Origin: Pseudomonadota bacterium
GTDB lineage: Bacteria > Pseudomonadota > Gammaproteobacteria > Burkholderiales > JAJZQI01
Length of the DNA stretch: 36,983 nt
Reading direction: 5' to 3'
Assembly (NCBI GenBank): GCA_021847305.1
Contig: JAJZTZ010000009.1
Location: forward strand, 1 to 36,983
Shown here: piece by piece, positions 1-36,983 of the stretch
How positions within the stretch are numbered: the stretch's first letter is position 1
Layout of the letters: the number at the start of each line of letters is the position of its first letter
Position numbers and translations under genes: made by a program
Notes under the pieces: model-generated
What the model was told of the DNA's origin: nothing
The model's database searches: none
What the model saw: the letters and a program-made list of their open reading frames with translations, nothing else

Positions 1-3000
1 GCGGTAACGGGAATTTCCATTTTCATCGACTCGACGATGATCAGGGGATCGCCGGCTTTGACCTGGGCGCCCTCTTCCACCTCGATCTTCCATACGTTAC
101 CGGCCACATGGGTGGCCAACGCCCGTCCGTTGGGCGGCAGATCCAGCTCGCTGTCCGGCCCGGCGGCCGCCACACCGGCGTCGCTGGCGTAATCCGCCTG
201 GCCACTGGCGATCCAGCGCTCGCGCTCGGCATCGAACGAAGCCTGCTGGGTGGTCTTGAATGCGCCGATGGATTCGGCGTTGTCGCGCAGGAAGGAGTTG
301 TAGTCCTTCAAGCTGAACATCGCTTCTTCGACTTTCAACTTAAAGCGCCCGAGCGGGAAGTCCTCGCGGATTTTCAGCAGTTCGGCCTCAGACACCGGGT
401 AAAAGCGGATCTGGTCGAAGAAGCGCAGCAGCCATGGCTTACCATCAACAAAGTCGGCCGTCTGGCGCCAACGGTTCCACATTTGCAGGGTACGACCGAC
501 AAACTGGTAGCCGCCAGGGCCTTCCATGCCGTACACGCACATGTAGGCGCCGCCGATGCCCACGGCGTTTTCCGGCGTCCAGGTGCGGGCCGGGTTGTAT
601 TTGGTGGTGACCAATCTATGTCTCGGATCAACCGGGGTGGCCACCGGCGCGCCCAGGTACACGTCGCCCAGACCCATCACCAGATAGCTGGCATCGAAAA
701 CGATCTTCTTCACCGCCTCGATGTCGTCCAGCCCGTTGATGCGGCGGATGAACTCGATATTGCTCGGGCACCACGGCGCGTCCTTGCGCACCGATTGCAT
801 GTACTTTTCGATCGCCAGACGGGTGGCGGCATCGTCCCACGACAGCGGCAGATGCACGATACGGGTGGGCACCTGCATGTCTTCGATGGCGGGCAGCTCG
901 CTTTCCCCTTGCTGCAGCAGCGCCAGCAGGGTATCCAAAGGTAATTGCTGGGAGTCGTAATGCACCTGCAGGGAGCGGATGCCCGGTGTCAGATCAAAAA
1001 TGCCGGTCGTATTTTGCTGCTGCAGCCAGGTCATCAGGGCATGCACGCGGAAACGCAGGTTCAGATCCAGCACCAATGGGCCGTATTCCACCAGCAGGTA
1101 TTTGTCGCCGGCACGACGGTACACCACCGCCACCTTGTCGCCCTCGCCCGGCTGGCTCAGCAACACGGGCTCGGCCAGATCAGTAACGGTCTGCGGCAAA
1201 GCGGGCGAAACGGCGGCAGCCAGACTTGTCACGGCGCTGTTCTGCGCCTGCTCCATCTTCACCGCATCATTTTGACTCAGCCGCTTGAAGCGCACGGTGT
1301 CGCCGGGGCGCAGCTGGCCCATTTTCCACAGTTCGGCCTGCACGATGGTGGCCGGGCAGACGAAACCGCCCAGGCTGGGACCGTCCGGCCCCAGAATCAC
1401 CGGCATGTCGCCGGTGAAGTCCACTGCGCCGATGGCATAAGCGTTGTCATGGATGTTGGACGGGTGCAGACCGGCCTCCCCGCCGTCAGTACGCGCCCAC
1501 TCCGGTTTCGGGCCGATCAGGCGCACCCCGGTGCGGCTGGAGTTGTAGTGCACTTCCCAGTCGGTGGAGAAGAACATGTCGATGTCGGCCGGAGTGAAGA
1601 AATCCGGCGCGCCGTGCGGGCCGTACAGCACGCCGATTTCCCAGTTGCGGCGGTAGACCGGCATATTGGCTGCCGCCAGCTGAGCCATACGGCCGGTATC
1701 GCTGTGTTCGCTGATATGCAGCACGTCGCCGGTGCGCAGGGTGCGGCCGGCATGACCGCCGAACTGACCGAGGGTAAAGGTGGATTTACTGCCCAGGTAA
1801 TCGGGCACGGCAAAACCGCCCTGCACCGCCAGATAAGCCCGGCAGCCGGCGCCCTTGATGGCGCCCATACGCAGCATGGCGCCCGCTTTGACCACATGCG
1901 CCGTCCAGTTGGCCAACGGCACGCCGTCCAGTTCCGCCCCCATGTCGGCGCCTGCCAGCGCGATCACCGAGTCGACGTTAAAGCGCAAACTCGGCCCGGC
2001 CACGGTCAGCTCCAGCCCGGCCACGCCTTCGGCATTACCCGCCAGCTTGTTGGCGGTACGGAAAGCCAGGTGATCCATCGGGCCGGACGGCGGCACGCCG
2101 ACGTCCCAGAAGCCCGTGCGGCCCGGCCAGTCCTGCACGCTGCTTTGCACGCCCGGCTCCAGCACCTCGATGGTGGCGGGGTGAAAGTGGAAGCTATTCA
2201 GATATCGAGTGGTCTGACGGCCTTCGCGGAATACGCTGTCGGCAATCACCTGGCGCAGGTAATCGAGGTTGGTTTCGATGCCGGCCACGCGGGTATTGTC
2301 CAGTGTCGCCAGCATGTTTTTCAGTGCCTCAGAACGATCCTTGCCGTAAACAATCAGCTTGGCCACCAGCGGGTCGTAATACGGCGGGATGTCGCTGCCG
2401 CGTTCCACCCAGGTTTCCACCCGGCAGGCCGGGTTGAACTGCACTTCGGTCAGCGTACCGGCAGAGGGCTGGAAATTCTTGCCGGGGTCTTCCGCGTACA
2501 GGCGCACCTGGATGGACGCGCCTTTCGGTTCAGCCTGCCAGCCGGACAAATCCAGTTCGCCGGCGGCTTCCCTGAACATCCACTCCACCAGATCGACACC
2601 GGTCACCTCCTCGGTCACACCGTGTTCCACCTGCAAGCGGGTATTCACTTCCAGAAAGTAGAATTCGCCGGTCCGGGTATCGTAAACGAACTCGACCGTA
2701 CCGGCATTGCGATAGCCGACCGCCTGCCCCAGTTTGACTGCAGTTGCCAGCAGACGCTCGCGCTGCTCGTCGGTCAGACCGGGGGCCGGGGTTTCCTCGA
2801 TTACCTTCTGGTTGCGGCGCTGTACCGAGCAGTCGCGCTCGCCCAGCGCCACTACGTGGCCCCTGGAATCGCCGAAAATCTGCACCTCAATGTGGCGGGC
2901 ATGCTCGACGTATTTTTCCAGGAAGATGCCGGCATCCTTGAAGTTGGCGCGCGCCAGCCGTTCCACCGACTGGAAGGCCTCCTGCAGTTCGTCGCTGCTC

Positions 3001-3512
3001 CAGCACAAACGCATGCCGATGCCGCCGCCACCGGCAGTGCTTTTCAGCATCACCGGAAAGCCGATGCGGGCAGCCTCGGCCTGGGCATGGCCGACATCGC
3101 TCAGCAGGCCGGAGCCGGGCAGCAACGGCACGGCATTCTGCTCCGCCAGTTCGCGGGCGGTATGTTTGAGGCCGAAAGCGCGCATCTGATCCGGCTGCGG
3201 GCCGACAAATGCTATACCGTTGGCGGCGCACTGCTCGGCAAAACCGGCGTTTTCCGACAGAAAGCCGTAACCCGGATGAATGGCCTGCACGCCGTGCTTT
3301 AACGCCACCTCCAGAATCACCTCGGCCTTGAGGTAGGACTCGGCCGCCGGCGCCGGCCCGATGCAGCAGGCTTCGTCCGCCAGCGCCACATGCCGCGAAT
3401 GCACATCGGCTTCGGAATACACGGCAACGGTCTTGATGCCGAGTTTGCGTGCGGTTTTGATCACCCGGCAGGCAATCGCGCCGCGGTTTGCAATCAGAAT
3501 TTTCTCAAACAT
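1..3512 (-). CDS. Guanidine carboxylase (urea carboxylase family), biotin-dependent; 3' end cut by window edge
   Basis: Biotin-dependent carboxylase that would use ATP and bicarbonate to carboxylate guanidine (or urea) in the cytoplasm. About 1,170 residues are visible. Domain order matches urea carboxylases: an N-terminal biotin carboxylase starting [14 protein letters not shown], with ATP-grasp [11 protein letters not shown] and [16 protein letters not shown]; a KipI/KipA-like carboxyltransferase domain ([35 protein letters not shown]); and a C-terminal biotinyl domain with [10 protein letters not shown]. The biotin-acceptor Lys codon is at 21-23 (residue 1164), so only the last few dozen residues can be missing. 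It is the last visible gene of the operon; allophanate hydrolase would be expected just beyond the edge. The guanidine-I riboswitch and the two DUF1989 partners argue for guanidine rather than urea as substrate. Databases often label such genes uca. The Shine-Dalgarno is weak. Family call is certain; substrate is inferred from context. Confidence 0.93.
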
Positions 3513-3588
3513 AGTGTGTGTCCCGCGGGTCGTCCCGCCTGTCTGTACTGCCGGGGCCGTCCCGCAGCAGGTGTTCGTTATGGTTTTC

Positions 3589-4230
3589 TCAGTTGCTGTT
3601 CCACACCGACAAGCGTACCGGCGTCGGGTTGTAGGCATTGCAAGGGTTGTTGAGCTGCGGGCAATTGGAAATCAACACGGTGACATCCATTTCCGCTTTC
3701 ATTTCCACATATTTGCCCGGCGCGGAAATCCCGTCGGCAAAAGTCAGTTCACCGTTTGGGGTCACCGGCACGTTCATGAAGAAGTTAACGTTGTGGGTGA
3801 TGTCGCGCTTGGTCATGTCGCAGCCGCAGTGGCCGAGCGCATGCAAAAAGCTGTCACGGCAGCTGTGCATGTGGCGCTTGTTCAATGCGTAGCGCACGGT
3901 ATTGCTCTCCGCCGCGCAGGCACCGCCCAGGGTGTCGTGGCGACCGCAGGTATCGGCCACGATGGTCACCAGCACATTGCCTTCAGTCGACAGCAGTTTG
4001 GTGCCGGCGGTGAGATAGATATTGCCCTGCGCGCGGATGGTGTCTACCGCGCTGTAGCGTTCTTCCGGATCCTGCGTGCTGTAGAACAGGGTGTCGACCG
4101 CCTGGTTTCCTTCCAGATCGAGAATGCGGAAGATTTGGCCCTTTTTCACTTCATGCAACCAGGCTTCGCCGGCCGGCAACACATAGTCATACACGGCATT
4201 TTGCGGATTGAGTTTGCTTTCGACGATCAT
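3589..4230 (-). CDS. Carboxyguanidine deiminase subunit, DUF1989 (urea carboxylase-associated protein 2)
   Basis: 213 residues of the DUF1989 family, long called urea carboxylase-associated protein 2. Published biochemistry on homologues shows that the two DUF1989 proteins together deiminate carboxyguanidine, the guanidine carboxylase product, to allophanate. Visible features: the metal-site-like motif [11 protein letters not shown] near residue 93, [12 protein letters not shown], and a C-terminal [17 protein letters not shown] segment. A strong SD (AGGAG, 7 nt before the ATG) fixes the start. The SD lies just outside a 278-bp inverted-repeat element that separates this gene from its partner. 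It is about 30% identical by eye to the upstream partner and shares the DTCG.HDTL motif. Cytoplasmic, no signal peptide. Confidence 0.92.
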
Positions 4231-4242
4231 TTTTTACTCCTG

Positions 4243-4520
4243 GGGCGTGTTAACACTTATTTCGCGTCTGCGACGGGGGTCAATTGGGATACCGCCCGCG
4301 AAGCAAGACGCGCTGCATTGCAGGCCACTGCAAGCGGCTTGCGACAAAGGGGGGTGCCCAATTCACCCCCGTCCCGTAGGGTTGCATCAAAGAGGCGCAG
4401 CTGCCGCGTTGCCTGGCTGGTGCAGGGAATAACCCTTCCCTGCGCCCGATATATTCAGTACGCCTTGCATCTGTCGCCTCTTTGATGCAACGCAGGCGTG
4501 AAGTAAGTGTTAACACGCCC
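4243..4520. mobile_element. MITE-like non-coding element with 29-bp terminal inverted repeats
   Basis: The 296-bp gap between the two DUF1989 genes is almost entirely one element. Ends 4243-4271 and 4492-4520 are inverted copies (outer 17 bp GGGCGTGTTAACACTTA perfect, then three mismatches in the inner part). Nested inside are further inverted repeats: GTTGCATCAAAGAGGCG at 4381-4397 against its exact complement at 4475-4491; GACGGGGGTCAATTGGG near 4272 against 4357-4373 with one mismatch; and the hairpin GCAGGGAA/TTCCCTGC around 4422-4443. No credible gene is inside. A target-site duplication is not obvious. It resembles a miniature inverted-repeat transposable element or a dispersed palindromic repeat. 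It lies inside the operon transcript, 7 nt after the UAAP1 stop codon. Confidence 0.75.
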
Positions 4521-4526
4521 TGCATC

Positions 4527-5264
4527 CTAGCGAAACAGACGTTCGGTATTGGCAAAGCCGCGCTGGTTTTCGGCGCAGGCATTGCGGCACTGGTCGTCGG
4601 GACCGGCGGTGCCGGAATGCCAGGCGATCAGTTTGAGCGGCTTCGGGGTGTATTGCGGATTGGCATCAAGCGGATGCGGGTTGCTCGACAGCGCCACCAG
4701 CACGTTCATGTCGCAACGCAGGTCGATGTAGTCGCCGGCCTTGGAGTTGCCCGCCACATAACGCATGCTGCCGTCGTCTTCCACCATCACCTTGCTGAAG
4801 AAATTAGCATTGGCCATCAGATCGCGCTTGCCCAGGCCGTATTTACCCACCTCGATCAGCAGACTGTCCCTGGCGTTGCGGTACATGGCGTTGTGCTGGG
4901 CCTGGTACGGGGCATCGCCGTATTTCGCGCGAATCTGCGCTGCATCGGTCATGCCGCTGAGGGTGTCGTGCCAGCCGCAAGTATCGGCCGTCACGGAACA
5001 CAACACCCGCCCCATGTCGGAATAAAGCACCCGGCCGACGGTCAGGTAGGCGATGTGCTGGGCCTTCAGGGTATCCGGCATGTTGTAGCGTTCCAGCTTT
5101 TCATCGGCGTTGTAGAACACCGTGGAAATGTTGGCCCCGCCGTCCAGGTCGATCAGACGCAGGGTGGTACCGCGGCGGATGATGCCACTCCAGTGCGTGC
5201 CTGCCGGCACGTCCTCTTCCCACAAAACCAGGTGGGGGTCGATATTGAAAGGGCTTTCGCTCAT
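4527..5264 (-). CDS. Carboxyguanidine deiminase subunit, DUF1989 (urea carboxylase-associated protein 1)
   Basis: 245 residues, DUF1989 family, the urea carboxylase-associated protein 1 type. It is expected to act with the 213-residue partner as carboxyguanidine deiminase, releasing ammonia and yielding allophanate. The family motif appears as DTCGWHDTLSG near residue 95, followed by KRDLMANANFFSKV and DLRCDMNVLVALSSNPHPLD. The C-terminal tail (GPDDQCRNACAENQRGF) carries two extra Cys. SD GGAGAG about 7 nt before the ATG supports the start. It lies 28 nt downstream of the ABC ATPase gene. The long gap after it is filled by an inserted repeat, so coupling to the second subunit is unusual here. 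Cytoplasmic. Confidence 0.92.
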   Translation of the reverse strand: MSESPFNIDPHLVLWEEDVPAGTHWSGIIRRGTTLRLIDLDGGANISTVFYNADEKLERYNMPDTLKAQHIAYLTVGRVLYSDMGRVLCSVTADTCGWHDTLSGMTDAAQIRAKYGDAPYQAQHNAMYRNARDSLLIEVGKYGLGKRDLMANANFFSKVMVEDDGSMRYVAGNSKAGDYIDLRCDMNVLVALSSNPHPLDANPQYTPKPLKLIAWHSGTAGPDDQCRNACAENQRGFANTERLFR

Positions 5265-5292
5265 GATTTAACTCTCCGTCTTCTTGTCAGGC

Positions 5293-6126
5293 TCAGGCCT
5301 GTTCCATATTCAGTTGTTCCAGCATGCTCTGGTCGGTGCGCATGCCGGATGTATCGCGAATGCGTGCCAGGATTTCCTTTTTCAGCGCCAGGAATTCCGG
5401 CGAATGCTTCATGTCCTGATCGCGCTGGGCCGGCAACGGTACATCGTAAATGGTGTCGATACGCCCGGGGCGCGGCGCCATCAACACCACGCGCTGACCG
5501 AGGTAAATGGCTTCTTCCACATCGTGGGTTACAAACACGATGGTGGCTTTTTCCAGCTTGTGCACGTGCAGAATCAGGTCGTGCATCACTTCACGGGTTT
5601 GCGCATCCAATGCGCCGAACGGCTCGTCCATCAGCAGAATCTCCGGCCGCCCCATCAGCGCACGGGCAATCGCCACACGCTGCTGCATGCCGCCCGACAG
5701 CTGATTGGGATAGGCATTGGCCGCTGCCTGCAAGCCCATCAGCGCCAGCAGCGCATCAGCCCGGCCGGATGCCTTCTCCACCTCGCTGGAGGTGAGTTCC
5801 TCCCTGCCATGTTTCAGCTGCCGGCTGAATTTGATGTTTTCCATCACTTTCAGCCAGGGATACAAGCTGTAGTGCTGGAACACCATGGCACGATCGGCAC
5901 CCGGACCATACACCGGCTCGCCGGAAGCCAGCACTTCACCCGCCGTGTGGTATTCCAAGCCGCCGATAATGCGCAGCAGAGTGGATTTACCGCAGCCGGA
6001 GGCGCCGACGAAGGTGACAAATTCGTTGTCGGCTATGGTCAGATTGATGTCCTTGAGCGCCTCGACAGCTTGCTTGCCTTCGCCGAATACCTTGCCGACC
6101 TGTTTGATTTCGATTTTTGTGGTCAT
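5293..6126 (-). CDS. ABC transporter ATP-binding protein, nitrate/sulfonate/taurine type (putative guanidine importer)
   Basis: 277-residue ATPase powering an import ABC transporter. Walker A GASGCGKST is at residues 41-49; also visible are signature LSGGMQQRVAIARAL, Walker B EILLMDEPFGALD and switch VFVTHDVEEA. Family is SsuB/TauB/NrtD-like. The ATG at 6126 is chosen because GAGGAA lies 8 nt upstream; a GTG at 6132 would sit directly against that SD and overlap the permease stop. Ligand is inferred as guanidine or a guanidino/urea compound from the riboswitch and the adjacent guanidine-degrading genes. Confidence 0.92.
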   Translation of the reverse strand: MTTKIEIKQVGKVFGEGKQAVEALKDINLTIADNEFVTFVGASGCGKSTLLRIIGGLEYHTAGEVLASGEPVYGPGADRAMVFQHYSLYPWLKVMENIKFSRQLKHGREELTSSEVEKASGRADALLALMGLQAAANAYPNQLSGGMQQRVAIARALMGRPEILLMDEPFGALDAQTREVMHDLILHVHKLEKATIVFVTHDVEEAIYLGQRVVLMAPRPGRIDTIYDVPLPAQRDQDMKHSPEFLALKKEILARIRDTSGMRTDQSMLEQLNMEQA

Positions 6127-6128
6127 GA

Positions 6129-6950
6129 TCACTTCCTCAGGTAAAGCCAGGGAAAGGCTTTGCGGTGGGCGAAACGGAACAGCTGATCCATCACCAGCCC
6201 GATCAGGCCGATGAGGATGATGCCGACGAAAATCTTGTCGGTTTGCAGGAAACGCTGGGCTTTCAGAATGGAGTAACCCAGCCCGGAATTAGCCGCCACC
6301 AACTCGGCCACCACCAGATAGGTCCAGGCCCAACCCATGGTGACGCGCAGGGTATCCAGCAGCGCCGGCTTGGCCGACTGGAAAATCACCCGCTGGATGA
6401 TCTCGCTACGGGTCGCACCCATGGTCTGAGCCGCCTCGATCTGCGCCAACGGCACACGACGCACGTCTTCGGCCATCATCAGCACCATCTGAAAAAAGGT
6501 GCCGATCCAGATGATGGCGATCTTGGACGACTCGTCGATGCCTATCCACAGCATCACCAGCGGAATGAAAGCCACGGCCGGCATGTAGCGGATGAAATCG
6601 GTCAGCGGCTCCAGCATGGCCTGCACCGGACGGAAGGTGCCGATCAGCAAGCCCAGCGGCAGCGCGATCAGTGCCGACAACAAGAAACCCGCTGTCACAC
6701 GGTAAATACTGATCCACATATCGGCCAGCAGATCGTCTTCCTGATACCACTGGATCAGCCGGCGAAACACATCCAGCGGGCTGGGCATGAACACACTGTC
6801 ATCGGTTCCCATATGAGACAGCAGCCACCAGCCGAGCAGCGGCAGCAGCAAACCGACCAGGGCAAAACCCCAATACTGGCGCCGGCTCATCGGCCCGCGG
6901 ATTGACCATATGCCTGGCCGGGCAGAGCGTTGGGGACTTTTTCGTCGCAT
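6129..6950 (-). CDS. ABC transporter permease, nitrate/sulfonate/taurine type (putative guanidine importer)
   Basis: 273-residue inner-membrane permease with about six membrane segments, the first around residues 28-47 (WGFALVGLLLPLLGWWLL). The cytoplasmic EAA loop reads EAAQTMGATRSEIIQRVIFQ and docks the ATPase. Relatives are SsuC/TauC. The start at 6950 has AGGA 9 nt upstream; ATG 6890 is a possible internal alternative. This is the first gene after the riboswitch, about 125 nt downstream of its conserved 3' core. No periplasmic binding-protein gene lies between riboswitch and permease, although most such clusters carry one there. Confidence 0.92.
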   Translation of the reverse strand: MRRKSPQRSARPGIWSIRGPMSRRQYWGFALVGLLLPLLGWWLLSHMGTDDSVFMPSPLDVFRRLIQWYQEDDLLADMWISIYRVTAGFLLSALIALPLGLLIGTFRPVQAMLEPLTDFIRYMPAVAFIPLVMLWIGIDESSKIAIIWIGTFFQMVLMMAEDVRRVPLAQIEAAQTMGATRSEIIQRVIFQSAKPALLDTLRVTMGWAWTYLVVAELVAANSGLGYSILKAQRFLQTDKIFVGIILIGLIGLVMDQLFRFAHRKAFPWLYLRK

Positions 6951-7073
6951 GGTTTGTCATCCTGATCTGTTGAATCATCCAGTTTCTATCTGGCTTCCGA
7001 ACAGGCAGGCGAACATGCAGGCAATAGGATATGCAGCAAGGCTACCGTCCGGAAACGAGAGAGGCCGTTCAGC

Positions 7074-7203
7074 AATCTCCCGGGCTTTTGTCCCTCCGTG
7101 GAGCCCCGCCTGCATCAGCGGAACCGGCCAGCTCTCGGACCAGTCGTTTCTGTGCGAAACCGGAACCCTAGCCGACCTAAGGCACCCATCGGCGCCTCTC
7201 TGA
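7074..7203 (-). ncRNA. Guanidine-I riboswitch (ykkC-yxkD leader)
   Basis: On the minus strand the leader contains the hallmark conserved blocks of the ykkC/guanidine-I aptamer in order: CTAGGGTTCCG (7171-7161), GACTGGTCCGAGAG (about 7144-7131), then CCACGGA and GGGACAAAAGCCCGGGAGA ending at 7076. The class binds free guanidinium and typically turns on guanidine carboxylase and transporter genes. A predicted sigma-54 start at about 7203 puts the aptamer at the very 5' end of the transcript. No classic U-tract terminator is visible between the aptamer and the permease start, so the output may be translational, or an anti-terminator I cannot resolve by eye. Confidence 0.93.
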
Positions 7204-7214
7204 ATAAGCTTAAA

Positions 7215-7229
7215 GCATTGTTTATGCCA
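7215..7229 (-). promoter_or_regulatory. Sigma-54 (-24/-12) promoter of the guanidine operon
   Basis: Minus strand reads TGGCATAAACAATGC: a -24 GG and -12 GC separated by exactly 10 nt, with the TGGCA and TGC contexts expected for RpoN. Predicted +1 is about 7203, directly at the riboswitch 5' end. It matches the consensus TGGCACG-N4-TTGC well at the invariant positions. Confidence 0.75.
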
Positions 7230-7247
7230 AACACACAACAATATGAT

Positions 7248-7260
7248 TATCAATAATTAT
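7248..7260. promoter_or_regulatory. Possible IHF site between enhancer and sigma-54 promoter
   Basis: TATCAATAATTAT matches the IHF core WATCAANNNNTTR with one mismatch, in an AT-rich stretch between the NtrC-like site and the -24/-12 promoter, where IHF usually bends DNA at RpoN promoters. Weak by itself. Confidence 0.35.
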
Positions 7261-7303
7261 GTAGCACAGCGGCATTACAGTGCGTTAAGAAAAACCCTAT
7301 TTT

Positions 7304-7320
7304 CGCACCAATGAAGTGCG
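7304..7320. promoter_or_regulatory. NtrC-type enhancer palindrome
   Basis: CGCACCAATGAAGTGCG is a 17-bp dyad with 5-bp arms and 7-bp centre, the same architecture as NtrC sites (GCACCAA...GTGC). It is centred about 109 bp upstream of the predicted guanidine-operon start, typical for enhancer-bound NtrC. Only one clear site is seen. Confidence 0.55.
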
Positions 7321-7340
7321 TATTTTCATTCTTGATCAGT

Positions 7341-7461
7341 CAAAAAAAGGGGCGACCGAAGTCGCCCGAAAACACACACTGAGGAGGTTCAATGCAAAAC
7401 TGCCTTGTCTGGAATGTACAGAAACGTCGCACTGACAAATTCAAGACATTGCAAATTTCAA
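7341..7461 (-). ncRNA. Candidate sigma-54-dependent small RNA (about 120 nt)
   Basis: A 120-nt stretch on the minus strand is framed by a predicted RpoN promoter (start about 7461) and the strong terminator at 7342-7367. No open reading frame with a ribosome site lies on this strand. The RNA would carry CCTCCTC at 7387-7381, complementary to Shine-Dalgarno sequences, about 14 nt before the terminator stem: a plausible seed for an Hfq-type regulator. Alternatives are a 3'-UTR fragment of the glc transcript, or a false pairing of promoter and terminator. I know of no named homologue. Confidence 0.5.
7342..7367 (-). terminator. Intrinsic terminator with TTCG tetraloop and seven-T tail
   Basis: Minus strand: GGGCGAC-TTCG-GTCGCCC, a perfect 7-bp stem with the extra-stable UUCG loop, followed by C and seven T (7348-7342). 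It would end either the candidate sRNA from the sigma-54 promoter at 7473-7487 or read-through from the glc operon. Confidence 0.88.
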
Positions 7462-7472
7462 ATTGGTATAAA

Positions 7473-7487
7473 GCATGGTCCGTGCCA
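7473..7487 (-). promoter_or_regulatory. Second sigma-54 (-24/-12) promoter, upstream of the candidate sRNA
   Basis: Minus strand TGGCACGGACCATGC matches TGGCACG-N4-TTGC at all but one base, with GG and GC exactly 10 nt apart. Predicted +1 is about 7461. It reads toward the terminator at 7342-7367 and, beyond it, the guanidine operon. Confidence 0.7.
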
Positions 7488-7552
7488 TGATTGCTGCGCT
7501 GCACGCGCAAACCGAATGGGAACATGCAAGCATAAAATAATTAGTCATTATA

Positions 7553-7565
7553 AATCAATAATTTA
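7553..7565. promoter_or_regulatory. IHF-like site upstream of second sigma-54 promoter
   Basis: AATCAATAATTTA is an exact match to WATCAANNNNTTR in an AT-rich tract. It is centred about 98 bp upstream of the predicted sRNA start, a usual place for IHF at RpoN promoters. A weak NtrC-like half-palindrome (CGCACCAATATGAGCG, 7685-7700) lies further upstream. Confidence 0.4.
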
Positions 7566-7662
7566 AAAGCATAATTAAATGACCATGGCGCAGCAGTATC
7601 AGCCTACTATAGCCAAACGATATTATTGAAGGTGGATTGCAGTTTGATGTCGGAGGGCCAAT

Positions 7663-7680
7663 TGTGTGCGCAAGCACACA
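7663..7680. other. GCAA-tetraloop hairpin downstream of glcF
   Basis: TGTGTGC-GCAA-GCACACA is a perfect 7-bp stem, 53 nt past the glcF stop. There is no T-run on either side, so it is more likely a 3'-end-stabilising hairpin or a protein-binding dyad than an intrinsic terminator. Confidence 0.4.
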
Positions 7681-7732
7681 CTGCCGCACCAATATGAGCG
7701 AAGGGTGATATTACCGCGCCAACTCGGTGCGG

Positions 7733-8941
7733 TTAGCGGAGGTCGAACAATTCGATCCAGTGGCGTACGGGAATGCCGGATCCGCTGGCCAGGTGCATCT
7801 GGCAGCCGACATTGGCGGTGACAATCTGTTCGGGCTGGCCGCTGTTAAGCGCCGCCAGTTTGTTATGCAGCAGTTGTTGCGACAGCTCCGGCTGCAGAAT
7901 CGAATAGGTGCCGGCCGAACCGCAACAAAGATGGGCATCCGGCACGCCGGTAAGCGTAAACCCGGTGCGTTGTAATAATGCCTCCACCGCATTGGGCAAC
8001 TTCTGGCCGTGCTGCAGTGTACAAGGAGCATGCACGGCAATGGGGCCGGCCTTGGCCGGCTGCAGGCGCGACAGATCCTCCTGCAGCAGGATTTCCACCA
8101 GATCGCGGCTCAGCGCCGATACCCGCGCGGCCTTTGCCGCATAGGCAGCATCTTCGTGCAACAAGTGGCCGTAGTCTTTTACCGTCACGCCGCAGCCGCT
8201 GGCCGTCACCACAATGGCTTCCGCCCCCGCCTTGATATGCGGCCACCAGGCGTCGATATTGCGGCGGGCGAAATGTTTCGCTTCCTCTGCCGCACTCATG
8301 TGCTGACTTAGCGCACCGCAGCAGCCCGTTTCGCCGATTTCCAGCAGGGTAATGCCGAGCCTGTCCAGCACGCGCGCCGCGGCGGCATTGGTCAGCGGTG
8401 TGGCGGACGGCTGCACGCAACCCTGCAGCGCCAGCATGGTGCGGACATGACGTGTAACAGGCCAGGCGCCGGCCTGCTGCGGCTGCGGTAGTTTGGCGCG
8501 CAACGCGGCAGGCAACAGGGGTGCAGCGAGGCGCCCCAGCTTGAGCAAAGACGCAAAGCGGTTACGATAAGGAATGACGGTGCGCAAGGCGCGACGTAGT
8601 AGGTTTTCTTTAAATGAACGGCCAACCTGCTGTTCCACCACGGCACGGCCGATGTCGACCAGGTGGCCGTACTGCACGCCCGACGGGCAGGTCGATTCGC
8701 ACGAACGGCAGGTGAGGCAGCGATCCAGATGGGTCTGGGTTTTTTCCGTCGCCGGCTGCCCTTCCAGCACCTGCTTGATCAGATAAATGCGTCCGCGCGG
8801 GCTGTCCAGCTCGTCGCCCTTGATCTGATAGGTCGGACAGGTGGCGGTACAGAAACCGCAATGCACGCAGGAACGCAGAATGGCATCGGCTTCCTGACCG
8901 GCAGCGGTGTTCTTGAATGCATCGCTCAGGGACGTTTGCAT
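7733..8941 (-). CDS. glcF: Glycolate oxidase iron-sulfur subunit GlcF
   Basis: 402-residue Fe-S subunit of membrane-associated glycolate oxidase, passing electrons from GlcD/GlcE flavins toward the quinone pool. Two ferredoxin-type 4Fe-4S motifs are seen: CVHCGFCTATCP (Cys 25, 28, 31, 35) and CLTCRSCESTCP (Cys 75, 78, 81, 85). CCG-domain motifs follow: ETGCCGALSQH, HAPCTLQHG and LCCGSAGTYS. Length is normal for GlcF. The start lies 1 nt after the glcE stop. It is the last gene of the operon that begins with the ThDP enzyme. No malate synthase or glcG follows as in E. coli. Confidence 0.95.
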   Translation of the reverse strand: MQTSLSDAFKNTAAGQEADAILRSCVHCGFCTATCPTYQIKGDELDSPRGRIYLIKQVLEGQPATEKTQTHLDRCLTCRSCESTCPSGVQYGHLVDIGRAVVEQQVGRSFKENLLRRALRTVIPYRNRFASLLKLGRLAAPLLPAALRAKLPQPQQAGAWPVTRHVRTMLALQGCVQPSATPLTNAAAARVLDRLGITLLEIGETGCCGALSQHMSAAEEAKHFARRNIDAWWPHIKAGAEAIVVTASGCGVTVKDYGHLLHEDAAYAAKAARVSALSRDLVEILLQEDLSRLQPAKAGPIAVHAPCTLQHGQKLPNAVEALLQRTGFTLTGVPDAHLCCGSAGTYSILQPELSQQLLHNKLAALNSGQPEQIVTANVGCQMHLASGSGIPVRHWIELFDLR

Positions 8942-8942
8942 C

Positions 8943-10013
8943 TTATAAGCCTTCGTACATGCGGCCGGGGTTGAGAATACCGGCCGGATCGAAGGCCTGC
9001 TTCAGCCGTTGGTGCGCCTGCCAGAGGCCGGCGGGCAAAGGCTGGAAAGCATCCGAGCCGCTACCACCATGCAGCAGGGTAGCGTGACCACCGAGTGCGG
9101 CCACGGCGGCACGTACCTGCTCGATCGACGCAGCGGTTTTCAGCCAGCGTTGCGCCCCGCCCCACTCCAGCAGCCAGTCGCCCGGCAGTTTCGGCTGATC
9201 GGCCGTTTGCGGCAGGGCGATGCGCCACAAAGAAGCGGCTTCGGCGAAGAAAGGCAGCTGCAGTTCGCGCAGGCTGCGCCAGAACGTGGCCGCGTCCACC
9301 AGCACATCGCCCGCCACGCGCTGTTTGACGGCCGCTACAGCGCTCTTTGCACCGGCAAAGCGCAGATACAGGTAACCGTCCACCCAGGCGGAAGCCGACA
9401 GCGGTACCGGTTGGCCAGCCAGTTTATTCATCTGTTCCAGTGCAGCAGGCAAGGTGGCCGGCTGCACCAGGGTGAGCTTGTCCTGCGGCACGGGCAGCAC
9501 TTTCAGGCTGACGTCCAGCAGCACACCCAGGGTGCCCAGTGCGCCCGCCATGAGGCGGGCGGCATCATAACCGGCCACGTTTTTCATCACTTCGCCGCCA
9601 AAATGCAGCAGCTCACCCTTGCCGTTGATCACATGGCAGCCCAGCACGAAATCGCGCGCCGAACCGGCATACGGGCGACGCGGGCCGGACAGATTGCAGG
9701 CGATGGTACCGCCCAGTGTGGCATTCGGTCCCCAGTGGGGCGGCTCGAACGGCAGCAGCTGGCCTTTTTCCGCCAGCGCCGCTTCAATTTCTGCCAGCGG
9801 CGTACCGGCCCGTGCCGTCAACACCAGTTCGGTCGGTTCGTAGCTGTTAATGCCGCTGTGGCCGGACACATCCAGCACAGTTAACTCAGCGCCTGTGGTT
9901 TGCCGGCCGTAAAACGCCTTGCTGTTGCCGCCGACGATTTTCAGCGGGGTTTTGCCGGCATAAGCCGCCTGTACCTGTTGTTGCAGGGAAGCAGTGAGAT
10001 CGTTTGCCGGCAT
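8943..10013 (-). CDS. glcE: Glycolate oxidase FAD-binding subunit GlcE
   Basis: 356 residues; the second flavin-binding subunit of glycolate oxidase. The FAD_binding_4 PP-loop region reads LKIVGGNSKAFYG...GPNATLGGTIACNLSGPRRP, with GEVMKNVAGYDAARLMAGAL, and the C-terminus ends FDPAGILNPGRMYEGL as in GlcE. The reading frame is open far upstream, but the start is set at ATG 10013 (MPANDLTAS), which shares its A with the glcD TGA (TGATG), the usual coupling in glcDEF operons. Confidence 0.94.
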   Translation of the reverse strand: MPANDLTASLQQQVQAAYAGKTPLKIVGGNSKAFYGRQTTGAELTVLDVSGHSGINSYEPTELVLTARAGTPLAEIEAALAEKGQLLPFEPPHWGPNATLGGTIACNLSGPRRPYAGSARDFVLGCHVINGKGELLHFGGEVMKNVAGYDAARLMAGALGTLGVLLDVSLKVLPVPQDKLTLVQPATLPAALEQMNKLAGQPVPLSASAWVDGYLYLRFAGAKSAVAAVKQRVAGDVLVDAATFWRSLRELQLPFFAEAASLWRIALPQTADQPKLPGDWLLEWGGAQRWLKTAASIEQVRAAVAALGGHATLLHGGSGSDAFQPLPAGLWQAHQRLKQAFDPAGILNPGRMYEGL

Positions 10014-11506
10014 CAGAACCGCTCCAGCTCGGGAAACGGCAGCTTGCCGTCGTGCACATGCATGGCGCCGAATTCGGCGCAGCGGTGCAAGGTCGGCACG
10101 GCCTTGCCCGGATTGAGCAGGCCCTGCGGGTCGAAGGCATGCTTGATGGCGTGAAACTGGGTCAGCTCGGCACTGTCGTACTGCACACACATCTGATTGA
10201 TCTTTTCCATACCCACACCGTGCTCGCCGGTGATGCTGCCGCCCACCTCGACGCACAGCTCGAGAATCTTGCTGCCGAATTCTTCGGCATTCGCCAGCTC
10301 GCCCGGTTTGTTTGCATCGTACAGAATCAACGGGTGCAAATTGCCATCGCCGGCGTGGAACACGTTGGCCACCGCCAGACCGTATTGCTGCGACAATTCG
10401 CCGATGCGGCGCAAGACAAAAGGAAGGTGACGGCGCGGTATCGTCCCGTCCATGCAATAGTAGTCGGGCGACAGGCGACCCACGGCGGGGAAGGCCGACT
10501 TGCGCCCTTTCCACAACAACGCCCGTTCCTGCTCGTCGCGCGCCAGCCGCACTTCGGTGGCACCGATGTCTTTAAGAATGGCCTGCACCTGCTCCACCTG
10601 CTCGGCCACTTCTTCGCACGTTCCATCCAGCTCGCACAGCAAAATGGCTTCGGCGTCGCGCGGGTAGCCGGCATGGGCGAAATCTTCCGCCGCGCCGATG
10701 GACAGCTTGTCCATCATTTCCAGCCCGCCCGGGATGACACCGGCCGCGATGATCGCCCCCACCGCGGCACCGGCTTTTTCCACGTCGTCGAACGCCGCCA
10801 GCATGACCTTGGCTTTTTCCGGCACCGGCAGAAGCCGCACGGTCACTTCCACAATCACGCCCAGCATGCCTTCCGAACCGGTCATCAGCGCCAGCAGATC
10901 GTAGCCGGCGCTGTCCAGTGCTTCGCTGCCGACCACCAGCAGGTCGCCCTCGATGGTCACCAGCTTGATCTGCAGGATGTTGTGCACCGTCAGGCCGTAT
11001 TTCAGGCAATGCACGCCGCCGGAGTTTTCCGCCACATTGCCGCCGATGGTGCAGGCGATTTGCGACGAGGGATCGGGCGCGTAATACAAACCATATTGAG
11101 ACGCCGCCTGGGAAATAGCCAGGTTGCGCACGCCCGGCTGCACCCGTGCGGTGCGTGCCAGCGTGTCGATAGCCAGAATGGATTTCAGTTTTGCGAGGCT
11201 CAGCAGCACGCCATTGGGATGCGGCAGCGCGCCGCCGGACAGGCCGGTACCGGCACCGCGCGCCACCACTGGCAGCCGGTGCTGATGACACAGCCGCATG
11301 ACGGCCTGCACCTGCCCCACCGACTGCGGCAGCACAGTCACCCAGGGCAGTTGCCGGTAGGCGGACAAGCCGTCGCATTCGTATGGACGCAGGTCTTCCT
11401 CTTCAAACAGCACGCAGTCAGCCGGCAACAGCTGCAGCAACTGTGCCACCAACTCGGCTTTGCCGATAACAGGAACGTGATCGTGCTCGCAGCCGTGTTG
11501 CGACAT
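10013..11506 (-). CDS. glcD: Glycolate oxidase FAD-linked subunit GlcD
   Basis: 497 residues; catalytic flavoprotein subunit oxidising glycolate (and often D-lactate) to glyoxylate. FAD-binding motifs: VVARGAGTGLSGGALP, APDPSSQIACTIGGNVAENS, LMTGSEGMLGVI. C-terminal catalytic region: VFHAGDGNLHPLI, GGSITGEHGVGMEK, FDPQGLLNPGK. Length equals the E. coli protein (499). Start overlaps the kinase stop by one base (TGATG), so the five genes ThDP enzyme, kinase, glcD, glcE, glcF appear to be one transcript. Confidence 0.96.
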   Translation of the reverse strand: MSQHGCEHDHVPVIGKAELVAQLLQLLPADCVLFEEEDLRPYECDGLSAYRQLPWVTVLPQSVGQVQAVMRLCHQHRLPVVARGAGTGLSGGALPHPNGVLLSLAKLKSILAIDTLARTARVQPGVRNLAISQAASQYGLYYAPDPSSQIACTIGGNVAENSGGVHCLKYGLTVHNILQIKLVTIEGDLLVVGSEALDSAGYDLLALMTGSEGMLGVIVEVTVRLLPVPEKAKVMLAAFDDVEKAGAAVGAIIAAGVIPGGLEMMDKLSIGAAEDFAHAGYPRDAEAILLCELDGTCEEVAEQVEQVQAILKDIGATEVRLARDEQERALLWKGRKSAFPAVGRLSPDYYCMDGTIPRRHLPFVLRRIGELSQQYGLAVANVFHAGDGNLHPLILYDANKPGELANAEEFGSKILELCVEVGGSITGEHGVGMEKINQMCVQYDSAELTQFHAIKHAFDPQGLLNPGKAVPTLHRCAEFGAMHVHDGKLPFPELERF

Positions 11507-12834
11507 CAGCCGGCGTTCCCGCGCAGTCGGTTGTATACGGTGGCCAGCGCGTGCTCGTCACCCACGTTGCCGGGGAAGATCACCACCGGCAGGTCGGGAT
11601 AGCGCGGGTGGTAATCCGGACAGCGCACCACCGAGCACCCGGCAAGGATCTGCCCCACCACACGCGAAGTGCGCAGTGCCAGACCGTCGCTCAGCACGTC
11701 GTTGGAGGTAATGCCGCCCTTGCTGATAAGAAAACCGATGCTCACCGGCAGGTTGCTCACCACGTCCATCAGAAATGCCGACACCTGTTCGCCGAAGGCC
11801 AGGCGAGTGGCCTGGTCGGCAAAGGTTTTCTCCACCCGGGTGGTATACACCGCCGGCGTCTCGTTGCGTGCATGAACCGCCTCGGCCGCCAGACGGACTT
11901 CCTCCAGCAGGGCGTCGCGAGCGGGGCCGATGCGTTCGACATCGACTTCCAGCCCAACTACGCCCGGCTGTTTAAGCAACTCCGCCAACTGCGCAGTGGT
12001 TTTCTTCACGTGCGAACCGACAATAACCGCGCCGGCACGCCCGCCGCGCACGTAGGCAGCCATCTGCTCCGGCGCCACCGGCTGCGGACCGAGTTGCGCC
12101 AGCGAAGTCAGCAAGCTGGCCGCGCTGCGGAACAGAAAACGCTTGCCGGTGGCGGCCGCGGTCTGAATCTGCGCGGCAAAACGGTCCAGGTCGGACTGCT
12201 GCTCGGCATCCACCACGCCGCACACATTGTCTTTCAGCGCCAGCAGACGGGCGGAAATATCGCCGCGCACGTCTGTCAGGGTGAAGCGTTCCACCTGTTC
12301 GGCGGCAATGCGGCCGCGGGTTTTTTCCGCCACGTAGTCGGGCAGATGGCTGTGACGGTAGCCGAACACCGAATCGCGGGCGAATTCGGTTTCATGCACC
12401 GGCACCGGCTCGCCGTTGACCATCAGATAATGGATGCTGCCGCGCGTTACCCGGCCGCCCTCAAAAAATGCCGGCACCAGAAAATGCGCGTCGAACGGCC
12501 CGAGTTCCTCGGCGATCACATCGGTTTCCACCGGATAGTGACCGCGCAGGGTGGAATCCGAACGGCTCACCAGAATCGGATTGATCGAGCGGCCAGCGGC
12601 TTTCTCCAGATCCAGTGCCACACGCACGTTGGCGCACACCTCGCGGGTGACCGCCTCGGCACGCGCGGCCGACATGCCGCGGGTATTGGTCAGCACGAAA
12701 AACAGCGGCGACGCGTCCTGCAGGGCACCGACCAGGGTCGGCACATCCCAGCGGGTCAGCAGCAGGCAGCCGTGTACCGTCTGCGACCCGGTCGGGTCGT
12801 CGTCCAACACAATAATCTTGGTTTGCTGGCTCAT
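11506..12834 (-). CDS. Four-carbon acid sugar kinase family protein (DUF1537; OtnK/DtnK-like)
   Basis: 442 residues, cytoplasmic kinase of the family that phosphorylates threonate, erythronate, 3-oxo-tetronates or related sugar acids. The N-terminal substrate domain begins IIVLDDDPTGSQTVHG (residues 7-22) and continues with TNTRGMS and SRSDSTLRGHYPVE. The C-terminal nucleotide domain shows IVGSHVKKTTAQL, LISKGGITSNDV and VIFPGNVGDEHAL. The exact substrate cannot be read from sequence. Placed between a ThDP-dependent lyase-like enzyme and glycolate oxidase, it probably activates a sugar acid whose cleavage yields glycolate or a product routed through glyoxylate. SD is weak (GGAAAAGG). Confidence 0.9.
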   Translation of the reverse strand: MSQQTKIIVLDDDPTGSQTVHGCLLLTRWDVPTLVGALQDASPLFFVLTNTRGMSAARAEAVTREVCANVRVALDLEKAAGRSINPILVSRSDSTLRGHYPVETDVIAEELGPFDAHFLVPAFFEGGRVTRGSIHYLMVNGEPVPVHETEFARDSVFGYRHSHLPDYVAEKTRGRIAAEQVERFTLTDVRGDISARLLALKDNVCGVVDAEQQSDLDRFAAQIQTAAATGKRFLFRSAASLLTSLAQLGPQPVAPEQMAAYVRGGRAGAVIVGSHVKKTTAQLAELLKQPGVVGLEVDVERIGPARDALLEEVRLAAEAVHARNETPAVYTTRVEKTFADQATRLAFGEQVSAFLMDVVSNLPVSIGFLISKGGITSNDVLSDGLALRTSRVVGQILAGCSVVRCPDYHPRYPDLPVVIFPGNVGDEHALATVYNRLRGNAG

Positions 12835-12905
12835 GGCCTTTTCCGTTTCTTGCCTATAACCCGATCAGGAGGCCACCTGCGGGCAGGCAGCCCCCGAGCG
12901 GAAAT

Positions 12906-15095
12906 TTACTTCAGCAGCGCTTTGGCACGTGCGGTCATGGCATCGGCGGTGATACCGTTGAATTCCATGATCTCGTCGGCCGAAGCGGTGGTTTCGCCGC
13001 GTTTCCAGCAGAAAGTATCACGTTTCGGCGCGCGGGTGCGCAACAGAACCGGCTCCAGCGAAGCGCTCGGACCGCCGCTCACCGCGATCAGCGCATCGCC
13101 GTCGAACAGCGCATTGAAATGGTCGTCGTCCATGAACGCATTGTCCGGCTGCGATACGGTATCCCAGGCCACGTCGGTCGGGCGATACAACGCACGCGGG
13201 TTCACTACGGCAACGATGCGTACCGAATAGCCCTCAGCTTCCAGCTTGTCCTTGGCGGCAAATACCGGCAGCAGCACCATGTCGCCGGTGGCGGCGAACA
13301 CCACCGTGCCTTTATCACCGCCGGCGCTCTGGTAAATCGTCGCCGCCCCCCTCTCAACCGCCTGCTTCGATTCAGCCAGGCTCATGTATACCGGCAACGG
13401 GCTCTTGGAGGCGATGATGACCATGCCCTTGTTCACGCTGCTGGTGGCGTACTCATACACGGTCTGGATCGAGTTCGCATCGCATGGGAACAACGGGAAC
13501 ACGTTGCCGTTACGCATCATGGCGGCAAAGAAGTTCTCGATTTCCGGGCGCTGGTGGGTCCAGCCGTTACGGCCCTGCTCCAGCGCCCCGGCCGTGAACA
13601 TGCACACGATGGACGGTGTCTTGCGGCGCAGTTCGGCCATGGCCTGGGTCACCGTCTGGATGATCGGCCAGCCGTTGATGGCGAACGATTCGTACGACAG
13701 CCACAGCGAACGGGAGCCGAACAGCGCCAGACCCGCCGCCAGACCCGCACAGGCGTCTTCGTTCAGCGGCTCGTATACCTGACCGTTGGGTTCCTGGTTG
13801 TACAGCGGATCCACGGTTGGGTGACGGATTTTCAGCGCATCGTTGATGTTCTTCATGGCCGAAGCTTCATTACCGTCAGCATTGGTCACCACGAAACGCG
13901 CATCGGCCTTGCCCATCTGCGCAACCAGCGCACCCATGGCGGTGGCCGGTACCGCCTTGTCGGTCGGCTTGAACTCTTCCATCGCCAGTTTCGGCATGGC
14001 CACAATATCCAGTTCGGTCTCGGTTACCGCGGTCTTCACAGCGGGGCCGCCACCGGCGCGCGAGAAGTTGTCGCGAACGATCTGCCAGGCTTCGGGCGGC
14101 AGGGCGCGGCGCTTCAGGCCTTCGATGATGTGCGGCTGGTCGAGCGTGTCCTTCGGGTACAGGTTGTGCGACTTAGCGCCCACGGTGTGTACGCCGGAAC
14201 CCTTCAGCTGCTTGATGATGAATGCCGTCAGCGTGCCGCCCAGTGCGGAACGCGCCGCCTTGTCCACACCCTGCAGTACGGCCTTGGCAAACGCCAGGCG
14301 CTGGCCGTGCGAGAAGTGGGTACTGTCGACATAAGCACCGCTCTGCTTGCTGTCGTCGAATTCCTTGGCGTCTACCAGCACCACTTCCTTGAAGCCGTGG
14401 CCTTTCCAGTAGGCGATCATCTCGTCATTGCTCATGCGCGACACCATGGAGTGGTGTTCCTGCGAGTAACCGTTCCATACCAGTACCGGCAGGAAGTTGG
14501 TGATGCTCGGGTAGGCGGTATTGAAGTGCATCATGCTGTTCAGCACGTACGGCTCGCCCATGCCGCCGTCGCCGATGGTTACCGGGAACAGTTTGCCCGG
14601 ATGCAGCAGCGCGCCGGCCATGGCGAAGTGCTGGCCCTGACCCAGCGGACCGGCCGGAGCCAGCAGACCGGGAATGGCGCCGGACAGGTGACCCAGCAGA
14701 CCGTGCTTCTCACGGAAACGCTTCATCATGTCGTCCATGGTGTTGATGCCCATTTCTTCCAGCGAGGAATCGAGGAACATGGAAGAGTAGAAGCCCGGCG
14801 CATGGTGGCCCACCTCGGTCACGATATTGGTGTGGCCCAGCATGATCAGGGAGGCGTGCGCCTCGGCGCTGGAGGCAAAACCGCCCGGGTGGCCGGAGCC
14901 TTTGGAGCCGGTCACCTGCAGCGTCAGGTAACGCAGTGCGTCCGCACCCAGCAGGGTCTGGTAGGCGGCTTCGTCGCTGACTTCGGCGATGGCGCTCTGG
15001 CCTTCGGCGATAAGCGCCTTGGCTGCCTTGGTGTCGAAATCCGGCCACTTCTCGCCGTAATGCTGAATGCCCTGACAGAATGCGGGTGCGTTCAT
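12906..15095 (-). CDS. ThDP-dependent transketolase/phosphoketolase-like enzyme
   Basis: 729 residues. The N-terminal half carries transketolase-type motifs: SGHPGGFASSAEAH (residues 67-80), PAGPLGQGQHFAMAGAL (149-163) and the ThDP/Mg site GDGGMGEP (175-182) running to the Asn-rich ITNFLPVLVWNGY. The C-terminal half reads like phosphoketolase: LNEDACAGLAAGLALFGS, LWLSYESFAINGW, GRNGWTHQRPEIENF, PCDANSIQTVYEYA, ASKSPLPVYMSL. It is shorter than phosphoketolases (about 790) and longer than transketolases (about 660). Start is ATG 15095 with GGAG 8 nt upstream; the frame stays open further but without a ribosome site. First gene of the sugar-acid kinase/glcDEF operon, divergent from an IclR regulator. 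Likely cleaves or transfers a two-carbon ketol unit; substrate unknown. Databases probably call it transketolase. Confidence 0.85.
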   Translation of the reverse strand: MNAPAFCQGIQHYGEKWPDFDTKAAKALIAEGQSAIAEVSDEAAYQTLLGADALRYLTLQVTGSKGSGHPGGFASSAEAHASLIMLGHTNIVTEVGHHAPGFYSSMFLDSSLEEMGINTMDDMMKRFREKHGLLGHLSGAIPGLLAPAGPLGQGQHFAMAGALLHPGKLFPVTIGDGGMGEPYVLNSMMHFNTAYPSITNFLPVLVWNGYSQEHHSMVSRMSNDEMIAYWKGHGFKEVVLVDAKEFDDSKQSGAYVDSTHFSHGQRLAFAKAVLQGVDKAARSALGGTLTAFIIKQLKGSGVHTVGAKSHNLYPKDTLDQPHIIEGLKRRALPPEAWQIVRDNFSRAGGGPAVKTAVTETELDIVAMPKLAMEEFKPTDKAVPATAMGALVAQMGKADARFVVTNADGNEASAMKNINDALKIRHPTVDPLYNQEPNGQVYEPLNEDACAGLAAGLALFGSRSLWLSYESFAINGWPIIQTVTQAMAELRRKTPSIVCMFTAGALEQGRNGWTHQRPEIENFFAAMMRNGNVFPLFPCDANSIQTVYEYATSSVNKGMVIIASKSPLPVYMSLAESKQAVERGAATIYQSAGGDKGTVVFAATGDMVLLPVFAAKDKLEAEGYSVRIVAVVNPRALYRPTDVAWDTVSQPDNAFMDDDHFNALFDGDALIAVSGGPSASLEPVLLRTRAPKRDTFCWKRGETTASADEIMEFNGITADAMTARAKALLK

Positions 15096-15147
15096 GATGC
15101 TGCTCCTGAATAGTGTGAGTGTGTTGCGCCTAAATTTAGCGCGATGG

Positions 15148-15206
15148 AAATACCTTACCAAATTACTTGGTATTTCGCAATACAGAATTGATTTCACAAT
15201 ACGAAA
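15148..15206. promoter_or_regulatory. Candidate IclR operator cluster upstream of the ThDP-enzyme operon
   Basis: Three dyads crowd the operon promoter. AAATACC (15148-15154) is inverted at GGTATTT (15169-15175), with a nested TACCAA/TTGGTA pair. Two near-palindromic 15-mers, TTTCGCAATACAGAA (15173-15187) and TTTCACAATACGAAA (15192-15206), are repeated at 19-bp spacing, about two helical turns. IclR proteins often bind such paired short palindromes, and the iclR-type gene is the divergent neighbour. The exact promoter elements are not resolved. Confidence 0.5.
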
Positions 15207-15244
15207 TGATGTAGCATGGTAGTCAGGACATTCAGCAAACGTAG

Positions 15245-15510
15245 CGACTGAACCAGGGGTTTGTCTTTTGGGTCCCCTTTTATTTGTCGCCGAGCGGCTG
15301 GATTTCTGGCGGGGGCTTGCGGCGAGTACTGTTCGTGCCCCGCCAGGGCGAGTTTACTCGCCACCCGCCAGAAATTCAGCCACGAGGGGAAGTCGACAAA
15401 TTCAGGGTCGCCTTTTCTTTGGGTACTTTCTTTTGGCGAAGCAAAAGAAAGTACCGCGCTGCCGGGCGCCCCCGGCCAAGAAACGCTGAACAACGAGACA
15501 AATTCAGACC
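15245..15510. repeat. Dispersed-type nested palindromic repeat between ThDP operon and iclR-type gene
   Basis: This non-coding stretch contains an 18-bp inverted pair with one mismatch (15296-15313 with 15364-15381), an inner GGCGAGT/ACTCGCC pair (15321-15327, 15356-15362), and a perfect 14-bp hairpin GGTACTTTCTTTTG / CAAAAGAAAGTACC with a 6-nt loop (15422-15455). ACAAATTCAG occurs twice (about 15396 and 15498). The hairpin type with TTTCTTTTGGCGAAGCAAAAGAAA resembles repeats scattered in many proteobacterial genomes. The short frames crossing it look like repeat-derived noise. Outer boundaries are approximate. Confidence 0.6.
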
Positions 15511-15538
15511 CAGGCTATGACAGAGCGACGTTAATACC

Positions 15539-16288
15539 ATGAGCACAGAAACCTCCATCCAAGTTATCGACCGCATGGTCACCCTGCTGGAAAGCCTGGC
15601 GCAGCACGGCCATGCCAGCCTGAAAGTGCTGGCGGCCGATACCGGGCTGCACAGTTCCACCGCGTTTCGCATTCTCGCCTCGCTGCAGCAGCACGGCTGG
15701 GTGGCACGCGACGCCAACGGCGCCTATCAGCTCGGCAGCGGTCTGTTGCGCTACGCGGCGCAGGCGGGACAGGAAATCGACCTGCGCCAGGAAGCCCTGC
15801 CTATCATGGCCGCCCTGCGCGACGCCACCGGCGAAACGGTCAATCTCACCGTGCGCGAAAACGACGAGGTGATCTACGTCGAACGCGTCACCTCCAACCG
15901 CCTCATGCGGGTGGAGCAGGTCATCGGCAGCCGCGCCCCGCTGCACGTCACCGCCGTGGGCAAACTGATGCTGGGCGAAGATACGGCCGAGGCCTGCCTC
16001 GACTACGCCCGCCGCACCCACCTGCCGGCCTATACCGCCAACACCATCACCGAACCGCTGGCCCTGTTCAACGCGGCGCAACAGGCGAAGAAGCAGGGCT
16101 TCGCCTATGACGACGAAGAAGCCGAATTGGGCGTGGGCTGCATTGGCGTACTGGTGCGTGATGGCAGCGGCAAAGCCGTCGCCGGCCTGTCCATTTCGGC
16201 CCCGCGCGAACGGCGCAAGGATGAGTGGGTGGAATGGATGCAGAAAGCGGCTAAAGAGCTGTCGCAAAAGCTGGGATTTTTCGGCTAG
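15539..16288 (+). CDS. IclR-family transcriptional regulator
   Basis: 249 residues. N-terminal winged helix-turn-helix, roughly residues 5-68 (VIDRMVTLLESLAQHG, LAADTGLHSSTAFRILASLQ, GAYQLGSGLLRYA), then the IclR effector-binding domain with VNLTVRENDEVIYVERV, LHVTAVGKLMLGE and GVGCIGVLVRDG. It is divergent from the ThDP enzyme/kinase/glcDEF operon and probably controls it through the operator cluster near 15148-15206; the ligand would be a pathway intermediate. No clear SD precedes ATG 15539; a later ATG near 15572 would cut into the DNA-binding domain, so the first is preferred. Confidence 0.9.
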   Translation: MSTETSIQVIDRMVTLLESLAQHGHASLKVLAADTGLHSSTAFRILASLQQHGWVARDANGAYQLGSGLLRYAAQAGQEIDLRQEALPIMAALRDATGETVNLTVRENDEVIYVERVTSNRLMRVEQVIGSRAPLHVTAVGKLMLGEDTAEACLDYARRTHLPAYTANTITEPLALFNAAQQAKKQGFAYDDEEAELGVGCIGVLVRDGSGKAVAGLSISAPRERRKDEWVEWMQKAAKELSQKLGFFG

Positions 16289-16391
16289 CGCCCGCCAAAC
16301 CCGGCCTGCGTTTTCGCATTTACAATTTGTCGACGGCAGTCCAGAATTAATTCGTTTTAATTCCGTATAACTATCCCAAGGATACCGGACC

Positions 16392-16892
16392 ATGCTGCGC
16401 AAACACACCGCCTTTTCCCTTATCTCCGCTTTGCTGGCCTTGGCACCGGCCGCCCATGCCGCCGACACCATCAGCAACACCAATATCGGCATGGAACTGG
16501 CGCGCGACCTGGCCAACGCCGCCGTGCTGGCCTGCCGCGCCGACGGCTACCAGGTGAGCGCCGTGGTGGTGGATCGCAATGCCATCGTGCGGGCCGAACT
16601 GCGCGACGATCTGGCGCCGCGTTTTACCCTGGAAATCGCCGAGCGCAAAGCCAATCTCAGTATCATGGGCGGCGCGGATTCCGGCAGCGTGGTGAAAAAC
16701 CGCGCCGATCTGCGCATGGAACTGGACAACATCGGCGGGCTGATCATGATGCAAGGCGGCGTGCTGGTTGAAGCCAACGGTCAGCGAATTGGCGCCATCG
16801 GCATCAGCGGCGCACCGGGCGGCGACAAGGATGAGGTCTGCGCCAGGAAAGCTGTTCAGTCCTTGCAGGAACGCATCGAATTCGGCGCCTGA
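16392..16892 (+). CDS. Exported GlcG/HbpS-like protein (DUF336)
   Basis: 166 residues. A signal peptide of about 23 residues ends AAHA|AD, so the protein is periplasmic. The mature part is a GlcG/HbpS (DUF336) domain: LANAAVLACRADGYQVSAVV, RAELRDDLAPRFTLEIAERKA, GGVLVEANGQRIGAIGISGA, GGDKDEVCARKAV. Family members include E. coli GlcG (cytoplasmic, in the glc operon) and haem-binding HbpS. Here the exported form, and the TonB receptor and PepSY genes that follow, favour a haem/iron or small-ligand role, although the glycolate genes are also near. SD AAGGA is 9 nt upstream of the ATG. Two Cys remain in the mature form. Confidence 0.85.
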   Translation: MLRKHTAFSLISALLALAPAAHAADTISNTNIGMELARDLANAAVLACRADGYQVSAVVVDRNAIVRAELRDDLAPRFTLEIAERKANLSIMGGADSGSVVKNRADLRMELDNIGGLIMMQGGVLVEANGQRIGAIGISGAPGGDKDEVCARKAVQSLQERIEFGA

Positions 16893-16921
16893 GCCCCGTT
16901 CCGCCGCCCCGCTATCTTCCC

Positions 16922-16965
16922 TGTGACATGTTGTTGCCGTCTCGCTACTGCGACAATATGTCACA
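16922..16965. promoter_or_regulatory. Long-spaced dyad upstream of the TonB receptor gene
   Basis: TGTGACATGTTG (16922-16933) and CAATATGTCACA (16954-16965) are inverted copies with one mismatch, separated by 20 nt. No T-tract follows, so it is unlikely to be a terminator. It could be a regulator-binding dyad for the receptor gene; half-sites resemble TGTGA-type operators. Confidence 0.35.
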
Positions 16966-16988
16966 TTCCGCCGGCATTTCCCTGGCGG

Positions 16989-17023
16989 TAAGATGCGACG
17001 CTAATTCGTTAGCGAGCGTCTTA
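16989..17023 (+). promoter_or_regulatory. TTCG-capped leader hairpin abutting the TonB receptor start
   Basis: TAAGA...CGCTAA-TTCG-TTAGCG...TCTTA folds into a hairpin with a UUCG loop and an internal loop, ending 1 nt before the ATG at 17025. No Shine-Dalgarno is seen outside it, so initiation may depend on opening this structure (structural control inferred). Confidence 0.4.
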
Positions 17024-17024
17024 C

Positions 17025-19301
17025 ATGAACAGCAAAAACCGCCTGCCTCTCACACTGCTTGCCACACTTGCCCCGCTGTCACTGGCTCACGCCGCGCCAG
17101 CCGATGACATCATCGAACTGGCGCCCATCAACGTGCAGGCCGAAAGTCTGCCGAGCGAGCCGGTCAACCAATCCGTCACCAGCGAAAGCGTCACCGCCGA
17201 ACAGATCAGCACCAGCGTAAACGCCGTTACCTCGGCGGAAACAGTGAAATACCTGCCGAGTATCGTGGTACGCGAACGCTATATCGGCGATCGCAACGGC
17301 ATTCTCTCCACCCGCACGACCGGCACGCTTTCCAGTGCCGGCTCGCTGGTCTACGCCGACGGCGTGCAGCTGTCCAACCTGCTGGGCAACAGCTACGCCT
17401 ACCCGCCGCGCTGGGGCATGGTGTCGCCCGAGTCCGTTGAACAGGCGGACATGCTGTACGGCCCTTTCTCGGCGCTGTACCCGGGCAACTCGGAAGGCGG
17501 CGTGCTGCTGCTGACGACCCGGCTGCCGGACAAATTCGAAGCGCATGCCGGTGTGCAGCTGATCCGGCAGCCCTTCTCGCTCTATGGCACGCAGCAAAAC
17601 TACGGCGGCAGCCACACCAGCGCCTCCATCGGCAGCCGTAGCGGCCCCTGGTCCTACTGGCTCGGTGCCGACCATCTGGATACGGTGGGCCAGCCGATGA
17701 GCTTCTCCACTGCCGCGCAAAGCGGCACAGCCGGCGGCGGCAACCCCGTGGTCAGCGGCGCCTATTACGACACCGACCAGAACGGCAACCGCCGCGTCGT
17801 TTTCGGTGGCTACAGCATCGACCACAGCGTGCAGGACAACGCCCGCCTGAAACTGGCTTACGACATCACCCCCGTCCTGCGTGCAACGTACACTTTCGGC
17901 TTGTGGCAGGTCACCTCCGATACCCGTGTAGACAGCTACCTGCGCGATACGGCCGGCAACACCTATTACAACGGCACCGTATCGCTTGACGGCAACAAGT
18001 ACACCGTCGCCGGCCTGAGCCCCGGACACGCTGAAAGCGAACACCTGATGCAGGGACTCAGCCTGCGCTCGGATACGCGCGGCAGCTGGGACTGGGAAGC
18101 GGTATTCAGCCGTTACGACTACAATCGCGATATTTCGCGCACAGCATACAACAGCGGCACGAATTCCGGCCTTGACGGCACGCCCACATCCGGCCAGCTG
18201 ACCGACATGCAGGGCACCGGCTGGAACACGCTGGATCTGCGCGGCATCTGGCGGCCGGACGGCACGCGCCGCCACCGGGTCAGCCTGGGCTACCATCGCG
18301 ACCAGTACCACCTGAGCAGCACCGCCTATGCAACGACCGACTGGCTGGCCGGCAGCCCAGTATCTGTAACCGGCGCCTCCAACGGCACCACCCGCACCCA
18401 GGCGCTGTACCTGGAAGACGCCTGGAAACTGGCGCCGCAGTGGAAACTGGTGTACGGTGGCCGCAGCGAATACTGGCAGGCGCTGGACGGCTCCAACAGC
18501 AGCGCCACGGCCACCCAAAGCTATGCCGACCGCAGCCGCACAACCTTCTCGCCCAAATTGTCGCTGTCCTGGCAGAACACGCCCACCAGCCTCGTGCGCG
18601 CCTCTCTCGGCAAAGCCTATCGTTTCCCCACCGTGACCGAGCTGTTCCAGTCCATCCGCGGCACCTCCAACAACCTGCAGAACAACCCCAATCTGAAGCC
18701 GCAGCAAGTCGTCTCCGCCGAGCTGAGCTATGAGCGTGCCGTCGACCATGGCATGTGGCGGGTTTCCCTGTTCCAGGAAAACAAGCGCGATGCGCTGTAT
18801 TCGCAGACCGATACAACGGTCACGCCGACGCTCACCAGCATCCAGAACATCGACCGGATCCGCACACACGGTGTCGAAACCGCCTTCGAGCTGCAAAATG
18901 TCGGCCTCAACGGCCTTGATCTACGCGGCAGCCTCACCTACACCCGCTCGATCATCCTGGCCGATACGCAAAATCCGGCCTACGTGGGCACCTGGCAACC
19001 CCGTCTGCCGGACTGGCGCGCCACCTTGCTGACCACCTGGCGCGCCTCTGGTGATTTATCCTATTCGCTGGGCCTCCGCTACAGCGGCCGGCAGCATGTT
19101 GTGCTCGGCAACGCCGACATCAACCCGGACACCTACGGCGGCGCCAGTAATTATCTGCTCGCCGACGCCAAGATCGTCTACCGGCTGGACAGGCAATGGC
19201 GCCTCTCGGGCGGCATCGACAACATCGGCAACCAGAAAGCCTATGTCTACCACCCCTGGCCGCAGCGCACCTATTTCGTCAGCCTGAACTATGACTACTG
19301 A
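17025..19301 (+). CDS. TonB-dependent outer-membrane receptor
   Basis: 758 residues. Signal peptide of about 23 residues (cleavage near AHA|APADD). A TonB box-like segment IIELAPINVQAES (about 29-41) is followed by a plug domain (VTSAETVKYLPSIVVRERYIGDRNG, VYADGVQLSNLLG, VEQADMLYGPFSALYPGNSEGG). The remainder is a 22-strand-type beta-barrel rich in alternating aromatic segments, with RFPTVTELFQ and NPNLKPQ motifs and the C-terminal strand ending TYFVSLNYDY (terminal Tyr, aromatic as expected for BAM recognition). Ligand not assignable by sequence; iron-siderophore, haem or vitamin are the options. Its stop overlaps the start of the PepSY gene by 11 nt, so the two are coupled. No Fur box is obvious upstream. 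Confidence 0.92.
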   Translation: MNSKNRLPLTLLATLAPLSLAHAAPADDIIELAPINVQAESLPSEPVNQSVTSESVTAEQISTSVNAVTSAETVKYLPSIVVRERYIGDRNGILSTRTTGTLSSAGSLVYADGVQLSNLLGNSYAYPPRWGMVSPESVEQADMLYGPFSALYPGNSEGGVLLLTTRLPDKFEAHAGVQLIRQPFSLYGTQQNYGGSHTSASIGSRSGPWSYWLGADHLDTVGQPMSFSTAAQSGTAGGGNPVVSGAYYDTDQNGNRRVVFGGYSIDHSVQDNARLKLAYDITPVLRATYTFGLWQVTSDTRVDSYLRDTAGNTYYNGTVSLDGNKYTVAGLSPGHAESEHLMQGLSLRSDTRGSWDWEAVFSRYDYNRDISRTAYNSGTNSGLDGTPTSGQLTDMQGTGWNTLDLRGIWRPDGTRRHRVSLGYHRDQYHLSSTAYATTDWLAGSPVSVTGASNGTTRTQALYLEDAWKLAPQWKLVYGGRSEYWQALDGSNSSATATQSYADRSRTTFSPKLSLSWQNTPTSLVRASLGKAYRFPTVTELFQSIRGTSNNLQNNPNLKPQQVVSAELSYERAVDHGMWRVSLFQENKRDALYSQTDTTVTPTLTSIQNIDRIRTHGVETAFELQNVGLNGLDLRGSLTYTRSIILADTQNPAYVGTWQPRLPDWRATLLTTWRASGDLSYSLGLRYSGRQHVVLGNADINPDTYGGASNYLLADAKIVYRLDRQWRLSGGIDNIGNQKAYVYHPWPQRTYFVSLNYDY

Positions 19302-20652
19302 GATACGCTCAAGCGGGCTTGCCAGCTACCGGATGCTATGGCGCTGGCATTTCTATGCCGGTCTGTTCGCCATTCCCTTTGTGCTGCTGCTGTCCATCAC
19401 CGGCGCCGTCTATCTGTTCAAACCGCAAATCGAGGCCTGGCAGGAGCGCTCGTTCGACCATTTGCAGCTCACCGGAGCGCGCACCCAGCCCAGCCAGCAG
19501 GTGGCGGCGGCGCTGGCCGCCGTACCCGGCAGCGTGCTCAACGCCTACCAGCTGCCAGCCACGCCCCAATCGGCCGTGCGCGTGCTGGTCGGCCAGAGCG
19601 ACAGACTCTATCGCGTCTATGTCCGACCGGACAATTTGCAGGTACTTGCTACGGTGGCCGAAGACAGCCGGCTGATGCGGGTGCTGTTCCACCTGCATGG
19701 CGAACTGCTGCTGGGCGACCGCGGTTCCATGCTGGTCGAACTGGCCGCCTCGTGGACCATTGTGCTGCTGCTGACCGGTCTGTATCTGTGGTGGCCGCGC
19801 CAGCGGCGTCTGGCCGGTATCCTCTACCCGCGCCTGCAGGGAGGCGAACGGCTGTTCTGGCGCGACCTGCATGCCGTGACCGGCTTCTGGATTTCCTTCT
19901 TTGCCCTGTTTCTGCTGCTGTCCGGTCTGCCCTGGGCCAAATCCTGGGGCGGCATGCTCAAGGCTGTAAGACAGATCAACCTATCCGCCCCGCTGCAACA
20001 AGACTGGACCACTGGCCGCTCGTCCGAACTGGCCGAACGGCGTACTGCCAACACACCCGCCATGCATGATCACGGGCAGAGTCGGCCATCCGCCCTTGCC
20101 GATTACAGCCCGCTCGACCGCCTGGCGCCGCGTGTTGCGCCGCTCAATCTGGCGGAGCCGGTATTGCTCGCCCCGCCGTCGCACCGTTCGCCGCAATGGA
20201 CCGCCCGCTCCGACGCGCAAAACCGCCCGCTGCGCACCACCTTGCAGCTCGATCCGGCCAACGGCGACGTGCTCAAACGTACCGACTTCTCCCAGCGTCC
20301 CCTGCTCGACCGCATCATCGGTATCGGCGTGGCCGCACACGAGGGCCAGTTGTTCGGCTGGCTCAATCAGTTGCTCGGCGTGCTCACGGCGGCCGGTCTG
20401 GTGCTGGTCTCTGTCGGCGCCGCAGTCATGTGGTGGCGTCGGCGACGCCCCGGCACGCTGGGCGCGCCGGCCGCCACCCCACCGCAGCTGGCAGGCGCCA
20501 TGGTGCTGCTCATCGTATCGCTGGGTATCTTATTGCCGCTGCTCGGACTGTCGCTGATTGCCATGCTGCTGCTTGAACGCGCAGTTTTGCGACGGTTGCC
20601 CGCAGCCAGCCGGTTTCTCGGCCTGGCATCGCCAGAAATAGGGAAAAATTAA
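19291..20652 (+). CDS. PepSY-associated TM-helix inner-membrane protein (siderophore/iron reductase type)
   Basis: 453 residues, PepSY_TM family. Membrane helices at about 22-43 (YAGLFAIPFVLLLSITGAVYL), 148-168, 197-215, around 365-386 and 401-430; large periplasmic PepSY segments lie between. Candidate haem-ligand or catalytic His are in RWHFYAG, LFHLHGELLLGDRG, RDLHAVTGFW and AAHEGQLFGW. Such proteins next to TonB receptors are proposed to act as inner-membrane reductases that release iron from siderophores or handle haem. The start overlaps the receptor gene by 11 nt; no independent SD is needed if translation is coupled. Confidence 0.88.
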   Translation: MTTEIRSSGLASYRMLWRWHFYAGLFAIPFVLLLSITGAVYLFKPQIEAWQERSFDHLQLTGARTQPSQQVAAALAAVPGSVLNAYQLPATPQSAVRVLVGQSDRLYRVYVRPDNLQVLATVAEDSRLMRVLFHLHGELLLGDRGSMLVELAASWTIVLLLTGLYLWWPRQRRLAGILYPRLQGGERLFWRDLHAVTGFWISFFALFLLLSGLPWAKSWGGMLKAVRQINLSAPLQQDWTTGRSSELAERRTANTPAMHDHGQSRPSALADYSPLDRLAPRVAPLNLAEPVLLAPPSHRSPQWTARSDAQNRPLRTTLQLDPANGDVLKRTDFSQRPLLDRIIGIGVAAHEGQLFGWLNQLLGVLTAAGLVLVSVGAAVMWWRRRRPGTLGAPAATPPQLAGAMVLLIVSLGILLPLLGLSLIAMLLLERAVLRRLPAASRFLGLASPEIGKN

Positions 20653-20726
20653 AGCTACTTAACGGGGCATTCATTCTGCAGCAACCTGGCGGGCCGACAA
20701 TTGCGCTTTGCCTTTGGAGCTGCTGA

Positions 20727-22556
20727 ATGAAAACACGCCTGTCCTCCCTGCTCGTGAGCCTGCTGTTTGCCGGCCTGGCCACGCCGACTTTGGCCGCCGC
20801 TGCGCCGCACAACGTCATTCTGTTCGTGGCCGATGGGCTGCGCGCCATGGCTGTGAACAGCGAAACGGCGCCGACCATGCTGCAGGTGAGCAAATCCGGC
20901 GTGTGGTTCCAGAACAGTCATTCGCTCTACCCCACTCTGACCATGCCCAACAGCTCGGCCATTGCCACAGGTCATTATCTGGGCGACACCGGCGTTTTCG
21001 CCAACACCGTCTATACCGGCTTTCCGGTACCCTCGGCCAATAACTCGGTGACGCCGTTTCTGGAAAACGACAGCGTATTGGGCGATATCGACGAGCACTT
21101 CGGCGGCAACTTTCTCGATGAAGAAGCCCTGATCGCCGCTGCCGCAAAAGCCGGCTACAACACGGCTGCAATCGGCAAACTGGGGCCGATCGGCATCCAG
21201 TCAGTGACCCAGCGCAATACCCAGCACACCATTGTGATCGACGATCATACCGGCCACAAAGGCGGCATCCCGCTGCAAAGCGAAATTCAGGACGCGCTGC
21301 AACAGGCCGGCCTGCCGACCGAAACCCCCAGCCGCGGCGAAAATGGTAAATCCGGCAATGCCACCACACCCGGCACGTTGGAAGCCAACGTCGGGCAGCA
21401 ACAATATTTCAGCGACGCCACCACCAAGGTGGTCCTGCCGCGCCTGAAAGAAGAAGGCAAACCGTTCGTGTTGGTATTCTGGTCGCGTGACCCGGACGGT
21501 ACCCAGCATAACCAGGGCGACAGCCTGAACAAACTGGTGCCCGGCATCAACGGCCCGACCTCCCGTGCTGCCATCAAAAACGCCGACAACAACCTGGCCG
21601 CCATCCGTAGCGCGCTGAAACAACTCGGCCTGGCAGACAGCACCAACATTTTCATCACCGCTGACCACGGTTTCTCCACCATATCCAAGCAGAGCAAGGC
21701 CAGCATTGCCGCCAAGCAAAGCTACCAGGATGTTCCTGCCGGCGAACTGCCACCGGGTTTTCTCGCCATCGACCTGGCACATGGCTTGAACAAACCGCTG
21801 TTTGACCCGGACTCGCACAACGAACCGGTGTTCTACCTGACCGGCAAGCACAGCAAGCAAGGCAGTGGGCTGCTCGGCACCAATCCGGAAAAACCGGACG
21901 TGGTGGTGGCGGCCAGCGGTGGCTCGGATCTGATTTACCTGCAGCAGGACAACGCCCGCGAACTGGCGCCGAAAGTGGTCAAAACCCTGCTGGCGCAGGA
22001 CTACGTCAGCGGCGTGTTCGTCAATGACGACCTGGGCAGCATCCCCGGTACCCTGCCGATGAGCAGCATCAATCTGAAAGGCTCGGCCATTACCCCCAAA
22101 CCGGCCATGGTGGTGAATTTCAAATCCGTCTCCATCGGCTGCAAGACCGAAACGCTGTGCGCGGCTGAAATCGCCGATACCGGCTTGCAGCAGGGTCAGG
22201 GCATGCACGGCAGCTTCAGCCGGGCCGACACCTACAACTTCATGGCGGCCATCGGACCGGATTTCAAAAGCGGTTTTGTCGACACCGCGCCTTCGAGCAA
22301 TGCTGACGTGGGCAAAACCCTGGCGCATATCCTGCAACTGGATATCCCGGCCAAGGGCGAATTGCAGGGTCGTGTGCTGAACGAGGCATTCACCGGCGGC
22401 AAGCTGCCGAAGGTGGTACACAAATTGCTGCGCTCCAAACCGGCCGCCAACCACCTGCAAACCGTGCTGAACTACCAGCTGGTGGGCAGCACCCGCTACT
22501 TCGACGCAGCGGGCTTTGCCGGCCGCACGGTTGGTCTTAAGGCGGGCAACAAATAA
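20727..22556 (+). CDS. Exported alkaline-phosphatase-superfamily phosphodiesterase/nucleotide pyrophosphatase-like protein
   Basis: 609 residues with a signal peptide (about 23-25 residues, TLAAAA). Metal-site motifs of the phosphodiesterase/NPP branch: VADG (Asp36), PTLTMPNSSAIATG with the probable Thr nucleophile (Thr72), RDPDGTQHNQGD, and TADHGFST; a later HGS (GMHGSF) fits the last metal His. Expected to hydrolyse phosphodiester or phosphomonoester bonds in the periplasm; natural substrate unknown. SD GGAG 7 nt before ATG. The gene ends in a strong terminator at 22612-22635. It stands 74 nt after the PepSY gene and may share its transcript, but could be independent. Confidence 0.88.
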   Translation: MKTRLSSLLVSLLFAGLATPTLAAAAPHNVILFVADGLRAMAVNSETAPTMLQVSKSGVWFQNSHSLYPTLTMPNSSAIATGHYLGDTGVFANTVYTGFPVPSANNSVTPFLENDSVLGDIDEHFGGNFLDEEALIAAAAKAGYNTAAIGKLGPIGIQSVTQRNTQHTIVIDDHTGHKGGIPLQSEIQDALQQAGLPTETPSRGENGKSGNATTPGTLEANVGQQQYFSDATTKVVLPRLKEEGKPFVLVFWSRDPDGTQHNQGDSLNKLVPGINGPTSRAAIKNADNNLAAIRSALKQLGLADSTNIFITADHGFSTISKQSKASIAAKQSYQDVPAGELPPGFLAIDLAHGLNKPLFDPDSHNEPVFYLTGKHSKQGSGLLGTNPEKPDVVVAASGGSDLIYLQQDNARELAPKVVKTLLAQDYVSGVFVNDDLGSIPGTLPMSSINLKGSAITPKPAMVVNFKSVSIGCKTETLCAAEIADTGLQQGQGMHGSFSRADTYNFMAAIGPDFKSGFVDTAPSSNADVGKTLAHILQLDIPAKGELQGRVLNEAFTGGKLPKVVHKLLRSKPAANHLQTVLNYQLVGSTRYFDAAGFAGRTVGLKAGNK

Positions 22557-22611
22557 CAGAAAAAAGATTGTCCCATCCGACAGACGGGAAACAAAATACA
22601 AACAACACCTG

Positions 22612-22635
22612 GGGGCCGGCAACGGCCCCATTTTT
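22612..22635 (+). terminator. Intrinsic terminator after the phosphodiesterase gene
   Basis: GGGGCCG-GCAA-CGGCCCC (perfect 7-bp stem, GCAA loop) followed by ATTTTTATT. It lies between convergent genes; its T-tail overlaps the stop codon of the MacB-like permease on the other strand. Confidence 0.88.
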
Positions 22636-23854
22636 ATTGGTAACGCAAGGCTTCTATCGGGTCCAGACGGGCTGCTTTACGGGCTGGATAATAGCCGAAG
22701 AAGATACCAATACCGCCGGCCACTGCAAAAGCCACCAGCACGGAGCTGCCGGAAATGATCACCGTCATGCCGGTGATCACATTGACCAGCACTGCGCCGC
22801 CCACACCCAACAACAAACCGATCAGACAACCGAGGATGGAGATCATCAGGGCTTCCAGCAGAAACTGCAGCAGAATATTCCCCTGACGGGCGCCAATGGC
22901 GAGGCGGATGCCGATTTCGCGCGTGCGCTCGGTCACCGACACCAGCATGATGTTCATGATGCCGATGCCGCCCACCACCAGCGACACGGACGCAATGGCG
23001 CCAAGCAGCAAGGACATGATGCGGGTCATCTCGGCTGCAGAGTCCGCCAGTGCCGTCAGGTTGCGCAGGGTGAAATCGTCGTCGGCACCTTCGCGAATAT
23101 GGTGACGCTGACGCAGCAGCTCGTTGATGGAGCGCTCCACTCTGGGCATCACATCCTGACTGGCGGCCTGGATCATCACCAATCTCACAGCACCCTGGAA
23201 TTGCGTGCCGAACACCTTGCGCTGAGCAGTGGTGAGCGGAATCATGATGGTGTCGTCCTGGTCGCGGCCATCCAGGCTCTGGCCCTTAACCGCAAGGATG
23301 CCGACGACGGTGAAGGGGCTCTGCTTGATGCGGATGGTCTTGCCGACCGGGTCTTCGTCACCGAACAGATTCTTCGCCACCGTCTGACCGAGCAGAGCCA
23401 CCCGGGTAGCGGAACGCACGTCTGAATCGCTGAAGGCATAGCCCTTGGCCACGGGCCAGGAACGCACTTCCAGATAGTCCGGCGTGGTGCCGTATACCTG
23501 GGTACTCCAGTTGTTCGGACCGTACACCACCTGTGCGCCGCCCGGATGCAACGGCGCCACGGCCTGCACGCCCGGCAGCTCGGCAATGGCGTTGGCATCG
23601 GCCACGGTCAGGGTGTTCACGCCGCCGCTGCCGGTACGCAAACCGCCCGCAGTGGTCGAGCCGGACAGCAGAATAAACAGATTGCTGCCCATCGACGTGA
23701 TGCTCTGGTTCACCCGGTACTGAGCCCCCTGGCCGACCGCCATCATCAGCACCACCGCACCGACACCGATCACCATGCCAAGCATGGTCAGGAAAGTGCG
23801 CATGCGGTTGGCGCCCATCGCGCGCCAGGCTTCCTGCAACATCGCCCAGGTCAT
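22634..23854 (-). CDS. MacB-type ABC transporter permease
   Basis: 406 residues, MacB_PCD plus FtsX fold. The N-terminal TM segment (MRTFLTMLGMVIGVGAVVLMMAVG) precedes a large periplasmic domain (about residues 45-270) and three C-terminal TM segments containing ASVSLVVGGIGIMNIMLVSV and TERTREIGIRLAIGA. Unlike E. coli MacB there is no fused ATPase; this is supplied by the next gene upstream, whose stop overlaps this start by 4 nt. The domain transmits mechanical force to MacA/TolC-like partners rather than forming a classic transport channel. Ends beside the plus-strand terminator. Confidence 0.92.
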   Translation of the reverse strand: MTWAMLQEAWRAMGANRMRTFLTMLGMVIGVGAVVLMMAVGQGAQYRVNQSITSMGSNLFILLSGSTTAGGLRTGSGGVNTLTVADANAIAELPGVQAVAPLHPGGAQVVYGPNNWSTQVYGTTPDYLEVRSWPVAKGYAFSDSDVRSATRVALLGQTVAKNLFGDEDPVGKTIRIKQSPFTVVGILAVKGQSLDGRDQDDTIMIPLTTAQRKVFGTQFQGAVRLVMIQAASQDVMPRVERSINELLRQRHHIREGADDDFTLRNLTALADSAAEMTRIMSLLLGAIASVSLVVGGIGIMNIMLVSVTERTREIGIRLAIGARQGNILLQFLLEALMISILGCLIGLLLGVGGAVLVNVITGMTVIISGSSVLVAFAVAGGIGIFFGYYPARKAARLDPIEALRYQ

Positions 23855-24555
23855 GCCGCCACCTCCGTCGGACCGTCGTGGACGATCTGGCCATCGAGGA
23901 AACGCACCTGCCGCTTGGCATGTTGAGCGATATCCTGTTCGTGCGTCACCAGCACGATGGTAATGCCCTCGCTGTTCAGCTCGTCGAACAGCGCCATGAT
24001 TTCGTGGCTGGTGTGGCTGTCGAGATTGCCGGTCGGTTCGTCGGCCAGGATCAGCGCCGGCTTGTTGACCAGCGCCCGGGCAATGGCCACACGCTGCTGC
24101 TGGCCGCCGGAAATGCGGTTGGGCAAGGATTCGGCATATTTACCCAGGCCCACCCGGTCCAGCAGCTCGCGCGCACGCCGGCGCCGTTCGTCCAGCTCCA
24201 CCCCGGCATACACCAGCGGCAAGGCGACATTGTCCTGCAGGCTCATACGCGGCAGCAGATTGAAACCCTGGAACACGAAACCGATGGTACGGTTGCGCAA
24301 GGCCGCCAGCTCGTCGGGCGAGCGCTCCTCGACGCTGCGGCCGGCCAGCAGGTAATGTCCCTCGCTGGCCCGGTCGAGGCAACCGAGTATGTTCATGAAG
24401 GTGGATTTGCCGGAACCGGACGGCCCCATGACGGCAACGAACTCGCCCGCCGCCACCGTCAGGTTGACGTCCTTCAGCACCGGGAAAGGGCCCACGGGCG
24501 TCACATAGGCCTTGTACAGGTGCTCGACCCGGATGACCTGGCCGGCCTGCGCCAT
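23851..24555 (-). CDS. MacB/LolD-type ABC transporter ATPase
   Basis: 234 residues. Walker A GPSGSGKST at 44-52, signature ISGGQQQRVAIARAL, Walker B LILADEPTGNLD, H-loop VLVTHEQDIA. It belongs to the LolD/MacB/FtsE branch and energises the 406-residue permease. Start shares a base with the MacA stop (TGATG), so translation is coupled. Confidence 0.94.
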   Translation of the reverse strand: MAQAGQVIRVEHLYKAYVTPVGPFPVLKDVNLTVAAGEFVAVMGPSGSGKSTFMNILGCLDRASEGHYLLAGRSVEERSPDELAALRNRTIGFVFQGFNLLPRMSLQDNVALPLVYAGVELDERRRRARELLDRVGLGKYAESLPNRISGGQQQRVAIARALVNKPALILADEPTGNLDSHTSHEIMALFDELNSEGITIVLVTHEQDIAQHAKRQVRFLDGQIVHDGPTEVAA

Positions 24556-25772
24556 CAGAACATCCTCATGCGCACGCCGCTGGACGACTGATCGCCCGGC
24601 TGATTCTCGCCCACCACTACCTGGTCGCCCACCTTCAGGTCGCCGCCCACCACTTCGGTGTTGCGGTTGTCGGTGATGCCCAGCTTCACGCTGACCGGCT
24701 GCAGCTTGTCACCCTGCAATACATACACCGTGCCGCTATAAAGGTCGCGCTTCTTGCGTTTGCCGGCCACCGTGCCGTTGCCGCCGCCATTCTTGCCGCC
24801 GCTTGCACCGGCCGGTTTTTCAGCGGCGCCATTCTGTTGCAGCGCGGCCTCGCTCGGGTGATAACGCAAAGCCGCATTGGGCACCAGCAAGGCATCCTCG
24901 CGCCTGGCTACGACGATATTGACGTAGGCGGTCATGCCGGGCAGCAATATCTGCTCGGGGTTATCGACCGACACCACCACGTCGTAGGTCACCACGTTCT
25001 GCGTGGTGGTCGGGTTCAGCCGGATCTGTTTGACCGCACCGCGGAAATTGCGGTCGGGGAAGGCATCGACCGTGAATTTCACCGGCTGGCCGACACGGAT
25101 ATTGCCGATATCCGCCTCGGCAAAAGCCGAGTCGATCTGCATCTTCGACAGGTCCTGGGCAATCTTGAACAGGGTGGGTGTCTGGAAGCTCGCTGCCACG
25201 GTCTGGCCCACATCAACCGAACGGTCCACCACCACGCCGGCAACCGGCGAGCGGATCACAGAGTAGGCCAAATTAGCCCGGTCGCGCTGCATCTGCGCCT
25301 GGTAGAGCGCCTGCTGGGCTTCCGCCGACTTGCGCGCCTGCACAGCACTGTCCAGATCCTGTTTCGACACGTACTCCTGTTTGTACAAGCCCTGCATGCG
25401 CGCCTCGTTGGCGCGCGCCAGATCCAGCGAAGCCTGGGCGCTGCGGGCATTGGCCGCACTCTGCTGCACCTGCGCCTGCAGCAGCGAATCGTCCAGTTCG
25501 GCCAGAATCTGGCCCTTCTCGACCTTGTCGTTAAAATCGACATGCAGTTTCTTCACCGTACCGGACACCTGCGTACCGACACTCACCAAGGTTACCGGAT
25601 TCAACGTGCCGTTGGCCGACACGCTCTGGCTCAGCCCGCCGCGCTCAATCGCCTGCAACTGGTAACGCTGCGCCGCCGGCTGGGCGGAATGGCGTTTCCA
25701 GAAATACACGCCACCGCCGATAACGGCTGCTGCCAGCAAAACATAAAGGGCCTTCTTCAGGGGAGATTTCAT
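24555..25772 (-). CDS. MacA-like periplasmic adaptor (HlyD/RND-MFP family)
   Basis: 405 residues. Single N-terminal membrane anchor (ALYVLLAAAVIGGGVYFW, about 8-25); then a barrel-sandwich/lipoyl half (SVGTQVSGTVKKLHVDFND), a coiled-coil hairpin with Gln/Ala-rich helices (about 95-165), the second lipoyl half VIRSPVAGVVVDRSVDVGQ, and beta-barrel and membrane-proximal domains. An insertion rich in Gly/Asn/Lys (GASGGKNGGGNG, about 320-335) is unusual. It links the inner-membrane MacB complex to the outer-membrane channel encoded just upstream (ATGA overlap). Substrate class (antibiotic, peptide, siderophore) unknown. Confidence 0.92.
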   Translation of the reverse strand: MKSPLKKALYVLLAAAVIGGGVYFWKRHSAQPAAQRYQLQAIERGGLSQSVSANGTLNPVTLVSVGTQVSGTVKKLHVDFNDKVEKGQILAELDDSLLQAQVQQSAANARSAQASLDLARANEARMQGLYKQEYVSKQDLDSAVQARKSAEAQQALYQAQMQRDRANLAYSVIRSPVAGVVVDRSVDVGQTVAASFQTPTLFKIAQDLSKMQIDSAFAEADIGNIRVGQPVKFTVDAFPDRNFRGAVKQIRLNPTTTQNVVTYDVVVSVDNPEQILLPGMTAYVNIVVARREDALLVPNAALRYHPSEAALQQNGAAEKPAGASGGKNGGGNGTVAGKRKKRDLYSGTVYVLQGDKLQPVSVKLGITDNRNTEVVGGDLKVGDQVVVGENQPGDQSSSGVRMRMF

Positions 25773-27148
25773 GGCTGGACTTTCGTCTCGGCAAGTTGCA
25801 ATAGATCAGCCTGACCCATGGCCTGGGCCAGCGAAGCACGTGATATGTTCCAGTTGTACACCGCCTGCACCTTCTGCTGGCGGGCGCTGGCCAGGGCGCT
25901 TTGCGCATTCAGCACATCCAGGATGGTGCCCACCCCTGCTTTGTAGCGCCCCAGCGCCACCTGGTCGGCCTGCTGGGCGCTGGCGTACAAATCATCTGTC
26001 GCGGTCAGCGACTGGGTGGCGGTGGTCAGGTTCTGCCAGGCATTCCACACATCCAGCCCCACCTGCAAACGCAAGGCGTCCAACTGGGCGGACTTGGCGT
26101 CCGCCTGCGCTTCGGCGGCGCGCATGCGGTAATTGGTGGAAAAACCGGAAAACAGCGGGATGGTCAGATTGACACCGACCGTGTTGCCGCGGGTGAACGG
26201 GCTGCCCTGCGTATCGACGCCATTGCTGTTGGCCGTCATAGACAACGAGGGCCGGCCGGCCGCCCTGGCCACCGTCACATTGGCCTGGGCGGCCTTGAAC
26301 TGGGCCTCGGCCGCGCGCAAGTCGGGGCGCTCCCGCCGCGCCTGGTCAATCAGCGCCGTCATATCGCTCGCCATCCGTTGCCGCGGCACGCTCGTCGCCG
26401 CCGGCTCGACCCGTACCGGCTTGTTGGCATCCAGCCCGAGCACATTGGCCAGCGTGCCTTCGGCCGTATGCAAGGCGCCCTCGGCACTGATCCGGTTGAG
26501 CATGGCCTGTGACCAGGCTGTCTTGGCCTGCAGACTGTCAGCCGGCGTGGCCACGCCAGTCTGATAACGTGCCTGGGCAGCCAGATAGCTCTTTTCGGCC
26601 GCCGCCTCGGAATCCTTCGCCGCGTCCAGCGCCGCCTGCTTGGCCTGTACGCCATAGAAAGCCTGCACGGCAGCCAGCCACACCGTCTGCACTGTGCTGT
26701 CCTGCGTTGCGTTGGCCGCATCCAGCAGCGCCTTGGCGCTATCCAGGCCGGCGGCACGACCGCCGAAATCGTACAGCAGCCAGCTCAGGCCGAGCGAAGC
26801 ACTGCGTTGATCGGTGGACACGCTGCTGCCGGACATCTCGGTACGACTGCGACTGGCCGCCAGTGTGCCGGTCAGACTGGGCAGGTAGGCCGACTTGGCC
26901 ACACCCACCTGCGCCGCCTGGTAGCGGGCATTGGCCCACACTTCGCGGGTTTTCGGATTGTTGCACAGGGCTCCGTCGACCACCTGCGGCAGATTGAGCA
27001 CCTCGCCCGGTAAAAATGCCGCACAACCTGCAGGCGTATGGAGTGAAGCATCGGTGTTGAAAGGATCGAGCGTATCCGCCGCCCCGGAAGATTGCATTCC
27101 CAGACACAACAACGCAGCAGTCGACAGGACACGCGTCAGGTAAGACAT
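25769..27148 (-). CDS. TolC-like outer-membrane efflux protein
   Basis: 459 residues with a signal peptide (ALLCLGMQSSGAAD). Two outer-membrane efflux protein repeats: long Ala/Gln-rich helices (YQAAQVGVAKSAYLPSLTG, about residues 70-90; AAEAQFKAAQANVTVARAAG in the second half) and LGLSWLLYDFGG / VNLTIPLFSGFSTNYR strand motifs of TolC-family proteins. First gene of the four-gene pump operon, overlapping macA by 4 nt. SD is poor (GGAG 11 nt away). A dedicated TolC partner suggests a stand-alone exporter like PvdRT-OpmQ. Confidence 0.92.
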   Translation of the reverse strand: MSYLTRVLSTAALLCLGMQSSGAADTLDPFNTDASLHTPAGCAAFLPGEVLNLPQVVDGALCNNPKTREVWANARYQAAQVGVAKSAYLPSLTGTLAASRSRTEMSGSSVSTDQRSASLGLSWLLYDFGGRAAGLDSAKALLDAANATQDSTVQTVWLAAVQAFYGVQAKQAALDAAKDSEAAAEKSYLAAQARYQTGVATPADSLQAKTAWSQAMLNRISAEGALHTAEGTLANVLGLDANKPVRVEPAATSVPRQRMASDMTALIDQARRERPDLRAAEAQFKAAQANVTVARAAGRPSLSMTANSNGVDTQGSPFTRGNTVGVNLTIPLFSGFSTNYRMRAAEAQADAKSAQLDALRLQVGLDVWNAWQNLTTATQSLTATDDLYASAQQADQVALGRYKAGVGTILDVLNAQSALASARQQKVQAVYNWNISRASLAQAMGQADLLQLAETKVQP

Positions 27149-27221
27149 CGATCACTTTGCTCCGAATGGTAGCTGTAGGAGTGTGGCACTGTAACGCAAG
27201 TTCAACCGCGCCAGATGATCT

Positions 27222-28412
27222 TTACTTAAGTTTACTTTCATTCAGCCAGGCGGCATGAATCTGTTCCAGCGCCTGCCGCACCACGGCCCTTGGCGTACCG
27301 ATATTGAGCCGCATAAAACCGCTGCCGCCTTCACCGAATACCGTGCCTGGATTCATGCCTACCTGCGCCTGCTCGACGAAGAACCGCTGCAGTGCCGCGT
27401 CATCGAGCCCCAAGCCGCGGCAATCGAGCCACAGCAGATAAGTGCCCTCAGGCCAGATCAGCCGGATCTGCGGCAAATGTTCCGCCAGGTAAGCGGCCAC
27501 AAAGCTGCGCGTCTCGTCCAGATAAGCCATCAGCGCATCCAGCCAAGTCTCACCCCCATTATAGGCGGCCGCAAAAGCCGCCACGCTGAAGGGATTGGAC
27601 GCGCTCACATGCAGGCTGTTGAACACACCCGCCAACGCCGCCCGCTGCTCCGCCGCCGGCACGATCAGGGCCGACAGACCCAAACCGGGAATGTTGAAGG
27701 TCTTGCTCGGCGCCACGGCGGTGATCACATGCGGATCATTCCCGGCCAGCTGCGCCAGCGGAATATGGCGGCTGTCCGGATACACCAGATCGGCATGTAT
27801 CTCATCCGCCAGCACCAGCACGTCATTGCGTCGGGCAATCTCCAGCACCTGCTGCAATTCATCCTGCGTCCACACCCGCCCCACCGGATTGTGCGGTGTG
27901 CACAGCAGCATCAGCTTGGCCGTTCCAGCCTGCTGTTCCAGCTGTTCGAAATTAATGTGGTAGCGATCCTGCCGCAATGCAAGCGGATTCTGCACCAGAC
28001 GCCGCTCGTTCTGCGTCACGGCGGAGAAGAAGGGGAAATACACCGGCGGTTGCACGATCACCGGCTCGCCCGGTTGGGTAAAGGCTCGCACGCAGGCAAA
28101 CAGCGACGGCACCACCCCCGGCGACCACACGATCCATTCGCGCTTCACCTGCCAGCCGAAACGCCGCTGCAGCCAGCCGATCAGCGCATCGTACAGTTCG
28201 TCGGGGTACAGCGTGTAACCGTATACCGGATGCGCAGCACGTTCCTGCAATGCCCGTGTCACGACCTCGGGCGCGGCAAAATCCATGTCGGCCACCCACA
28301 TGGGCAGCACATCGGTTGTGCCGAAATAGCCCTGACGGCCGTCGAATTTGACGCTGGCGCTATGGCTACGATCGATGATCTGATCGAAGTTGAAGGTCAT
28401 GGGATTTTGCAT
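27222..28412 (-). CDS. MalY/PatB-type PLP-dependent cystathionine beta-lyase
   Basis: 396 residues, fold-type I aminotransferase superfamily, C-S lyase branch. N-terminus FNFDQIIDRSHSASVKFD resembles MalY. Active-site features: LPMWVADMDFAAPE, LLCTPHNPVGRVW, LADEIHADLVY, and the PLP Lys in VAPSKTFNIPGLGLSALIVP. It cleaves cystathionine or cysteine conjugates to pyruvate, ammonia and a thiol. ATG 28400 (MTFNFD) fits MalY-type N-termini as well as ATG 28412; neither has a good SD. Separated from the pump operon by 73 nt and probably independent. Confidence 0.9.
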   Translation of the reverse strand: MQNPMTFNFDQIIDRSHSASVKFDGRQGYFGTTDVLPMWVADMDFAAPEVVTRALQERAAHPVYGYTLYPDELYDALIGWLQRRFGWQVKREWIVWSPGVVPSLFACVRAFTQPGEPVIVQPPVYFPFFSAVTQNERRLVQNPLALRQDRYHINFEQLEQQAGTAKLMLLCTPHNPVGRVWTQDELQQVLEIARRNDVLVLADEIHADLVYPDSRHIPLAQLAGNDPHVITAVAPSKTFNIPGLGLSALIVPAAEQRAALAGVFNSLHVSASNPFSVAAFAAAYNGGETWLDALMAYLDETRSFVAAYLAEHLPQIRLIWPEGTYLLWLDCRGLGLDDAALQRFFVEQAQVGMNPGTVFGEGGSGFMRLNIGTPRAVVRQALEQIHAAWLNESKLK

Positions 28413-28509
28413 ATAGTTACCGTTAACGGAATTTTACTTATTGTAGGCCGGGGCGCCCGGCTTATCCCTGCCCATTACACAGTAAACAGCAGCTATTACA
28501 CAAACCTGG

Positions 28510-29331
28510 CTACGCCGGTAAAAAGAACCGCCCGCTCAATTCCTCCAATCCCAACATTTCCAACATCTCCTGCAAACGCTTCGCCGAGCGGCGATTGGGC
28601 TGGTTGGTGCGGCTGGCGATGATCAGTTCGTTTTTCATGGAGTGTTCCCAGCCCACCAGCTCGGTTACATTGAGCTGGTAGCCGTGGGCTTCCAGTTGCA
28701 GGCAGCGCAGTACGTTGGTGACCATGCTGCCGAATTCACGGGTGTGGATGGGATGGCGCCACAGCTCCACCAGCGGGGTCTGGCTCAGCATGCGGTTTTT
28801 GTTCCTTTTCAGCACGGCGGCCACTTCGGCCTGGCAGCAGGGTACCAGCACGATGTGCTGCGCCTGCTTTTCCAGGGCAAAGTGAATGGCGTCGTCGGTG
28901 GCGGTGTTGCAGGCGTGCAGGGCGGTCACCATGTCGACCTTGGCCGGCAGGCTGGGCGAACTGATGGATTCGGCGACGGACAGGTTGAGGAAGGACATGC
29001 CCTTGAAATCCAGCCGTGCGGCCAAATCCTGCGAGTGCTTGACCAGTTCTTCGCGCGTTTCAATGCCGTAAATGTGCGGCTGGCCTTCCTGACTTTTGAA
29101 AAACAGGTCGTACAGGATGAAGCCAAGGTAGGATTTGCCCGCGCCGTGGTCGACCAGACTGATGTCGGGGTGGGTCTGCTGGATGTCCTTTAACAGCGGT
29201 TCGATGAACTGGAACAGGTGGAACACCTGCTTGAGTTTGCGCCGGCTGTCCTGGTTCATTTTGCCGTCGCGGGTGAGGATGTGCAGCTCTTTCAGCAGCT
29301 CGACCGACTGGCCGGGGCGGACTTCATACAT
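28510..29331 (-). CDS. Class I SAM-dependent methyltransferase (Methyltransf_32-like)
   Basis: 273 residues from ATG 29331, which overlaps the MOSC gene stop by 8 nt. The frame stays open upstream within the MOSC gene but homology-like content begins here (MYEVRPGQSVELL). SAM-binding motifs: LVDHGAGKSYLGFILYDLFF, HIYGIETREELV, and ALHACNTATDDAIHFAL followed by HIVLVPCCQAEV, the pattern of the Methyltransf_32 family. Substrate unknown; a nucleic-acid or protein target is possible. Last gene of the yaeQ-DUF1415-MOSC chain. Confidence 0.85.
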   Translation of the reverse strand: MYEVRPGQSVELLKELHILTRDGKMNQDSRRKLKQVFHLFQFIEPLLKDIQQTHPDISLVDHGAGKSYLGFILYDLFFKSQEGQPHIYGIETREELVKHSQDLAARLDFKGMSFLNLSVAESISSPSLPAKVDMVTALHACNTATDDAIHFALEKQAQHIVLVPCCQAEVAAVLKRNKNRMLSQTPLVELWRHPIHTREFGSMVTNVLRCLQLEAHGYQLNVTELVGWEHSMKNELIIASRTNQPNRRSAKRLQEMLEMLGLEELSGRFFLPA

Positions 29332-29767
29332 CGGTGGGCACCTCGAAGATCGCAGGCATGTTGAGGAAAATTTCTCCACCCTGCAATACGCGGCAAGTGA
29401 CGCCGCCGCGCCAGTCCTTGGCCAGGGCGTCGAACAGGCCGGGGTGAACGGCTTGCATGCGCTCGCACGGATCGCATTCGCCGGTGACTTCCAGCACCGC
29501 TTCGCCCAGCGCAATGCGGCTGCCGGGGATTTTAGGAACGTCAGCCAGCAGCAGGTTGGCGCGCCGGTCGGTCCAGGGGCGTTCGATACCCAGTTCGGCA
29601 CAGGCGGTCTGCCAGTCGGTCAGGGCTAATACCGTGATCTGCCGTTTGCCCGGCTTGCCGCGCCAGTCGCCCAAGAGGCCCGTTTCCGTGTTCAGTTGGC
29701 CCTGTTCTTCTGCCCGCATGGGCGCGAATTTGGCCGATTTGACGGCGATGCCCAGCAGGGTGCTCAT
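29324..29767 (-). CDS. MOSC-domain protein
   Basis: 147 residues forming a single MOSC domain (Moco sulfurase C-terminal fold): GLLGDWRGKPGKRQITVLAL, RRANLLLADV, IALGEAVLEVTGECDPCERM with the conserved Cys pair, GGVTCRVLQGG. Such stand-alone proteins bind sulfur or molybdenum cofactor-related ligands; function not defined. Overlaps the DUF1415 gene by 4 nt and the methyltransferase gene by 8 nt. Confidence 0.9.
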   Translation of the reverse strand: MSTLLGIAVKSAKFAPMRAEEQGQLNTETGLLGDWRGKPGKRQITVLALTDWQTACAELGIERPWTDRRANLLLADVPKIPGSRIALGEAVLEVTGECDPCERMQAVHPGLFDALAKDWRGGVTCRVLQGGEIFLNMPAIFEVPTDV

Positions 29768-30345
29768 TCAGACTCATCCGGGTTGAGAGACTGGCACTGT
29801 TCCAGCAGGGCACGCATGTGCTCGGTGCCGAGTTTTTCCATCAGCTTGACGTTCCGCTCGGGGATCTTGTCGGGCCGGACATAGGTGGACAGGGCGTGTT
29901 CCAGACTGTCCTCGCGCAGCAGGTGCAGAATCGGGTAGGGCGAGCGGTTGGTGTAGTTTTCCGCATCGGCCGCGCGAGTGCCGGCAAAGCGGTAGTTGGG
30001 GTGCATGCTGGCGATCTGGAACTCGCCGGCGTAACCGCCTTGTTCCAGCAGAGCGTCGACCACATCGAGAAAGTCGTTGTAGTCGAGGAAATTGTTGAGC
30101 GCGTTGGGGTGGATCAGCAGAGTGGTGTCGATTTCGTCCGCCGGGGTGTCGCGCAGGCGCTCCAGCTCGTCCTGCAGGTCTTGCAGCAGCGCCTCGCGGG
30201 TGGCGGCTTCGCTGACAAAGAAGCGCACCAGGCCGGCATCGTAGGGCATACGGGCGAAGGGGCACAGGTTCAATGCGATGACCACCTTTTCCACCCAGCA
30301 GCGGGTGCGGGCAATGACACTATCGACATCAGCTGGCGTGGTCAT
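29764..30345 (-). CDS. DUF1415 family protein
   Basis: 193 residues from ATG 30345 (MTTPADVDSVIARTRCWVEKVV). Conserved family features: VIALNLCPFARMPYD, LLIHPNALNNFLDYNDFLD, FQIASMHPNYRFAGT, NRSPYPILHLLREDSLE. Soluble, function unknown. The start shares a base with the yaeQ TAA (TAATG). Longer upstream frame is just yaeQ in another frame. Confidence 0.9.
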   Translation of the reverse strand: MTTPADVDSVIARTRCWVEKVVIALNLCPFARMPYDAGLVRFFVSEAATREALLQDLQDELERLRDTPADEIDTTLLIHPNALNNFLDYNDFLDVVDALLEQGGYAGEFQIASMHPNYRFAGTRAADAENYTNRSPYPILHLLREDSLEHALSTYVRPDKIPERNVKLMEKLGTEHMRALLEQCQSLNPDESE

Positions 30346-30881
30346 TATTTCAGTCTTTCCATGCGGGTATGCAGGGTGTGATTGTCGTCGGCCAGCATGA
30401 TTTCGCCGTCCTGGATGGTGCAGGACAGCTGCATGGTGCGCTGGGCCATCTGCGCCAGCAGCTGGCTGGCTTCCTGCGGCACGACATAGACGGTCAGGTT
30501 GTCGAGTTTCAGCAGTTCTTTTTTGCTGCGCTCCCACCAGATGTCCACCGTGCGTCCGCCGTAGCAGTACAACAGCACCTGTTCCGCCCGGCCGCTGGCC
30601 TTGCGCAGCAATTTCTCTTCCGGCAGGCCGACGTCGATCCATTTTTCGATTGCCCCGGTCAGGTCCTTTTGCCACAGATCCGGTTCGTCATCGGCCGACA
30701 GGCCGGCGCCGAAAGCCAGTTGTTCATCGGCATTGAGGGCGAAGGCCAGCAGCCGCACCATCATGCGTTCGTCGGTTTCCGACGGGTGCTGTGCCAGCGT
30801 CAGATTGTGGCTCTGGTAGTAGTGCCGGTCCATGTCGGAGACCTGTAACTCGGCCTTATAGACTGTCGATTTGATTGCCAT
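30345..30881 (-). CDS. yaeQ: YaeQ family protein
   Basis: 178 residues from ATG 30881 (MAIKSTVYKAELQVSDMDRHYY). Typical YaeQ content: HPSETDERMMVRLLAFAL, DEPDLWQKDLTGAIEKWIDVG, GGRTVDIWWERSK. PD-(D/E)XK-like fold is known for the family; a biochemical activity is not firmly established. The 13-nt gap after fau and weak A-rich SD suggest co-transcription. E. coli YaeQ is 181 residues. Confidence 0.92.
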   Translation of the reverse strand: MAIKSTVYKAELQVSDMDRHYYQSHNLTLAQHPSETDERMMVRLLAFALNADEQLAFGAGLSADDEPDLWQKDLTGAIEKWIDVGLPEEKLLRKASGRAEQVLLYCYGGRTVDIWWERSKKELLKLDNLTVYVVPQEASQLLAQMAQRTMQLSCTIQDGEIMLADDNHTLHTRMERLK

Positions 30882-30894
30882 CGTTTTTCTTTGA

Positions 30895-31461
30895 TTAAAC
30901 TGCCCAGACGTCATCAAGCGGCACATCCCACGGTTCCAGCGGCAGGCAGTCTACCTGCTGGAAGCGATAGGCGGCGCCGATCAGTTTGGGTTGCCGCCAC
31001 TTGCCGCGCAGGCGCAGGAAGCTGAAGGTGGTATCGTAAAAGCCGCCGCCCATGCCGAGACGTCCGCCGGCGGGGTCGAAGGCGACCAGCGGCAGGATCA
31101 CGGCATCAAGACGGCGAAGGGGAAACTTTTTCAGACTGTGAAATTCGCTGATGCCAAAGCGGTTGAGCTGCCAGCTGCCGCGGCTGCCCACCCGTGAAAA
31201 GCACATTTTGCGCCGCTGCAGCGACTTGGGCAGGTTGGGCAGGTAGCAGTGGCGTTTTAGCCACAGCAGACGGTTAAGCAGGGGCAGCACGTCTAGCTCA
31301 CCGCCGACCGGCATGTACAGGGCAATGTGTTGATGGCGCAATATGCCTTTTCGCAGTGCCAGGCGCATGAAGCGCTCGCCGGCCTGGCGCTGTGCCCGGA
31401 TGGGCAGAGCCAACCGCTGGCGGCGCATGGTCCGCCGGATTTCTGCTTTGTTTATTTGCAT
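30895..31461 (-). CDS. fau: 5-formyltetrahydrofolate cyclo-ligase
   Basis: 188 residues from ATG 31461 (MQINKAEIRRTMRRQRLAL). It converts 5-formyl-THF to 5,10-methenyl-THF with ATP. Motifs: IALYMPVGGELDVLPLL, and the ATP/product site VAFDPAGGRLGMGGGFYD. The reading frame extends upstream through the 6S RNA, but that stretch is RNA gene, not protein. The gene sits 8 nt after the 6S 3' end, the arrangement conserved from gamma- to betaproteobacteria (ssrS-ygfA). Confidence 0.92.
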   Translation of the reverse strand: MQINKAEIRRTMRRQRLALPIRAQRQAGERFMRLALRKGILRHQHIALYMPVGGELDVLPLLNRLLWLKRHCYLPNLPKSLQRRKMCFSRVGSRGSWQLNRFGISEFHSLKKFPLRRLDAVILPLVAFDPAGGRLGMGGGFYDTTFSFLRLRGKWRQPKLIGAAYRFQQVDCLPLEPWDVPLDDVWAV

Positions 31462-31468
31462 GGAATGG

Positions 31469-31646
31469 GGCGCCCCCGCAACTGCCGATGGGTTACTATC
31501 CTGAACCGGAGGTTCAGGGGGTCGCAGCGGGACTACTTCGGGTACATCCGGGGAGGACGCGCACACCAGTAATCGTATGAGCCACAACCGAGTCGAGTAG
31601 ACATTGGTTCAAGGAACTCGTAACCGTCACGAACAGCGCAGGGACA
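31469..31646 (-). ncRNA. ssrS: 6S RNA
   Basis: About 178 nt between zapA and fau. The minus strand shows the complementary closing ends (GTCCCTGCGCTGTTCG at 5', CGGCAGTTGCGGGG at 3') and the conserved 3'-half hairpin CCTGAACC-TCC-GGTTCAGG (31518-31500). TACCCGAAGTAGTCCC and CTGCGACC flank it, as in betaproteobacterial 6S. A -10 element TATACT (31659-31654) precedes the 5' end. It sequesters sigma-70 RNA polymerase by mimicking an open promoter. Ends are approximate to a few nucleotides. Confidence 0.87.
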
Positions 31647-31661
31647 AAGAAACAGTATAAC

Positions 31662-31970
31662 TCAGAACAACTCGTCCTGCCCGTCGAGGGCTTCATCCAG
31701 ACGCGCTTTCATGGTGTCGATTTTACGCTTAAATTCACTGATGTCAAAACTGCTTCCACCCTTGGAGGAAAGCAGCTCATGGGTGATGTTGAGCGCCGCC
31801 ATGATGGCGATGCGTTCAATGCCGATGATCTTGCCGGCATCGCGAATCTCGCGCATTTTGCGGTCAAGGTAGTCCACCGACATCAGCAGCGAGGCCTCTT
31901 CGTCGGCCGGGCAGGCCACGCGGAATTCGCGGCCCATGATGTTTACGTCGAGATTCTTGGGCGTGCTCAT
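31662..31970 (-). CDS. zapA: Cell division protein ZapA
   Basis: 102 residues: NVNIMGREFRVACPADEEASLLMSV-type N-terminus, then IGIERIAIMAALNITHELL and a C-terminal coiled coil ending LDEALDGQDELF. It crosslinks FtsZ filaments at mid-cell. Its start overlaps the upstream coiled-coil gene by 4 nt (ATGA). Followed within 20 nt by the 6S RNA. Confidence 0.94.
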   Translation of the reverse strand: MSTPKNLDVNIMGREFRVACPADEEASLLMSVDYLDRKMREIRDAGKIIGIERIAIMAALNITHELLSSKGGSSFDISEFKRKIDTMKARLDEALDGQDELF

Positions 31971-32164
31971 GCGTCGGCGGGGAGAGTGTTCAGGATGTTT
32001 TCCAGGCGTTCGACCGCAACGGCAACCTTTTCCTGCAGGTGGCGATTGTCATCGTTGCTGCTGGCAAGCTGCTGGCGCAGACGCACGTTCTCGGCGCGCA
32101 GGCGCTGGCACAAATCGGTGATTTGCGTGATACGTTCTTCAAGTTGTGCCAATTCCTGTTCCAT
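31967..32164 (-). CDS. Small coiled-coil protein, ZapB-like (TIGR02449-type)
   Basis: 65 residues from ATG 32164 (MEQELAQLEERITQITDLCQ): one continuous heptad-repeat coiled coil (LRAENVRLRQQLASSNDDNR, LQEKVAVAVERLENIL). Small coiled-coil proteins encoded just before zapA are usually ZapB-like division factors. A longer start would include promoter DNA. A sigma-70 promoter at 32172-32199 predicts transcription beginning at or next to this ATG, so the mRNA seems leaderless; no Shine-Dalgarno is present. Confidence 0.82.
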   Translation of the reverse strand: MEQELAQLEERITQITDLCQRLRAENVRLRQQLASSNDDNRHLQEKVAVAVERLENILNTLPADA

Positions 32165-32171
32165 GGTGATC

Positions 32172-32199
32172 ACTATAGCTGGAAACCGCTTAAAGTCAA
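32172..32199 (-). promoter_or_regulatory. Sigma-70 promoter of zapB-like/zapA/6S/fau chain
   Basis: Minus strand TTGACT (32199-32194), 16-nt spacer, TATAGT (32177-32172). Only 7 nt separate the -10 from the ATG at 32164, placing +1 at about 32164-32166. Strong match to consensus. Confidence 0.75.
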
Positions 32200-32328
32200 C
32201 CAGTAAGCGCACCTTTTGAAAGTGTTTTGCTAGTTGGTCGTCATAACTTGAGAAAATGCATGCCAGGGCCTGCGCATCCTCGTCTTATCCCGATAGTGGT
32301 ATGATTACATCCCTTTGATTTATGGCTT

Positions 32329-32344
32329 GCCGGACTTTTCCGGC
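32329..32344 (+). other. Leader hairpin before the unknown two-gene operon
   Basis: GCCGGA-CTTT-TCCGGC, a perfect 6-bp stem 11 nt before the ATG at 32356. It sits where the ribosome site should be. A -10-like TATGAT lies near 32299-32304. Role not known. Confidence 0.35.
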
Positions 32345-32355
32345 GAAAGCGAACC

Positions 32356-32685
32356 ATGAGCGACTTTTCCGAATTTATTGACCCCAGTGCCGATTTTGAC
32401 GAACTGAACCCCGTGCGGGACGATGCGGTGCGCGTGACGGGCAAGACCAAACGCGGCAAGGAGTGTGTGCTGCTGGACAATACCGGCAAGCAGCTGCCGC
32501 TGGAGGAATTGCAGGATATCCTCAACGGCTTGATCGAGAACGATATCTTTGGCTTCCGTAGCCTATCTCCGGCCGGCGGCGGCACCATCGACATCGATCG
32601 GCGCGAGTCGACTCATGTGCAGATCGGCGACGACATCTACCGTTTGATTGTCCTGCGCTATGAAGCGCGCATCGAGAATTTCTAA
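32356..32685 (+). CDS. Conserved-looking hypothetical protein (109 aa)
   Basis: Acidic soluble protein without signal peptide or membrane segment. Visible parts: an acidic N-terminus FSEFIDPSADFDELNP, RVTGKTKRGKECVLLDNTGK, then LEELQDILNGLIENDIFGF, and a Gly-rich turn SPAGGGTIDID. Not recognised. Its stop overlaps the next gene's start (TAATG), so the two are translationally coupled and likely act together. Divergent from the zapB-like/zapA chain. Confidence 0.75.
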   Translation: MSDFSEFIDPSADFDELNPVRDDAVRVTGKTKRGKECVLLDNTGKQLPLEELQDILNGLIENDIFGFRSLSPAGGGTIDIDRRESTHVQIGDDIYRLIVLRYEARIENF

Positions 32686-33206
32686 TGTCGCTGTTTGACT
32701 GGCTGGGCCTGCGTTTCAAACCCAAAGGCGCGGTGGTCGAGATCGGCGTGCCCATGCAGGAGCGGACCGAGCAGGTGCCGCTGACTCAGGAGCTGGTGTC
32801 CCGTCATCTCGCTGCCATTGCCGGCTTGCCGGCCACACTGGTGGAGCCGGTTTACCAGCTGCTCTCAAACCCGCTCAGCATGCAGTACAGCGGCTCGGAG
32901 CTGGTCAAACAGCTGCCGGTTGAAATACTTGAAGGCGTGGACAGGGTGGCGTTGGGCAGCCTGATCAATGTGCTCATCAATGAAATCACCCGGCGCATGT
33001 ATATCGAGTCGGCCGGGTTGCGCCCTGGCGTGATCGGTATTCGTTTGCTGGCGGAGCAGGAACCCCCGCCGGCGGAGATCGCCGCCATTACCGAAGTGGA
33101 TGTGCACGGCCTGGGTAAGGGGGTCTACCCGCTCGATGCAGTGCCCGATAACCCGACGCCCGGCAGGCGCTGCGGGTTTTATGTGCGGGTGGTGCAGAAG
33201 GTCTAG
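32685..33206 (+). CDS. Hypothetical protein (173 aa), partner of upstream gene
   Basis: Not recognised. Soluble, no signal peptide. N-terminus MSLFDWLGLRFKPKG, helical middle LTQELVSRHLAAIAGLPATL and LVKQLPVEILEGVDRVALGS, C-terminus GRRCGFYVRVVQKV. Codon use matches neighbours, and one-base overlap with the preceding 109-aa gene supports a real operon. Converges on the HIT-family gene; an 11-bp inverted repeat (33225-33235/33256-33266) lies between them. Confidence 0.75.
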   Translation: MSLFDWLGLRFKPKGAVVEIGVPMQERTEQVPLTQELVSRHLAAIAGLPATLVEPVYQLLSNPLSMQYSGSELVKQLPVEILEGVDRVALGSLINVLINEITRRMYIESAGLRPGVIGIRLLAEQEPPPAEIAAITEVDVHGLGKGVYPLDAVPDNPTPGRRCGFYVRVVQKV

Positions 33207-33224
33207 CGGCGGGGCAGTAGGCAA

Positions 33225-33266
33225 TAGGTAGTGGGGGGGCCGCGGTTACCGACTTCCCACTACCTA
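33225..33266. repeat. Inverted repeat between convergent genes
   Basis: TAGGTAGTGGG (33225-33235) is exactly inverted at CCCACTACCTA (33256-33266), with a 20-nt loop. No T-tract follows on either strand. Could be a weak bidirectional transcription barrier or a repeat remnant. Confidence 0.4.
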
Positions 33267-33287
33267 CCCACAACTCCCAACTCTTCC

Positions 33288-33716
33288 TTAGTGATTCAGC
33301 ACGCTGCAGTACTTTTCGATGGATTTCTTCAGGGCGGCAATCTGTTCTTTGCTCAGCGGTTCTGGCTGTCCCTCGTTTTCCGCCTTGCCCCAGATAGCGT
33401 TGGGAAAGCTCTTGTCGCCGATGCGGCGGGGAATAACGTGCCAGTGCAAGTGAGGCACCATGTTGCCCAGGCTGGCCAAATTGATCTTGTCCGGCTTCAG
33501 CACCTCGCGCAGCGCCTGCTCCACACCGAAGACGGCAGCCATCAGGAAGGCGCGGCGCGGGGGCGGCAGGTCGGTCATTTCCTTGATGTGCTCGGTCCAG
33601 ATAACGCGGCAAAAGCCGGGGTAGTTGGGGTCATCCACCAAGACCACGCGCACCAGTTCGTGTTTCCACAGCAACGTGCCGGCCGGGCCGGCGCACAGTT
33701 CGCACTTGTCGGACAC
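33288..33716 (-). CDS. HIT family protein
   Basis: About 142 residues, histidine-triad nucleotide hydrolase/transferase family, with the motif HLHWHVIPRR near residue 90 and an N-terminal CELC pair that may bind Zn. ATG 33722 is two codons upstream, but AGGAGG (33728-33723) abuts it directly. The in-frame GTG at 33716 sits at the ideal 6-nt distance, so the GTG is preferred (protein begins MSDKCELC). Separated by 65 nt from the large FAD/Fe-S gene. Confidence 0.88.
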   Translation of the reverse strand: MSDKCELCAGPAGTLLWKHELVRVVLVDDPNYPGFCRVIWTEHIKEMTDLPPPRRAFLMAAVFGVEQALREVLKPDKINLASLGNMVPHLHWHVIPRRIGDKSFPNAIWGKAENEGQPEPLSKEQIAALKKSIEKYCSVLNH

Positions 33717-33787
33717 CTTCATCCTCCTCGCTCCATTTGTTTGCGGGTCTTTGCCCGCTTGTTTGTGTTTGTTGCGCGTGTTGCAGG

Positions 33788-36700
33788 TTACAGCAATACG
33801 CGTTCAACACCGCCGTTGTTGGCTTCGTCGATATAGTTCTGCATCCAGTCTTCGCCCAGCAGGTTCCTGGCCAGTTCCACCACGATGTAATCGGCTTCCA
33901 CGCCGGTGTCGTTTTCATAGCGCGACAGGCCCTGCAGGCAGGACGGGCAGGCGGTCAGCAGTTTCACCGGCGCTTCGGGCGCGGCCGTGTGGATTTTGTC
34001 GGCCACTTTCTGGATTTCTTCCTGCTTGCGGAAGCGCACCTGGGTGGAAATGTCCGGCCGGCTGGCGGCCAGCGTGCCGGATTCGCCGCAGCAGCGGTCG
34101 GACAGTTGCACCTGTCCGTCCAGCAGCTTGTTGGCTACCGCGAGCGGGTTCTGCGTCTTGATCGGCGTGTGACACGGGTCGTGGTACATGTAGCGCACGC
34201 CGGTCTGGCTTTCCAGCTTGATGCCTTTTTCCAGCAGGTATTCGTGGATGTCGAGCAGGCGGCAGCCGGGGAAGATCTTGTCGAATTCATACTGCAGCAA
34301 CTGATCCATGCACGTGCCGCAGGATACGACCACCGTCTTGATGTCGAGGTAGTTGAGCGTGTTGGCGACGCGGTGGAACAGCACGCGGTTGCCGGCGGTA
34401 ATGGCGTCACCCTTGTCCTTGAAGCCGGATGCCGTCTGCGGGTAGCCGCAGCACAGGTAGCCCGGCGGCAGCACAGTCTGCGCGCCCACATGGTAGAGCA
34501 TGGCCTGCGTGGCCAGGCCGACCTGCGAAAACAGCCGCTCGGAGCCGCAGCCGGGGAAGTAGAACACGGCATCGGAATCGTCGCTCACCTTGGCCGGGTT
34601 GCGGATAATCGGCACGATGGTGTCGTCTTCCAGCCCCAGCAGGGCGCGCGAGGTCTTGCTCGGCACCTTCTTCGGCATCGGTTTGTTGAAGAAGTGGATG
34701 ACCTTCTGCTCGATTTTCGGCTGGCCCACGGTAGCCGGCGGGCGGGCGGTCTGTTTCTGCACCACGCTTTGCAGCAGCTTGTTGCCCAGTCGCTGCGCCT
34801 TGTAACCCCATTCGATCATGCCCGTGCGCACGGTCTTGATGACTTTCGGGTCGGTGGCGTTGAGGAACAGCATGGCTGCGGCCGTGCCCGGGTTGAATTT
34901 CTTCTTGCCGCGCTCGCGCAGGAAATTGCGCATGGCGATCGACACGTCGCCGAAATCGATGTCCACCGGGCACGGGTTGTAGCACTTGTGGCACACGGTA
35001 CAGTGGTCGGCCACGTCGGAGAATTCGTCGAAATGCTGCAGCGACACGCCGCGTCGGGTCTGTTCCTCGTACAGGAAGGCCTCGATCAGCAGGCTGGTGC
35101 CGAGAATCTTGTTGCGCGGCGAATACAGCAGATTGGCGCGCGGGATGTGGGTGTTGCACACCGGCTTGCACTTGCCGCAGCGCAGGCAATCCTTGATGGA
35201 GTCGGCAATCTCGCCGATGGAGCTTTGCTCCATGATGATGCTTTCCGCTTCCAGCAGGTTGAAGCTGGGGGTGTAGGCATGCCGCAGGTCGCCGCCGGGC
35301 ATGAGTTTGCCGCGGTTGAAGCGGCCTTGCGGATCCACCTTGGCCTTGTAGGCATGGAACGGCGCGATTTCGTGTTCGGCCAGGAATTCCAGCTTGGTGA
35401 TGCCGATGCCGTGTTCGCCGGAGATCACCCCGCCCAGGTCGCGCGCCAGCTGCATGATGCGGGCCACGGCGCCGTTGGCTTCCTGCAGCATGGGGTAGTC
35501 GTCGGAGTTGACCGGAATGTTGGTGTGCACGTTGCCGTCGCCGGCGTGCATGTGCAGCGCCACGAATACGCGGCTCTTGAGAATCTTTTTGTGCAGCTCG
35601 TCGCAGGCGGCCAGAATCGGCTCGAATTCGCGGCCGGTGAAAATCTGCCGCAGGGGCGAGCGCAGTTCCTGTTTCCACGACACGCGCAGGGCATGGCTTT
35701 GCAGGGCACGGAACACGCTTGTATCCGCCGGCGGCAGGTTGAGGCCGAACTGCTTGTAATACGCAGCCAGAGGCGCATCCAGGTTGTCCAGCAGCCACTG
35801 CCAGCGGTCGCTGGTCTGTTGCAGCAAGGCGCGCGTGGTGTTGACGCGCTCGCCCAGCACTTCAGCGGCCGGCAAAATCTCGTCGTCCTGATCGAGCGGC
35901 AGATCGCCGCTGAAATACTGCTTCAGCGCCGCTACCAATTTGAGTTTGTTGCGGATCGACAGCTCGATGTTGATGCGTTCCACGCCGTCGGAATAGTCGC
36001 CCAGACGCGGCAGCGGAATCACCACGTCTTCGTTGATCTTGAAGGCGTTGGTGTGCGAGGCGATGGCGGCCGTGCGGGCGCGGTCCAGCCAGAAACGCTT
36101 GCGCGCATCGGCCGACACGGCGATAAAGCCCTCGCCGCCGCGGGCGTTGGCCAGCTTGACGATGTGAGAGGCGGCCTCGCCCACGGCCGCTTCGTCATCG
36201 CTCACCACGTCGGCGATCAGCACCATATTGGGCCGGCCGGGGCGGTTGGCCTTGGTGGCGTAGCCCACCGCCTTGATATAACGCGAATCCAGGTGCTCCA
36301 GACCAGCCAGCTCGGCCAGCGGATGGGCGTCCAGATAGTCTTTGATTTCAATAATGGCCGGCACGGCCTCGGCCACGCTGCCGAAGAACTCCAGGCACAC
36401 CGTGCGGATATGGTCCTGCATGCGGTGCAGGATGAAACGCGCCGAGGTGATGATGCCGTCGCAGCCTTCCTTCTGGATGCCCGGCAGCCCGGCGAGGAAT
36501 TTGTCGGTCACATCCTTGCCCAGGCCGGTTTTGCGGAAGCGCGAGCCGGGGATTTCCAGGATTTCCGGCTGGCCGATGGCCGTTTTGCCGTCCGGCTCGT
36601 AGCGGGTCAGGCGGAAGCGCGCCAGGGCAATGTCGTGAATCTTGCCCAGATTGTGATCCAGCCGCTCCACTTCCAGCCAGTTGGCGTCCGGCGTCACCAT

Positions 36701-36983
36701 GCGCCAGGACACCAGATTGTCCAGCGCGGTGCCCCACAGCACGGCCTTCTTGCCGCCGGCGTTCATGGCCACGTTGCCGCCGATGCAGGAGGCGTCGGCT
36801 GAAGTCGGGTCGACGGCAAACACCAGCCCGTTGGATTCGGCCGCTTCCATCACCCGGCGGGTCACTACACCGGCGCCGCAGTGAATGGTGGCAACGTTTT
36901 TGTCCACGCCCGGCAGCGTGCGGCGTTCCACTTCCGACAGCTGATCCAGTTTTTCCGTGTTGATGACGGCGGAGAATTTATCC
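33788..36983 (-). CDS. Large FAD-linked oxidase/Fe-S oxidoreductase (D-lactate/D-2-hydroxyacid dehydrogenase type); 5' end outside window
   Basis: About 1,060 residues visible; the frame stays open to the right edge ([20 protein letters not shown] precedes the first internal ATG), so the N-terminus is missing. FAD_binding_4 part: [41 protein letters not shown]-oxidase C-terminal part: [43 protein letters not shown]. Then two 4Fe-4S motifs, [12 protein letters not shown] and [14 protein letters not shown], and CCG domains ([57 protein letters not shown]). GlcD and GlcF functions are thus fused in one chain, as in YdiJ/Dld-II. The betaproteobacterial version (often with an N-terminal DUF3683) is about 1,280 residues. 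Substrate uncertain. Confidence 0.92.

Follow-up and report, generated by a model that had tools for sequence, protein, structure and literature searches.

A short noncoding unit on the minus strand of the window (the whole 36,983-nt stretch of DNA analyzed here) is very likely the transcription unit of a porin minus its riboswitch and coding region. The unit lies between a glcF-like gene and a guanidine operon, and its predicted transcript is ~120 nt long (7342..7462). The initial annotation had described it as a free-standing small RNA (sRNA) gene by design; comparison with a second species of the genus corrects this, because there the same promoter and tail belong to, and flank, a riboswitch-controlled porin gene, which points to derivation from an mRNA gene by loss. 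As to whether the remnant of the porin unit now acts, standing alone, as a nitrogen-induced trans-acting sRNA, we regard the sequence evidence as evenly balanced.

Genomes and source of the window

The window is contig C40 of the fragmented assembly G000. It is 100% identical to G001, the other genome of the genus, across the 18.4 kb compared (identity over at least 18.4 kb), while another contig of G000, C143, reaches no more than 81.5% identity with its G001 counterpart. C40 therefore probably belongs to the G001 species and was binned in G000 with a second species. Two species of one genus thus seem to be mixed in G000 (C40 and C163), in agreement with the figures given for the assembly itself (85% complete, 5.9% contaminated). 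Since G001 is identical to the window, it provides no independent test of the window's features; comparisons were made with the sister locus (L040), located on contig C163 of G000 and belonging to the second species. Outgroups were searched by BLAST and by pattern over 399 sampled genomes of the order. The window also carries a 6S RNA at 31469-31647 on the minus strand (Rfam RF00013, 60.5 bits).

The sister locus carries a porin between the same two ends

Across glcDEF and the guanidine operon, the sister locus and the window are 83-88% identical at the DNA level. In the sister locus, glcF is followed by a sigma-54 site, a guanidine-I riboswitch, a TorF porin, a conserved module, a second sigma-54 site, a second riboswitch and the same operon; in the window, the order is glcF, the porin-type promoter, the module, sigma-54 site, riboswitch and operon, without the porin. 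The porin of the sister species (295 residues) belongs to the TorF family, with 73.8 bits for TIGR02001 (cut-off 47.15). Together with its own guanidine-I riboswitch (C163:10278-10394) and sigma-54 promoter, it occupies 9279-10394 of the locus, the promoter being the sigma-54 site TGGCACGGACCCTGCT. A few bases past the porin stop codon we found GCAGTTTTTGCATTGAACCTCCTCAGTGTGTGTTTTCGGGCGACTTCGGTCGCCC followed by T8; as in 3'UTR-derived sRNAs, the module is located in an mRNA 3'UTR and has its terminator in common with that mRNA, which is absent from the window. The closest TorF copy elsewhere in G001 shows 35% identity only.

TorF porins also adjoin guanidine operons in three other lineages (L058, L062 and L116), and TorF genes with their own sigma-54 sites directly upstream occur in L127, L128 and L129; in L127 and L129, the porin is followed by a formamidase/acetamidase-like gene, as judged by eye from the translated start. 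From its setting, the porin of the sister locus may be an outer-membrane channel for guanidine or similar compounds. We infer that the porin was lost in the window species rather than gained in its sister, the arrangement of the sister locus being favored as the older state because the promoter-riboswitch-gene order is common (58 of 72 guanidine-I leaders).

The promoter of the candidate RNA

The near-consensus sigma-54 promoter previously noted at this place was confirmed as TGGCACGGACCATGC at 7487-7473 of the minus strand. We scanned the window with a sigma-54 matrix trained on 53 sites from other species, which score between 11.6 and 26.5 bits. The site at 7487 (TGGCACGGACCATGCT; 7472..7487, minus strand) obtained 16.6 bits, the highest score on both strands. 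A pattern search found two copies of TGGCAYNNNNNWTGCW in the window, where 0.34 would be expected, and the second copy is the promoter of the guanidine operon (7229-7214). The site is common to the porin promoter of the sister locus, with which it shares AATC-TGGCACGGACC[A/C]TGCTT (20/21 bases the same, plus one indel). Based on the spacing from the -12 element, transcription would start at about 7461/7462.

An NtrC-like half site, CGCTCATATTGGTGCG (7685..7700, minus strand), is located ~200 bp upstream of this promoter. It aligns with CGTTCATCTTGGTGCG of the sister locus, where the distance to the promoter is nearly equal (about 212-215 bp), and the half site TTGGTGCG is kept in both species. 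The NtrC consensus is matched here by one half only, and we consider the site a candidate NtrC enhancer for the candidate RNA. The upstream neighbor is the glcF-like gene, encoding an iron-sulfur subunit (7733..8941, minus strand; Pfam) and followed by glcE and glcD; glcF flanks the sister locus too.

The guanidine operon has its own promoter, dyad and riboswitch

An NtrC-type dyad (7304..7320, minus strand) lies 3' of the candidate RNA's terminator; the sigma-54 site at 7229-7214 follows ~90 nt further downstream. The candidate RNA had been proposed to share this dyad. Its position, and the near-perfect NtrC site TGCACCTGATTGGTGCG aligned with it in the sister locus, assign it instead to the promoter of the guanidine operon. 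This promoter, TGGCATAAACAATGCT (7214..7229, minus strand), was detected by matrix and by pattern, and its equivalent in the sister locus, TGGCACAGAGCGTGCT, stands at the same place. It precedes a guanidine-I riboswitch (7075..7182, minus strand; Rfam RF00442, 85.5 bits) and an ABC permease (6129..6950, minus strand; Pfam PF00528), the first gene of the guanidine/urea carboxylase operon. The permease ortholog and the downstream genes of the sister locus were identified by NCBIfam.

We surveyed 72 guanidine-I leaders from 80 loci, with random places in the same loci as the control. A sigma-54 site was present 50-100 nt before the riboswitch core in 58 of them, compared with 0.7% in the control. 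The surveyed operons (L045-L123) come from Betaproteobacteria and some other groups, and many have NtrC-like sites further upstream. In the literature searched, we found no statement of such a pairing of sigma-54 with the guanidine-I riboswitch. The locus suggests that guanidine use in Betaproteobacteria is controlled twice, at the promoter by sigma-54 (probably together with NtrC) and in the leader by the riboswitch.

A conserved 3' module with a CCUCC loop

The transcript would end at a TTCG-capped, U7-tailed intrinsic terminator, which had already been recognized and which we read as GGGCGAC-TTCG-GTCGCCC-C-T7 at 7367-7342 (7342..7367, minus strand; 7-bp stem, TTCG loop, T7). The same terminator ends the porin unit of the sister locus. 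It forms the end of a conserved 3' module, the former porin 3'UTR (GCAGTTTTGCATTGAACCTCCTCAGTGTGTGTTTTCGGGCGACTTCGGTCGCCC-C-T7; 7342..7403, minus strand), that is near-identical in the sister locus: 54/55 columns of its core are identical (98%), the sole difference being one indel in the U run. One further base differs where the T run begins, and the flanks beyond the module are far less similar. The initial annotation had predicted that promoter and terminator would be conserved together in relatives, and both ends are indeed kept in the sister locus, the only relative available.

Upstream of the terminator, the module is predicted in both species to fold into a hairpin, UGCAUUGA-ACCUCC-UCAGUGUG (7375..7396, minus strand), with an 8-bp stem and an anti-Shine-Dalgarno loop. 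The exposed CCTCCTC that had been proposed therefore stands in part, with ACCUCC in the loop (7388-7383) and the last UC of CCUCCUC paired in the stem. The predicted RNA folds better than its shuffles (z -3.15, or ~-3.2), as does its 3' half (likewise ~-3.2), with the terminator contributing most; the stability of the hairpin alone is not unusual (z -0.7). No open reading frame of useful length was found in the sense direction, in line with the claim that the ~120 nt between promoter and terminator lack a coding frame. None of the other TorF porin loci examined showed the CCUCC module in its 3'UTR.

The rest of the unit is a 68-nt interior (7404..7471, minus strand) with no detectable similarity to the riboswitch or porin found at this place in the sister species. 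Local alignment of this interior against the sister locus revealed no remnants of either (28% of shuffles score as well), and anchored alignments to the same locus were likewise no better than chance.

As a proxy for neutral change, we used third codon positions; in glcF, glcD and the permease, the identity of these positions between the two species is 63-72%. Within the module, a 46-base exact run is among the longest in the whole 11-kb alignment, where the other such runs are coding or riboswitch. Because the core is 98% identical against 63-72% at third positions, and the flanks are much less alike, the constraint appears to bear on both the hairpin and the terminator, suggesting that the 3' module is probably under selection. 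This identity could predate the porin loss, since the loss is not datable with two species, and constraint after the loss is hence not proven.

Proposed function and its alternatives

Regarding the nitrogen-regulated sRNA originally suggested here, its sigma-54-type promoter, its strong terminator and an anti-Shine-Dalgarno loop are in place, and the genome has rpoN, ntrC and two hfq genes; the free-standing design and the shared dyad are not supported. We infer the transcription of the candidate RNA, its Hfq binding and its targets as follows. Loss of the riboswitch and of the porin coding region, with promoter and 3'UTR module kept, would have created a stand-alone unit of ~120 nt. In the mechanism we consider most likely, NtrC and sigma-54 would switch on the candidate RNA under nitrogen limitation. 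With its CCUCC-loop hairpin and U-tailed terminator, and probably helped by Hfq, this RNA would base-pair with ribosome-binding sites rich in purines and reduce the translation of a subset of mRNAs. The sister species would make the module within the porin mRNA or cut it from there. We tentatively propose, as a possibility rather than a probability, that a 3'UTR-borne, nitrogen-regulated anti-Shine-Dalgarno RNA outlived the deletion of riboswitch and porin and that the porin's sigma-54 promoter now drives it as a transcript of its own, freed from guanidine control with nitrogen control left in place. If true, the two close species would represent the before and after of a stand-alone regulatory RNA arising from the tail of a protein-coding gene.

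Targets pairing with the CCTCCTC segment had been expected. For 56 translation starts in the available DNA, the module gave duplex energies no better than its shuffled versions did. Near-matches to TGAGGAGGTTCAATG are about twice as frequent as those to the reversed control in two genomes (27 vs 13 and 26 vs 11), an excess that ribosome-binding sites alone could explain.

The main rival to a nitrogen-induced sRNA is a dead or idle relic, in which the porin was deleted, promoter and terminator were merely left behind, and any short transcript has no target. The interior without conserved sequence, the lack of relatives outside the genus (399 genomes), the absent target signal at the 56 translation starts and the undated porin loss all fit a relic; however, nearby neutral sites have changed far more than the promoter (20/21 plus one indel) and the core (54/55), in which the hairpin beyond the terminator is preserved too, and we consider a relic rather unlikely. 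More improbable in our view is that the tail is a mere 3' end element, a terminator with a protective hairpin for the porin mRNA that now stops read-through from glcDEF and shields the promoter of the guanidine operon. The terminator is kept in both species, and from glcF to 7367 the minus strand showed no other terminator-like site, as such a role would have it, but an identical 30-nt stretch with a CCUCC loop would be superfluous upstream of a bare terminator, and similar terminator stems in other loci occur without that hairpin stretch.

The history could also be reversed, with an ancestral stand-alone sRNA gene into which the sister species gained riboswitch and porin between promoter and body. 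The two end points are alike in both loci, as this would predict, but the insertion would have had to fall exactly between promoter and module while recreating the promoter-riboswitch spacing of other species, and TorF porins adjoin guanidine operons in the three other lineages mentioned above; we therefore hold this order of events to be very improbable. Finally, the plus strand could be the functional one, since GAGGAGG followed by ATG opens a 32-residue peptide (frame 7392-7490) with a perfect ribosome-binding site and spacing. The presence of GAGGAGG follows simply from the complementarity of CCTCCTC to a ribosome-binding site. In the sister locus, the frame is interrupted by a 1-nt indel and the protein sequence diverges at once, and no sigma-70 promoter-like site was found, which makes such a peptide scarcely credible.

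Comparison with known RNAs

No named RNA had been recognized at this locus, and this was borne out by Rfam, in which the ~120 nt matched 0 families at the gathering threshold. Searches of the 399 sampled genomes of the order did not find the module outside the genus; it is known from two species so far, with a putative seed identical in both. Outside the genus, BLAST mainly recovered the GGGCGAC-TTCG-GTCGCCC-like terminator stem, a common one, unaccompanied by the hairpin; the remaining matches were chance pieces. Pattern matches with 1-2 mismatches fell in unrelated settings (coding starts, a CRISPR array) with no such terminator behind, and a plasmid search for the region returned chance pieces only.

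AniS is FNR-dependent in Neisseria. The AniS family (RF02274) gave the best full-length resemblance, with 23.0 and 22.7 bits (E 0.05-0.08) under relaxed limits, the coordinates compared being 7342-7462 in the window and 9211-9298 in the sister locus. The alignment runs end to end in both species (CCUC..GUGUGUGU..terminator), but the scores are below the gathering score of 50, and membership is not demonstrated for the module. RF02278, the family of the Betaproteobacteria toxic small RNA or double-hairpin RNA, gave no match up to E 10.

CU-rich anti-Shine-Dalgarno stretches in unpaired regions have been described in the NmsR siblings of Neisseria meningitidis, which are short RNAs with hairpins (PMC5362039), and in the double-hairpin RNAs (RF02278) of Burkholderia (PMC5688073). 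The module resembles them as a short betaproteobacterial RNA with hairpins and an unpaired anti-Shine-Dalgarno stretch; unlike them, the candidate RNA has a single locus and a sigma-54 promoter. NrsZ is cited in PMC9731577 as an RpoN-dependent stand-alone sRNA of pseudomonads found downstream of ntrBC. With NrsZ and CrcZ, the candidate RNA shares a sigma-54 promoter directly upstream and a noncoding unit with an intrinsic terminator, both found here in the sequence; it differs from them in that it is not beside ntrBC, has no Rfam match to them and derives from a porin unit. GlnZ is an sRNA of Enterobacteriaceae that RNase E, with Hfq, frees from the glnA 3'UTR and that acts as a repressor of sucA (PMC9731577). 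No sequence kinship to GlnZ was found, and in the window, the parent gene (the porin) is absent and the promoter abuts the module. The likeness lies in the origin and the proposed role: like GlnZ, which comes from the 3'UTR of a nitrogen-assimilation mRNA and is expressed under nitrogen limitation, the candidate RNA would be a nitrogen-responsive base-pairing regulator derived from an mRNA tail.

Follow-up and report, generated by a model that had tools for sequence, protein, structure and literature searches.

A candidate phosphoglycolate-salvage module with a phosphoketolase-like enzyme and a DUF1537 kinase in Calvin-cycle autotrophs

Any aerobic organism with Rubisco has to recycle 2-phosphoglycolate, which arises when the enzyme captures oxygen instead of CO2. 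To our knowledge, the route by which this happens is largely unknown except in plants and a handful of model microbes. The window analysed here, a 36,983-nucleotide stretch of DNA from a Pseudomonadota bacterium, carries a cassette that joins a phosphoketolase-like enzyme (XFPL) and a predicted acid-sugar kinase (KIN) to the three subunits of glycolate dehydrogenase; we found no published description of this module. A preliminary description had read it as a catabolic cassette for sources such as threonate, erythronate or apionate, in which a phosphorylated keto acid or ketose would be cleaved to a two-carbon unit.

The cassette, its regulator and its operator

Positions 7733-15095 hold five co-directional genes on the minus strand, from which an IclR gene diverges:

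XFPL, 12906..15095, minus strand: 729 aa, ATG start, AGGAG-type ribosome site upstream
KIN, 11506..12834, minus strand: DUF1537 (SBD_N and NBD_C) acid-sugar kinase of a divergent subgroup
GlcD, 10013..11506, minus strand: FAD subunit of glycolate dehydrogenase
GlcE, 8943..10016, minus strand: FAD-binding subunit of glycolate dehydrogenase
GlcF, 7733..8941, minus strand: iron-sulfur subunit of glycolate dehydrogenase
IclR-family regulator, 15539..16288, plus strand: IclR_C domain, divergent from the operon
Predicted double operator TTTCRYATTRTGAAA-N7-TGYATTGYGAAA, 15173..15206, minus strand: conserved, 77 bp before the XFPL start

These ORFs lie where the preliminary description had placed a ThDP enzyme, a DUF1537 kinase and GlcDEF, and the Pfam and NCBIfam profiles agree with its assignments; the Pfam domains of GlcDEF are FAD_binding_4, FAD-oxidase_C and Fer4/CCG. 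GlcE and GlcF exceeded their NCBIfam equivalog cut-offs (PRK11282, 499.3 bits for a cut-off of 284; PRK11274, 649.6 bits for 333), and GlcD scored just under its own (PRK11230, 868.7 for 897; TIGR00387, 555.8 for 567.9). The operon and the IclR gene facing it were also confirmed in their positions. KIN and GlcD as well as GlcD and GlcE overlap by a few bases and GlcE and GlcF almost touch, so that the four genes from KIN to GlcF look translationally coupled; the gap between XFPL and KIN is 71 bp. For GlcE, the coupled ATG at 10016 was preferred to a longer listed ORF starting at 10514.

A search for relatives of XFPL gave 65 loci, in whose neighbourhoods ORF starts were called mechanically. 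A KIN ORF follows XFPL in 46 of the 47 non-cyanobacterial loci with downstream room, an arrangement that is therefore not due to chance, and in the 47th (L065) it is also there, called from an upstream start. Of the 27 non-cyanobacterial loci that extend more than 5 kb downstream, 23 have GlcDEF on the same strand at a distance of no more than 9 kb. The genes adjoining the cassette in several relatives encode a glyoxylate-aminotransferase-like enzyme, malate synthase G and tartronate semialdehyde reductase. GlcG (16392-16892) was rejected as a member of the module, since at the threshold used only the identical relative L014 carries it among the 65 loci.

The regulator matches Pfam IclR_C with 143 bits. 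Its best NCBIfam match is BhcR (NF045644), at 171 bits for a cut-off of 350. In 42 of the 46 non-cyanobacterial loci with room for it, XFPL has a divergent IclR gene immediately upstream; two of the four misses (L049, L071) are apparently due to mechanical ORF starts, in L043 the IclR gene is several kb off, and the upstream sequence of L044 is only about 740 bp long. The double operator is present in the window with 0 mismatches. Of 37 non-cyanobacterial loci (mainly those of the 65 with enough upstream sequence), 36 have it in the 420 bp before XFPL, against two sites in the other 592,826 bp of those loci, which rules out a chance palindrome. The first operator box has one exact match in the window, and four matches at up to two mismatches on both strands where 0.18 are expected. 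Glyoxylate or a related acid is the probable signal for the IclR protein, which would act at the predicted double operator.

XFPL and KIN compared with known enzymes

XFPL has the XFP domain architecture, with Pfam scores above the gathering values for XFP (49.6 bits for 22), XFP_N (45.4 for 23.7) and XFP_C (24.5 for 23.4). It reached none of the NCBIfam phosphoketolase subfamilies (at most 118.9 bits for cut-offs of 777-1518) and none of the transketolase equivalogs (at most 52.8 bits for cut-offs of at least 488), and by these profiles it is outside the curated subfamilies of both. Foldseek searches with its AlphaFold model (pLDDT 79) gave phosphoketolases as top matches, followed by transketolases.

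With XFP phosphoketolases (EC 4.1.2.9/4.1.2.22) XFPL shares, besides the domains, the fold (3ai7, TMq 0.68), a lysine at the sugar-phosphate site and the catalytic histidines: H64, H142, H320 and H553, mutated in phosphoketolase structures, correspond to the invariant H69, H136, H310 and H514. It also keeps Q507 and N510 of the phosphoketolase QxxNGxxH stretch, so acetyl-phosphate chemistry is possible, and its catalytic residues are compatible with phosphate-dependent cleavage to acetyl phosphate. XFPL differs from these enzymes in length (phosphoketolases have about 790-830 aa), in identity (about 15-26%), in its transketolase-like GPLGQG motif, in its invariant R509 and R516, where phosphoketolases have H and D, and in its occurrence together with KIN in all 50 genomes searched. 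Both arginines fall in residues 503-518, where the model has a pLDDT below 50, so that it is uninformative on glyoxylate binding. With transketolase (EC 2.2.1.1) it has in common the fold family, the GPLGQG motif and the reaction type that we propose, ketol transfer, but the identity is about 15-17%, the QxxN stretch is of the phosphoketolase type and the T-H-D-S histidine stretch of TktA is missing. We propose that XFPL is a ThDP-dependent enzyme between phosphoketolase and transketolase, which would act as a glyoxylate:ketol transferase. Synechocystis Pkt2/xfp2 (sll0529) is among the closest known systems by description rather than by sequence comparison with XFPL. The possibility that XFPL is the host's ordinary phosphoketolase was ruled out, since the genome of the window holds a bona fide one elsewhere, 68-74% identical to that of Agrobacterium and split over two contigs.

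KIN carries both DUF1537 domains well above their cut-offs (SBD_N, 194.3 bits for 25; NBD_C, 129.7 for 28.3) and stays below that of the D-threonate kinase (DtnK) equivalog NF047819 (64.8 bits for 450). Its eight Foldseek matches with E up to 0.001 represent five proteins. Four bear DUF1537 in their title or annotation, and the fifth, 3dqq, is a homologue. By analogy with this family we propose that KIN is a 3-oxotetronate 4-kinase.

Distribution of the XFPL-KIN pair

Nearly all 65 relatives belong to lineages of Calvin-cycle autotrophs (Acidithiobacillus, Mariprofundus, Nitrotoga, Gallionellaceae, Chromatiaceae, cyanobacteria), with iron, sulfur and nitrite oxidisers among the carriers. KIN, Rubisco and glyoxylate carboligase (Gcl) were searched in the genomes of 50 of these loci, the others lying mainly on short contigs. 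KIN was found in all 50, and the co-occurrence of kinase and ThDP enzyme on which the preliminary description had staked its reading therefore holds. Rubisco was found in 46 of the 50, against 116 of the 398 genomes of a phylum sample; XFPL is present in three of the 398. The link to Rubisco is therefore not absolute, as none was detectable in four XFPL genomes: the complete chromosome L020, L029, and two drafts, from Nitrosospira and Thiobacillus. The genome of the window has two Rubisco large-subunit matches, the criterion used for the Calvin cycle, and its Rubisco contig carries ORFs that on visual inspection resemble cbbO/Q, DabAB and CsoS2. No canonical transketolase was seen in the Rubisco regions examined, a small part of those genomes.

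Among 194 cyanobacterial genomes, 70 have XFPL, and KIN at ortholog level (at least 480 bits, a threshold chosen post hoc from the score gap between 491 and 435) is present in 69 of these 70 and in three genomes without XFPL; the pair thus occurs in about a third of the cyanobacteria sampled. The two genes are mostly unlinked there and their neighbours are uninformative: by eye, a minD-like ORF lies near KIN in 9 of 20 loci and a P450-like ORF near XFPL in 6 of 20. XFPL and KIN distances are correlated (r 0.71 for 39 proteobacterial and 0.88 for 19 cyanobacterial sequences), as shared ancestry alone would produce.

Gcl (TIGR01504) was above its cut-off in 0 of 53 XFPL genomes (0 of 50 and 0 of a further 3), against 15 of 52 Rubisco-positive, XFPL-negative controls hand-picked from the 116; all 15 were among the 36 controls with Rubisco scores judged genuine that come from outside one over-represented family (f40), and none among the 16 from within it. 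It was also above the cut-off in 1 of 14 control genomes, so the search can detect Gcl.

A proposed route from glyoxylate to the Calvin cycle and its alternatives

A role of the cassette in glyoxylate salvage is well supported. We put the probability at about one half that it serves phosphoglycolate salvage (photorespiration) in Calvin-cycle autotrophs, working by ketol transfer to glyoxylate and the kinase. Glycolate formed from the 2-phosphoglycolate of Rubisco would be oxidised to glyoxylate by GlcDEF, with electrons probably passing to quinone, as suggested at family level. With a ketose phosphate of the Calvin cycle as donor (xylulose 5-P, fructose 6-P or sedoheptulose 7-P), XFPL would then transfer a C2 ketol group to glyoxylate, giving 3-oxotetronate (2,4-dihydroxy-3-oxobutanoate) and the shortened aldose phosphate. 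KIN would phosphorylate 3-oxotetronate at C4, as OtnK of the DUF1537 family does, and the resulting beta-keto acid phosphate would yield DHAP and CO2. The window's cassette has no decarboxylase gene; this step may fall to the OtnC-type F_bP_aldolase encoded directly after KIN in 3 of the 65 relatives (L022, L024, L026) and otherwise to an enzyme encoded elsewhere, or may be spontaneous. With xylulose 5-P the net reaction would be C5-P + glyoxylate + ATP -> glyceraldehyde 3-P + DHAP + CO2. Salvage would rejoin the Calvin cycle, its own steps requiring neither amination nor NAD(P)H. Against the model, such a route gives off half of the carbon of glyoxylate as CO2, more than the glycerate pathway does.

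The oxidation of glycolate to glyoxylate and the C2 unit are retained from the preliminary description. Its cleavage of a phosphorylated keto acid is probably wrong: the neighbouring genes in relatives are glyoxylate genes, and together with the mostly autotrophic hosts they favour the reverse direction, in which the C2 ketol is added to glyoxylate and phosphorylation follows. Its view that the cassette matches no DUF1537 pathway known to its author was borne out. The threonate dehydrogenase LtnD, the isomerase OtnI and the bypass enzymes are all absent from the cassette. The threonate/erythronate OtnK-OtnC pathway resembles our model in its DUF1537 kinase, in the F_bP_aldolase-type OtnC domain and in its end product, OtnK and such an OtnC yielding DHAP (PMC12540250). 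The F_bP_aldolase OtnC described there works with a 2-oxo kinase (2-OtnK), whereas our model makes a 3-oxo acid, which would arise from glyoxylate and not from an external sugar acid.

The best of the alternatives, still unlikely, is a non-canonical glycerate pathway, in which XFPL would condense two glyoxylates, with release of CO2, into tartronate semialdehyde or hydroxypyruvate; a reductase encoded elsewhere would form glycerate, and KIN would act as glycerate kinase. It would fit the lack of Gcl in XFPL genomes and the tartronate semialdehyde reductase encoded nearby in 4 of the 65 loci (L022, L026, L029, L065; above its cut-off in the first two), where a glycerate-type route is the better fit. 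However, the core unit IclR-XFPL-KIN has no reductase, none lies within the sequence examined in the other 61 loci, and the F_bP_aldolase after KIN would be without a role. We also know of no transketolase-type fold that joins two glyoxylates.

Acid-sugar catabolism, as first suggested, would have KIN phosphorylate a C4 or C5 keto acid and XFPL cleave it, the C2 unit ending as glycolate for GlcDEF. DUF1537 kinases are known in acid-sugar pathways (PMC12540250), and TRAP transporters follow KIN in L024, L026 and L029. Nevertheless, with relatives that are nearly all Calvin-cycle autotrophs, iron, sulfur and nitrite oxidisers among them, an acid-sugar catabolon is improbable, and neither a recurring sugar-acid dehydrogenase, isomerase or lactonase nor a conserved transporter was seen in the relatives' loci. 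We give equally little credence to a second phosphoketolase supporting the malate cycle, in which XFPL makes acetyl phosphate and malate synthase joins acetyl-CoA and glyoxylate. The XFP domains and phosphoketolase residues agree with it, as does malate synthase G, which adjoins the cassette in L022 and is also encoded in the L026, L028 and L029 loci, but the genome already has a true phosphoketolase, the kinase is left unexplained, and Table 1 of PMC7486775 gives malate synthase in 0% of Acidithiobacillales and 2% of cyanobacteria, both of which carry XFPL. Even less probable is repair of a Rubisco side product or damaged sugar acid, a metabolite confined to Calvin-cycle cells that KIN and XFPL would detoxify: it would account for the association with Rubisco, but GlcDEF and glyoxylate genes clustered with the pair point to glycolate carbon, and XFPL occurs in L020 and L029, where no Rubisco was detectable. 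That XFPL is the host's ordinary transketolase with incidental neighbours is very improbable, despite fold and GPLGQG motif, given its equivalog scores, its strict linkage to KIN and its presence in only 3 of the 398 genomes of the phylum sample, of which 116 have Rubisco.

Among known salvage routes, the beta-hydroxyaspartate cycle handles glycolate and glyoxylate carbon, as the cassette would, and shares an IclR regulator whose best match is BhcR; no further Bhc genes lie in the cassette, and the regulator stays far below the BhcR cut-off. High CO2 is reportedly required by a Synechocystis strain mutated in all three photorespiratory branches known, which would argue against a strong fourth route there if the strain carries the XFPL-KIN pair. 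In the glycerate pathway and malate cycle of Cupriavidus necator (PMC7486775), glyoxylate from GlcDEF likewise returns to central metabolism with loss of CO2; unlike these, the proposed ketol-transfer module has XFPL and KIN in place of Gcl, and malate synthase is outside its core.

PMC7486775 leaves other salvage routes to future work, and PMC7895386 concluded that photorespiration does not seem specially adapted in non-cyanobacterial Calvin-cycle microbes. The XFPL-KIN module is a concrete two-enzyme candidate for phosphoglycolate salvage. More tentatively, nature may hold a further photorespiratory pathway, from ketol transfer through 3-oxotetronate, a kinase and decarboxylation to DHAP, in bacteria that oxidise iron, sulfur or nitrite and in roughly one in three cyanobacteria. 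If so, glyoxylate would enter the Calvin cycle directly, without amination, carboligase or malate synthase, and photorespiratory bypasses would gain a short, nitrogen-free parts list. A widespread cyanobacterial 'phosphoketolase/transketolase' would then be reassigned, the key enzyme having been hidden under those names.

Gene order and family placement of the cassette

The five-gene cassette set out in the preliminary description was confirmed in position: on the minus strand the genes run in the order XFPL-KIN-GlcD-GlcE-GlcF, the divergent gene of an IclR regulator lies upstream, and domain scans upheld the gene identities that had been proposed. The features of the window are as follows.

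3589-6950: two DUF1989 proteins beside an ABC transporter ATPase and a permease-like ORF (permease by eye), a cluster of urea/amide-uptake type
7733-11506 (-): GlcD, GlcE and GlcF, glycolate dehydrogenase subunits
11506-12834 (-): KIN, DUF1537 kinase
12906-15095 (-): XFPL, ThDP enzyme of 729 aa
15173-15206: putative double operator, perfect match
15210-15500: long gap between operator and IclR gene, holding a stretch rich in inverted repeats (CTTTCTTTTGCTTCGCCAAAAGAAAGTA...)
15539-16288 (+): IclR regulator
16392-22556: consecutive HbpS-like protein, TonB-dependent receptor, PepSY-associated membrane protein and phosphodiesterase/sulfatase-like protein, which look like a separate iron/heme-related group
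33788-36931 (-): 1047-aa FAD-oxidase/Fe-S fusion with DUF3400, which we take to be of the D-2-hydroxyacid dehydrogenase (YdiJ) type, a distant GlcD relative

XFPL exceeded the gathering score of all three phosphoketolase Pfam domains (XFP_C barely), and reached at most 119 bits on the curated phosphoketolase models (cut-offs 777 to 1518) and at most 53 bits on transketolase models (cut-offs of at least 488). KIN is a clear DUF1537 protein, with a score of just 65 bits on the D-threonate kinase model (cut-off 450). When queried against solved structures, the single KIN sequence gave no match and the KIN profile gave one (E 1.2e-5). Judged by sequence, XFPL and KIN each form a distinct subgroup.

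The AlphaFold model of XFPL (pLDDT 79) matched phosphoketolases first and then transketolases. An alignment of XFPL to E. coli TktA and three phosphoketolases places the common histidines at H69, H97, H136, H310 and H514, and also shows E446, the glutamate that activates ThDP, and K564, the lysine of the phosphate site. Phosphoketolase residues H64, H142, H320 and H553 are mutants named in the PDB titles of the structure matches, and E479, Y501, Q546, N549 and K605 likewise have functional roles in phosphoketolase. The protein shares the QxxNGxxH stretch with phosphoketolase and the GPLGQG motif with transketolase. Two invariant arginines, R509 and R516, are XFPL's own; our guess is that they bind a carboxylate. 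According to PMC7744508, glyoxylate can inhibit bacterial phosphoketolases, an effect at least compatible with a glyoxylate site in this fold.

No description of the XFPL-KIN pair or of its pathway was recognised in a full-text literature search, most subscription papers and all bioRxiv preprints lying outside its scope. Synechocystis sll0529, named phosphoketolase 2 without proof in PMC7744508 and PMC9034593, may be an XFPL. PMC2754497 lists Acidithiobacillus ferrooxidans glcF (AFE_1663) as a sulfur-condition gene.

Carriers and pairing of XFPL and KIN

The scan of genome contigs yielded 65 XFPL loci. By record title, the hosts include Sulfuriferula, Mariprofundus ferrooxydans PV-1, Sedimenticola, Chromatiaceae, Gallionellaceae, Candidatus Nitrotoga, Nitrosospira, Thiobacillus, several species of Acidithiobacillus, Hydrogenophilus and Tepidiphilus, as well as cyanobacteria (Dolichospermum, Anabaena, Richelia, Acaryochloris, Phormidesmis and others) and Gammaproteobacteria. 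These named lineages are mostly Calvin-cycle autotrophs. The Rubisco large subunit was present in 46/50 XFPL genomes vs 116/398 genomes of a phylum sample skewed towards one family; it was not detected in the other four of the 50, namely L020 (a complete chromosome), L029, a Nitrosospira draft and a Thiobacillus draft. Rubisco was matched on two contigs of the window's genome, one of which also bears ORFs read by eye as CbbO/CbbQ, DabA/DabB and CsoS2. XFPL itself is rare in the phylum sample (3/398) and was found in 70 of the 194 genomes of the cyanobacterial sample.

KIN comes after XFPL in 46 of the 47 non-cyanobacterial loci with room for it by script, and in 47/47 once L065 was inspected. 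All 50 XFPL genomes searched carry KIN. In cyanobacterial loci the two genes are unlinked, Acaryochloris L061 excepted, and the pair was not shared among the 20 KIN and 20 XFPL cyanobacterial neighbourhoods retrieved. Even so, KIN scored at least 480 bits in 69 of the 70 XFPL carriers among the 194 cyanobacterial genomes (the sole exception being G578) and in only three genomes of that sample without XFPL (G552, G565 and G627), weaker DUF1537 matches in 15 further genomes being counted as other family members. The resulting Fisher's test value (p ~1e-47) is strong but not literal, because related genomes are not independent. The retention of both genes though unlinked argues for XFPL and KIN acting in one pathway. 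Among the three genomes with an ortholog-level KIN and no XFPL, G627 has a KIN interrupted by an internal stop, possibly a sign of a pathway in decay.

Candidatus Nitrotoga sp. M5 (L046, 12257-15357) has two KIN genes in tandem after XFPL, which share 71% and 70% identity with the KIN of the window. The XFPL of a Thiobacillus draft (L074) is broken into two ORFs, perhaps by sequencing error. In L044, an XFPL-KIN pair sits on a contig of 4 kb that was assigned to a Campylobacterota bin, which could reflect true transfer or mis-binning. The window's own genome bin (contamination 5.87%) holds on other contigs a second XFPL copy (97% identical, G000:C39:1319-3505) and a second GlcD copy (95% identical, G000:C163:12968-14458), most likely from a second strain in the bin rather than by duplication.

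Glyoxylate genes and the putative operator

Where more than 5 kb of downstream sequence was present, a same-strand GlcDEF gene was found within 9 kb in 23/27 non-cyanobacterial loci, the exceptions being L020 (partial GlcD present), L023, L026 and L046. The other neighbours are glyoxylate genes. Aminotransferase genes neighbour the cassette in L025, L040, L072 and L075, and for the first two the best curated matches include the aspartate-glyoxylate aminotransferase BhcA, below its cut-off. Malate synthase G (L022, L026, L028, L029), tartronate semialdehyde reductase (L022, L026, L029, L065) and TRAP transporters (L024, L026, L029) are also encoded nearby. Glyoxylate carboligase over cut-off was found in 0/53 XFPL genomes tested vs 15/52 Rubisco-positive genomes without XFPL (p 8e-6).

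The top curated match of the IclR regulator is BhcR, under the BhcR cut-off. BhcR, AllR and IclR respond to glyoxylate. The XFPL promoters hold a putative double operator, TTTCRYATTRTGAAA-N7-TGYATTGYGAAA, which at a tolerance of at most 5 mismatches over 27 specified positions was found no more than 420 bp ahead of XFPL in 36/37 loci, in hosts ranging from Mariprofundus to Acidithiobacillus. The remaining sequence of these loci, 592,826 bp in all, holds just two sites. The repeat-rich stretch at 15210-15500 is apparently an inserted repeat element; in L015 the IclR gene lies nearer its operator than in the window.

A proposed route of phosphoglycolate salvage

We put at about 0.75 the probability that the cassette is a glyoxylate/phosphoglycolate-salvage module of autotrophs, and see an even chance that it works via ketol transfer followed by phosphorylation and decarboxylation to DHAP. 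By that route a ketol unit would be added to glyoxylate to give 3-oxotetronate. Compounds of this type are known substrates of DUF1537 kinases, and KIN would convert 3-oxotetronate to its 4-phosphate, which is DHAP with an extra carboxylate; loss of CO2 would give DHAP. If xylulose 5-P were the donor, the overall reaction would be C5-P + glyoxylate + ATP -> two triose phosphates + CO2. According to PMC12540250, OtnK and OtnC perform the final two steps in threonate breakdown, and 2-OtnC, one of the OtnC types, has the F_bP_aldolase domain. Proteins with this domain are encoded immediately after KIN in L022, L024 and L026; the L024 and L026 proteins score under all listed NCBIfam aldolase cut-offs. 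The proposed route would cost half of the glyoxylate carbon, and in return its salvage steps would require neither an ammonia cycle nor reductant.
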